NCBI GenBank assembly: GCA_903813345.2
Contig: CAIIXF020000003.1
Location: 21,094,931-21,158,930, forward strand
DNA: 64,000 nucleotides
From: Owenia fusiformis
Taxonomy: Eukaryota > Annelida > Polychaeta > Sabellida > Oweniidae
Direction of reading: 5' to 3'
In this document: positions 1 to 64,000 of the stretch, piece after piece
How positions within the stretch are numbered: position 1 is the first letter of the stretch
Layout: each line of letters starts with the position of its first letter
Position numbers and translations under genes: made by a program
Notes under the pieces: generated by a model
What the model was told of the DNA's origin: nothing
What the model saw: only the letters and a program-made list of their open reading frames with translations
Databases searched by the model: none

Positions 1-223
1 TAACATTCAACCTCCAATCACTCACCATGCATTCTTCAAATTGATAACCTAACATGTACCTTGCTCTAATTGGGTTCTGCCACAAAGATTCGTGATCTAC
101 ATGTCAGTGTTAACTCACTGACCAGTTATCATGTCATTTTTCTATATTCAACATTGCAACCTAATGTCCAATCCTGGCTCCAATTCACATACTGATGTGT
201 TTGAGGGTGCAAATGGTAGTTTC

Positions 224-3216
<2,993 letters not shown>

Positions 3217-3439
3217 CTTGGTAAACAGTGAAGGAGTGGGAACTTTGATTCACGAAATTTTATACGATGTCGATGTTAGTGACATCTTTTCAAATGTAAA
3301 AGCTTAGTTAGTTTGTATATTTTTGTTGATTTTTCACCCAGTACCTCGGTCGCACACACATTACGCTTATAGTTTTTAGCAAAGCGTGGGTATAAAGTTG
3401 ACATTTACACTCGTGACTCTATTTTTATACTCATATATA

Positions 3440-5407
3440 CACAGGCTGGTATCGAAAAATTTGTCCGCTGTGACGGAGCGTGCTATTTTGCATAGAAACA
3501 CTTAGAAACCCACACAATTTATTTTTTTACTCATATGTTTCGCTATACCAAAGAAAATTTCTTACTCCATGCAATGAGTATATCATTTGCGGGTAATTTT
3601 AACTTTTGTTTGAAGTCCAACAACGCTAAGAGTAAAAGCTATTGAAAACGGCGCCAGGGTATCATACTCCAAAATGTACTATTTGTTTTATTTCTTTTTA
3701 ATGGTACAATATAGTGACACGATAATATTTACATATGTTTTCAGCATAACTCTGAAGGTATTAATGATATCTTGATGTATTGGGTATTTTTAATATTTTT
3801 TATAAAAAATAATGTTTACATTTTTTGTCAGCTGTGACGGAGCAGTTTTAACTGCGAACTACGTTAAGAATTTAAGATTCAAATTATATCTTTTAAAAGT
3901 ACCCTTAGAAGAGAGAACGTCATAAATCACTTTCCTAAATAATGACAAGCAGCCTCTTGGAGATATGGGGTAATGTAAATCTTAGATATAGGAAAAACGA
4001 CCACTCTTAGTATTTTTCGGAGGTTTGTACTGAAATCAACATGAATCAACATGATGTAAACTCAACATAATATTTCTAATACGTTTTCGCCTAGACGTCT
4101 TGAAATGTCACGTGTAGTGTAAATAGGGCTAATATGAATTTACTTATTCGAAATAGCGCACAGACATCATGCATGCCGACAGATGTATAACCTTTTACCA
4201 CATAATATTATATTACTGTATATAAGATGATCCCAATACAGATTTAATTTGCAATTATTTGAAATTCATGAAATTCATCGTTTTGCATAAAAAAATATAA
4301 TATATAAAAAAAGTCTTTGTAAACGTGCTGCATTGTAAAACCTGTATCAATGAATATCTTTCTCTAGTGAACACCTCTTCTTATCAAATATTCCTCTGAC
4401 TTCTGTATGAAATTGCCTCTATGGAGTGAACATCTATACCAACTGGGAACACATTTTTGGGCTCCATATGTGTTCACTGTACACATATTTTACTGTAGTT
4501 GCATCAGATAGCCATAACTCTTAGTCAAATAAAGAACGATCTTTAAATCAAATTTTGCATTTTCGTATTTCAAGATACATTCAACTTACCTTTTGGAACG
4601 ACTAAAGAGGGTAGAACAATCCACAGTCCATACCATTATATGTATTTAGCTTCATCTTAAGCAAATCATTTTACTTCAAATAATTAAGTTACCGTAAAAA
4701 TGACCATGTCAGGCCGATGGATCCACAGAGGGCACTACGAAAGGCAAATACCCTTTACTGAAATGGAAGTTGACTATCATTTTCATGAGTTACCATGCAT
4801 AAGTTGGATTGCAGTACAAACTGAGAAAAGAAGCTTAAAGAGTGGTCGTATATACATCTCAGAATTTGAATTGTATACTTTTATTACGTTTCATTTTTCA
4901 GAATACTTTACGAAAGAGATTTGACACGCTCGCTCCTCTAAAGTTTAGTTGTAAAGAAATATATTATGAATCTAAATTCTTAACGCATTTCAGATTTGAA
5001 ACTGCTCCGTCACAGCGGACAAAAAAATTAATTATTATTTTTTATCAAAAAAATTAAAAATACCCAATACATAAATATCTCATTAATACCTTCAGAGTTA
5101 TGCTGAAAACATATGTAAATATTATCGTGTCGCTATATTGTACCATTAAAAAGAAATAAAAGAAATGGTACATTTTGGAGTATGATACTCTGACGCCGTT
5201 TTCAATAGCTTTTACTCATAACGTTGTTGGACTTCAAACAGAATTTAAAGTTACCCGCAAATGATATATCCATTGCATGGAGTCAGTAATTTTCTTTGAT
5301 ATAGCAAAACATATGAGTAAAAAAATAAATTGTGTGGATTTCCTAGTGATTCTATGCAAAATAGCACGCTCCGTCACAGCGGACAAATTTTTCGATACCA
5401 GCCTGTG
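3440..5407. mobile_element. 1.97 kb foldback DNA element with about 410-bp inverted arms
   Basis: Starts CACAGGCTGGTATCG and ends CGATACCAGCCTGTG. The arms (about 3440-3850 and 4995-5407) are inverted copies with scattered differences, and include the words TTGTCCGCTGTGACGGAGC and CAAAATAGCACGCTCCGTCA. It is flanked by ATATA on both sides (3435-3439, 5408-5412), a possible 5-bp target duplication in AT-rich sequence. The centre (about 3850-4995) shows no transposase; its small reading frames resemble nothing I know. It is a non-autonomous element of unassigned superfamily. The word TCCGTCACAGC recurs at each arm's inner end as well. Confidence 0.85.
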
Positions 5408-5572
5408 ATATACATTGTGAGATCCGCCAGTCTCATCCGGCCCTTTCAACTAGCCTAGTAATAGCGGCCCCTAATTGTCTCTCTCAAGCTACATGTAAAT
5501 AGATAAAATAGAGACTGCTAACTCACAATGGTGCATGTATAGGGCCCTACACGTATATCACGGGGTCTATCC

Positions 5573-6418
5573 AGGCCCTGCTGACATCGCGAGCAATGAG
5601 CTCATGTTAGAAGCGGGGCCTTGAGAGAAATGATAAAATTTTCTATGAAACCCTTGGTAAGTGAAACTCAGTACAACTTTATTTCATAGTACAATGGCTA
5701 TTTCAATTGCAGGGCAACCATAGGCCAAGGGAAAAGTAATAGTAAGCTGTATATAGAAGAGAAAGGTCCACAAGTAACGGATTGAAATTTTTTAGTGTTG
5801 GCACTACATGTAGTTCTCCTTACTGGTATCAAATTGTATTCCCAAATCTCTCCAAAATCTTCTTCAACGTGTTTTTCAAACTAATATCATTGCTTTTTCA
5901 AATCTTTATCTTAAAACTGCATATAATACTGCATATAAAACAACAACTATGGATATCTGCAATTGCCTGGCAAGCCGAAACTGATTTGGTTGGTTAATAC
6001 AGAAATTGTCACTGGTGGAGGTCAGCAGTGACCAATCAGATCACTTGTTTACAAATGTACCTTTTTTCTGGATAATGAACTTGCCAATTTTCAGAAATTC
6101 TCTCTTTTAGACAGCATTATTCACTCTATATCATCTGACTGAGTTTCAATCTTAGGTAAGAGCTACAAAGAGAACTATCAATTTTCTATCAACTGCCCGT
6201 TGCTTTTTGAAAATAATATACTAAATATTGTTGATATCTCCATCTTAACAAGTGGTATAAGTCAGACTTGTTCACCTGTCTCTTCTATATACGGCTTACT
6301 ATTACTTTACCCTTGGCCTATGAGGGCAACGACGTTCTTCAACAATAACTATTTCTTATCATATCTCTCAAGGCCCCACTTCTAACATGAGCTCATTGCT
6401 CGCGATGTCGGCGGCCGG
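5573..6418. mobile_element. Second foldback element, about 850 bp
   Basis: Arms: ACATCGCGAGCAATGAGCTC at about 5583 is inverted at about 6391-6410, continuing through CATGTTAGAAG..GGGGCCTTGAGAGA. An inner arm pair lies at about 5718-5770 and 6268-6340 (CCAAGGG..AGTAATAGTAAGC..GTATATAGAAGAGA). No coding capacity seen. No clear target duplication, so the exact ends are uncertain. Confidence 0.75.
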
Positions 6419-6539
6419 GGAAACTGCTCGCAATAGCCTATATACGGGGTACCTCTGGTACTGAAATATTCTAACCACTACATTCTCATTCTCACAATAG
6501 CCTGAGAATTCCAGGCCATACAGCATATTCATGTCTGCA

Positions 6540-6832
6540 TTAGTTCACCACCAGTGTGTATTCCAATCAGTTTGATCCATAGTCTCACCAGTGTGTATCC
6601 TAATCAGTTCACATTATCACCAGTGTGTATCAAAATCAAATTCACATTATCACCAGTGTGTATCCCCAATCAGTTGACATTATTACCAGTGTGTATCCCA
6701 ATCAGTTGACATTATCACCAGGGTGTATCCCAATCAGTTCACATTATTACCAGTGTGCATCCCAATCAGTTGACATTATCACAAGTGTGTATCCCAATCA
6801 GTTGACATTTTATGCAAGTGTCATATAATAGC
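6540..6832. repeat. Minisatellite, about 31-32 bp unit
   Basis: About eight imperfect copies of a unit containing CAGTTGACATTATCACCAG and TGTGTATCCCAAT. Copies vary between CAGTTCAC and CAGTTGAC and between ATTATC and ATTATT. The open frame across it is repeat sequence, not a gene. Confidence 0.9.
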
Positions 6833-6835
6833 CCA

Positions 6836-9282
6836 ATCACTTCATATTACGATCCCCGGTGTTAATCCATATCAGAGGGTCACAATCGCACCAATTAGCC
6901 TGCCAATCATTCCCAAATGATCATGAAATGACTCCCATGTTTGAGAAAAAAAACATGTTTTTATCACGATAGGCCAAAGAAAATGAAGTTTTAAGCTAAA
7001 TCTAGAAAGCAGTATTAAGCTCAATCTAGAAAGTAGGATTATACTCAATCTAGAAAGTGATTACTACTTTTCCCTTGGCCTTGGGTTTAATGCATAAGCT
7101 ACATGTGTACGATCTGTTTTTAGCATACAGTAGTTTGTGAAGCGAAAACGTGGTTCATATTAAAAAATTAACAGGTGACCTACTTGAAAAACTTAGCCCA
7201 GAGAAAGTCAAAAGATTGGGAGATGGTAGAGATGGTTTGCAAAAAGACGCCTAAAGGTTTGGTAGCGATATGGTGAATTGAACTAAATTGAACATACAGT
7301 ATATTCTATACACACCAGTCAACAAATTCTGAAAAATACTAATCGTCAGTGTAATGGTCATCTTTTGAATGGTAACAATTTAATTTAATTTCCGACTTTT
7401 GATACATTGATTTAGAAAACATATCAGAAACAGTTTTGTTCTTGGTATGTTTGGAATGAAACATCCTCTATAGTACCCGCCGGACCGTGCCTCTTTGGAA
7501 CAAACTGATATATATAAGTATGACTACGTATTTAGGTCTCTCAATATTGTATGCGTATACAGAGGAAAGTTTGGTTCATTCAAAATGAGTATCTTAAAAA
7601 TAAAATGTACATATTCATTTTATCTTTTGGGGGTATTTATTTTATTTCTATATACATGTACTTTTAACATAATGGTATACTTTTTACACACGTTATTTTT
7701 GTTCCAACAAGGCTCGGATAGATACTTCATTTCATTCCCAAGAATTGGTAGAAAACAACAAAATTGCACAGAAAAACAATTCCATAAAATATTCATAGTA
7801 TGCTAAGAGATTTATTGAACTAGAATCTTATTTTCATCACAAAAGGTATTGATGTGAAGGTTTAGAATTCTAAAAGACTAGTTGTACCACATACTGTAGC
7901 CTCTAAAATCCGAGGTAGGAGATTCTATATGCATTCTGATTCACAAGGTTTCAGTTGCTCTAACTTGTGTTATCTTGGAAGTCGAAAATGGGCTACATGT
8001 AGAATGAAGTGAAGTATTTTGTGTTGATACACGTTTTAAACCACATTCCCAATTGTAATTCTACATGCAGATTTCAAATATGATATTACTTTGCCTGAAT
8101 TTTTTTTATTTCTGATGAATGAACTACGCAAATCAAGATTACTTGCATCTATTTAGTCTACATATTTATGTCACGCCAATCCTAATTTGTATCTTACAAA
8201 ATATCATCGATAACTAATTTTTATGTTCATGTATACTACTATTTTATAAGGTATATTTTTAACTGCCTTCCTGGTATGGTAGTCTTGATGCGAAATAATA
8301 TATGACATCGAAATAAATCAATGTCAACTGTACCCTTTGTAAACATTGAATGGTTAATGTGACTATATACATTTTACATTTAAATTTGAAGTTTTCTTTC
8401 AGTAAAATTATTTTTTATTCATGAATATACATTAAAATTTAACAGTGTTGAAGTTTAACTGAGGTCGAAGTAACATGAAAATATTAACTGTGGAAATGAA
8501 AATATCAACATGTACAAGGTACATATATACATGTATAAACTCAACAGCATAGAGAAAATAAGTCTACTACATTTAATAGTTTTTCAAGAGAGGGGGCCCA
8601 AAAGATTTCGTGCTAAAGCACTAACAGTATCTACATTTTGTTAAAACAATGATCTGATACGAAAACGTTTTGGTGAAATTAGGAGCTCGCATATTTTGAA
8701 ATTTCGCCAATAAGCTATCTAGATCAATATACGTAGTATCTCATTAAATTGATTAAGCTGGTTTTGCTATATAAATAAAACAAATATAGCTATATTTGGT
8801 TAATAGTGTGGCGACTTGCAGTGGTGACTAAGCAGGGGTTTTAACATGTCCGGCATATTGTTGTAACAGTAATTTGTGATCTGGCAATGATTAACCGTAT
8901 ATTCAACGCATAGGACGTACACTTATCACTTAGTACATTCACCTATCGTATTACCTATTGTTTGAATTCTTCAATCAGAGGACTATTTCTAGATAACTCT
9001 CTATGTAAGTATTTGGCACAGGAATAAAACAGGACTTTGGACTTCATTTCTGCTTGGAGTTTGACGGAGGAGGTTGTTGCAATATTGCTTTCTAAATTAA
9101 CATCCCGGCAAAAATAGCCAAATTATACTATTTTATGAATCACGTGATCGATGAACCATCAACACCAATCAAAACTATAGATACACAGATCACGTGTCCG
9201 TCAGGGTTTAACACGATAACAAGTGGGCATTTCCAGTCATAGACTTAAATCATTCCGAGTTATTTTATATTTATCTAAAAAG
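6836..9282. other. Gene-free stretch before the coactosin gene
   Basis: No exon pair with consistent phase and no recognisable protein was found. It is AT-rich, with a short direct repetition of CTCAATCTAGAAAGT near 7000-7060. The last few hundred bases before 9283 presumably include the coactosin promoter and 5' UTR, but I see no clear TATA box. Confidence 0.5.
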
Positions 9283-12232
9283 ATGACTACAAAAATCGAC
9301 AAAGAAACAATTCAGGATGTTTATAGGGAGATTCGTGATGATACAAGTGACGTAGCATGGTAAGTAAAATTTATTCTGTTTCGTTGAATTATATATCTTA
9401 TACACCCATCACTTAACAAAAGGTCAGCTTATCTGTGGTATTTAATGTACCGGACTACTTGACCAGGTCGTTATGGGAATAGTGCATATATCCACTGTAA
9501 AATAACTCGGCCAAAAGTTTTTAAAACATTAATTATCATGGGTCTCTACATGGGCCTGTATGTTAGGCATTTTCACTTTTCATATTACAATGCCTTTAAA
9601 TAATCAGGAAATGGAAATCCTTCAATTTGACAGCATGATTTTGGCTCGTATTATAACTAGTTTATTGATATCGCATTTCGAATTATTTTTCAGGGCTGTT
9701 TTGAAATACAATGCCAATTTGATCGAACTAGAATCAAAGGGACAGGATTACGAAGAATTCAAATCAAAATTTTCAGGTATGATAATAGAAAAATGTTTCC
9801 AACAAATAAACCTTAATTGATAACATGGGCTTTCAACAAAAAGCTCACGTTGATAACGCCCCCTCCCCCACCCTCTATACATAGAGCAAAAATAAATTGA
9901 TTTTTACTCGAGAATCATATAATAAGGGATTCAGTCTAGACAAAAAGATAATTATCTGTATCTGTACGCTGAATAGCTAATCCATGACGCATCCTTTCAT
10001 TGCAATAGGGTTTCCTTGTGCACTTATTTATGGCCACAAGTCCCCATTGAGAATCTAGGAGTCGATGTGTCATCAGGTCACTTTGAACTGTTGGTTAAGT
10101 GGACTCGCATTCCAACACTATAAACGTGCACCGAAATTATCAGCAATGTACACGTTAACTCCACTTTCATTCAGTCGAATCCCTTTCAAAAATTTCATAT
10201 GATAGTAAATACGATTGTTGATGTATTTGCTAAAGCATCCTTGGCCCAAGAGTAATTTATTGCATTACATTATGATCTGCTATGAAAGCAGCGGAGGACC
10301 GATCTTGAAGGATGGCTTTAATATATAGGGGAGTATTGGGGCATATTGTGCATCGTTAATCTGATTATAAAGTCAATTTTTATGTCACCACTTTTATTAT
10401 AGTCTCCAGTTTTTTGTGGCTGCGGTTGGTTTCGGAGTTCGACGTCTGTAACAAATGGCATGTGGTGACATTTTGCATATCATTAATGTCCTGTATCGAT
10501 TTTTATATAATTGTCATTTTCTACTGATTAATCAACCCTATCAGAAATTCAGATTAAGTAAATGGACGTGATACTGACATCTCGTTACTCTTCTCGATGG
10601 TAATAACCATGGCAGCCTTATTTAATCATGTACGAAATACGTGAACAATCGCGTATTAAGGTTAAGCCGTGAGGAGGTTATCAGTATTGGACATATATGC
10701 AGGGATTTCTATTTGTCATCCGATTATTATGTCCTCTTTAACCATCACGCGTCGACTGGTTCAGAGGCTAGTTATGATTTCTAGACGAGATGCAGCTCTC
10801 TTTTTGTAAACGAGAGATATCCTGGAAGTGAAACAGTTTCCTCAGCATCAGTGTTAATTTTGCCTAATCATTTAATTTGTCTGTTACCTAATTTATGCCA
10901 GGTTCGGAAAATTAAATGTCGGAAATATTATCTTCATAATGTTATCCAATGGGAAGTTTCTTGTCGTTAGGAAAATTAAAATTAGGAAAATAATAACAGA
11001 CGTGTTCCCAACTAGAATAATCTATGGTCAACTGCCAGACGGTTTACAGGAGGATCACTTCACTTTCAATTTGATTACTGCATTTCGCGATCACATCTAC
11101 ACTGGTCAGTATCAAGCGAAGGTAACGTCCGTTACCTTCACATCTAAGATGATGGACGTTAAATGTAGATTTTGATATGTTTTAGTTTTATCGAATTAAA
11201 CCACTTTATAGTTGACGTTATGCTTTGATATTTGAACTATACCAGGCTTATTGTATATCCCATGGAAACTGGATTATGATCAACTGTTCATATATCCAAA
11301 TATCATATACAGTTCAACGATATCTCTCAACACATACAATTATGTAAGGGAAGGTTATTAATTTCCTGTCTTAAATTGACTTCAGTTTTAAAAGTTTCAA
11401 TTCCAGATTAAGTAAATTTTGATTTACATGCATGTACCTGTGTACCTCTTTTGTCAACAGATGATGACCGAGGTTTCGGGTTCGTTCGAGTGACAACAGG
11501 AGACGAACTGAGCAAGCGAGCCAAGTTTGCTCTCATAGCCTGGGTCGGCGCTAATGTAAATGGAATGAAGAGAGCGAAGATGGGAACTGACAAGACTTTA
11601 GTCAAAAATGTGATACAGGTGCGTCTTGTCAGTGTCAATGGTGCTCAATAGATGACACTAAAATACATTATTGGCTATTGATTTGAAAAGCTATGATATT
11701 TTATAACGGTCTTGAATTTTGATACATTAAAGATGAGTGCATTTTAAGGCACTCATATTAAGCTTCATAAAACTTGATGGAACAGAATCTATCAAGAAAA
11801 TTCGTTTGTGTATACGTATTTGTATTTTATTTTATGATTTACTAAAGCAATATTAACCCTGGCGCCATCTGGATACGAGTTTTCGTAAGAATATGATAGT
11901 GCAAATAGGCATATGGGGTTTAGTCATCTCGAGGTGTGGCTTGCATCCAATGATATTTCATTTGGAAATGTTAGGAGCAAAAGGTCGTCGATTAAGGGGG
12001 GGATAATGGACACTTTTCAACTTGATAAATGTTGTTGAATTTGATAAGTAAGAGAAAGACAGTTTTTATGTCTTGAATTCCTTTGGTGTCTTACGGTTCA
12101 ATCCATTTTTGCTTCCAGAACTTTGCAATAGAGCTGATGACGTCAGATCAAGATGAATTAGAAGAATCATATATTAGAGAAGAACTTGCGAAGGTTGGTG
12201 GCGCGAACTATGGATCTGGTTCTCGTGATTGA
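9283..12232 (+). CDS. COTL1: Coactosin-like ADF-homology actin-binding protein, 4 exons
   Basis: Exons 9283-9359, 9694-9776, 11461-11618 and 12119-12232 join in phase to 143 codons plus stop; vertebrate coactosin-like protein is 142 aa. The product is a single ADF-homology domain. Recognisable family words: IRDDTSDVAWAVLKY, DDDRGFGFVRVTTGDELSKR, FALIAWVG and AKMGTDKTLVKNV. The family binds filamentous actin in the cytoplasm and, in vertebrates, also 5-lipoxygenase. The first intron splits the Trp codon of DVAW. The start ATG at 9283 gives MTTKIDKE, the expected short N-terminus. The 5' ends of all introns are GTAAGT, GTATGA or GTGCGT. It lies convergent with the ShKT gene, whose stop is about 530 bp downstream. 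It looks intact. Confidence 0.95.
10382..10474. repeat. TGTCACCAC dispersed element, copy 1
   Basis: Begins ATGTCACCAC, contains TCTCCAGTTTTTTGTGG and ends TCTGTAACAAATGGCATGTG then GTGACA. The TGTCACCAC end is inverted at the other side. Similar copies lie near 21340-21475, 34976-35075, 44155-44255 and 51530-51660. A miniature inverted-repeat element in the second coactosin intron. Confidence 0.75.
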
Positions 12233-12764
12233 TGACAGTTTATGGGATAATGCAATGTAGATATGGATTCCAAGCTCATTTGTATATATAAGGGACTTTA
12301 TTGTATATTATTATTGCATCTACTAGGTTAAATAATTAGTGTCCACCAATCGAATGTGGATAATCTCCGGACACAAGGAACAACCCGACAATAGTCACCA
12401 TGAAACGCACAACGTTATTTAAGATGGCGCTGTACCTGTAATCTTGATCACGTGATTACGATTGGACCTATATCATATGATCATCAAATGCCCCTCCATA
12501 GTATATTCGACATTTTTATCTTTAATTCAAAAAATCATGTGCAGCCTCAATATTATATCATATGTTCTGATTTAGTAAAGATTTTCATAAGTTCTCTGAT
12601 GTTATTATTTATGTGGGCTTCGCGGCACTAGTTCAGTAGTTGCGCACTCTAAGATTTAATTTTTACACTATCAGACAAAAACAAACTACATTTCTTACTT
12701 TTACTCAACTTTGTAAAAACATATACAGATAACAGAGACCGATCCGACGTGATATATGGCTGGA
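12233..12764. other. Convergent 3' intergenic stretch
   Basis: Lies between the stop codons of the coactosin gene (+) and the ShKT gene (-). It should hold the two 3' UTRs. I see no gene or convincing repeat. Confidence 0.5.
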
Positions 12765-15700
12765 TTAGAAGTGTTCCTTTGTACATCCGCTGAAATATAA
12801 AATACAACAAATACAAACGTGCTTAATACTGATATTTCTGCATTGGTTAATTGTAATATGGATTGGAAGGAACTTTAACTGTTGCACCACGTTTCAAAAG
12901 GTTTAACTTTTAACACGGGTCGGGCCTATTGTAGTTACTCCAGAGCTCAATCTCCAGAGTAATAAATGCAATACACGATAATAACACACCTGCATGTGGC
13001 ACGGCAATTCTCACTCATGAATTTGTGGAAGGAGGATCCCTTTTCGCAATATCCGTATCTGGCGTAGTTGAGGCAATAGCGTCCGTGTTTGTCATGGCAA
13101 GGTCCTAATGTAATAGTAAAATACATTAACTTTGCAGGGCCGTCAGATGGGGGGGGGTGCGATGGGTGCGACCGCACCCCCCTTTGTCACCCCCCCCAAA
13201 AAATGAAAAGAAAGTTTGAAAATTTTTTTTTGAAAAATATTTTTTTGTAATTTTTTTTCAATATACTCATACACTTTGAAAGTACCCAGAAAGCACCAAA
13301 TAGCATCTTAAAATTGTAAAATTTTCTAGGGGTATTGGCCACCCCTCACACCCCCCACAAAACAATGGAAAAGTTCTTTTATTTTAGTGTTTTGTCTCAG
13401 ACACTTTTACAGACACTTTCACAGACATCATCAAATAGCTCCTTGATACAGTTAGTGTTTCTGGGGGACTAACACTTGCTCTCCTCTTGCATCTTGCACT
13501 TGCATCCTCACACCACCTCCCCCTCTGGTGCCCCCCTTGACCCCCCCCCCCCCCCCAAAAAAAATTGGATAAAAGTTGTGATTTTCTCAAATTCTTTAAT
13601 TGACTCATACACTTTGAAAGTGCCCAGAAAGCACCAAATAGCGTCATAAAATTGTAAAATTTTCTAGGGGGAGTGGGTCACCCCTCATACCCCAAACAAA
13701 ACAATGGAAAAGTTCTGACTTCGTTTTATGTATTGTCTCATCCCCCCTTGACACCCCCCCCCCAAAAAAAAATTGAAAAAGAAATTAAGAATTTTCAAAT
13801 TTTGTATTGACTCATACACTTTGAGAGTGCCCAGAAAGCACCAAATAGCATCTTAAAATTGTAAAATTTTCTTGGGAAATAGGCACTTTTAGGCACAGAC
13901 ACTTTTAAAGTGCCCAGACTTCATCGAATAGCACCTTGATATAGTAAATGCTTCTGGGGACAGATATGGGGGACAAACACTTGCTCCCCCTCTGGCACAT
14001 CAACCCCACCTCCCCCTCTGGCACCCCTCCTTCCCCTTTGACACCCCCAAAATAAAAAAAATATGATTTTTTTCAATGTTTTTATTGACTATACACTTCA
14101 AAAGTGCACAGAAGCACCAAATATCATCTTTAAATTGTAAGATTTTCTAGGAGAGTAAGCCACTCGTCAAATCCCCACAAAACAAAAGAAAATATTCTGA
14201 ATTTCATGTATTGTCTCAGACATTTTTTAAGTGCCCTGACATCATCAAATAGCACCTTGATATGGTCAATGTTTCTGGGGGACAACCCCTTGCTCCCCCT
14301 CTGGCACCCCACCCCACTTCACTCTCTCATCCTTTTTGACACCCCCAAAAGAATTTGAAAAAAATTCACATTTTTCTTATTGACTCATACACTTTGAAAG
14401 TGCCCAGAATGCACCAAATAGCATCTCAAAACTGTAAAATTTCCTAGGGGGAGTGGTCCACTTCTCACACCCCCCACAAAACAATTGGAACGTTTTGAAG
14501 TTGCACTTGTTAATTCCAAACCGATATAGGGAGTAACCGACCCCCCCTCCTCTGACTTACGCGATTTGGTTTACGCGGCAAAAAAATTGACAATTTTATA
14601 TTCTCTTTAGTAAAAACCGCACCCCCCTTGGAGAAAAGTGTCTTACGGGCCTGCTTTGGGTCATAACAAAATCATCAAATCTATCTAAACAATTATGGAA
14701 CATAACCCATGAAAATATTTCATTTCTGTGGATGTCTCCTGGAAAACTGAAAGTTGAAGGACTGAAATTAAAATATTCGAACGTGTGCTTCGGCAGAAAA
14801 TTTGATTTTCACAGATTCAGTCAGTAAAGTTAAAGGAGCAACACGATTGTCCGTCGTATGGTCAGAAGGTAAAAATAAATGTTTGGATCAGTCAAATGTT
14901 CCTGAAGCTAAGCAACCTCAACACGCTGCATTAATCACCGAACTGAGTACACGAGACAAATATGACGACAAGAAGATGGATGCTAAAATCCATCTTAGTT
15001 ATATCCACTTTTGCTGGTGACATAATATACTTTACCCAGTTAACATGTCGGCAAGTATAATATTCCCATCTTCGACTTCAAACTTGATATATATAACACA
15101 AGTTGAAATTAGAGCAACTGAAACCTTGTGAATCAATATGATATTCCCATTTTCAAACATATTTGGACGCGTGCTGGTAAGTCGCATGCGTTGTCAAATG
15201 TGTACCGTTTGCTTTAAAATACATATTATATGCATGTATAGACTGTATAGTACTCACCTTTTGTGGGTGGAGGTGCGGTTGGGGCAACGTGTATTTTGTT
15301 ACGTCTGATCAGCTCTGTCCAGAGGCGGGCGATACCTGTAGATGTGGCTTCCTGAAACGTCAATAAATAGGCAATTCTGTGCGGTTCGATATAGATACCG
15401 AAGTTATCGGACTTTTCCTATTTTAACATAATATAAAATTCCAATTCCGAAAAGTCAAGGAAATGGCCATAATCAAAGAGAAAATAGATATCAAATTGTA
15501 CTCTGTAATTGTGTTCGAAATTGTGTAAAAAAGTGTGGTCTCACGATCTTGAAGCTAGAAACGTCGAATCGTCCTTGCTTAATTTGAAATATTAAAGGAT
15601 TTGATCGATCAAACAATAGATGTCACGTCTCTTCTATACTGGCCGTGTTAAAAGCGGTTATTTTTAAATATTATTCAAAATGGCAACGAGGTTTCTGTTA

Positions 15701-18625
15701 ATCATGTTGAAATCATTTTACAACCAAATTAAGAATAACAATGTACATGAAATCAATAGTGACTGAATGTTTCAGCAGTACCATTTGAGAAAATATTTGG
15801 ATATACTATTCCTTGTAGTGTAGAGGGGAATCTCTGTTCAATATATATCATCAGGCCCGTAGCCAGGGGGGTTCAAGGGGTTCGAGCGACCCCCCCCCCC
15901 CCCTGGCCAAAATTTCTTTCAAGATCATGCACCATTCTGAGCACTTTTTAAGTGATTTTGGCCACTTTTGGACCAAAATTGTCAAAAGTGAACCCTCCTG
16001 GAATCTTTCAAAAAGTGACCCCCTCCCCTCTTGGCAAAGCCTGGCTACGGGCCTGATCATAGATCATGCATACCGTCATATCTGCTCCTCTTGCTGTGAC
16101 TCTGATGCCAGTATCCATGTCCGTTACTATCACAGTTGTCTCGCCCTTTGGAGTGAAACGGATCAATCGTTCTTCGATGACCTCCTAAAACACAGAGACA
16201 ATAGTAACATTCAAGAACCTGGAACAGGTATAATGGGTGACAGAATTGCAATCAATGGCAATTAATTTTAAGATAATCTGTCCATTGTCAACTAAGTTAA
16301 AAATGTGAAAAAGACCAATAGCTAAAATTATTCTCAACTATTTTCATTTTTTCAAGAACTTGATATTTTCAAAAGCTTTCACTTTTTTCAAAACATTGCC
16401 TTGACCATGGCACGATGGTATAAGGTCGTTATGTGAACCTGTCGAGATGATATGAAGAATATCCCTCGGATGATATCAATATTTCCCTCTGTCACTGCGT
16501 CACCTTGGGAAATATTGATATCAATTCTGATATTCCCCGTACCAAATCCCTCTTGGTGAATAACTTCTTCATATTGACTTGAGCAATATGTGGAGAATAT
16601 TGCAGGCCTACATGTACATTGTACAAGTACTGGTCATTATCCGCCCTGGTCCAGGGCGAATAACGAGTTTGTACTTATTTTTCAATTGGTGATGATACTA
16701 ACATCATTTCAGCGGGCAACATAGTGAAATCTTGGCCCTCGGGAATATTGAACCCATAACCTTCAGTTCTGATGAGTGATGTACATTCATTATAAATATG
16801 TTTTAAATAGTTATCTAAAAAGTTGTGTTAATGCAAAAATAGGTGTTGAGAAAATAGCACGATTGTTCAAGACGTTTTACTAAATGCCTTGAGGGAAACT
16901 ATTGAATATGTGCGATGCAATAAAAAGTACATGACTGTTTTTTAAACATGATTCATTTTCTATTCAGTTCTAGGTGTTGCATAAAAAATCCATGAAAATT
17001 CAAAATCAATTGGTGGAACGGTCTTACTGGAAATAATTTTAGTTCGGATATTCAAAAACGGACACCTCAAAATATCCTCAGTATGCCCAAAATACCAGCA
17101 TTCATGAAAAATTGAAATGAATCAATGACACGATTTGGCTGAAAACTCGAAGAGAAGACTTTTAGCTCAAAATTTGAGAACGTAAAATCCAAAATGGCCA
17201 GCTTAAAATACCAAAACTCTAATTAGTTTGAGGTTTTAAACCAAGAAGCATCCCTGAAAACGTGAAATGAAAGAAAAAACGGTTTGGTTGGAAACTCGTA
17301 GAAAAGAATATTGCCTTTCTAGATAAAAAGGACGGAAAATCCAAAATGACCACTAAAAGATAATTTCGGGAAGCCTGCCGCTGACCGCAAACTGATAACA
17401 ATATAGCAATGGCGCGATGATAATATACATAGAAATATGATGCATACTTCAGAGCTTTCGAAATGCCTTTCAAATATAGCATCAGTAAGATCTCCAATGA
17501 CTCCAAGCAGGCCATTTCCGATATTTTTCATCACATCGCTGCCTTTAATCTTAGCAGCTCCAGATTTGATAGCGCCAAGAAGTGCTTTGCCGGTAAGTCC
17601 ACCAATTATAGCGAACCGCTTCTCTCTCTTGGGGGCACCCTGTACCGCCACCGCAAGTGCTACCACCACCAATAAGCCTTAAATATAATGAAAATAATCT
17701 CAATATAATGACAAAGATTTCCCCTTGTTGAATCCCCAAGCAAAATGTACATCATTTTATCAATATTATTGTGACGCCCTGAAGACATGGTTTCTAAATG
17801 CGGAATGTGGGCGCACTATATCCAAGTAAAATACTTCCATTAGACAATATTGCACAAAATAAGGTACATTTTGCTAGTGACAAAAATGTAGAAGTTTAAA
17901 CCAAATCTGCAAAGTCAAGTGCATACATCGGTGTGTTCGAAATGTCCTTTGAAGATGGCCCCGAGAATCTTATCGGCAATACCCATAACGACGTCTCCAA
18001 TGGCACTTGCTACCATAGCCCCGGTTATGATTGCACGTTTCTCACGCTTGGGTGAAGGAGCTGCACTTACAGCCACCACCAAGCAAACGACAATCGCTAG
18101 AATACCTAAAAGGCGTTGAACCATGTATACAATGTTAAAAGGGGCGTTGTTTGAATTCTGCCAAGTACTCCTAATCTGTCAACGAGTATTTTTCAAGAAC
18201 TTTTTCAATATGGCCAACCAATTCAAAATGGTTTAATTCAATTTTGAGCGTTCATATTGCTTACGAGTTGAGCTTTGATATTCTCTTAAAATAATATTTG
18301 TACCAAAGTCTTTTGATCTTTTGACTTGTAAATTCAAAACCATTGGGCCAATGAATTGAAGAAAAATTTGGTTTATTTCGAATAAGAATTACGGATACCA
18401 CACATTTATTGAATTTTCTTCCAGCAGCCTATATGGAAACCCTTGAAGAGTGATGGTATGAATACATTTGCTTCTTATAAATCACATTATTTGATTATTT
18501 TCTATTAAAAAGGTCTATTAATTAAATACATGAACGAACAAAAATATTTCAGATAGGCTACTTTAAAATCATTAATTGCGACAATATTATGGATTAATTT
18601 TCCATTACTTACCAAAGAATTTCAT
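12765..18625 (-). CDS. Secreted ShKT-domain precursor with two alternative second exons
   Basis: Coding exons on the minus strand: 1 at 18613-18625 (MKFF plus one base), 2A at 17927-18105 or 2B at 17448-17677, 3 at 16074-16184, 4 at 15258-15351, 5 at 12990-13104, 6 at 12765-12789. Every border is GT-AG. Both exon 2 versions run phase 1 to phase 0 and fit exons 1 and 3, giving 178 aa (A) or 195 aa (B). Order in the protein: signal peptide; short propeptide ending KREKR (a furin-type site); a Gly/Ala-rich, amphipathic-looking segment; a linker with strand-like TTVIVTDMDTGIRV; Pro-rich APTAPPPTK; then a C-terminal ShKT domain with six cysteines spaced C-x6-C and ending CRATCSGC. Exon 6 supplies the last cysteine. 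ShKT domains occur in ion-channel toxins, metalloproteases and antimicrobial proteins. I do not recognise the whole architecture; a secreted defence or toxin-like peptide is inference. Confidence 0.82.
13136..14660. repeat. Tandem repeat block inside the ShKT intron, 200-340 bp units
   Basis: Five copies of the word family AAGCACCAAATAGCATCTTA at about 13294, 13632, 13836, 14112 and 14412, each followed by AAATTGTAAAATTTTCTAGG. Between them lie CACTTTGAAAGTGCCCAGAA and runs of C. The block starts near CAGGGCCGTCAGA and ends near TTACGGGCCTG, so the array may sit inside a transposable element with those short inverted ends. It fills most of the intron between exons 5 and 4. Open frames across it are repeat sequence. 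Confidence 0.8.
15852..16055. mobile_element. 204-bp MITE with CAGGCCCGTAGCC inverted ends
   Basis: Starts CAGGCCCGTAGCCAGG and ends CCTGGCTACGGGCCTG, and is flanked by ATCAT on both sides (15847-15851 and 16056-16060), a possible 5-bp target duplication. No coding capacity. Its right end lies only 18 bp from the splice donor of ShKT exon 3 (exon edge at 16074). Confidence 0.88.
16400..16760. repeat. Palindrome-containing repeat in the ShKT intron
   Basis: GATATCAATATTTCCC (about 16472-16487) is inverted as GGGAAATATTGATATC (about 16507-16522). Related GAATAT words surround it. Probably a decayed short inverted-repeat element. Confidence 0.5.
16970..17350. repeat. Three diverged tandem units of about 115-125 bp
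   Basis: Related blocks near 16980-17095, 17100-17215 and 17225-17350. Each carries a CGTGAAA or CATGAAAA word, a GGTTTGG/GATTTGG..GAAACTCG stretch and AAAATCCAAAATGGCC/GACC near its end. Similar words occur near 19060-19210 and 24530-24670, so this is a dispersed family. It sits just downstream of exon 2B. Confidence 0.55.
17448..17677 (-). CDS. ShKT gene, alternative exon 2B
   Basis: The acceptor is preceded by a T-rich tract and the exon ends at GAA before GTATGC. It encodes the rest of a signal peptide (LLVVVALAVAVQGA), then PKREKR, then a 56-residue segment beginning FAIIGGLTGKALLGAI and ending ERHFESSE. It is 17 residues longer than exon 2A. Shared features with 2A: KREKR, (A/F)-xII-x-G, GLLGVIGDLTDAIF versus IADKILGAIF, HFE near the end, and the identical GTATGC donor. 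No separate first exon of the MKFFG type was found between 17678 and 17926. That supports sharing exon 1 with exon 2A rather than being an independent gene. If both exon 2s were joined, 2B would be read out of frame and hit TAG at its sixth codon. Confidence 0.8.
17927..18105 (-). CDS. ShKT gene, alternative exon 2A
   Basis: Encodes ILAIVVCLVVAVSAA (signal peptide continuing from MKFFG), then PSPKREKR, then a 36-residue segment starting AIITGAMVASAIGDVVMGIA and ending GHFEHTD before a GTATGC donor. After cleavage at KREKR the N-terminus would be a hydrophobic, Gly/Ala-rich stretch with few charges. That pattern is typical of membrane-inserting helices, though only inferred here. Confidence 0.82.
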
Positions 18626-20040
18626 GGTGAATTCTGGACAGAAATGATGACAACGATTTGTGATTGGCATTATATATACGGCCTTGAGATAAAGGAGTGT
18701 GGTGTGATAAACATCATCTATAATCTTCGTGATGATAACACATTAGATACAAGATAATTGTACAATATTTTATTCCATTTGACCTATTGATTTTAAAAGT
18801 CCGTGCGATCAAATTGGCCCATATGATATACACATCGAGGAGTAATACTGTATACAAATATTTCAACTAAAAATTCCTCGAGCACTTCGGGGAATAGCAC
18901 TTGCGCAAGTTGCATGTGTTCACAGAAAATAGTATGCAATTTATTATTCACTGTAAGAATCCTCAATCTATCCTGTAAAATTAAAATGGTTACAAAAGTG
19001 TAATAATTGTTACAGCTCTAACAGCGCTATTAGAGTCTGACATTTTTACGGACATTTTGAATTGGTTGGCCATTTTGAAAGATTTCTTGAAAATTCCTTT
19101 GACAGATTTAAAAGAACCGAATCTGGTATCTTAGTTTTTAAAGATAACCCTTTTATGAAAACGACGGTGTTAAGACTTGAATTTGAGACAGGCGGACAAA
19201 CGGAAGACGGACAGACGAAGGGATGGACGGCTTCTATTTATTCCTACTCGAATTTCCTTCGTTGTGACAATTAATGATCTAATTCAACCCAAATGTAATA
19301 GCTTATCACAACGCCGAACGCTACATGCATATATCTTATCAAATAGTGCAGATACTTTGAGCTGGATATCGAAAATAAACAAATGTTAAATATCTTAATT
19401 TGCTTCTTTAAATTCTTAACCCCTTCTGAAACCGTATAGCACATAGCAATAAATGAAAGAAAAAATATACTACATTATAACTGAAATGACTTTTTAAAAG
19501 TTGCTTCTTATCTATATTCAATCTTTAATAAAAAAAAAACATGTCACCGACTTGAAACAGTTACAAACTACAACTACAGTATGCAAATCTCTTAAAATCC
19601 CAGAGATTTCAAAATCAAAACTTTATGGAAAATTCTCTAATGAGATGGATAAACATACACTGTACATGTACAAATGTTTTGTTGATTCAGTTTATTTATA
19701 AAAAATATAATCAATTAATCAAATTAGGTTGCATATATACACATTTACATTAAATACATGTATTTACATCAGCTAGATAAAATTTATCCCTATTATTCGG
19801 AATACTGTGTTGGAAAACATATACAGCACGTTTTTAATCTACATGTTTGTAATTCATGCAGTTTTCTAAGCAATTTTCATGTGAACTTCCCTGAACTTTT
19901 TTGAAAAGTCAGCCCCTTTTGACAAAAGCTTGCTACGGGCCTGCAATCAAAGATGCATTGACCTGCACAAACCTGATTATTTTTTACTGAAACTTAAATT
20001 TACTTAATTACTTAAACTTAACCAAAATAATTTCTTCAGG
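18626..20040. other. Intergenic stretch between ShKT and DHRS4 genes
   Basis: No gene seen beyond the ShKT promoter. Around 19040-19270 is a dispersed repeat containing CAGGCGGACAAACGGAAGAC. Around 19870-19942 is a partial copy of the CAGGCCCGTAGC element (ends TTGCTACGGGCCTGC). Small reading frames here match nothing known. Confidence 0.55.
18671..18678 (-). promoter_or_regulatory. TATA box of the ShKT gene
   Basis: TATATATA lies 46-53 bp upstream of the ATG at 18625 on the minus strand. Initiation about 25-30 bp downstream would leave a 5' UTR of roughly 20 nt. A clear TATA box suits a strongly or inducibly expressed secreted product, which is inference. Confidence 0.6.
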
Positions 20041-23000
20041 TTAAAGTCTGGACTGCATTCCTCCCGTGATTGCTACTGTCTCTCCCGTGATGTATTGTCC
20101 ATCTTTAGAAACAAGGAAGGACACAGTCCCTGCACAGTCTTCTGGGACACCAAACCTGCCTGATGGGATTGTCTTCAAGGCCTCCTCTGCTATCTCTGGA
20201 GTCTTCCATAACTGGAAAGTTGTATTTTTATGTTGAAACAAGTTGGATTTTTGTGTTGAAGCAATTTTTTATATCTTAATGTAATTTAGATATCATACTT
20301 CCGAAAGTTGGATTTTTATGTTGAAAGAAAACAGACATGAGCATGTTTTTATGTCTTATATAATTTAAAGATCATACTTCTAGGCCATTTTCCAAAAAAA
20401 CTTAAAATATTTACAAAATGACCTCTTTAGATTGCATTAATAATGTAAAATGAGACTGCAGGTTGATACAAATACGAGAGTCAACTAAGAAGGAGGTCTC
20501 TGATTGTCTTGTTAGTCCAAATACAAGTAAAATATGAAGCTGATGCTTAACTTATTTCAGTTTACATTCATATTTATTATATCATGGTATTCCAAACGCT
20601 AGCAATGCATTGCATAGTTAAAAATAAAAACTATTGAAAATATAGGATATTGCACTGTATAAAATACTCACTGTTTCACTAAATCCAGTTTTGATGACCC
20701 CAGGGGCTATTGCATTTACATTGATGTTCATTCCAGCAAGTTGTGGTACCATGGCTTTAGTCAAACCCAGTAGGGCTGTCTTGCTTACAGAGTATGCTCC
20801 TAATAGCTGAAACATATAATATAAGACAATGTGGTTTTTGTGATCCCATATGTATCATGACATGTAATAATTAGAGGTTATGTCACTATCGTGGCATATA
20901 TGCCCGAGGTCTCAGTGATATATGGCCCGACCTTGGGAGGGACATTGATCTCTGAGAACCGAGGGCATATGTGCCACGATAGTGACATAAACGATTTATA
21001 ACATACCTATGATGATGTAGACTGGTTAGAGAGTACCGTTCTTCTTATAGAATTGACAAACAAATGGTTTGAAAATGATTGGAATGAGTTTAGAAAAATT
21101 GTTCGCGCAGTTTTATCTTCGATTGATTGGTTATGACGTCAGCGCCTTGACCAATCAGAAAGTTAGCGGGCCCGGGCTTTTGAAAACTTATATTGGCCCG
21201 CTGTTTTGTGTACACTTTGCACTATACATCATCATGGGTATGTTATAATAGACTATAATGTTAACTCAATGACCTAATGTACATGTATGGTTTTACTGTT
21301 ATTTTAGTCTGTTTCATAAATGAATACAAGGCATTAACATGCAAAATGCAAACACCTGCCACTTGTTACAGATGCTGAATGCTGTTACAGACACCAACCA
21401 CCAAACACCATCCATAAAAAAAGTTGGAGAATATAGCAATATAGCAATATGTCACAGTGACATAACGAACATGCTATTTAGTCAACCTCATAGTTTCAAT
21501 GCTCTATACTGTTGTTCCATCACATAGACATCTAAGAGAGTTTACATTAAGAAATCTAAAGGATGGGGAAGGGAGTGGATTGCTCATCTTACACCTTAAA
21601 CCACTGTCACCCTCACCGACCATCTATCCTGTATGGCTAGTAGAAGACAAAGGGACACAAGAAAGAGAAGGCAGGGGTTTCATTAGAATTTCACTGAACA
21701 GGCCGAATAAATGAAAACAACAGGCAAAATCAATTGGAAATCATAAATTCAACATGGAAAAGTTGAAAAGTCCCTAAAAACAACAGGAGATTTTGTGAAA
21801 ACAACTAGTGAAAAACACCTGTTGCCTGCTGCTAATGAAAATCCTGAGAAGGGATGTGGACTCCCACAATAGCTCACATTGCTCTTTGGAATATCAAATA
21901 TCACAGAAAACTCAAGCTGTGTCAGTGAAATGGTTATTAAATGGAATTTTCAAACTTACAAATTTAGAATTCTTTGTGGTACTGAAAATTCAATAGAATG
22001 GGGTATAAAGACAAATTGCCATGGAGAAGTGCATACAACATGTCTTTAAATGATCATATCTTACCTCAAATGGTGCAAATCCTGCAATGGAGGTGACAAA
22101 CACAATAGATCCTCCCCTGTAAGAAACAATCTAATGTTAACATTCTCAATACAATTCTGTTATTAAAATGCAACAACTGTGAAACTGGCAATCCAATAAG
22201 GTTAGGCAATTCTAGGGGTATGTGAAAAAGAATATGTTGTAATTACTTAATGAGTTGAGTACCTATGTAGTATGTATAGCCTGATGGTTCAAAGAAACAA
22301 TAGGAAATTGGAGAAATAGAATTTTATTAGATGCAATTTTCGAACCTTTACTAGTAGAAAGTACTATAGAACACCCTTTTTTAAAATGAGAATAGATCAA
22401 ATAGTGAGAATATATAGTTCCACTATTTTATGAATTTGATTTGACCAAAATTTATGCCAGGCATAAATTTTGTTCAAATCTAATTCTGAAAAAGTAGAAA
22501 ACATATATTCTCACTTTTTGATCTATTCTCAAAACAAAAACCAGGCTGTTATAGTATTGGTACACAATATGCGTCTTCAGCTGGTTACTGTCCAAACATT
22601 GCTATTAAATCATTCCAATATAAAATAAAAAAAATTTGAAGAACAAGTATTTGTTTTTTATTAGATCTTTCCAAAACTAATGTATCTGCAACCAAGACAA
22701 GAAAATCAACCGATCCGAACACCCATGGGACCAGCCAAAAGCGTTCAAATTGGCAGGTGTTAAAATTCCGAGGATTTTGTTGGTCGGGGTGGGGGATTTT
22801 CATTGTTCAGTGCACTATATTGAACACTTACTAAGTCAGAAAACAATACATGTTGTTGATGAGTTAATTCTACAATAGGCCTATAGCCTATATGCTATGT
22901 TTTATTTATATTTTGAACAATTTCATCATTTTAGTAAAAATAACTCTTATATTTTGGCAAAAACTTTGTAATACACTGTAAAAGTATATGATAGTCTCGT

Positions 23001-26000
23001 ACGAAATCTTATGCTTATCAAATGGCTTATCCCATATTATGGTTACTGGTATATAGCACTGCTTTACTTTTGCTTGAAAAAGTCCTTCATTGTTGTTTGT
23101 TTCTTGGCACTTTTAGCATTAGCAATATTGGAGTAGATATCTTCAAGTAAAAATAATTTTTCATGAGTGTTCATTCGAGATGATGTATAATCCTTCAAAA
23201 TATCAAGGGCATTCAGGATGTCAGATGTATGCGAATATTACGAAGTTGGATTTTTTTCTCCTTCTCGTGATATAATCGTGTCTGCAAATGGCGTCTGTGT
23301 TGTCTTTGTGATTATAAAACATTTACTGATTGAATCTTAGCTATCATAACAGACCCATGCATATAAAACAGTTAAGAGCTGTTCATAATCCAAATCAAAA
23401 ACATGCAGTTAATTTACAATAAGGATAAACCAATTATCTACCAGACTCTCACCTTTCTCTTAATCCAAATCAAAAACATCCAGGTAATTTCCAATAATGA
23501 TAAATCAATTATCTTCTTGATTCACACCTTTCTCTTAATCCAAAAATAAAACATTCAGTTCTTTCTAAATGGAAAAACCAATTAACTCCTGTATTCACAC
23601 CTTTCCAAAACATCCTGTTGTTTTCCACAAATTAGGGATGTCACTGAGACTAAATAAGTTAATTAGGACAATTGGTTCTTTGATTGCATTTGTATAAATG
23701 TAAAGATAAATAACAACTATAACATTGACTCAATATGTGGCTTTAATTGAAATGTCCAGACATTTGATTTCTGATAAAAATGTTCAGATTAGACAGGTCA
23801 CTTTTTCAAATCTGGTTGTTCACTGTTCAAATTAGGAGGTGATCAGATTTCCAGGTTTTTTTAACATGGGAGTCAATGGAAGGAAAAAATGGGACCGAAA
23901 AAAAGTGTTCAAATTGGAAGGTGTTCGGATTAGCCAGGTGTTCAGATATACAGGTTTTACTGTAATCAAATCATTTTTAATGGTTGCACAATAATGGTTT
24001 GAATTGAGGGCTTTCAAGGTCATTTTTTATAACGGGTGACTGCATCAAGTGATATGACCAATTTTTGGAAATTACCGTTTCATATTACTTATTCTGCTGA
24101 TAACTCATTTCATCCTATAATACAATTACATCAAAATAATACAAATAAATATATCAAATACTTTACCCTCTCTTCTCTATATGTGGCGCAGCTTCCTTTG
24201 CGAAGAAAAATGCAGCTTTTACGTTAATGTCAAATATTTTGTCCCAGGCTTGTTCTGAGGTAGACTGAAAATATCATTTGAATAAAAATTTGAATTATTT
24301 TATTTTGCAAAATGTTGATGATCACTCATTTGGAGTGGTTTCTTCAAATTTAATTTGAAAATCTTGTCATTAATGATTAACTTCAAGTTGTGTCACTTAA
24401 ATAATATATAACATCTGTAAATCAATCATGTTCCTGATTTGGTCCTATATAAACAGTTACAAACACAGATACTGTACAGTTACATCAATTTTTTTTATCA
24501 TTTTTAGGTGTACCAAATTGAAATCATTTACCCAGAATGCCCAAAAACTAATCAGTTCTAAACTTTCATATGTAGAAATATCCCTGAAAATTTCAGATGA
24601 ATCCCTCAAATCGTTTGCCCGGAAAACTGTCGACAGGCAAACTGATCACAATAGCACTAAGGGTGCAATAAAAAACAAAGTTGAAAATAAAATAATTTTT
24701 AACTGAAAAGGATTAACATGGACTTACATCTAGTATAGGCCCAAATATTGGGTTTGCAGCTGCGTTTGATACAAGAATGTCCAATCCCCCATATTGCTTA
24801 ACAGTCTGAAAATAAAATCATGTTACATTTATTGACATGTGTGTATACAAGTAATTGTACATGCATGCATAACTAACTATACATAAGCCAAACAATTAGC
24901 ATTTGTGACTTTCTTCTAACACTAGACAACAGCAACGCCAAAGCGTAGCAAATCCCATCGAACAGCCATGGCTGGCATTTTTACAAACAAAGTATAAAGC
25001 AAAATCGGCAGCCATTTTTCAAAATGACCACCTTCTACCACAAGTACCATTAGACAGTGTGCCATGCTTATAGTACTCACATACCAAATATGAACAGAAT
25101 CGCTCCACTATTTTCGAGTTATAGTAAAATAGTATTAAATGGTGGCTATGAACAAAATCGCTTCATTACTTTTCGAGTTGTAGTAAAATACATTAAAACG
25201 ATGGCCATTTTGAAAAATTTTGCAGCCTTCTACCAAAAGTGTCATTAGACAGTGTGCCATGCTTATAGTATTGCCATACCAAATATGAATAAAATCGCTT
25301 TACTACTTTTCGAGTTACAGCAAAAATTGTAAAATAGCGAGTAACTTCGTTCAATGGGATAAATAATACACACTGTGTTGTATAAAAATTCATTTGACTT
25401 TCATCCCCTCCTACATCCTAACATCTTACCCTGTCCTGTACAACTTACTTCTTCTATTAAACTGACACGGTCCTCTGACTTTCCAGCATGACAGACCATT
25501 CCACTGACTTCAAGGTTCTCTGATCTTAGTTCAGCAAGTGCTCTGTCAACATTCTTTTGCTTTCTACTTGAGATCATGACTTTTGCACCATCCTGACCTA
25601 GACGTCGTGCAATAGCATAACCAATGCTGAAATGATAATTTTTTAATATTTAAAGGGACATTCCTTGCAATTGCCCTTGATATGTCAACATTCTCTAGAT
25701 TCCATGAACATGAAAACTGATTCTGAATATAGCACATGTATGAAAAGTTTGTGAACAGGAATAGTTATTGGTTACTGTGACAATGGACAAAAGAAAGTCC
25801 ATGCTGTGGTCAACATATGCGCATCACAAGATCACACAAGGCATTAACATGCACTTTGCATTCGTTTGATTTTGCTCTAAAAGAGAGCTTCGTCTTTACT
25901 CTTTCAGTTTACCATAAATCTCTGAACTTACAGAGCCATTCAGAGTTTGTCATTGAAATGACGCATTAAGCTTGTGTTCCTTCCTGCTCACTGATTGGTT

Positions 26001-26478
26001 GAGAGAAGATAAGCGTGGTAGGTTTGAAATGATTTATGACACGGGCAAAGGTTGTGATGGCGGGCTTCTAAACTGTAATATAGTCTATACTAGGCAGAGG
26101 GTAGTTAACATAACTAAATGTACACTCTGTGCGCAGGGTACAGGTTTGGAAATTGGAGGCTGAATCTGGGCCATTTTTCTTTGAGGGTAGGTGGCTTTGA
26201 CCCACCCAGAATTTTTCAAGCATCTGGAGGAATCCCTTAGAATAAATAACCAATGACTCATATGTAAATAATGAGCTATGTGTTAAAGATACATGGACAC
26301 GGCAGGGAAGTTTCACTTTCAATCAATCATCAAATGGGCGATAATAAATTAAATATTTTTACCCTTCTGTTGAAGCTGTTACGACTGCCACTTTCCCTGA
26401 TAGCCGCCCATTTGTGGTATCACTGGCTAGCCTAGCACATAATCTAGCAGTTTGGACTAGTTTGGAACGTGTAAACAT
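20041..26478 (-). CDS. DHRS4: DHRS4-like peroxisomal NADPH-dependent short-chain reductase, 7 exons
   Basis: Exons on the minus strand: 26363-26478, 25449-25626, 24728-24805, 24167-24264, 22065-22116, 20672-20806 and 20041-20211. All phases agree and give 275 aa (human DHRS4 is 278). The SDR landmarks are in place: nucleotide-binding TASTEGIG at residues 34-41, SNAA at 111-114, catalytic Ser166 in VTSIAG, and Tyr179 and Lys183 in [27 protein letters not shown] and [11 protein letters not shown] are close to vertebrate DHRS4. The C-terminus is SRL, a PTS1 peroxisomal signal, exactly as in DHRS4. The N-terminal 27 residues are basic, as in mammalian DHRS4. The family reduces retinal and other carbonyls with NADPH. 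The start ATG lies about 90 bp from the 5.1 kb inverted-repeat segment. Confidence 0.96.
20871..21250. mobile_element. Non-autonomous element with nested inverted repeats (copy 1)
   Basis: GTTATGTCACTATCGTGGCA (about 20877) is inverted as TGCCACGATAGTGACATAA near 20973-20992. ATAACATACCTATGATGATG (about 20999) is inverted at about 21226-21246. A related copy is at about 52993-53312, sharing GAGGTTATGTCACTAT and GGCCGACCTTGGGAGG. It lies in DHRS4 intron 5. Confidence 0.75.
21339..21478. repeat. TGTCACCAC dispersed element, copy 2 (diverged)
   Basis: Contains CCACTTGTTACAGATGCTGA, ACACCATCCATAAAAAAAGT and TTGGAGAATATAGCAATA, then GTCACAGTGACA. These match the copy at 51530-51660 in the same orientation. 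Confidence 0.6.
21674..21840. repeat. Dispersed element rich in AACAACAGG, copy 1
   Basis: Contains AATGAAAACAACAGGC, AAAAGTCCCTAAAAACAACAGG and CACCTGTTGCCTGCTGCTA. An inverted-orientation copy lies at 35470-35630 in the TK2 gene. Confidence 0.7.
22378..22540. repeat. Near-perfect palindrome in a DHRS4 intron
   Basis: AATGAGAATAGATCAAATAG at about 22384 is mirrored by TTTTTGATCTATTCTCA at about 22517-22533, centred on ATTTATGCCAGGCATAAAT near 22450-22468. Likely a small MITE able to form a hairpin. Confidence 0.75.
22680..22800. repeat. Fragment of the CAGGTTTTACTGT repeat family
   Basis: Words such as CCGATCCGAACACCCATGGG and GTTCAAATTGGCAGGTGTTA are shared with the fuller copy at 23780-23965 and with 37045-37215. 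Confidence 0.55.
23780..23965. repeat. CAGGTTTTACTGT family element
   Basis: Contains TTCAAATTGGAAGGTGTTCG, GGATTAGCCAGGTGTTCAGA and the end CAGGTTTTACTGT. A Leu/Ser-coded frame across it is not a gene. It lies in DHRS4 intron 4. Related to the copy at 37045-37215 in the TK2 gene. Confidence 0.65.
25010..25345. repeat. Direct duplication, about 190-bp units, in DHRS4 intron 2
   Basis: CAGTGTGCCATGCTTATAGT occurs at about 25054 and again at about 25250. Each is followed by CATACCAAATATGAA and AAAATCG..TTTTCGAGTT words. The second copy starts near 25200 (ATGGCCATTTTGAAAAATTT). Confidence 0.75.
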
Positions 26479-26511
26479 ATTCTTGAATCAATTACAGGAA
26501 ATTATGTGGAA

Positions 26512-27205
26512 ATTTTTACAATTTCTTAAGAATCTCGCTAATGAAATTATAATTTTATTAACGAGATCTTATTAAGAGTTCATATCGCATAATAACCCTT
26601 ATTATCGGATTCCAGCTGTTAGTAGTATTAATTTGAATAAATTAAAACTGAGTAGTACAGCTGAGTGGACATGTATATGCACCGATAACTAGGTCTATTG
26701 CTTAGATGCCAACTTAATATTCTGAAACCATTGAAAAAAAAACTCACCTTACTATGAGTAAACTTCAGTGAATTCTTTGACTAAGAAAACAACTACATCC
26801 ACTGCTTGTGAGATGTCCATCCCTAAATCTTTGTGGGATGCAAAGTTAAAATAAAGTCCTTCTGTAGTATAGGATATAAACCTTTCACTGTTTGTGAGAT
26901 TTAAACTTTAAAAACTTTCATTTATACAACTTTGAGAGTGTAAAAATCCAGATACATAATATTTGACTTGATGAAGATTGTTGAATGTTAATTCTATCCT
27001 TCATAACTCAGTTGTCTGTGGTTATGTTCTGAAATAACACAAAACTGTGTTTTAGTGACAATTAACGACTGGGTGGGCGAGGGGGGAATATATGAACTCT
27101 TAATAAGATCTCGTTAATAAAATTATAATTTCATTAGCGAGATTCTTAAGAAATTGTAAAATTTCTATTACACTCATCTTATTAAGAGTTCATATCGCAT
27201 GTTTA
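26512..27205. repeat. Hairpin-forming inverted repeat at the left edge of the 5.1 kb segment
   Basis: ACAATTTCTTAAGAATCTCG through AACGAGATCTTATTAAGAG (26518-26580) is inverted at about 27091-27159 nearly without change. A further copy of the ATTAAGAGTTCATATCGCAT end follows at 27181-27200. Confidence 0.8.
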
Positions 27206-27209
27206 AAGT

Positions 27210-30200
27210 AACATGACCTCAGAACAACTGATCTAAATCCTTTAATTTCCTTTATCAGTTTAACAGATTGTAAAATTGTTAAGCATTCAGTTAATTTGCA
27301 TTTCCCATCACTTGGTTTGTAGATATATCAAATGTTCAAGTTTATGGTACTGTTACTGCATACCTGGTTAAATATGTCTTTCAAATGTACTTAAATGTAT
27401 TTATTAAATATCTATCTATTATTATTATTCTATAAAATTAAGACCTTTATGTATTGTTATAGAAACTGCTAATGTGTATGTATATGAGATGTTTTACTGG
27501 ATATGTACATGCATGGCATCGCATGACATTTGACAAGGATAATTTAAACTTCCTTCTTATGATTCCCTTCTACTACTAGTAGTTTGTTTCAGATGTTTCT
27601 GGTATTTTCTAAATACTACTACAACATCATTAAATGGATTCTCATGAAAAAACTTGAAACCCCAATTTTATGTGTTGACATTCTGTCTTTGACAACCATC
27701 CAATGGCATATTATTTCAGAGGCCCTGGGATACATGCTTGAAATAGACATTAACATGACTTATTGTGTACTTTCAGTTGAGAATTCTATTCTGACCCGAA
27801 TGTTCAATGTGAGATACAGTACGACCTTATTCACATCCCAAGTTTCATTTATTTTATTTAGTGGGTTTCCATTGTAAAAGTTTCCATAAAATCAACCAGA
27901 ACATGGTATTGACTTACCTATCTATGGTTCCATTATATGCTGATTTTGCAGACTTTAAGTATCGAGAAATGAATAGCACATACCTGATTTGACATTTCAG
28001 TTAGGAAATTGGCTAAATTTGTATCAGAGGCTAAATATTAATGTCATGTTTATTAGAACATGCAGCATACCCATGTTTTTTAGGGGTCCTTGGAAGTAAT
28101 TTAAGTACTTTCTTTACTAGATTTAATGAACATACATGTTTTGCCAGTTTGTCACAGAAACCTCTAGTTTCAAACTTGAGGATGATAATTTGGACACCGT
28201 TAGTGTTATGTAGCTTCTTTTTTTATAAAGGCTGTAAGATTAGATATTAGTAATTTCATATGGTTTGGCAATAAGATGGGCATACAGACCAACATTTCCA
28301 ACAATTATAGATACCGCAGAGCCATTTGCCACATTGGGGCTATAAAAGCCATATCTGTGCATTTTTTCTGTCTCACTTTAACCAGTAATCGGCTGATTTA
28401 AGAAATTGGAGGAAAGTTATTTGACTGTTTATTCTGAATAAATATGTCAACTTCCAGAGTTTCTGGGTTTAGTTTCCACCTGAAATATTAATTTTCTACT
28501 GGTCGACAAAATCAATTTATCTGGACCTTAAAACTTCAATCAGGAAAAATCTCCCAATCTTATTTCTAGTTTGATGCATCGAGGAATTTCTCTAGGTTTG
28601 ATCTGACATTCAATTCTGATTCCTTGGAAGATATTATACGGTAATAATGATATCTCTGGCAAAGGTATCTGAACGATCTTGCATTGCTTTTAACATTTCT
28701 AGCCATCTCGTTCCCCACATTTTGTTCACATAATGTCATCGTGGTTTTCTTGTTAATTTTATATAACATTGTCTAAGTTTTGTGAATACTTTCACTACCA
28801 TATCCATGGCTTTCATTCATATGAAACAATTTTTTGTTTAATCTATTTCCCCTAAGCTACTGTCCCGTCAGACTTGAACTTTAGCCAAACAGGCTGCTTT
28901 TTTGTTGTTATTGTAATTATTGATTCGGATAACACAATTGGTATTCTGAATTTCGACTTTTTGGACCAATCACTATCAAATTTTGAATTCATTTTTTTGT
29001 GAGTTATTTTGGCAATCAATGCATACATGTAGAACTGCTTTGACCTTTGCAAGTGTCAATAAATGTAGAGGTTCAATATACAGATTACAGACTAAAGTAC
29101 AATTCAAAAGTATCTCAATAACTTGAGTAAGAGTACTGACTAGGGTTGATTCTATCCCTACAAAGTCTTTGCGAGAATTTTGATAGAAACTATCATTTCT
29201 ATTAAGGCCTTCAAGTTCATCTCAATTGTTTTGATCACAAACCTACAAAGCTCCATTTTATGATGGGAAAAATGCAACAATAGGCTTTTCCCCATTTATC
29301 AGAAACTTCAGTTTGAAACAAATATTTCACTAACTTGAAATCATGTTCATGAGTAGCAGATGGGCGAGAGGTTAATGACATCAGAGAATCAATAAAAGAT
29401 TCAAAACCAAATTAAATATTCCACAATAGTGCTTATGGTATTTTCACGAGTTTGAGGGAAGCAAGGTCCATAGAATGATCTCAAATGATGTTATATCATT
29501 CAACAGAGCTATTTCCTGTGCCTCAAATGTATGCTTATGGTCATATAAGCATCCTTAGCATGGACTTTCACCATCGGTAATTGTTTGGCCATCTCATGTT
29601 TCTTAGAGTTACCATGTCTTCCATTTTGAAATATTCATACCAACTAAATGGTTAAGGTTTAGATTTTTAGAGTTTAGATTGAGAACGAGTCTCTGGGAAC
29701 AATCCTCTTTCTCCTGTAACGATATGTGACACAGAAATTGATCTATGCTTGACTTTGCTTTTCTGTTGCATGTTTAAGAGTTAAATGAATCTCCTGTTTT
29801 TAAAGGATGGACAAAACATCCGATTGCTTAAAATCGCAGTTTTTAGAAATATTAAAGCTACTTTCCATTTAGAAATCTTAAGCTATATTGTTATCATTTC
29901 TCAGAATCTCTGGTAACCTTGACCATACTTCATATTTCTATGTACGTGACTTTGAAACTTCAAAAAGTATATGTAATTTACCTAAGTTTCTGTTTTAGTG
30001 AACTTCCAGATTGTTTTTTCTAGATCTGATGTTATGTCAAAACATTCATCTTTTTTAGATCCATTTTGGTTTAATTTTAAAAATAAAATTGACGTACCTG
30101 TCATTGGACAAGGATTTTCCTACAGCCTAAGTTGTGCTGGAGCGACATCGTCTATAATGACATTGTTTGTCATGACTTCTAGCTGTATAGCTATTGGCAG

Positions 30201-30985
30201 CTGACAGTTTCTGCTTTCACTGGCCTATTCAAAAGGCTGTCAAATACTTGTATTTATAATCTATTGAAAGATTTTGATCTAGAAAACTATGTTTTCATGT
30301 CTTTGACAAAATCTTTGTTGAGTCATCACCAAACAATTCTTTTGCCCAGCTTGGGGTATTCTCTTTTTGGTTAGGTAATGGTATGAAGACAGAAAATTCT
30401 CCAATTCACTCTTGTCAAAATGAAAATTTGAAGCATGAAGCTTGTTTCAACTACAGTAGTTGGTTATGGGAAATCCTTGTTTAGCACCAATAGCTGTTTT
30501 AATCAAAATATTGTACGAGTATTGTCATTTGATCTAGGGCTGTTAACCCGATTTCCATGGATAAAGAGCTTTATTTCAGGAAGTCCATGTGACACACATT
30601 ACCAGTATTGCATATGCCATTTCCCATTTTGCAATTGTAGATTTCTATCTGCTTTGGGACTAGGAACATTTTTAGTTCATTTACTTTCTAGATAGCTTGC
30701 TCTAGCCTTTTCTTCATATTTTGATATCTACTAGGATAATGTTTTTGACCAATATTTATGGACAGATTTTACATGCTTGTCTGTTATCTTCAATTCAGAC
30801 TTGTTCTCAAAAAATGAGTCAAACATACTGAACATATAGACCGCTGATAAACAGAACATGAATCTATAAGCACTAGATTACTAGAACTTGAATCAAAACA
30901 AAAATGATTCTATTAATTTGAACCTACTATGAGGCTATGCAATTGGATATGCTCGCTGAAACTGTAATATGACCTCTAATATGAC
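27210..30985. other. Interior of the 5.1 kb segment, no gene recognised
   Basis: All six frames are broken into pieces under about 100 residues. A minus-strand piece near 28650-28850 reads NKMWGTRW, which faintly recalls transposase regions, but too little is left to assign. No RNA gene or repeat array seen. Confidence 0.5.
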
Positions 30986-31017
30986 TATTATTCTGATGGC
31001 GGCTCATTTTGAACCTT

Positions 31018-31290
31018 GGTCAAACTTTGGTTTATAGGCCTTGAACTTTGGTCATTTGGACCTTTGGTGTGTGCATTCAGACATAAACAGTGGTCATTTA
31101 GACCTAAAATGTGTTCATTTAGAAATAACATGTGGTCATTCAGACCTAAACTGTGGTCATTCAGACCTAAACTGTGGTCATTAAGACCTAAACTGTGGTC
31201 ATTTAGACCTAAATTGTGGTCATTTAGACCTAACATGTGGTCATCTAGACCTTGACTGTGGTCATTATAGACCATGGTCATTTAGACCTT
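31018..31290. repeat. Minisatellite, 21-bp unit TGGTCATTTAGACCTAAACTG
   Basis: About twelve copies, most of them 21 bp, drifting at the edges (CTTGACTGTGGTCATTATAGACC). Because 21 is a multiple of three, both strands show repetitive open frames (LNDHSLG on minus, LWSFRPK on plus). These are by-products of the repeat. Confidence 0.92.
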
Positions 31291-31874
31291 CAGTATTCAA
31301 ACTTCCATCTTGAAAAATCATAATATTTCCCTACCTGTCCAAGTACATAATTTCAGGAGCACTAGGAGCCGTACTAATGGTTCATAAGTCCAAACAAATG
31401 TAGCTAGACTAGTAAATAAAGTTCCAAAAAAACTGCAAACAAATGACTGTTGAAAAAATTCAACAAGTCGAGCAGATCATCTGAACTAAAATCCATGTGC
31501 TATTTACAGCTATGTACAAATAGCCTAGTCTCCTATAAAGGTGTGTTTCCGTTGGCAGCTAAGCAAAAATAGACCTAGTTATCGGTGCATATACATGTCC
31601 ACTCAGCTGTACTACTCAGTTTTAATTTATTCAAATTAATACTACTAACAGCTGGAATCCGATAATAAGGGTTATTATGCGATATGAACTCTTAATAAGA
31701 TGAGTGTAATAGAAATTCTATTTTCCGAGTGACTTTTGGAAGTAGGTCAAAGTTCATCCTGTATGAAGACTGTTCTCAATCGTGATTGGTCGATGATTTA
31801 TTTTAACTTCCGGTTTCCAAACATGTCAAAACTTATCGCATGTTTTTGTTTATAATGATGTAACTTACCTAAAA

Positions 31875-34800
31875 ATGCGTATATTAACTCGGGTATTTCG
31901 ACAGAGCAGTCTTTGTACGACAGACATAAAGGTTCAAAAACGACAGATGAACATGATTTGGACCACATGCTCCAGCTGGATTGAAAGAATTTGTAAGTAA
32001 AACAATAGAATTTATTTTCTTTGCTTTTCTCTCTGTTTCATTTTATATTTGTTTATGTCATCATTTTTTCAGAATCAAAAATAAATGGAGATGTAATAGT
32101 ACTTTTTTACATTATTTTTAGGTTCTGTGGGAAAGAGGAGTGGATGGAGGACACACCATTGGTCCGAATTGTCCGTAGCCAAATGATCCAAACCCCATCG
32201 GTCTGAAATTCAATCGTCCTAAACACAATGGTCTGAGTCACATTGATTTGAAACCCAATCCTCCGAATCACCATGGTTATCCAAATTCCATTCATCCAAA
32301 ACCTATAGTGATTCATAAACTTCAAGGGTCGGACTCGATATATTCCGAGGGACCACAGGGAAAGGGAGTTTGCATCAACCCTCCAAATCCGGGTTTGTAG
32401 AAAAAACCGGGTACCGGGTAGTAAATCCTCCATGCTGGGTTCAAACTTGGTACCCGGTACCCGGTCGAAAAAACCGGGTACCCAAAAAACGAAAAATACG
32501 ATTATATAACATATTTAGATCATTAGAAAACGAGTAAGATTTGTTTTGAATATACAAAAATGTATGTAACTTCCTTCAAAATTGAGCTAGAAGCTTCAAA
32601 TAAAAAGCATTTTAAGGTTCTTTTCTTCCTCTATCATCATGGTCATATTTTCATAGGTTATGGGGTGGGGTGCGATCGCCTATGACATTGTAAGACGTAA
32701 CAATTTACACTTCAGTGGACGTTGGGATAACTTAAATTATGATTAATAATCAAAATCTTACACGTTGCATCATGTAAATTAACACACGTCACCTCTCTGC
32801 TAAAGTAACGAACTTCACGTACCAACATACGAACTATTGAAATTACAGGTGACGAAAAATTCGCGTGAAAAGTCCGAACGGATTGCGTACGTTTTTTTGG
32901 TGTTCGTATTTTTGCTGTATCGGCGAAATTTTTTCTACAGATATATTTTTGCTTGACAATTACCAGGTAAAATGCGTATTTGTGTGACATTTTCTGGCGT
33001 GACTTCAAATTCTTCAGCAAATGCGTGACAAATACGCAAATTGCGGGACAGTTGACAGGCCTAATAACCGATGAAAATATGACCATGATGATAGAGGAAC
33101 AAAAGAGCCTTAAAATGCTTTTCATTTGAAGCTTCTGGCTCAATTTTGAGGGAAGTTACATACATTTTTGTATATTCAAAACAAATCTTACACGTTTTCT
33201 AATGATCTAATTAGTTGTATATTCATATTTTTCGTTTTTTGGGTACCCGTTTTTTTTGACCGGGTACCAAGTATGAACCCAGCATGGAGGATTTACTACC
33301 CGGTACCCGGTACCCGGTTTTTTCTACAAACCCCTCCAAATCCCCTCTCCCCAATGACCCTGCAACACATCATGTTTCCAAGTTATCACAACTTTTTGCA
33401 ACCTACTATACATACATTGTAGAGTGAGGGGTCGCCCGAGGGGGTCGCCCAATTGGTCTGAATCCCATTGGTCCGAAATGCAATTGTCCAAATTCAGTTG
33501 TCCAAATCTGAATCATATGAATCCTAATGGTCAGAATCTCATTGGACCAAAACTCAATGATCCAAATCTCAATGATCCAAATCTCAATGGTCTTAAAAGC
33601 AATCATCCAAATCGCGATGGTTCGAATCTCCGAATCATGTAGTACATGTAACACAGTGATGTTGATAGAATTCAGATGATTTGTATTCGGACCAATGGTG
33701 TGTCCTCCCTATATAATGGCACATGTATTTCTCATTTTCTTTTGAACTATCATGATACATAAAACTTTGCTTTCAGTATTTACCATGATGCATGTTGTTG
33801 TTCTGACAAAAAAATCATTCACTTTTGTTTGGTCATTTGCAGCCTCTTTGGTACAACCAAAACAGAAAACATTCACAGTATCAGTGGAAGGTAACATAGG
33901 CAGTGGCAAGACATCATTCCTTAGATATATACAGGCAAACCACGACAATATCACTGAGGTATGCAGTTTGCTTTACATTATCATTTAAAGAATCCCATTG
34001 TATTACTGATTCTGATTTGTCAAGGTGTGTTTAAGTTTTGACTGTTGACCCCTAATGCATTGCTGGTTGAAGACCCATAATGCATATTACAGGGGAAATG
34101 TTTATGAAATATGACCAAAATATTTAAGTCTTCAAATTTAATTTTTGAATTTAAATCTCTGAGACAGAATAGTTAGCCATCTGCAGTCTCTGTTTACATT
34201 GTCAGGGGTCGGGAAGTAAATATGCATTCAAATGATGATTATGATAAGAGATATAGAAACCACACCCATCCTTCCATTCATCTGGGCAATGACTCAAATA
34301 CTGTTGGTTCATTATTGTTTTATTTTATTTCTTATGGAATTATTATGAAAACATATATATATTTTATCAAGGTTTGAATTACCACTAATATAAGGTTGTT
34401 TAATAAGTTCACGGAAATATGCTCTTATTTATGTGTATGTTGTGAAATAGCACTAAATTACCTGTATTTCATTGAAAGCTACCTTGGCTGCACTTGTGAT
34501 CAGATCGGTTGTTGGATAAATGACTAATGTTCTACATGGTTCTGTATCTGTATAACTTCACTCTACTATACCTTGCATTTGGCTTTAATGAGCAACCCAT
34601 TTGGCTTATTAGTAATGATTATATATTTGTTTTTATTTGTCTGTTCCTTATCAATGGTTTATCGGTTGAAAGTTAGATGTTGATAAGGTACTTTCAAAAA
34701 TATACTAAACAATCCAATTAGACAAACAAAGTATCTTATGCATTTCTAGGTGTTAGGTATAGTAGTGTGAACTTATTGAGCATTACACTGAGCAAGTACC

Positions 34801-37800
34801 TAATATGATGCATTCTATACTGCTTTAGGTAACTGAGGAGCCAACTGATAGGTGGAGGAATATACAGGGGCATAATGCACTGGTAAGTAATTTAAAATGT
34901 CTTTAAAAATTTAAAAACATTCTCTCCATTCCCAAAAAAATAATAAATAAATGTTTTAAAGTTACTGTACTTTTTTGTGGATGGTGTTCGGCAGCGGTGT
35001 TCTGGGTACGGCAACCGTTTCAATTTCTTACATCTTCCGTCAACCGGTGGTGACATTATGTCATGTTAAATGCCTTGTTTTATTCATGCCTTAAATCTTA
35101 TTCATATATTTCAAATCCAGTGCGCTTGGTATTTCACACAAATGTATAGACTAAAAAATCTAACTAGTGTAAAATTAACAAAATGCAAGCACCAGTTCAG
35201 TTTTGGGACACCCTGTATGTTACATAACTCCACATTTTAGGCTCTGATGTATGAGGACCCCGCACGGTGGAGCCTGACATTCCAGACATATGTTCAGCTG
35301 ACCATGTTACAGTCTCATATGGCTCCACAGAAGAAACCTATCAAAATGATGGAGCGATCCATACATTCTGCTAAACAATGCTTTGTAGAGAATTTACACA
35401 ATAAGTAAGAGAATATTCTGAACTTGTCCGTCTATAAAGGGCAGGAACGCAATACCAATGTCTTTCTACAGCAGTGGTTTCACTAGCAGCAGGCAACAGG
35501 CGATTTTCACTGGTTGTTTTCACAAAATTGCCTGTTGTTTTAAGGGACTTTTCATCTTTTCCATAATTTTTCCTGTTGTTTTCATTTATTTATAATAGCC
35601 TGTTGAAAAATTCTAGTGAAACCCCTGAACATGAAAATATAACATAATTTTGGGGAGTGTATGAGAAAACAGTATTGATCCTTCCTTTAGTCTGCAGTAC
35701 ATGAAACAGTGTCATTTTAATGAAATATTTTATCAAAGATATACTGGAATGATCCCTTCTATTCTCATATTTTTTCAAACAAGAAGACAGATTACAAAAG
35801 CCAAGACTTTCAACCAAATTAGCTTTTGATAATATATTGTATATAAAATATGAAATTGGGAAATTAACTTTTAAGTTCAGTTTAGTTCTAAAGCTTTTGA
35901 AACATCTAACAATCGCCTACAAACAATTTACAAAAACATACATTTTTTTCCAGTGGCACAATGCCTGACATTGAGTATATTGTATTGAGTGAGTGGTATG
36001 ATTACATCTGTGCACATGACAAGGTGGATGTTGACATTATTGTTTACCTCAAGACCAGGCCAGAAGTTGTCCTGGAACGCATCAAGAAAAGACATAGAAA
36101 TGAAGAACAAACTATTCCACTGGTAAGTTCTAAGGCTAGCCAACATGTTTCAAATGTTGTATCAAGCTTCTGTAATGGATCTCAGTCTCAACCCATCTTA
36201 TCAGTAGGTTAGGGGTTAGTGGGGGGGGGGGGGGGCATAAACTTGGTGCAAGAAAAGCTTGGCTTGCTGATTTTATAGAACTTACATGCATGTTGAGAAC
36301 AAGAAAGTAGCAGCTCTCAGAAAGTGTGAAGGTTTAAGCTCTTCAACATTTAAAATGTCACTCGACTTTTTTGTGATTATGAGTCAAAGAAAGCATTCTT
36401 GAGTTTCAAATTGACTTCTGTGGTAACTTGAAACCATCTTCTAATCTATTCCACTTACCTTTTATTGTTTCTCCAAATATATTCTTTGAAAATCGGATTT
36501 TAAGGGTGTTAATCAGGGCAATTCTGTGCCATTTTAATCAAAAATCTTGTTGCTACCTAGAAACGAGCAATTGTGATCTTGTTGTTACCTAGGAATGAGA
36601 AACTGTGATGTCACGTCACACTCATGTGAATTCTGGAATCACATGGCAGCCATTTTGGAAATTTCAAAAAAGTTCCCAATTAAAAAGGCTAAATGCTGTT
36701 TACAAATTGGAAACTATTGCAGAATCAACTAAAGGTTTGTTAAATAATTAGGATAAGGCTTCAAAATTATGCACATGACAATATACTAGTATGACTACTA
36801 AATGCAGGCAGGGACTTTTAATTGCCAAAAAGTCGAGTGACATTTTAGATGTCGAAAATCTTAGTTTTTATTGCTTTCTCTTCACTGTAGATTTCTGCTG
36901 CAAAATTTCGATCATCTCATTTTCCCTTTTGATTGTTAAATCAGGAATGGAGTTACATAGTACATCGATCAGTTCTATAGACCTGTAATATACAACAGTA
37001 ATACTCATTATACATACAGTAATATGGAGTATTAAGTTCAGTACAGTAATACCTGTCCAATCCAAACACCTGGGACTGATCAAATTAAAGTGTTCATATT
37101 AGCAGGTGTTCTTATCTTCAAGTTTTATAAACATGTAAGTCAATGGAACATAACTAATCTGGGACCAAGAAAAAATGTCCACACTGAGAGGTGTTAAGAG
37201 AGTTTTTGCTGTATAAACTCTTAACGCAGAACTACTTTGTTCCATTGTATAATTTTTGACTGCAGGAATACCTTGAGCAGCTCCATAAGCTTCATGAAGA
37301 CTGGCTGGGGCACCAACCCAATGTATTGGTGAGTCTTGTTTGCTTGATTGGTTGTTTGTTTACTTGTTCTTTTGTTTGATTAGTTTTTGTTTGGTGAAGC
37401 ATGCAGTTAAAGCTATGATCTGCCATACAGAAATTAGCATTTTCTATTTTCCAATTTTTTATTGTTATTACATGGTTCTATGTAAGTTCATCTCTCTGGT
37501 TAATATATCAGAAACAAGTCAAATTCTTTACTTCAGAGAATATTTTTAATTTATTGAGACTTTCGACTAATATCCCTTAGTCTTTTTCAAAATATAACAG
37601 CATGTATACATTTATGTGACGTCATAAACAGACAATGGAAAATTTAATTATGTAACAAATGACCTAGTAACCTAAAAAATAACAACAACAAAAAACATAG
37701 ATACGAAAAAACGAATGACCTAATAATAACCTTAAGATAAATATATCATCGTTATGGTAACAATTAAACTCAAATATTACTATTGCATACTTTGCTATAC

Positions 37801-40695
37801 CATTCTTAATTTACAATATTTTATGATACAAATTGTCCAACTGATACCCATTATCTCTGTTCATTTTAGGTTGCATTGTTTTAATATGAATTGCTTCCTT
37901 AACCCTACGTTTAAGATCATGACTCTCATTATCAATGATTTTTACATTGTTCCAGTTTATATTATGATCATATTCCATGGAATGTTCAATAACCGCAGAA
38001 GCAAGACCTCCAGTCGACAGTAATGTGGGTCTACGATGTTCTCTGATTCTAGTAACTAGTTCCTGCTTTGTTTCACCTACATAAGTGGCAATACAGTCTT
38101 TACAATCAATTTTGTAAATTACACCGGACTTCTTTTGATCATTAGTTTTGTCCTTTAAATGCACCAACTGTTTCTTGATAGTATTCTGCGATGAGAAACA
38201 TACTCGGACACGATGCCTTTTAAAAATACGCCGTAACTGGTTGGAAATACTAGGGATATACGGAAGAACTGCAGTACACCTTATATCGTCATCATTTCTT
38301 GTTCTGTTTACATTATTTGTCGCATGTCTTTCACCTTCTTTAATCAGCCATTCCTGGTACCCACACTCCTTTAATGATCGGCAAACCAGTTCCTTTTCTT
38401 TCTTTAGATCTTCCTCTTTAGTTACCAATGTTTCTGCCCTCCTAAAGAGGGATTTGACAACTCCTCTTTTAGTATCAAGAGAATGATTTGATTGGAAATG
38501 CAAATACTGATTTGTGTGCGTTGGTTTGCGGTAAACACTAAATGACAAAGATCCGTCTTGTTCAATCTGGGACATCGTATCCAAAAATGGACCGTCAAGT
38601 ATTGGTGAACTTTTGAAATTTTGTCTTCAGACCACTTACTTTATTCGTGATAACCAATTTTATATTCAAAAAGAAGGTGCAGCAATGGGATCGCCCCTAT
38701 CTCCGATCATAGCGAATCTGTTCATGGAAAATCTTGAAGAAAAGGCCATTGAAAATGCTCCAATTCCTCCAAAATTTTGGGGTCGATTTGTTGACGACAC
38801 GTTTGTGATCATAAAGAGGGATGATGAACAATCGTTTAGTGAACATTTGAATAAACAACACGAGAGAATAAAATTCACCAAGGAAGTATGTTCCGCCGAT
38901 AAACGTCTCCCATTTTTGGATACGATGTCCCAGATTGAACAAGACGGATCTTTGTCATTTAGTGTTTACCGCAAACCAACGCACACAAATCAGTATTTGC
39001 ATTTCCAATCAAATCATTCTCTTGATACTAAAAGAGGAGTTGTCAAATCCCTCTTTAGGAGGGCAGAAACATTGGTAACTAAAGAGGAAGATCTAAAGAA
39101 AGAAAAGGAACTGGTTTGCCGATCATTAAAGGAGTGTGGGTACCCGGAATGGCTGATTAAAGAAGGTGAAAGACATGCGACAAATAATGTAAACAGAACA
39201 AGAAATGATGACGATATAAGGTGTACTGCAGTTCTTCCGTATATCCCTAGTATTTCCAACCAGTTACGGCGTATTTTTAAAAGGCATCGTGTCCGAGTAT
39301 GTTTCTCATCGCAGAATACTATCAAGAAACAGTTGGTGCATTTAAAGGACAAAACTAATGATCAAAAGAAGTCCGGTGTAATTTACAAAATTGATTGTAA
39401 AGACTGTATTGCCACTTATGTAGGTGAAACAAAGCGGGAACTAGTTACTAGAATGAGAGAACATCGTAGACCCACATTACTGTCGACTGGAGGTCTTGCT
39501 TCTGCGGTTATTGAACATTCCATGGAATATGATCATAATATAAACTGGAACAATGTAAAAATCATTGATAATGAGAGTCATGATCTTAAACGTAGGGTTA
39601 AGGAAGCAATTCATATTAAAACAATGCAACCTAAAATGAACAGAGATAATGGGTATCAGTTGGACAATTTGTATCATAAAATATTGTAAATTAAGAATGG
39701 TATAGCAAAGTATGCAATAGTAATATTTGAGTTTAATTGTTACCATAACGATGATATATTTATCTTAAGGTTATTATTAGGTCATTCGTTTTTTCGTATC
39801 TATGTTTTTTGTTGTTGTTATTTTTTAGGTTACTAGGTCATTTGTTACATAATTAAATTTTCCATTGTCTGTTTATGACGTCACATAAATGTATACATGC
39901 TGTTATATTTTGAAAAAGACTAAGGGATATTAGTCGAAAGTCTCAATAAATTAAAAATATTCTCTGAAGTAAAGAATTTGACTTGTTTCTGATGTTATTA
40001 CATGTTTTTACTGGCTCAATTATAAGATGTTATAAATAGATGTATGATCAAATGTCAAGTTTAGATTTCAAATGCAAATGAAAACTTCAAAATATTTGAT
40101 TATCACATTTTTAGAAAATGAGAATATAAGTATTTAAGAAAATGAGAATATAAATATTGAAAGGAATACAAATTGTACCTGATTGTTGCATTCGTCCCTT
40201 TAAGATTGTTGGCTTAAATTACAAAATAATATAGTATTAAGAACGTTCAGTATGAAAAAATACTAAATATTGGTGACCGTCTTGGTTTACAACATATAAG
40301 CTGATTAGGTACTGTGGGTCGGGGTATTTTTAGAAAATAGACATGACAGGGAGAGATGTTGTGTCAAAAAGATTTTTTGAAAAAATGCTTTAACTATACA
40401 TTCTATAAATTACAATTGTTAAGTTCTCATAGTTTAATAACAATTCTTGACATTTCAGACATTGGATGCAAATTGTGATCTTATTGAAATGAAGACAGAA
40501 ATAGACAAGCACATAAAAACAATACTTTGCGGTCTAGTCACTTCCAAACAAAGTCACTCATCATCTGTGGACAGTGAGCACCTTCTGCCTGTCAGAAATG
40601 GTTTCAAACCCCATACAGCATTAACAAATGATGGCAATCTTAAGTCTTCAGCTCATTTAAAAGCCACAACAGGAGTTCTGAAGCAAGGGGATTGA
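31875..40695 (+). CDS. TK2: TK2/dNK-like deoxynucleoside kinase, 7 exons
   Basis: Exons 31875-31992, 33843-33958, 34829-34882, 35241-35404, 35954-36122, 37266-37328 and 40459-40695 join in phase to 306 aa. The N-terminus ([17 protein letters not shown]) is basic and Ser/Thr-rich, as expected of a mitochondrial import signal. The P-loop GNIGSGKT is at residues 56-63. W-N ([11 protein letters not shown]), [13 protein letters not shown] and ERS (134-136) are the substrate and catalytic landmarks of the dNK family. [11 protein letters not shown] near 193-203 is the lid. [14 protein letters not shown] is the conserved C-terminal helix. The enzyme phosphorylates deoxynucleosides (dT, dC) for mitochondrial or salvage dNTP supply. 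The last exon adds about 60 residues beyond the usual end, rich in Ser, Lys and His; human TK2 is 265 aa. Introns 1 and 6 are swollen by mobile elements. Confidence 0.95.
32146..33708. mobile_element. 1.56 kb element with subterminal ATGGTCCGAAT tandem repeats
   Basis: Starts GGAGGACACACCATTGGTCC and ends GGACCAATGGTGTGTCCTCC, a perfect inverted repeat of about 24 bp. Inside each end is an array of degenerate 11-12 bp units of the type CCAAATCTCAATGAT or CAATGGTCTGAAT (32165-32330 and 33450-33640). No coding region. It is interrupted by another element at 32391-33333. It lies in TK2 intron 1. Confidence 0.85.
32391..33333. mobile_element. 943-bp foldback element with 10-bp target duplication, nested
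   Basis: Starts GGGTTTGTAGAAAAAACCGG and ends CCGGTTTTTTCTACAAACCC. It is flanked by CTCCAAATCC directly on both sides (32381-32390 and 33334-33343). The inverted arms are about 270 bp, including GGTACCCGGTACCCGG and TTTGAATATACAAAAATGTA. Long arms plus a 9-10 bp target duplication fit a Mutator-like (MULE) non-autonomous element. A 143-residue minus-strand frame inside it (32712-33143) resembles no protein I know. Confidence 0.85.
34976..35075. repeat. TGTCACCAC dispersed element, copy 3
   Basis: Contains TTTTTTGTGGATGGTGTTCGG and the end GGTGGTGACAT. Same family as 10382, 44155 and 51530. Confidence 0.6.
35470..35630. repeat. Dispersed element rich in CCTGTTGTTTT, copy 2
   Basis: Inverted-orientation relative of 21674-21840: GCAGCAGGCAACAGGCGATT, TTTCACTGGTTGTTTTCACA, TTAAGGGACTTTTCATCTTT. 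Confidence 0.7.
37045..37215. repeat. CAGGTTTTACTGT family element, another copy
   Basis: Contains CAGTAATACCTGTCCAATCC, TTCATATTAGCAGGTGTTCT and AACATGTAAGTCAATGGAAC, ending near TTTTGCTGTATAA. Lies in TK2 intron 5. Confidence 0.6.
37508..38592 (-). mobile_element. Inverted, 5'-truncated partial copy of the Penelope-like element
   Basis: Nearly identical, in reverse, to 38911-39992. Its open frame (37811-38584, minus) covers only the C-terminal part of the protein, from [10 protein letters not shown]-equivalent sequence to the GIY-YIG endonuclease ([19 protein letters not shown]). The few differences from the plus copy (for example QEWL/PEWL and KQEL/KREL) indicate a recent origin. Confidence 0.9.
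38598..39992 (+). mobile_element. Penelope-like retroelement (RT plus GIY-YIG endonuclease), 5'-truncated
   Basis: The open frame 38613-39689 (358 aa) starts inside the reverse transcriptase. Visible are [18 protein letters not shown], the catalytic FVDDTFVI and LPFLDT, then a linker and a C-terminal GIY-YIG endonuclease ([27 protein letters not shown]). That pairing defines Penelope-like elements, which copy through RNA and are neither LTR elements nor classical LINEs. The N-terminal RT part is absent. A reversed partial copy lies head to head at 37508-38592, a layout often seen in this group. The element sits in the sense direction in TK2 intron 6. The tail beyond the stop (to about 39992) is also present in the reversed copy, so both share one 3' end. 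Confidence 0.93.
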
Positions 40696-41727
40696 AAAAG
40701 AACTTCTACTAAACATCACAGCTTCAAAATGATACAGTGGGGGCATAAGTCAGTGAGAATGCATCATTTGCTGTGAAATATAATTTATTGCTGTGCTATG
40801 ATGATGTAACATGTGTACCACAGCTGGAGGCTGGAAGCTGGAAGGAGATCTTAGTTAAATGATTGGAGTACAAAATATGTATATCCAAAACGCTAATTTA
40901 TTACAGGGTGCACCTCAGACAATGATGATCTCCAAAGATTTCACCAAAGACATGGTTTGGAAACCTAACATTTATATACTTGACAGTGTACACTAGTCAC
41001 TTAAGTAATTTTAGTACTTCTTTTAGTAAGTTCTTTAGCAAACCCAAATCATACAGAAGTGGCGATTGCTTTGAATATTTGCAATCCATGTTACAGCTTA
41101 TAACTTATATTTCAGATACATTTTTAGTAAATTCATGCAATCCTAGGGTTTTGAAGGACCCCTAAGATTTATCAAAATTATCAAAACGTTGTCCAAAACT
41201 TTTCAAACTTGAGGTACATGAAGATTTATTTCAGATTTTAACCCCACTTATACCGTTACACTATATTAGGTTTGAGAATGTGAGTTCCGTACTGGTTAGT
41301 TTTTTTTGTATTAGTCTTGGGAAAAGTTATTTTATAAGCTCCTCATTTAGCTGTTCTCTGTTACTCTAGTATTGTATTTTTTGTTGGAATTATTATTCAT
41401 CTCTAATATTGATTGCCATGGAGGGAAGACAAGTCTTGTATCAGATATCCCACAATGTATCATGGCAACGAAATGAAACTTATATTTTTCTTAATTATAC
41501 TTCTTACTATATTGTCTATTCTACTGATCATATGCAGTAGACAGTCATGTGCAATTTAAACTTTGATACATTTTAAAACTTAACATGTATGGTATACATG
41601 TAGTTCAATGTTGTGCTTTGTTTAGAAATAAACATATTAACTATTGTACTTTGTAACATTGATTTGTATTTATTTCGGACATGCATGGATGGTTTAAACG
41701 AAAACGAAAAAATCCTAAAATATTTGG
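40696..41727. other. TK2 3' UTR and intergenic stretch
   Basis: Follows the TK2-like stop codon. An AATAAA at about 41628 is a possible poly(A) signal but is far from the stop. No other gene seen. Confidence 0.4.
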
Positions 41728-41732
41728 TCATA

Positions 41733-43172
41733 TACAAGGGCCGAGCAAAATATTCGCTACTTTTTGCTTTATTTTCTTTTAAAGGACGATTCTCGGTTTG
41801 GAGAACGAAGTTCATCAATCTAAATGAGCATTATCCCTGTTTCGGACAAATTTGATTTTTTTACATAATATAGATTTGAATGTCTTCATTTGAATAGTCA
41901 TAATTTAATTTGGGTAATATTTCTTGATTTTTCGCAAAAGAATATCAGCGCAGTACACTGATGAACTTCTTTCCCCAAATCGAGACTTGTATTTTATTGA
42001 ATCGGTCTAATTGAGCGTTATCCTTGCTTCAGACCAATTTGTTATTTTTACATCTTGTAGATTTAAATGTCCTCATTTGAATATTCATAGTTTAATTTGG
42101 GTAATATTTCTATATTTTTCCTGAAAAAATTATTAGCCCAGGAGACTGTTCTCCAAACCGAGAATCGTCCTTTGTTTATTTCCACTGAAATTTGGTACAG
42201 ACATAGAGTGTAGAATTCCGCATCTTTTGATTCCATTTTCAAGCCCATTGCCAAATATGGCAAAAAATTATGGTTGTCATAGCAACGGGAGGAATGAGCC
42301 ACCGGAGCTGCCCATAATTTTGACTGCAATTGCATATGCAACAATATCTTTATATGCCCATTTCTCATAACAAAAACATTCAGTTTGGGTAATTTTTATA
42401 AACATTGTTTACTGGACATTGATCCAATATTCAGAACAATGGTTGTGATGTCATAGATGTTCTTTTCAAACAATAAAGAGGTCACAATTGATCCGCATAT
42501 GCAGCACAAAAGGGAGACTCTGCTTCCTGAGTTGCATCAAGAAGCAAGCATGGTAAATGCAGTTCGTAAAAAGCGCCCAGTATTGATCAACCATATGATA
42601 TATCATCAAGATAATGCTCCATCACACAGGGCCCGTGGGGTAACTGATATATTAGCAGCTCTAAACATTGAAAATTTGATCATGCACCATACAGTCCAGA
42701 CCTTGCATTGTGCGACTTTGAAATTTTCGGCAAACTGAAGAATGAGCTACGCGGGCAGAGGTTTGGTGACCGTGAAGAAGTGGTTGAGGCCGTCCATAAG
42801 GCCCTAAAAGACCTATATGGATATGGAAACGGACTGCAACAGCTGGCTTTCCCGATGTAGAAAATGCATAGCTGCAGATGGACACTATTTTGAGAATGAG
42901 CCATGGAATGAGGAGTAACTGTCTTAATTAACAAAAAGGACATTTTGTATAAAAGTTGTTTTCTGAAACATTGTCACAAATATCAGCTTCGGTGGTCACT
43001 ATCAACCAATATTCAATGCCATGTAAAATATTACGGATGTAACCAAATAAATGCACATTTGGTGATATTACAGAAAAATGTTTTTTCTATTATTTTGGAA
43101 AATTTCAGGTAAGATACTTTATTATTAACAATTTAAGAGCAAAAAGTAGCGAATATATTGCTCGGCCCTTGT
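41733..43172 (+). mobile_element. Decayed mariner (DD34D) DNA transposon
   Basis: Inverted ends: CAAGGGCCGAGCAAAATATT at the left and AATATATTGCTCGGCCCTTG at the right, with a TA on each side as expected for Tc1/mariner. The remaining transposase part (42457-42738) reads HQDNAPSHRA, the second catalytic Asp motif of mariner. The following YSPDLALCDFEIFGKLK region, with the third Asp, lies in another frame, so at least one frameshift is present. The N-terminal half of the transposase is not visible; that part holds an inserted element (41777-42171). Non-functional. Confidence 0.9.
41777..42171. mobile_element. Short inverted-repeat element nested in the mariner
   Basis: AGGACGATTCTCGGTTTGGA starts it and TCCAAACCGAGAATCGTCCT ends it. 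Inside is a direct duplication of about 220 bp: ATTTGAATGTCTTCATTTGA..TAATTTGGGTAATATTTCT at about 41874-41922 and again at about 42061-42109. Confidence 0.85.
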
Positions 43173-43179
43173 ATTATAC

Positions 43180-44020
43180 CAACAAATGTTAAACAGGCTA
43201 TGCGCCTATTTTTGAATGAAAAAGGACAAAATATTGTTTGAGACATGTCACTCACACAGTCAATCAAATATGATAAAAATTTTAATATTGGGCCAATACT
43301 GAAGTGAAAAAAAATTACTTGCATAGAAAACAGCATTTGAAGTTCAGAGATTGAAAAAAGTGAATTACCACTTTTCACAAATAGTGTATGTTTTAAATAA
43401 CTCTTGGATTAAAAGATAGCGTATGCTTGAAAATCCTGTCAAAAATGAATTGATAATTAATGCAAACAACAATGCCATCTTTCTATGGCATTGCTAAAAA
43501 CTTGACATATAAATTGATAGATCAAAAATATTTTGTCATGATCAAGTGTCAACTCTGATGTGGTCTGTTTGAGCTTTTTTGGTGTCAAATGAAAGATCTG
43601 GTACTTATTAATCCATTGGAAATACTATGAAGATCAAAAGTGAGACTTCATTTACGCACTTTGTCCCTATAAAGGTTGGGAACAGCTCTGTTCTTGGGAA
43701 AAATAGGTCTGTTTGACGGCTGATATTCTGAATTTTAGTTTAGTTTAATAAAAAAGACAAATATGTTGTTGATGTACATGTTTAATACATTATTTCATGA
43801 CAATTGTGGCCCTTTTAATACACGTCCTTTTATACGTTTTTGTTATGATTAAAAGTATTGAGTGTTTTTGTTGGAATCATGCAAGCATGACATGTTACAT
43901 GTATCTTCAGAGAATTTTTCTAGTACGGTCACGAGCAATATAAATATACAAGTTGACATAAATGTACTTTATATTTTTTACTGTATCTAAAACAGATAGT
44001 GAACCCCAACACATCAGTGG
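43180..44020. other. Intergenic stretch between mariner and protease gene
   Basis: No gene, array or inverted repeat recognised. It should contain the 3' UTR of the minus-strand protease. Confidence 0.4.
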
Positions 44021-47000
44021 TTAATTGTTTCTCATGACCTCCTCGATCCAATCGTAGAACGCGGAGACGTTCACCACAATACTGGGCCTTGTTCCTGCTG
44101 GCCAATATCCCCAAGATTGTAAACCTACAAACTCAACTTTCACGTGTTTGTTTTGTCACCACCACAATGGTGACACATTGTTATGGTTGCCAACGTTTTT
44201 GTGGACGGTGTTCGGCGGTTGGTGTTCGGTATCTGTAACAAATGGTAGGTCGTGACATATTACAAGCAAGAAGCAATTTACCCCATTAGATACTTCGTGG
44301 TACACCTTTTATTAATTCTTATTAATTGAATTCAGATATTTGAGACTTGAGCTCCTCTAGGGTTACCCTGAGTCTCAATGTTAAATGACATTTTACAGGC
44401 CAGAACAGATATCGAATGCATGCAATTTTGTTTGCAATAATGTTATTACAAATAAGCCTACCTAATAGTTGGAAACGTCCGTCGGCAGGTCGCCTAAAGA
44501 AATATGGACCCCCTGAATCGCCCTAAAAGGCAAAGCACAGTGCATCATCATACATCTATGGACATCTATCTGTGTGTTAACAAGTGTAAACAGTCTCAAC
44601 GTTCACCGTGAACGTTGGAATGAAATATTGCCCAACGTTCCTAAAGCGGCCTTAATGTTAAACGATCAAAATTGAAACCTTGGTAAATTGAACTTTGGCG
44701 CTATTGAACTATTCGGCCGGTAGACTGGGCAAAAGTTTAGTTTTGGCTGCTATTTAATTTGGCGGATTGATCCATCAGGAAATGCGGATAACGGGGGGCT
44801 ACGCTAGTACAAAAAGTTTTCAAAAAATTGGCGGAGACTTAATTTGGCGGTTTTTATCAATCCACCAAATTAGAATGGCCGTCAAGCAATTTTACAGTAT
44901 ATAGAAATATTTACATCTCCAGAGTCCTTGAGATCTCCTTGTACACAATACTCCCTATCCCTGAATAAAGGTCGAGGTGCAATGTCATCTTCACAAGGGT
45001 CTTGGGCGATTACTTGAAGGTCTGTGTACAGCAGCTGCTCGGGCGAGGGCGCGTCTAAAAAGTTTTGAAAATGTTGCCCTGAATTGATTGATACAAGTAT
45101 ATACATGTATACGATTAATGTAGTTTCCGCAACATCACAACAATTTTCAAAAGGTTTGAAGAGGGTGTACGTTTTTACACAGAGAGCAAAGTAAAAGTAG
45201 CTCTCGTATCTACGCCATCTTATAAAATGTTGTGAATGAGCACATAAAGTACTGTTTTTTGCATTGAAATGAAATATATTTTAATAGTCCTATGAAATTC
45301 CTTCTCAGTCTCGCGGAGAATCGCGGATGGCGATGTCAATAAAGTCACGAAACATTATCTAAGCTTATCTTGTGATCGGCCCATGCTGTACTTACTTCTT
45401 TCCTCATTTCCCCACCCTGCAAGTATCATTGTTTGACCAACGTACGTGTCATTGTCATTTCTAGGTGCAAGGCATATAGGACGCAGGTCTTCGTCGAATG
45501 TTAAGTTCTGAGGGAATTTGAACATAACGATATCATTCTGAAACAAGGAATAAGCACTTAACTCATCTGATTCAAAACCAAAAAATTTAAAATGATATAG
45601 TGACTAGAATTAATAGACCGAGACTACTAAATTCTTTTAAATTTATTTATAAATGAACATGTTCTGATACAAGACAAGATTTGGGCTGATTATTAGTACA
45701 TTACATTACACTGGCCCACGCCACCCACCCCCCCCCCCCAAATGTAGGGCCTCAAAAATGGGCCTTTTTGGCCAAATTATAAAAATAGGCCTTAAATTTT
45801 CAAAATTATTTTCATTATACATTATTGTATAGAAAAAAAGTTGTTCCATTAGAGGCACGTGTATAGTAAAAATGGCAATTATTCGTGAGCGTTATGTCCC
45901 ACCTCATATGTATTAGAATCGTAATCGGGGTGTCTGACGATGACCTCTGGTGTGTACTCCACTCCATCGTTGCTAGGTAGTCTCCAGTGATTTTTAACTA
46001 CTATCCTATAGTCGGTGACTGGATCAGCCCTATACGAACCATATAGATATATTTTGCAAATACTCAAAATGCAAAATTCATAATTACATTACCAAATGGG
46101 TCTATGCCGGGCAACGGAGTATCGCGTTTTAATAACGGCTTCCAATCCACCTTGATGTGCGATAAATTGATTTATTGACTTTGTGTTCACGGTTACGTTG
46201 TGAAAAACATCGCTAGCGTAAAGTCTCATTTAGAGCCAACATCTGTATTTTACGCGTATGTACAATGTCTTGCACTAAAAGCCAATATTCGGTAACTTAC
46301 GCGTCTGTACAATGTCTTGCACTAAGAGCCAATATATGTTACTTACGCGTCTGTACAATGTTTTGCAATGAGAACCAATATATGTAACTTACGCGTCTGT
46401 ACAATGTCTTGCACTGAGAGCTAATATATGTTACTTACGCGTATGTATGCCTTGCACTGAGACCCAATATCTGTAAATTACGCGTATGTACAAGGTCTTG
46501 TACCTGGAGCCCATCTGTGTAACTACATGTAACGCGTATATGTACAATGTCTTGCACTGAGAGCCAATACTGTATATGTTACTTACGCGTATGTACAATG
46601 CCTTGCGATGAGACCCAATATCTGCAACTTATGCGTATGTACACGGTCTTGTACCTGGAGCTTATCTGTGTAACTTACGCGTATACGTACAAAGTCTTGC
46701 ACTGAAAGCCAATATATGTTACTTAAGCGTACGTACAAGGTCTTGTACCCAAAGCCCATCTGTGTAACTTACGCGTATATGTACAATGTCTTGCATCGAG
46801 AGCCAATATATGTAACTTACGCGTATGTACAATGCCTTGCACTGAGAGCCCATCTATTGTTAATGAGGACAGCTCCACAATTTTGGTCCCACACGTTACC
46901 ATTGAACCAATCCATCATCACCTAATTGAAGTACATGTATGACATTTATAGTGTTGTAATGCATTTGATCTACATTTGATCTACGGCAACCATGCGGCGG

Positions 47001-47664
47001 CGATAGGTTCCCAAAATCTGAGCCAAAATCAATAGAAATATGTAGCATAAAATGTATGGATAAGCTAGTCGATGTAGATTTTGAATATCGATTTTGTGCC
47101 ATACGACCGCCGTAGAACAAATATGACTGAGGCTTAAGTAACCGCTCAACCGCGCCAATGGCTGAATTACTAATCAAAAACATCGTTTTTTGTGACTTCT
47201 TCAAATACTCAACCAACGAATGATCCCGGCGGCAACTCCACCAAACAGTCAATCAAAGATTTGGTAGCTCCTTCAAAAAGTCAAAAAATCTCATACCATC
47301 CATGGATACTCGTTTTCTCGTGCTTCAGTTCCGCCGACAATTCTCCTAGAACGTCCACCATCGACTGGAACTCGCCCGGCATCCGGGTACTTACTAACGC
47401 CACATACCTCCTCTTTTTCGAAGAATAACAATCAGTAACGTTAAAATGATCACGTAATGGTATATTAGTATGGGTTATAACAATCCATATACATGTAACT
47501 GTATATATAAGTTGTATGTACGGAACCGACACTCATTGTATGCAATTATTTAGTTGATAGAGTTATTTTTAAAAAACGATTCATGTAAATGTGTATTATT
47601 TCTTACCGAGTGACTGGCCTCTACATCCAGACAGTGCAAATAAGAAAAGTCCAATAATATACAT
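44021..47664 (-). CDS. Secreted trypsin-like serine protease A, 8 exons
   Basis: Exons on the minus strand: 47607-47664, 47297-47412, 46821-46921, 45903-46029, 45396-45537, 44915-45054, 44462-44522 and 44021-44124. Phases agree and give 282 aa. A signal peptide (MYIIGLFLFALSGCRG) is followed by a short pro-region and activation site SRR|IVGG (cleavage after residue 43). The catalytic triad is His88 in ALSARHC, Asp136 in NDIVMF and Ser231 in GDSGGP. Asp six residues before Ser predicts trypsin-like (Arg/Lys) specificity. CGVSK in the pro-region and PICLAP offer the Cys1-Cys122 bridge, so it is probably a two-chain S1A enzyme. The usual Cys191 and Cys220 are both replaced. Intron 3 carries a tandem array derived from exon 3. 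The acceptor of exon 2 has a weak pyrimidine tract. Likely a digestive or haemolymph protease; the exact role is unknown. Confidence 0.92.
44155..44256. repeat. TGTCACCAC dispersed element, copy 4
   Basis: TGTCACCACCACAATGGTGACA, CCAACGTTTTTGTGGACGGT, GTTCGGTATCTGTAACAAAT and closing GTGACAT. One of the clearest copies. Lies in exon-8-proximal sequence just upstream of protease A exon 8 (intron 7). Confidence 0.7.
46240..46820 (-). repeat. 46-bp tandem array derived from protease exon 3 and its splice donor
   Basis: About 12 copies, spaced 45-53 bp, adjoining exon 3 (edge at 46821). Read on the minus strand each unit resembles the last 26-28 nt of exon 3 (CTCAGTGCAAGGCATTGTAC then ATACGC) followed by the first bases of the intron (GTAAGTTACA..ATATTGG). 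Most copies keep TACGC|GTAAGT. In the exon's frame the next codon after GCG would be TAA. The plus-strand paralogue has two or three worn copies at 48467-48600. Confidence 0.9.
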
Positions 47665-47908
47665 TTCTAATACTCAATAAACTATAACATAAATTGATGA
47701 TGACAATGAGACTGCAAAAATATATAGGTATTCTTTATTTATTTGATTCGTTTTTAAACCGTGCTCCAGTTAGATAAAATATTTTAAATTCGAGCATATT
47801 GCTACTTTCCCAGGACAAACTCTGCCTCAATGGCTTTTGCAATATCATCCTTGAAAATTTGATAAACGATCTCATTAGTTCATAGCAACAAAAAGTTTTA
47901 ATTTAAAA
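47665..47908. promoter_or_regulatory. Shared 244-bp divergent promoter region of the protease pair
   Basis: The two start codons face away from each other. On the minus strand a TATATATTTTT lies at about 47716-47726, 52-62 bp upstream of the ATG at 47664, a plausible TATA box. No comparable element is clear for the plus gene. Confidence 0.55.
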
Positions 47909-50825
47909 ATGTTGATCTTTGTTTTTGCTCTCTATTATTTCAGTGCTGTTGGATGCTTTGGCCAATCTTTAGGTAAGCCTTTCTGACTTAACTTTTGTCT
48001 ACATAACACCTGGGGTAACTACGAGAGATATAAGAGGCAACATTGCAATGTGTATCTCAAACACCCCATGTATTTTTCATCATTTTTAATACAGACTATT
48101 CTTTTTAACTTCTTTATTATGTAGATGAGGTCTGCGGCATCAGTAAGTATCCAGATGCAGGGAGAGTACCTGTTGAAGGGGGTCGAACTCGAAGAATAGT
48201 AGGCGGAGTTCCTGCTAGGGAAAATGAGTATCCATGGGTGGTATGTATCACATTTGACATTATTTTGTTGTTTGTACAGTGTCGTCTTTTGACGCAAGTT
48301 ACAATCATTACATAAACTGAAACTGTACATTTAGTTTTGCGATCCAATGGAGTCTATATTTGTAGATCTTAATGGATTGGTTTGATGGGAACAATTGGGA
48401 CCAGAATTGTGGAGCAGTCCTCATTGATAACAGATGGGCGCTTAGTGCAAGGCATTGTACATACGCGTAAGTTACAGGGATTGGTTCTCAGTAAATACGC
48501 GCAAGTTACACAAATGGGCCCACTTGTACCACTGTTTTTACATTGTACATTCGCGTAGAGAAAATAGTGATGCAACATTGTTCATACGCGAAGTGACACA
48601 ATTAGCCTGCATTATAGAAAGTGTAAACGCACGGGAAATTGATACCAAAATACTGAAAATATTAATTTAATTGTGAAAATTAAGTCTCATGACTGACACC
48701 CTACCATGTCGTCGGATGGCGAAATCACCCTGTGTGTCTGGCTGGGCAGTACGTCATTACCCGCAAACCAATCGACAATAGGATAGTTTCTAAATAGCAG
48801 AAAAATCAATGAAATCTCGTGCTGCCATCTTTTATTCAGCTTATAACTTGGGCTAGAGCTCCATTCATTTACATGCTAAAATCTTGGAAAAGTGGCTTAA
48901 TTTCATGATTTATCAAAGTGTGTTTGTTGAATCTGTATAAAACTTGAATGATATACCACTTGATGACCCTGTTCATGTACATGTTGTGATTAAACATGCA
49001 AATGTTGATTGACATACAAATAATCCACGGATTTAAAGAATTTTAGCATTGCATCTATGGACATTTGGCCCAAGTTTTTTTAAATTGTTATAGAAAATTA
49101 TTCAAATTACATAACTGTGTAAATCAAAGCTATTATAAGAGAAAACATTTCACTGAATTCAAATATGCCATTTAAAAGAAGGTAATGTAAGTCATTAGAG
49201 GTCTAATATGCAAGTCTCTTAAAATCTCACGAAAAACGAGATTTAGCGAGATTTCAAAAGCTATATGGAAACTATACTATTCCTGTCTGCATCACGATTC
49301 ATTAAAACATTTTTGTCATACTTATCAAAATGAACATATTTATAAATTAACCTGCTAACGGTATTACGTCGTTTTCCCAATTAGGAATGACCCTGCGTCT
49401 GACTACGAGCTATACACAAAAAATCACTGGAGATTTCCTTCTAATGACGGCGTCGCTTACACCCCTGAAGTCATAATAAGGCACCCTGATTATGATGAAA
49501 ACACGTATGAGGTGAACGTTTTTGATATTCACGCATATAGGCGTTACATCCTGTATGCAATAATACACAAGTACTTTAATATTGTCTGTGCACTGTGTGC
49601 AGTCATTCCCGATGAAACGTTCCACACCAATCATGATGTACTCAAATATATTTTTAAGAAAAATTGAACGATCATCATGCAAAGACCAAAATTATATCTT
49701 GCAGAATGACCTTGTGATGTTTAAATTCCCTCAGAATTTGACATTTGATGATGATCTCCGACCTATTTGCCTTCCACCTAGAAATGACAGCAGCTCTTAT
49801 GTAGGGCAGACTGTCATCATCGCTGGATGGGGCAATGAAGAAAGAAGTATAGTTATTGCGCAATATATTAACATCTGTCTCACCTTTTGGAACAAATTAA
49901 TGTTTTAGAAAAACAGCTTTATGCCTTTGCTTTTTCACAAACTAATATAATATTGTTCAATTTATTCGCAGTATGTAGCAAAGGATGTAATATTTTTTAT
50001 TTACACAGTAATCGAAAGCATTCCTGCGTCAAAGATTACCCCTTCCCACTGGAATACAAGAAATCATTGATATTGTGAGACATACAAATGCTCCAAACAT
50101 AAACAATTTATATAGAAAGGAAAGTATATGAAACGCATCTTTTAAGATGGTGAACGAAATGCACGATTATTTTTGTTTTTTAGACGGTCCATCTCCAGAG
50201 CAACTTCTTTACACTGACATGGAAGTTATAGATTATGACACATGTGCGCTGATGCTGATGCCCGATGTCGTCTTTCCAACTACTAACATATGTGTTCTTG
50301 GAAATGGCAAAGACGCTGGAGATGTGAGCATATCTTCTATGTTACCTTTACTGTATTTTACCATAGTCTTGCTTCAAGACTATGAACCCCCCCCCCCCCC
50401 TGTACGTTACCTTCCCAACAAAAGTGAAGGTGCAGTATACAGGGGGAGGTACAGAGACTTGAGGCTAGATTACTAATACTATTACCTGAGTAATGGGCAT
50501 GTTGCATGTTATGACAATTTTCTCTATGCGTGATTTTCCTAGTGATTCCGTTTTTCCAGGGCGACTCAGGAAGTGTACATTTCTACAAGAGGCCAGATGG
50601 AAGATTCGAAGGCATAGGTAATATAAAATAAATTGTAATATATGTAAGAAACTATGTACATGTAAGTTTCTGAAACAGAAACACTCACATCCAAAGTAAG
50701 TTTGATATTGCAATGTTTTAGGAATCCAATCGTGGGGTCACTGGCCCGCAGGAGAGAGACCTAGTGTCATTGTGAGGATCAGCGAGTATTACGACTGGAT
50801 TGATGAAGTTAGAGCCAACAACTAG
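47909..50825 (+). CDS. Secreted trypsin-like serine protease B, 8 exons
   Basis: Exons 47909-47972, 48125-48240, 48366-48466, 49385-49511, 49705-49846, 50184-50323, 50560-50617 and 50722-50825 give 283 aa. Six of the eight exons equal protease A in length (exons 1 and 7 differ by 6 and 3 nt), and all phases match, so the two are duplicates. Signal peptide, TRR|IVGG activation site (after residue 45), His90 in ALSARHC, Asp138 in NDLVMF and Ser233 are present. The active-site motif is GDSGS, not the usual GDSGG, and the following residues are VHFYKR rather than GP. Asp six before Ser again suggests trypsin-like specificity. Cys191 and Cys220 are absent, as in protease A. The unusual residue after GDSG may alter the oxyanion region; whether it is active is unknown. 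Confidence 0.92.
48467..48605 (+). repeat. Worn copies of the exon-3/donor repeat in protease B
   Basis: After the true donor: GGTTCTCAGTAAATACGCGC, ACATTGTACATTCGCGTAGA and CAACATTGTTCATACGCGAA. Each resembles the CATTGTACATACGCGTAAG word. Same origin as the array at 46240-46820. Confidence 0.7.
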
Positions 50826-52088
50826 ATCAGCAGATTGCATATTTTCCTCTGTCTTTTGCCACCATAGATGTTTTAGTACTGATTTTATCACTGAACTATA
50901 TTATACTTGTATAAGATAGAATTGTACTATATATTTATTTGCCGTACATTTACATAGAGTATTATTGTATGAATAATCTTCATTTTGAAAACACATTTTT
51001 ACTTTTTAAACAAACAATAGACACTCCGTACAACTGGGAAAAGTATATATTCATTTACCATATTTATGAATAGTTTTCGTTATACAAACACAATTCTTTC
51101 TACACACGTTACAACTGGTTTTCACGTGTCCTTAGTATATCATTATACGATACAGTCCATCCTCCAATGAACTAAACAGAGAAGATATTTGGAACCATGC
51201 GTTTGGAGGATGGATATATTCTAATGATGAGTATGTTATATAAACTATTACAAATACTGATACAGTATATTAATTAAAACGAGGCGAGAACGGGAAATTT
51301 AGTAAAGTGCCGGAGCATGATATTTTACCAAGACTTTGAATTTATTTTTACCTAAAAATCTACTAAATCTCAGATTAAGTAATTCACCCCTCTCTCGAAC
51401 AATTATTTTTCTGAAGGAATTCTAGGCTGTTCTGCTCCAATACGAATTTATTGAAAAACTATAATCCAAACGATCGTTTTCTTTGAGATAAACAGAGAAA
51501 AGTTAAACAAACAAGGTGTTAACATGTAAATTGTCACCACTTGTCATTTGTTACAAACGCCGAACGCCGCGCTCCAAACCCCGAACACAAACCGCCCAAC
51601 TCCGAACACCGTCCACAAAAAGTTGGAGACCATAACAATATGTGTCCCACTTGTTGACATAAAATTGAATTCCTTGGTGAAGTTGTGAAGTATCTTGCTC
51701 CGACACTTTTTAAAAAGTACATGTAACTCCCCTATGATTAAGTCACACAACATATTAATTCCTGTTGTATGACTTGATATTTGAAAATGATACACAACAT
51801 ACATGTGTATTGAAAATGGACATCGCTTCCATTTGCAAAATTATTCAATATATAATCCAAGAAAATGACCCTGTAACCGAGGTTTCCTGTCAGAAATAGC
51901 AACCATATAAATATGGATATCGTTATAAAATGTTGTCACTTTTGTGCGATAAAATTTTCTAGTAAAATCCGAGTTGAAATAATTATTTATATTAGCTGGT
52001 TGGCACATCTAGGAGATTTGTTTCATCCATTAAAGAATATCTTGTGATTGTGCTCTATGCTCTTTATACAAGTAAACTGTTCCAGGTG
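50826..52088. other. Intergenic stretch with one dispersed repeat
   Basis: Between protease B and the oxidase exons. The only repeat recognised is the TGTCACCAC family copy at about 51530-51660 (TTTGTTACAAACGCCGAACG, CACCGTCCACAAAAAGTTGG). Near 51145-51160 and 51195-51215 short words around CCATCCTCCA are inverted. No gene seen. Confidence 0.5.
51528..51662. repeat. TGTCACCAC dispersed element, copy 5
   Basis: TGTCACCACTTGTCATTTGT at the left, CGAACACCGTCCACAAAAAG in the middle and TGTGTCCCACTTGTTGACAT at the right. Confidence 0.7.
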
Positions 52089-53644
52089 CTATAGTCTCGA
52101 TTTAGTTGGTAAACTTCTTGTAACTTGTTTAGCCAGTTGTGCTGCATGAACAGCAGTTCCCCATGAAAGGGTCACACCATTAGCACCATGTCCGTAATTG
52201 TGAACAACCTACACCAGAAACAAAACAGTGTTATAATATCGTCATCATGATAATCCATGACATCTCATTTCTTCTCAGCCCTGAGATTTTCAGGTGAAAC
52301 AGAAAGATGCTATGAGTATCAGAATGTAATATCGTTAGCATTCTGGCCATAATTCTGAACAACTTTAAACGGGGATAATACATGGTTTGGTATTACAAGT
52401 CAGTGAAGGACATCGAATCACGGACTCTTATTACCGCTGACATATTTTATCCAATTTTTTTTACTCACTGGTAAAGTCTTGTTTCCAAACTTCATTTGTT
52501 CAATCTCCACCCTAACTGGGTGTCTAGTCGGTCTCAATCCTACCCACTGCCAATCCCATCTAGCTCCCTGTAATCGTTATGTCATTATATTGTATGTGTC
52601 ACTATGAAGAAACTGGCCAAGTAGGAAATGTGATGGGAAACAATAGGTGAAGAAAGAATGAGTGACCCTCCTTCATATAAGTGTCTCTTGTTGCACATGC
52701 ACTAGTGATAAGGCAAATTAATAACTTTAATTCACTTCAGGATTTACATATGTAACTCAATGATTTGTCAGTGAAATAATATCAGAGCTCTAGTTTATTC
52801 AGGGACGGGTCTGAAAACTAACAAGCTGGAGACCCAAATTTTAAGTCTGAAAAAATTGGCCCAAATGAAAATTTAAGGCCCATTTTCTTGATAATTTGGG
52901 CTAAAATTAAAAAATAGCCATGGGGCCTTAAAAATGTTTGTTTTGGTGCAATTCTTTCTGGGCCCATCTTAGGGGGAGGGGCTGGGTTAGTATTTAGAGG
53001 TTATGTCACTATGACGTGAAATATGCCTGAGTTCTCCCAATATAGGCCGACCTTGGGAGGCTCTATATTTGGGCAAGAACGAAGGCATGTTCCACGTCAT
53101 AGTGACATAACTGATGTATTACATGCCTTTGTTCCCATGGTTACTTTGTATCAATGACGTGACGTCATGATATTATCATGGTTATTAAAGAAATCTAATA
53201 TCAAAACGAGGTAAGCGGGCTATATCGGGGTAATCGGGCAATATCGGTGGATATAGCTCGCTAACTTTCCCATCATTGACTTCCATACAAATGCTTCGCT
53301 AGGTATGTAATACACAAATAAACGATATGTACATATCACGCACAAAGCATTCAGTATCCTCTCCACATATGGCTAAACAGTTTTACTAAACGAAACAGAA
53401 ATCAACTGCAGACATTTTACATCCAACCGGCCAGGTTTCATCCAGTTTTGCCATATTTTGCTAAACTATTGATTGAACTCTTCTACATTAACTATTGATG
53501 ATTACATATTTAGTGAGGCTACTTACCTCTATCGATGGAAGCAGGTTCTTACACCTTTCCCAAACTCCATTTGTGTCTTCAGCATCCAGTTCCTTGTTGT
53601 AATTGCCCGCCTGTCGTGTTCCTCCTAATACCACATTGTCTTGA
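52089..53644 (-). CDS. D-amino-acid/D-aspartate oxidase, last three exons only
   Basis: Exons on the minus strand: 53527-53644, 52469-52567 and 52089-52208, encoding about 111 C-terminal residues. Family landmarks: DNVVLGGTRQAGNYN, VGLRPTRHPVRVE (with the substrate-binding Arg) and HNYGHGANGVTLSWGTA, which fits the DAO signature H-N-Y-G-x-G..G-x5-G-x-A. The end KSRL gives a PTS1 peroxisomal signal (SRL), as in DAO and DDO. These FAD enzymes oxidatively deaminate D-amino acids in peroxisomes. DAO and DDO cannot be told apart from this part. No exon for the N-terminal FAD-binding part (GxGxxG) was found between 53645 and the window end. Either a very long intron leads outside the window or this is a partial duplicate. 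An ATG with MALE followed by GTGAGT at about 54654 could be a first exon, but the middle exons would still be missing. Confidence 0.85.
52993..53312. mobile_element. Non-autonomous element with nested inverted repeats (copy 2)
   Basis: TTATGTCACTATGACGTG (about 53001) is inverted as CACGTCATAGTGACATAA at 53093-53110. ATTACATGCCT near 53119 is inverted near 53304. Same family as 20871-21250. Lies between two oxidase exons. Confidence 0.7.
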
Positions 53645-54750
53645 CTAAGTGGTGAAAGACATAAAAATTAGAGAAATAGGAAATAAAGATAGAATGAAAA
53701 TCATAAAATTAGAAGAATGGAAAATGAAATAGGCAGGAAAGCATTCGATTAGAGAAATTGTAGAATAAAGATAGAGAGAAAACCACGAAGCAGGCGAAGC
53801 GTTTGCTTGGTCATTACATAGAACAATACTAATTTTAGACATTCATTTCAATAGATTAAATGCGAGTAGAAATAATCTTGATTTACGTCATTAGTAGCCC
53901 CAATGTTATAAAATCACAAAAATGAGATATCTTTTCTTGTATTGAACAGATATTTCCTTGAATTGGACATATCTTATTTTTTATAAATATCAGATACATA
54001 AGGGCAACATGAAAAATGAACCACTAAAACTGATGAATGTTCAAGTTTAAATGAACTTCTGCCATGTTATTTCCCCCAAATTAGCCACCTGGTGGTGAAA
54101 CTGTGAACAACCTATTCGCACCTGGGTTATTGGAACAGCTCGGTAAGTCGAAGAGGATTTTACTGCCTCTAACTCGAATTTGCCTCACCTACAGTATTTA
54201 GATTTGCCTCACTATTTGGATTTCACTGACCTTGACCTTTTGACATTTGCCTCGCATACGGATTATCAATGAATGTCTGATGACAAACGATCAGTTGCGT
54301 AATCGTTTTCAAGATAAAGCCAAAGTTACAATAAATATTGAAATGTGTAACACTCATATAATTACCAGGGCAGGATATATGCCATATCGTCTGTGTATAT
54401 AAAATGTTTCACCCATGGTGCGTGTGCCTACAAAATGGAATGTACTCAGTTGAAAAACGAATGTAAGTCACTTGCTTGGACCTCATCTCGATTGAATATT
54501 TAAGCATTAAAATACACAGATGCAAGCCAAGAGAATGTTAAAAACTTGGATTAGATTTTACGTAGAAATAAATATAAAAAGCACCCTGGCTCGTTGCAGC
54601 AGCTACATTTATAAATAAATCCATACTTACTCACTTCGAGAGCCATGTTAGATTTTGAAACTTATTTTATATCAAAATCCAAATAGCTTTCGCAGGAAGT
54701 AATTCCATACTATACACGTAAGTAATATGATTACCCTTATCCCGTTCCAG
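53645..54750. other. Stretch upstream of the oxidase exons, nothing recognised
   Basis: AT-rich, with short repetitive AGAGAAAT and GAATAAAGATAGA words near 53665-53775. No further oxidase exon was found despite a reading of the minus strand. Confidence 0.5.
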
Positions 54751-55238
54751 GACTATAGTCCTGTACGGAGCCCATACATTTGCCTGTACGATTACAACTT
54801 GGGAGAATTATCTACGCCCCTTCCACCAGAAGCACTCGATGCCGGATACTCATCAAACACGTGCTAAAAATTAGCACGTGTTTGAGGTTGATCAAACCCG
54901 TGCTAAAGTTTAGCACGTGTTTGGGGTTGATCAAACCCGTGCTAGAATTTAGCACAGGTTTGAGGTTCGATCAAACCCTGGGCCTCAGATCAAACCCGTG
55001 TGTGAAGCTCCAAGTGTTCCGGGCTACCCAAGTATTCCGACTCCTGCCGAAATATTCTGAATTGACCCAAGTATTCTGGGTTTACTTATTTTAGCAAATA
55101 CACTCGATATGATGATTTTTCAATTTCTAATCCAATTTTAGATTTCTACAGAGATGACTGTTGAAATTAAGTTAATCAAATCACTTATAATGTGGCTGTC
55201 TCATGCACAAAAGATTTTCCTTTTTTTATATATAACTA

Positions 55239-56101
55239 CACTCCCCTCCATAAGTTTGGCAACCTTAGCTCCCCCATTGAACTACGTGTTAAAGCCTCTT
55301 TACGTTTGAATTTTTATTTACTTAACCGGCGATGAGATAACTTATAATATTAATGGAAACGTAACTTGACCTTATTTTCAATACCTCCAAAATTTCTAAA
55401 TTTTTTCCTCAATCAGAATAGGTCGAAAATTGATGATAAATTTAATGAATTTTTGAAAATCGTCATTCCCATGTATTTCAATGGGAAATGGAGGGTTCGG
55501 GCAAATCAGAAATCAGGATATATTTTCAGTAAAAGATTCAGCAAAAAAAATTTATATAGAAAATTGAATTGTCTAACTTTTTTGTACACTAAGTGTTTAG
55601 TTTATTTGATGAATACTAAAGTTACAGCGCTTCAAAGTCATTTTTGAAAATAATTTTTCGCCTCCTGAGTTATTTTAATGGGAAAGGTTTATTGAAAAAC
55701 TATTTTGACTTTAAAGCCCTACAACTTTGTTGAACCTGAAGAAACATATCAATTTTTTGTTAAATAAAGTTAACAAATTCAATTGCCTGCCTTATTCGTA
55801 TTTTTTGCAAGGACTCGGATGGATGGATATTCTGTCCTATGACTTGCGGCAAACCTATCATTTCCCATTGGTTAACATGGGAATGTCGATTTTCAAAAAT
55901 TCATCAAATTTATCATCAATTTTCAACTTATTGTAATTGAGGGAAAAAATTGAGAAAATGTTGAGTTATTGGAAATAAAGTCAAATTACGTTTCCGTTAA
56001 TAGTATAAGTATTTTCATGGTAGGTTAATTCAAAGGTAAAGAGGCTTTTAACACGTAGTTCAATGGGGGAGCTAAGGTTGCCAAACTTATGGAGGGGAGT
56101 G
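55239..56101. mobile_element. 863-bp foldback mariner-type MITE
   Basis: Inverted ends CACTCCCCTCCATAAGTTTG and CAAACTTATGGAGGGGAGTG with TA on both sides (55237-55238, 56102-56103). The arms are very long (about 350 bp or more), including GCTCCCCCATTGAACTACGT, GATGATAAATTTAATGAATT and TCCCATGTATTTCAATGGGA against their inverted counterparts. No transposase. Confidence 0.88.
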
Positions 56102-56240
56102 TAACAGGGCACCCATTGAGGAGTGTCAAATCCCCGGGTGTTCGACCTTTGCACCATGGAACACTCCTGAGCAATAGGATATTTGGACAGAATATATCGA
56201 TATATGTAGACTGGGTCTCAGTTTCAGGAATACTAAGTAT

Positions 56241-57111
56241 TAGAGGTGTAACTCGCCAGAAAAATCCAACTCGAGTTCAACTTGCCAAATATTTCCAAAA
56301 CTCGAGTAAAACTCGAGTTCATTCATTTCGTCCAGTACATATTGTAAACCCGGGTATACAAAATTACTTTAACTTCAAGCGGCAAGTTTCTCTGGTTTAG
56401 TCACATCTAAAAGGTGTTTAACACGTTGGGGCCATAAGAAAGTGTGGTACTCATTGCAGTTTTCTCATATTTCAATCAAAAATGATCTGGTATAGACGTC
56501 GCCGCATACGGTAAGGACGAGAGATCGCTAGAATCTAACCAAACAATATTTTAGAAAACCCAGAAGGGCCCCTCAAATTAATGAATGGTTTTCCCGGATT
56601 ATCTTCATTATTTATACTAAAGACTGCTGGTTATCTATCTAAAGTTAAGACTTATGATCTTAATTTAATGATAGATCATATTTTTTATGTAAGAGTCGTG
56701 TAAACGACGTGAGAATAAGGTCACCATTTTTATTCAATTTTAGTGACTACTCTATTATCGCCCGTTGAGTTCCTTCGATAGTCGATCTTTTTCTGATTTT
56801 TTTGGTGTAACTCGTCATTCCACGATATTTGTTGAACTTTGTGAAGCTTTGAGAGTGTTTTTTAGGTGACGGGAGCTAAATATGGCGATCATTGGTATAT
56901 TTATTCCACTAATGAAGTAATGTTGCACGATCTCTGGGACCCGAATTCATTTTACATGCTTGCAAGATAGGCGAAACTCGCGAGTTGACTCGAGTTATAG
57001 CTAGCTCGCGAGTTGAAATAGATTGCGAGTTTCTAGAGGACAACTCGAGCCAATGTATAGGCAGCTCTGACGAGCTGTACTCGAGTTACTGACTCGGGAG
57101 TTACACCTCTA
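56241..57111. mobile_element. 871-bp non-autonomous hAT element
   Basis: Starts TAGAGGTGTAACTC and ends GAGTTACACCTCTA, flanked by CTAAGTAT on both sides (56233-56240 and 57112-57119). An 8-bp target duplication with these ends is characteristic of hAT. Both subterminal regions are crowded with ACTCGAGTT and CTCGCGAGTT words, likely transposase-binding sites. No coding region. Confidence 0.92.
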
Positions 57112-57789
57112 CTAAGTATGTCTCAACTTGTTCAGGAAAATTGGCCTTTTGAAAAAATGGGTGCGTATTTCTAATAATGGACAATTTTTCGACATTTTCT
57201 GGCTCTCTTTCTTCATCGTGGGGCACTTTTAACTTTTGGCACCCTCTCTTGTGAATTTTAAGATATTATAAAATATGTGAACTCGGAACACTTAGGTTGT
57301 CAGAACAGTTGGGCAAGAGACAGAACACTTGGGTAGCCCAGAACAGTTGGGCTTTCACACCCGTGCTGGAATTTAGTTCGAAGTCCAACCGATAGAGGCG
57401 CTCCTAACCCGTGCTACAAATCCAACCAATCAGAGCGCTCTTAACCAGTGCTATTTTGCCGAAATATCTTTCTGGAAGTCTTGTACCGTTAGTTTGTAAT
57501 CAATATAGCCGATCTGAAGGTAAGAAGTTGCCCAAAGTGAACAAGACTAAGCGAGGATCAAACAGGGTAATGATTTTTTCTTATAAATTCAACATAAAAC
57601 TTGTAATTTTCCCGTTAAGTGAGTATGATGAATTATCGCCCATTGATTTTGATTTTCAAAAAATTTCACTGCGTCAGTTAAACCTAAAAAAAAGAAATTA
57701 AAATATCATTATGCAAAAATATATGGAAAATATATTCCTATTGTACATAAATGACTTTCGTTTATCTTGAATTAGTTCTAGTTTGGCTA

Positions 57790-59230
57790 ATAAAGTGTGT
57801 GGCCTCTTATATGTTGATGCTTCTCGAGACCCTATCTACAAGACTTACATGACTGGCACAATCGTCACCATGTTATCAAGTATTTTTATGGAGACCCTAT
57901 CTGTTGCAAGACCTATGCCTGGCACAACCGTCACCATGTTATTAAGTAATTTTATGTTTCGCAAGGATCCTGCCATGACCGTGGAAGTGTTATCGTGATA
58001 GCCTGGTATAACAGTGACAATGCTATATTATATCGCATGGTCTGTCATGACCGTGGTAATGTTAAAGCCTGATATGACCGTGACAATACTATACTATATT
58101 GCAAGGCCTGACATGACCGTTGTAATGTTAAAGCCTGATATGACGGTGACAATGGTTACAAGGCCTGTCATGACCATCATAATGTTAAAGCCTGATATGA
58201 CCATGACAATGGTTGCAAGGCCTGTCATGACTGTGGTAATGTTAAAGCACAATATGACCGTGACAATGGTTATATTAGTGACATTTAGTAGCATGAGAAT
58301 ACTGTAATCGAAAACGTCATCATTTATCTACCTTAAATATGTAAATCTAGGATACTACTACTACTTTAACTCATAATTCATTTCCACAAACTATAATTCT
58401 AATCTCATTCAAGAACGTGAACATTGTCACAGTTATATCAGGCTTTAACATTACCACGGTCATGACAGGCCTTGCAATATAATATAGCATTGGCACGGTT
58501 ATACCAGGCTTTCACGATAACAATACCACGGTCATGGCAGGATTCTTGCGAAACCTAAAAACACTTAATAACATGTCGACGGTTGTGCCAGGCATAAGTC
58601 TTGCAATAGATAGCATGTGTTTTTATGTTGCACAATGATCCTGCCATGACCGTGGTAGTGTTATCGTGAAAGCCTGGTATAACCTTGACAATGTAATATT
58701 ATATTGCAAGGCCAGTGTCATGTCCGTGGTAATGTTATACCCTGATATGACCGCGACAGTGCTTTATTATAAATAAGGCCTGATATGACTGTGACAATGT
58801 TTCTCGTTCTTGAATGAGATTAGAATTATAGTGTTCGGAAATGAATTATGATTTAAATGATTCTAAAATTTTATGTATCAATGTACGTGAGTACCATGTT
58901 CATGTATAGAAGTCTAGATTCACATATTTAAGGTAGTTAATCATTCTATGAAATTTGCAATGCTACTAAATGCTATTTAATATAACCATTGTCACAGTCA
59001 TATTGTGCTTTAACATTACCACGGTCGTGACAGGCCTTGCAACCATTGCGACTGTCATATCAGGCTTAAACATTACCACAGTCATGACAGGCCTTGAAAT
59101 ATAATATAGCATTGTCACGGTTATACCAGGCTTTCACGATAATACCACCACGACCATGGCAAGATCCTTGCGAAACTTAAGAACACTTAATAACATGGTG
59201 ACAGTTGTGCTAGGCATAAGTCTTGCAATA
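57790..59230. repeat. Inverted satellite, 36-bp units in both orientations
   Basis: Units of the type CCTGATATGACCGTGACAAT and GGCCTGTCATGACCGTGGTA run plus at 57840-58275 and 58640-58800, and minus at 58430-58620 and 58985-59225. Flanking unique words are also mirrored, for example ACCTTAAATATGTAAATCTA (58331) against TAGATTCACATATTTAAGGT (58913). The whole is a foldback structure of about 1.4 kb containing tandem repeats. Methionine- and valine-rich frames across it are repeat by-products. Confidence 0.88.
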
Positions 59231-61652
59231 GATAGCATGTGTGCTTCTCTGCCATAGTATTTTCAAAAAGATACATTGTAACATGGCTGAAATTCATTAT
59301 AAGAGGGCACAGGGTTATTGCACAAAAAAACTAAATAATCTGAAATATCCAAATGTCATTCATGTACAATATCAATATGCTTTTCCAAATATTATTGCAC
59401 AATTGTCTCCTGATTTCTTATTTTTGGGGACGGGACCACGGACGGGCTGTCCACAAATTCAAGTAAAAATGTCAATCAGAATCAGTATTGTCGAGTTCCC
59501 TTAGAGATCTCTTGTCTTAACTTACGTCCTAACTTATGTTTAAGCTTATCTCCATAATGTGGAGTTGATCAGCCAGCCACCCAGCAAGCCAGCCATCCAG
59601 CCACCCAGCAAGCCAGCCAGCAAGCCACTTACTCAGTCACTTAGTAAGTCACTTACTTCCTTAGTCATTATCTCACTCTCAATCAGAAGTTCAGTAACTC
59701 ATTCACTCTCTCAATCAGTCTCTCTATGTGAGAGTTCATATGTTGGAATATTGATTGAAATAATCCTACTTCATTTGGAATTATTCACAATTGCTGTTTT
59801 CTACTTTTTGAGTTTAAAAGAGGAATCTAGTATAATAATTTGAGTGTTTTAGAGATCTGTTAATTTCAACAAATGAATTGATTAATAGAGAGAAACATGT
59901 GAATCCATTGAGGATTGCATCAAAATACCAAGCATACATACTCAAACTTAGCAAGAGCTGCTCAAATGTTTTAGATCTAAATTATGAACCCCATTTTGTA
60001 CTTTCAGAAGATGAATGTATGTCTGAGATGCGATGTCCTGGTGTTTAAGAAGAGGAAATGTACTATTATGTGAGTATTAAAAATATATATTCATTCTGAA
60101 TTTTCCTACATTTTATGTTGATTTAATGTACTCTTTGGGTGTGCCTTAGTCCTTGATGTGTCCACCTTTCTTTTGAATGTATTGTTAAAAAGATATTTGT
60201 GTGCAATGATGATATGGAAATGATGACTGCATAAGGTTGCAGAGATTTTTGGGAAGATGTTCTCAGCTTGGCAACTCAACACTATTCAGTACATCTTTTA
60301 AAACTAAAAAATGGAGAGAGCTGTTAAATGTGATGTTGATTTTTTTATAAATCAGATGGTTTCCATAAAGTCATGTTATTTTAAGTCATGTTTTTAATTG
60401 ATCTGCATTTGTAACCATTAATTAAAGACCACAGTTTCTTCTATTTAATAGCATATTCAGTGTTCTCCCTAATTTTTCAAAAGTGAGCGGTTAAATTTTG
60501 AATGAAAATTAATGGGTGGTGACAGTATTATTACAGTGGTGCAAAATTAAATAAAAAAGTGCCTTAAAAAATCGGCCATTACAAACAGTAACAGAGTAAA
60601 GTTGCAAATTACTTAATTCCACTCATTAATAACGAAGAGTATCAGTTATAAGTTCTTTGAATTCTATATGTTATTTTCTATCAATATAGCTAGCTTCAAT
60701 TAAATCATCTGAAAAAGCTCAAGCTAAATCCCCATTTACACAATGTTGAAAAACCTTTAAAGATTAAAAATTCATTTACTCTTTTAAGTGTCACAATTTT
60801 AATGTTAAATCACAATCAATATGTCAATAGGTTCATTTAATTAGATGCAACTGGCAGTGATCTCCCCAGCATAAAGCAAGATGGGCGCAGCAACCACCTG
60901 AAAATATGCTTGCACCCACCTGAAAATCAGTTTGCACCCACATAAAAATGAAAAACATCATTGGCATATCTCACCAATTTTTGTCTAAATTGTGAAAATG
61001 AGAGTTTTTGCACCCACCTGAGTGCCACCCACTGAGATTAATTATGCAAATATACTCTAAGGCATTCAGTGATCTTCCCAGCATTATTTTTCAAGCAGGG
61101 GGGGGGGTTATCAAGTGTTCCTGAGTTACTGAGTTTAATTATCAACTCACAAATTTGTGTAAAGGATGAGTCTGGATATATGCCCTTTTGGTCCCTCAGT
61201 TAAATGTATGTGATAAGTATATTTAATTATTTTTCAAATTTTGAATTTCCCGCCAGTTTAATTTGAAGGGGGAAAAACAAGATAGCTGCCATTTGATGTA
61301 AGAAATATCAGAACAAAAGTAGCTTCACTTTCACAATGAGCAATGATATTTTCACAATGAGCACAGTTTTCTGGTTTAGGTTTAGACATATTACTCCCCC
61401 ATCCATTCACCCCCCCCCCCTCTCTTCAATTTTGATTGTAGTTTATATTAGAATTACTTTAATTAGCCAGCAATGACATTCTTTTTGCGATAATATAAGT
61501 TTTGTCAAAATAATCCCTGACATGACATGTTATGACATCATCCTGAAACACTTAACTAGTCTTTACCAAAGCTTTAAACACAATTGTTCAATTAGGATCA
61601 ATTATCTTTTTCATTAGTGGTCCAAACAAGATGTATAATGTTTTATTTCCAG
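59231..61652. other. Gene-free stretch with simple and dispersed repeats
   Basis: 59565-59635 is a CAGCCAGCCACCCAGCAAGC simple repeat, running into AGTCACTTAGTAAGTCACTT words. 60450-60560 and 60850-61110 belong to a dispersed family with TTGCACCCACCTGA; a relative lies at 62965-63160. No gene recognised. Confidence 0.55.
60850..61110. repeat. GCACCCACCTGA dispersed repeat, copy 1
   Basis: CAGTGATCTCCCCAGCATAA, AAAATCAGTTTGCACCCAC, ATTGTGAAAATGAGAGTTTT and GCACCCACCTGAGTG. It has the same order of words as 62965-63160. Confidence 0.7.
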
Positions 61653-62896
61653 ACTGCATCAAGAGAGATGATAGTGTATGGATCAGAGCTTGACTCTTTG
61701 AGTGAGAATGGGTGGAGCCTATCAGTAAGCACATCTAACACCAGAGTAGCCAACCTTGCCTCACAGATAATTTCCAGGTATTTTACAAAGATCTGTTATC
61801 ACTGGTAACCCACTCCGAATGTCCAAGGTACGATTTTTCTTTTTTCCTTATTTCACACATTATAGGCAGAATTACCACAACATTTTTATCACAAACCGAC
61901 AACATATATCTATCACATATGTTTAAGAAAATGTACATATTTGTGAACAAGTAGTTCAGAAGACAACTGAATCGTCATTTTAATTCCTCACTTTACTTAA
62001 GTTACAGAAGCAATATTTTGAAAAACAGTTAAGATCTGTACTTTTAACCAATATCATTTCTGTAACTAAAGTGAGGAATTAAATCGACGATTCTGTTGTC
62101 TTCCGAGCTATTTTTTCACAAACATGTACCTTTTCTGAAACATATGTTACTTTTTGTGTGAAAAAATGTCGTGGGGATTCTGCCTACAACGCGTGAAATT
62201 AGGAAAAAAGAAATATCATACCTTCGACGTTCCAACATTTTGTTACCGAAACGAACCTTTTCGGTAACCATCGTAATCGAGTGGATCACCAGTGTGTTAT
62301 TAATATTTTGGATATAAAAATGTGTAAAATTGCAATATTAACACAATATTACTACATAATTCTTGTTTTATATTCTCACTTTTTTGATGAATATGGAGTG
62401 CATTTAAAGACAACTAGCTTCAAACCCTCACAAAACTACATGCAACTGGGTCTTAGTCATCATAAAAACATGTCATTCCTCAAACACAATGAGTAACACT
62501 TAATTGTCCTATCTGTAGGTACCATGCACTACTAGTTAGTAGCTGTAAGAAACAGTGTATGAAACAGGAAAAGGCTGTGATTGAACATGAGGGCTATGGA
62601 AGACTATACAAGGCTTTGTAACAGAGCCTAGATGACCTCGAGGCCAAACTTAAAAGCAATACATTCACACAGGGGGACAGATCACCTGTGCATGCTAAAT
62701 TACAGAATGTCCAGGTATGTTCAATGAAAGTCTGGATCTTTATTTCAATGAATAATTTTAATATTTAATTTCCAAATATTTTGTTATGTATTCATTTCAG
62801 AACTTACTGTCCTACAAGGAAGAAGAAAATCATAATCTTAGAGCTAAATCACCAAAAGTTACATTAAATCACAAAGTTTCGGGTATTTTCAATTAA
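61653..62896 (+). CDS. Spectrin-repeat (nesprin-like) protein, three exons, one with an in-frame stop
   Basis: Exons 61653-61777, 62519-62714 and 62801 to about 62896 share phase and GT-AG borders (the last may instead end at a GTATTT donor near 62882 and continue outside the window). The protein reads like two neighbouring spectrin repeats: TRVANLASQIISRYHALLVS, KAVIEHEGYGRLYKAL, then QSLDDLEAKL, VHAKLQNVQNLLSYKEEE. The pattern (Q..SRY.aL, eH..Y, DLEAKL, KL..VQ.LL) recalls nesprins (SYNE1/2), giant nuclear-envelope linkers to actin, but only by pattern. A TAA at 62619-62621 lies in frame inside the middle exon although the frame stays open to the next splice donor. This could be a pseudogene, an assembly error, or a real earlier end. 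Upstream exons were not found. Confidence 0.55.
61812..62250. mobile_element. About 440-bp palindromic MITE in the spectrin-like intron
   Basis: GAATGTCCAAGGTACGATTT at 61818 is mirrored near 62212-62240 (ATCATACCTTCGACGTTCCA). Likewise TAGGCAGAATTACCACAACA mirrors TGTCGTGGGGATTCTGCCTA, and TTAATTCCTCACTTTACTTA mirrors CTAAAGTGAGGAATTAA near the centre. The arms are diverged. Confidence 0.82.
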
Positions 62897-62964
62897 ATTT
62901 TTATTTTATACATATCTCACTGACATTATCCACTAATTAGTTCAAATCACTGCCATATGCAATG

Positions 62965-63160
62965 CATACAGTCATCTGCTCAGCATTAAGCAAGAAGGCA
63001 CAGCACCCACCTGAGAATTTTAAAACTGGCCTAATTACATCCTCCTTAAAATTCATTTGCACCCACTTAAAAATGAGAAAAAATGGGCACATTTTACCAG
63101 TTTTGGTCTGAATTGTGAAAATGAGAATTTTGCACCAACTTGAGAAAAATGCCTTATCTG
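62965..63160. repeat. GCACCCACCTGA dispersed repeat, copy 2
   Basis: CAGCACCCACCTGAGAATTT, ATTTGCACCCACTTAAAAAT and TGAATTGTGAAAATGAGAAT match the copy at 60850-61110. Confidence 0.7.
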
Positions 63161-63704
63161 GTGCCTGATAATTAAAATCCTGAAAATACAGCAAATTGCC
63201 ATGTTTCTAGTTTTATAGTCACTTCAACTGATTCAATGTTGCAATTTGTGACATTGATTGATAGGAATCAGATGTATGATAATTATGTAAGTTTGGACGA
63301 TCTTTCCAATGATATATTAAACTTTGTAACATATATTTTGGTTTTGGCTGTAGAGGGGGGGGGGCAAGACTTATTTGACAGTTAAGAATAGCATTTTAGA
63401 GTCATATTACCATTTGAATTTTGGAAGCTACTCTAGCTATATCAATATACAAATCTAAAATTTTACAAATCATGTTTTCACAGAACACAAGTAATTTTTT
63501 GAATGGAACCCCTGAAGGATTTCTCATATATTTTTAGACTTTGAAGCTGACACTAATGAGTGAGAAAAGTTTGGTAGACAGAAGGAGGGAGAAATTCTCA
63601 GAGTTGTAGACATAGAGTGGTGACCCTCATTTTACCTGAGAAAAAAACCTTGTTGGTGAGAAATACCACATGGTTCTCGACAAAGTGGAGGTATGATCTG
63701 GAGA

Positions 63705-63790
63705 TACTTTATATGATGCACTGTTACATTGGGTATTTTTAATATTACTTTATATGATGCACTGTTACATTGGGTAATTTTAATATTACT
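63705..63790. repeat. 41-bp direct duplication
   Basis: ACTTTATATGATGCACTGTT then ACATTGGGTA(T/A)TTTTAATATT occurs twice in a row at 63708 and 63749. Confidence 0.9.
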
Positions 63791-63834
63791 GGTACAAAAA
63801 TAAACTTCAAACATTGGGGATTAGATGAGTATAG

Positions 63835-63945
63835 CATCAATTGTCTTAAGGATGAGTTGTCTTGGGGATCAATTGACTGGGATGAGTTGGTTCTTGGCAA
63901 CCAGTTGTCTTGGAAATCAGTTGTCATGGGGACTAATTGACCCCG
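63835..63945. repeat. Degenerate short tandem repeat, GAGTTGTCTTGGGGATCA type
   Basis: Five or six variants of AGTTGTCTTGGAAATC, GGGATGAGTTGGTT and AGTTGTCATGGGGA of about 16-20 bp. Similar in style to the ATGGTCCGAAT arrays at 32165-32330. Possibly the subterminal array of another element running off the window. Confidence 0.55.
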
Positions 63946-64000
63946 CAATCTATCGTGTACAAATGTAAATCTAAATCAGGGTGTTCCTCTAAGAAAGGGA

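Follow-up and report, generated by a model that had tools for sequence, protein, structure and literature searches.

The window analysed here, a 64-kb stretch of the genome of the polychaete annelid Owenia fusiformis, carries a gene on its minus strand (18625-12765) for a predicted secreted ShKT precursor. Exon letters, phases and open reading frames were reproduced from the window sequence. The coding part of exon 1 lies at 18613-18670; from the ATG at 18625 it contributes 13 coding nucleotides (MKFFG) and ends in phase 1. Two second exons follow on the same strand, 2A (17927-18105, 179 nt) and 2B (17448-17677, 230 nt), each encoding the rest of the signal peptide, a KREKR site and a hydrophobic segment, of 36 residues in 2A (AIITG...EHTD) and 56 in 2B (FAIIG...ESSE), and each running from phase 1 to phase 0. 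The shared exons, all minus strand, are a strand-rich exon at 16074-16184 (111 nt, EVIEERLIRF...ADMT), an exon for a helix and Pro-rich linker at 15258-15351 (94 nt, EATSTG...PPPTK), an exon encoding the bulk of the ShKT domain at 12990-13104 (115 nt) and the last coding exon at 12765-12789 (25 nt), which holds the end of the domain (SGC), TKEHF and the stop codon.

The original prediction, made from the letters alone, had exon 1 joined to either 2A or 2B and then to the shared exons, and letters, phases and translations all agree with this arrangement. Splices with a single exon 2 are both stop-free, giving 178 residues with 2A and 195 with 2B, in which the front part between KREKR and the ShKT domain measures 105 or 125 residues, respectively. 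When the full 2A is joined to 2B, the frame reads AYWWW and then stops at the sixth codon of 2B, as predicted, and omission of both exons also breaks the frame. The lengths given for the segments behind KREKR were likewise correct; the Gly plus Ala content is 31% in the 2A segment and 29% in the 2B segment.

Just upstream of the gene, on the minus strand, exon pieces at 20041-25649 resemble, by eye, a short-chain dehydrogenase/reductase gene. A leucine-rich-repeat protein exon lies at 2200-3249 on the minus strand (Pfam LRR_8, 4.6e-22) and a deoxynucleoside kinase exon at 35910-36212 on the plus strand (Pfam dNK, 5.3e-13). At 38535-39689 (plus strand), a reverse-transcriptase open reading frame (Pfam RVT_1, 1.6e-10) is followed by a stretch that looks by eye like GIY-YIG; it has a near-identical partner at 37811-38626 on the minus strand, and identical 95-residue reading frames flank both sides (37736-38023, plus; 39477-39764, minus). 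The pair looks like a Penelope-like element in inverted arrangement. A Trypsin-family exon lies at 49359-50476 on the plus strand (Pfam Trypsin, 4.2e-8 for 49564-49905), and a PSPEQLLYTD stretch is common to 50132-50473 (plus) and 44885-45280 (minus), which have no Pfam match at 0.01. The pieces at 49359-50476 (plus) and 44882-45280 (minus) are perhaps serine-protease paralogues on opposite strands.

The C-terminal domain is ShKT by Pfam. In the 2A form, residues 134-173 match Pfam ShK (PF01549) at 26.5 bits against a curated cut-off of 20.9 (9.8e-06); the match covers positions 1-37 of the 37 in the profile and includes six Cys. Together with the signal-like start and the KREKR site, this supports the predicted precursor layout. 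Other Pfam hits, to YhhN (0.009), T4SS_pilin and DUF3551 on the 2A form and to DUF3551 on the 2B form, fall below their cut-offs and were taken as chance.

In a search of 5.8 billion proteins, the only matches were two deposited proteins, P0001 and P0002, each in a cluster with a single member sequence. Both are from Owenia fusiformis; the expectation of a mollusc was wrong. P0002 (193 residues) is the 2A form lengthened by 15 residues, its start being an ATG at 18670, and P0001 (232 residues, 5'-partial) runs through 2A as far as 17983/17982, continues in frame with 2B and then with the shared exons; both are letter-exact to the window. P0002 contains the joins of exon 1 to 2A and of 2A to 16184, and P0001 the join of 2B to 16184. 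Thus, the two predicted junctions into the shared exons are each present in one model, and neither model places 2A and 2B in separate genes or lacks a join to 16184, in line with the claim of one gene. A direct join of exon 1 to 2B is in neither model. The Owenia annotation was built from mapped RNA-seq, curated junctions, assembled transcripts, Augustus and PASA, and 31,678 of its 31,903 annotated transcripts have RNA-seq support, as described in PMC9977687; the two models probably derive from it.

Where translation starts is less fixed than the original prediction, with its single start at 18625, had assumed. An exact match to TATATATA, a possible TATA box, lies at 18671-18678 on the minus strand; directly behind it is the in-frame ATG at 18670 that begins P0002 (MPITNRCHHFCPEFTMKFFG). 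Transcription starts about 30 bases downstream of a TATA box. If TATATATA directs such a start, the message would therefore begin below 18670, leaving translation to start with MKFFG at 18625. Between 19400 and 17690, four stretches lead from an ATG to a phase-1 donor scoring at least 4, with starts at 18670, 18625, 18343 and 18124. No candidate first exon of this kind was found between 2A and 2B, which agrees with the earlier statement that no private first exon for 2B is visible. In intron 1, the stretch 18343-18265 (donor 5.8) might act as a first exon for 2A or 2B, although its start is not signal-like by eye.

The start at 18124 belongs to an in-frame upstream extension of 2A (18106-18124, minus strand; MVQRLLGILAIVV..., MVQRLLG...), a possible but weak alternative first exon. 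It raises the possibility of two promoters, with 2A acting as a first exon in its own right and 2B served by exon 1 or by a private exon within intron 1. We consider this very improbable. In its favour are an in-frame ATG that precedes residue I of 2A by seven codons and is followed by a signal-like stretch, and the presence of the 18343-18265 stretch within intron 1, but a comparable in-frame ATG occurs in 6,873 of 25,360 sampled frames (27%), exon 1 is joined to 2A in P0002, and P0001 begins at the 2A acceptor and not at 18124. The first residue of P0001, a Gly, requires one base ahead of that acceptor, which can come from the last G of exon 1 or from the genomic G at 18106; judged by these letters, the beginning of P0001 is more in keeping with a transcript whose exon 1 was clipped than with separate initiation at 18124.

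Sequence comparison shows 2A and 2B to be tandem duplicates that have diverged. With 2A as the query, tblastn against the 64-kb window returned 2B at 2.3e-7, the best match in the reversed window being 1.2, and the whole protein as query returned the same 2A/2B match at 4.9e-6. Identity between the two copies is about 33% across the exon, KREKR and HFE being retained, and 73% over 40 nt spanning their 3' ends and donors. When both strands were scanned for a hydrophobic run and a furin-type site behind a splice acceptor, three matches emerged, two overlapping reads of 2A and one of 2B; as the pattern was modelled on 2A and 2B themselves, it serves as a check of uniqueness, not as an independent test. 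Neither sequence match nor pattern scan revealed a third copy of exon 2 within the 64-kb window.

Could 2B be a decaying duplicate, rarely spliced, with the 2A form alone as the working gene? A complete deposited model exists for the 2A form only, and the splice sites of 2B (acceptor 5.7, donor 4.2) score much like those of 2A (6.0 and 4.0), all of them being modest; these and all other splice scores given here come from a generic matrix. Against decay, 2B has stayed open over 230 nt while retaining KREKR and HFE at about 33% identity, and P0001 includes it, joined to 16184. Among 18,218 sampled stretches, 355 (1.9%) were open in frame over 228 nt and 730 (4.0%) over 177 nt. We regard decay of 2B as unlikely.

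The original prediction had further held that the frame enforces mutual exclusion of 2A and 2B. Homologous neighbouring exons, equal phases and a frame broken by joint inclusion are all found here, the last for the full 2A donor only. Strict enforcement is not confirmed, because a phase-1 donor inside 2A (ATGG/GTATTG, 17982-17983, minus strand) is used by P0001 for an in-frame join to 2B. Of the two models, P0002 carries 2A alone, and P0001 carries part of 2A and all of 2B. The exon 1 donor (TTG/GTAAGT) scores 8.3. The full 2A donor, at 4.0, ranks fourth among the 16 GT listed in or just behind the exon; the best, at 18070 (6.0), and that at 18076 (4.85) are frame-breaking, and the GT at 18045, in phase 1 with a score of 4.9, exceeds the full donor and, like 17982, would preserve the frame when joined to 2B.

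These donors bear on a different use of 2B, namely as an optional in-frame cassette that enters the message only together with truncated 2A, through the internal phase-1 donor. The product would have two KREKR sites and an internal second hydrophobic stretch, LLVVVALAVAVQGAP, and would perhaps be membrane-held or a precursor of two peptides. Such a cassette matches P0001, letter-exact from the window when spliced in frame, and P0001 is the only 2B-containing form that the protein searches returned; they yielded no model with 2B alone. The internal donor is, however, weak: its score of 1.7 is reached by 27% of the 3,563 GT on the minus strand, against 11% for the 4.0 of the full donor. P0001 is moreover 5'-partial, and it may be a compromise of the gene predictor, which could have chosen the in-frame donor if made to accommodate 2A and 2B together. 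On balance we think the cassette improbable, about as much so as decay of 2B. Less probable still is a splice switch with three states, 2A alone, 2B alone, or truncated 2A with 2B. Under such a switch, the first two would be secreted two-part proteins with different hydrophobic fronts, and the tandem form, with its two cleavage sites and a hydrophobic stretch inside it, would therefore either stay in the membrane or give off an additional short peptide; the phase chosen at the 2A donor would determine whether a dead message or the tandem form results.

We therefore return to the reading that we prefer and to which we give about an even chance: one gene with a tandem-duplicated exon 2, in which an alternatively spliced hydrophobic front is set on a shared ShKT tail. 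Competing RNA structure between introns offers at most a weak lead as to how a copy might be chosen. The 2A-2B intron (17678-17926) and the intron behind 2B (16185-17447), both read on the minus strand, pair at -114.2, better than all 60 shuffles and all 40 random window pieces; this pair was one of three intron pairs tested, and its margin over the best random piece (-113.2) is 1 kcal/mol. Pairing of intron 1 with the other two introns was ordinary, being equalled or bettered by 45 of 60 and 19 of 60 shuffles. Local 60-nt duplexes reach -31.5, a figure that stands without a control. The pairing could loop out 2B. A 46-nt inverted repeat (18185-18230 and 19053-19098) has one arm upstream of the proposed start; if that start is right, the arm would be outside the transcript and the repeat could play no part in its splicing.

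What kind of protein would the gene encode? The two hydrophobic segments have net charges (K and R minus D and E) of -2 in 2A and 0 in 2B, the shared middle part +1 and the ShKT part +3. Most helical antimicrobial peptides are cationic, unlike the 2A and 2B segments. The best 18-residue hydrophobic moment was matched by 22 of 1,000 shuffles for 2A, a modest moment, and by 100 of 1,000 for 2B, not clearly above shuffles; an amphipathic helical antimicrobial peptide was accordingly rejected, and the membrane-inserting N-terminus suggested earlier finds little in these charges and moments to recommend it. In the structural model of P0002, strands are predicted at residues 86-89, 95-100 and 107-112 (pLDDT blocks 34, 62, 71 and 62 over residues 81-120) and a helix at residues 115-132. 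Residues 91-130, with blocks of 62 to 71, are modelled with moderate confidence and most of the remainder with low confidence, the mean pLDDT being 44.4 for the whole of P0002 and 42.9 for P0001. In the ShKT domain, a Lys-Phe pair (HKF) places a Lys six residues before the fourth Cys, which may, by spacing and not by alignment, be the position of the Lys-Tyr dyad of ShK-type potassium channel blockers. According to PMC6409789, the dyad alone may not suffice, and other residues may serve.

A call for related precursors in other invertebrates brought none beyond the two Owenia models. The whole 2B form (E of 1, 1,587 candidates), residues 16-130 of P0002 (E of 10, 84 candidates) and a profile of both forms (E of 10, 7,627 candidates) each returned P0001 and P0002 only, in a protein search that depends on shared five-residue words and similar length and can miss distant relatives. 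Among solved structures, the 2B form had no sequence match at an E of 1, and the ShKT piece at an E of 10 had one chance-level match (E of 3.3) and no ShK chain. The gene is best read as encoding a secreted precursor with a ShKT domain, seen to date in Owenia alone.

In layout, and not in homology, the closest comparison is with the big defensins, such as oyster Cg-BigDef1 and horseshoe crab Tt-BigDef. These have a signal peptide, a short pro part ending in RXKR, a hydrophobic N-terminal domain and a six-Cys C-terminal domain on a separate exon, and their front is described as conferring activity at high salt and assembling into nets that trap bacteria (PMC6805989, PMC7203481, PMC3182236). The Owenia protein likewise has, behind an RXKR-type site (KREKR), segments made up mostly of hydrophobic and Gly/Ala residues, and a six-Cys tail encoded apart from them. 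Its tail, however, is ShKT by Pfam and not beta-defensin-like, it has an additional strand-helix-Pro linker, and its N-terminal exon is present in two copies. No big defensin was among the protein database search matches, and the beta-alpha-alpha-beta fold of the big defensin front can be compared only with models of mean pLDDT 44 and 43. We rejected identity as a big defensin on account of the ShK C-terminal domain; the protein may nonetheless work like one. An anti-lipopolysaccharide factor was also rejected, as the shared exons 16184-16074 and 15351-15258 contain no Cys and the disulfide-closed loop of these factors is impossible in the strand part.

Among ShKT proteins, which include channel blockers and, in aurelin, an antimicrobial member (PMC10608444, PMC6409789), the predicted Owenia product resembles aurelin and other secreted single-ShKT peptides in being a small secreted ShKT protein. 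Unlike aurelin, which has 40 residues, it would carry a long switchable front between KREKR and the domain. As for the exons, those of Dscam and srp that are mutually exclusive are homologous neighbours, believed to have arisen by tandem duplication, of which one is included (PMC6071210). Exons 2A and 2B are similarly adjacent and homologous; unlike the Dscam and srp exons, they differ in length (179 and 230 nt), and P0001 carries parts of both copies via an internal donor. Splice variation of venom and antimicrobial precursors has been reported in lacewing venom and in scorpions (PMC12758981, PMC12737323). Each element is known separately: exclusive exons arisen by duplication, secreted proteins with a ShKT domain, and precursors made of a hydrophobic and a Cys-rich part. 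Their combination, a splice-swapped hydrophobic front on a ShKT tail, was not found among the titles and abstract starts returned by searches of the open-licence literature, and the passages considered from PMC3182236, PMC7203481 and PMC6805989 describe no front-domain splice swap for big defensins.

Taken together, the preferred reading suggests the following sequence of events. An exon with the signal-peptide core, KREKR and a hydrophobic Gly/Ala-rich segment would have been duplicated in tandem, and splicing would join one copy, 2A or 2B, to the common strand-helix-linker part and the C-terminal ShKT domain, which for 2B presumes direct use of exon 1. A transcript with both full copies would be truncated, because 2A and 2B run from phase 1 to phase 0 with lengths that are not multiples of three, and would presumably be degraded by nonsense-mediated decay; the internal 2A donor would offer a minor route that avoids truncation and yields a tandem precursor. 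Removal of the signal peptide and furin cleavage would then give two secreted mature proteins with the same tail and hydrophobic fronts of 36 or 56 residues. Stage and adult-tissue RNA-seq exist for Owenia fusiformis (PMC9977687).

Defence at the surface or in the coelom is a plausible role by analogy with big defensins, and a reasonable guess given the channel blockers and the antimicrobial known among ShKT peptides; a function as antimicrobial or toxin is accordingly put forward here as inference. Should both forms be made, one gene would produce two secreted proteins with the same Cys-rich tail and a swapped hydrophobic front, in effect a natural experiment on the role of the front domain. 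Owenia fusiformis belongs to an early-branching family, and in this annelid diversity of a defence type would then be generated by splicing instead of by gene copies.
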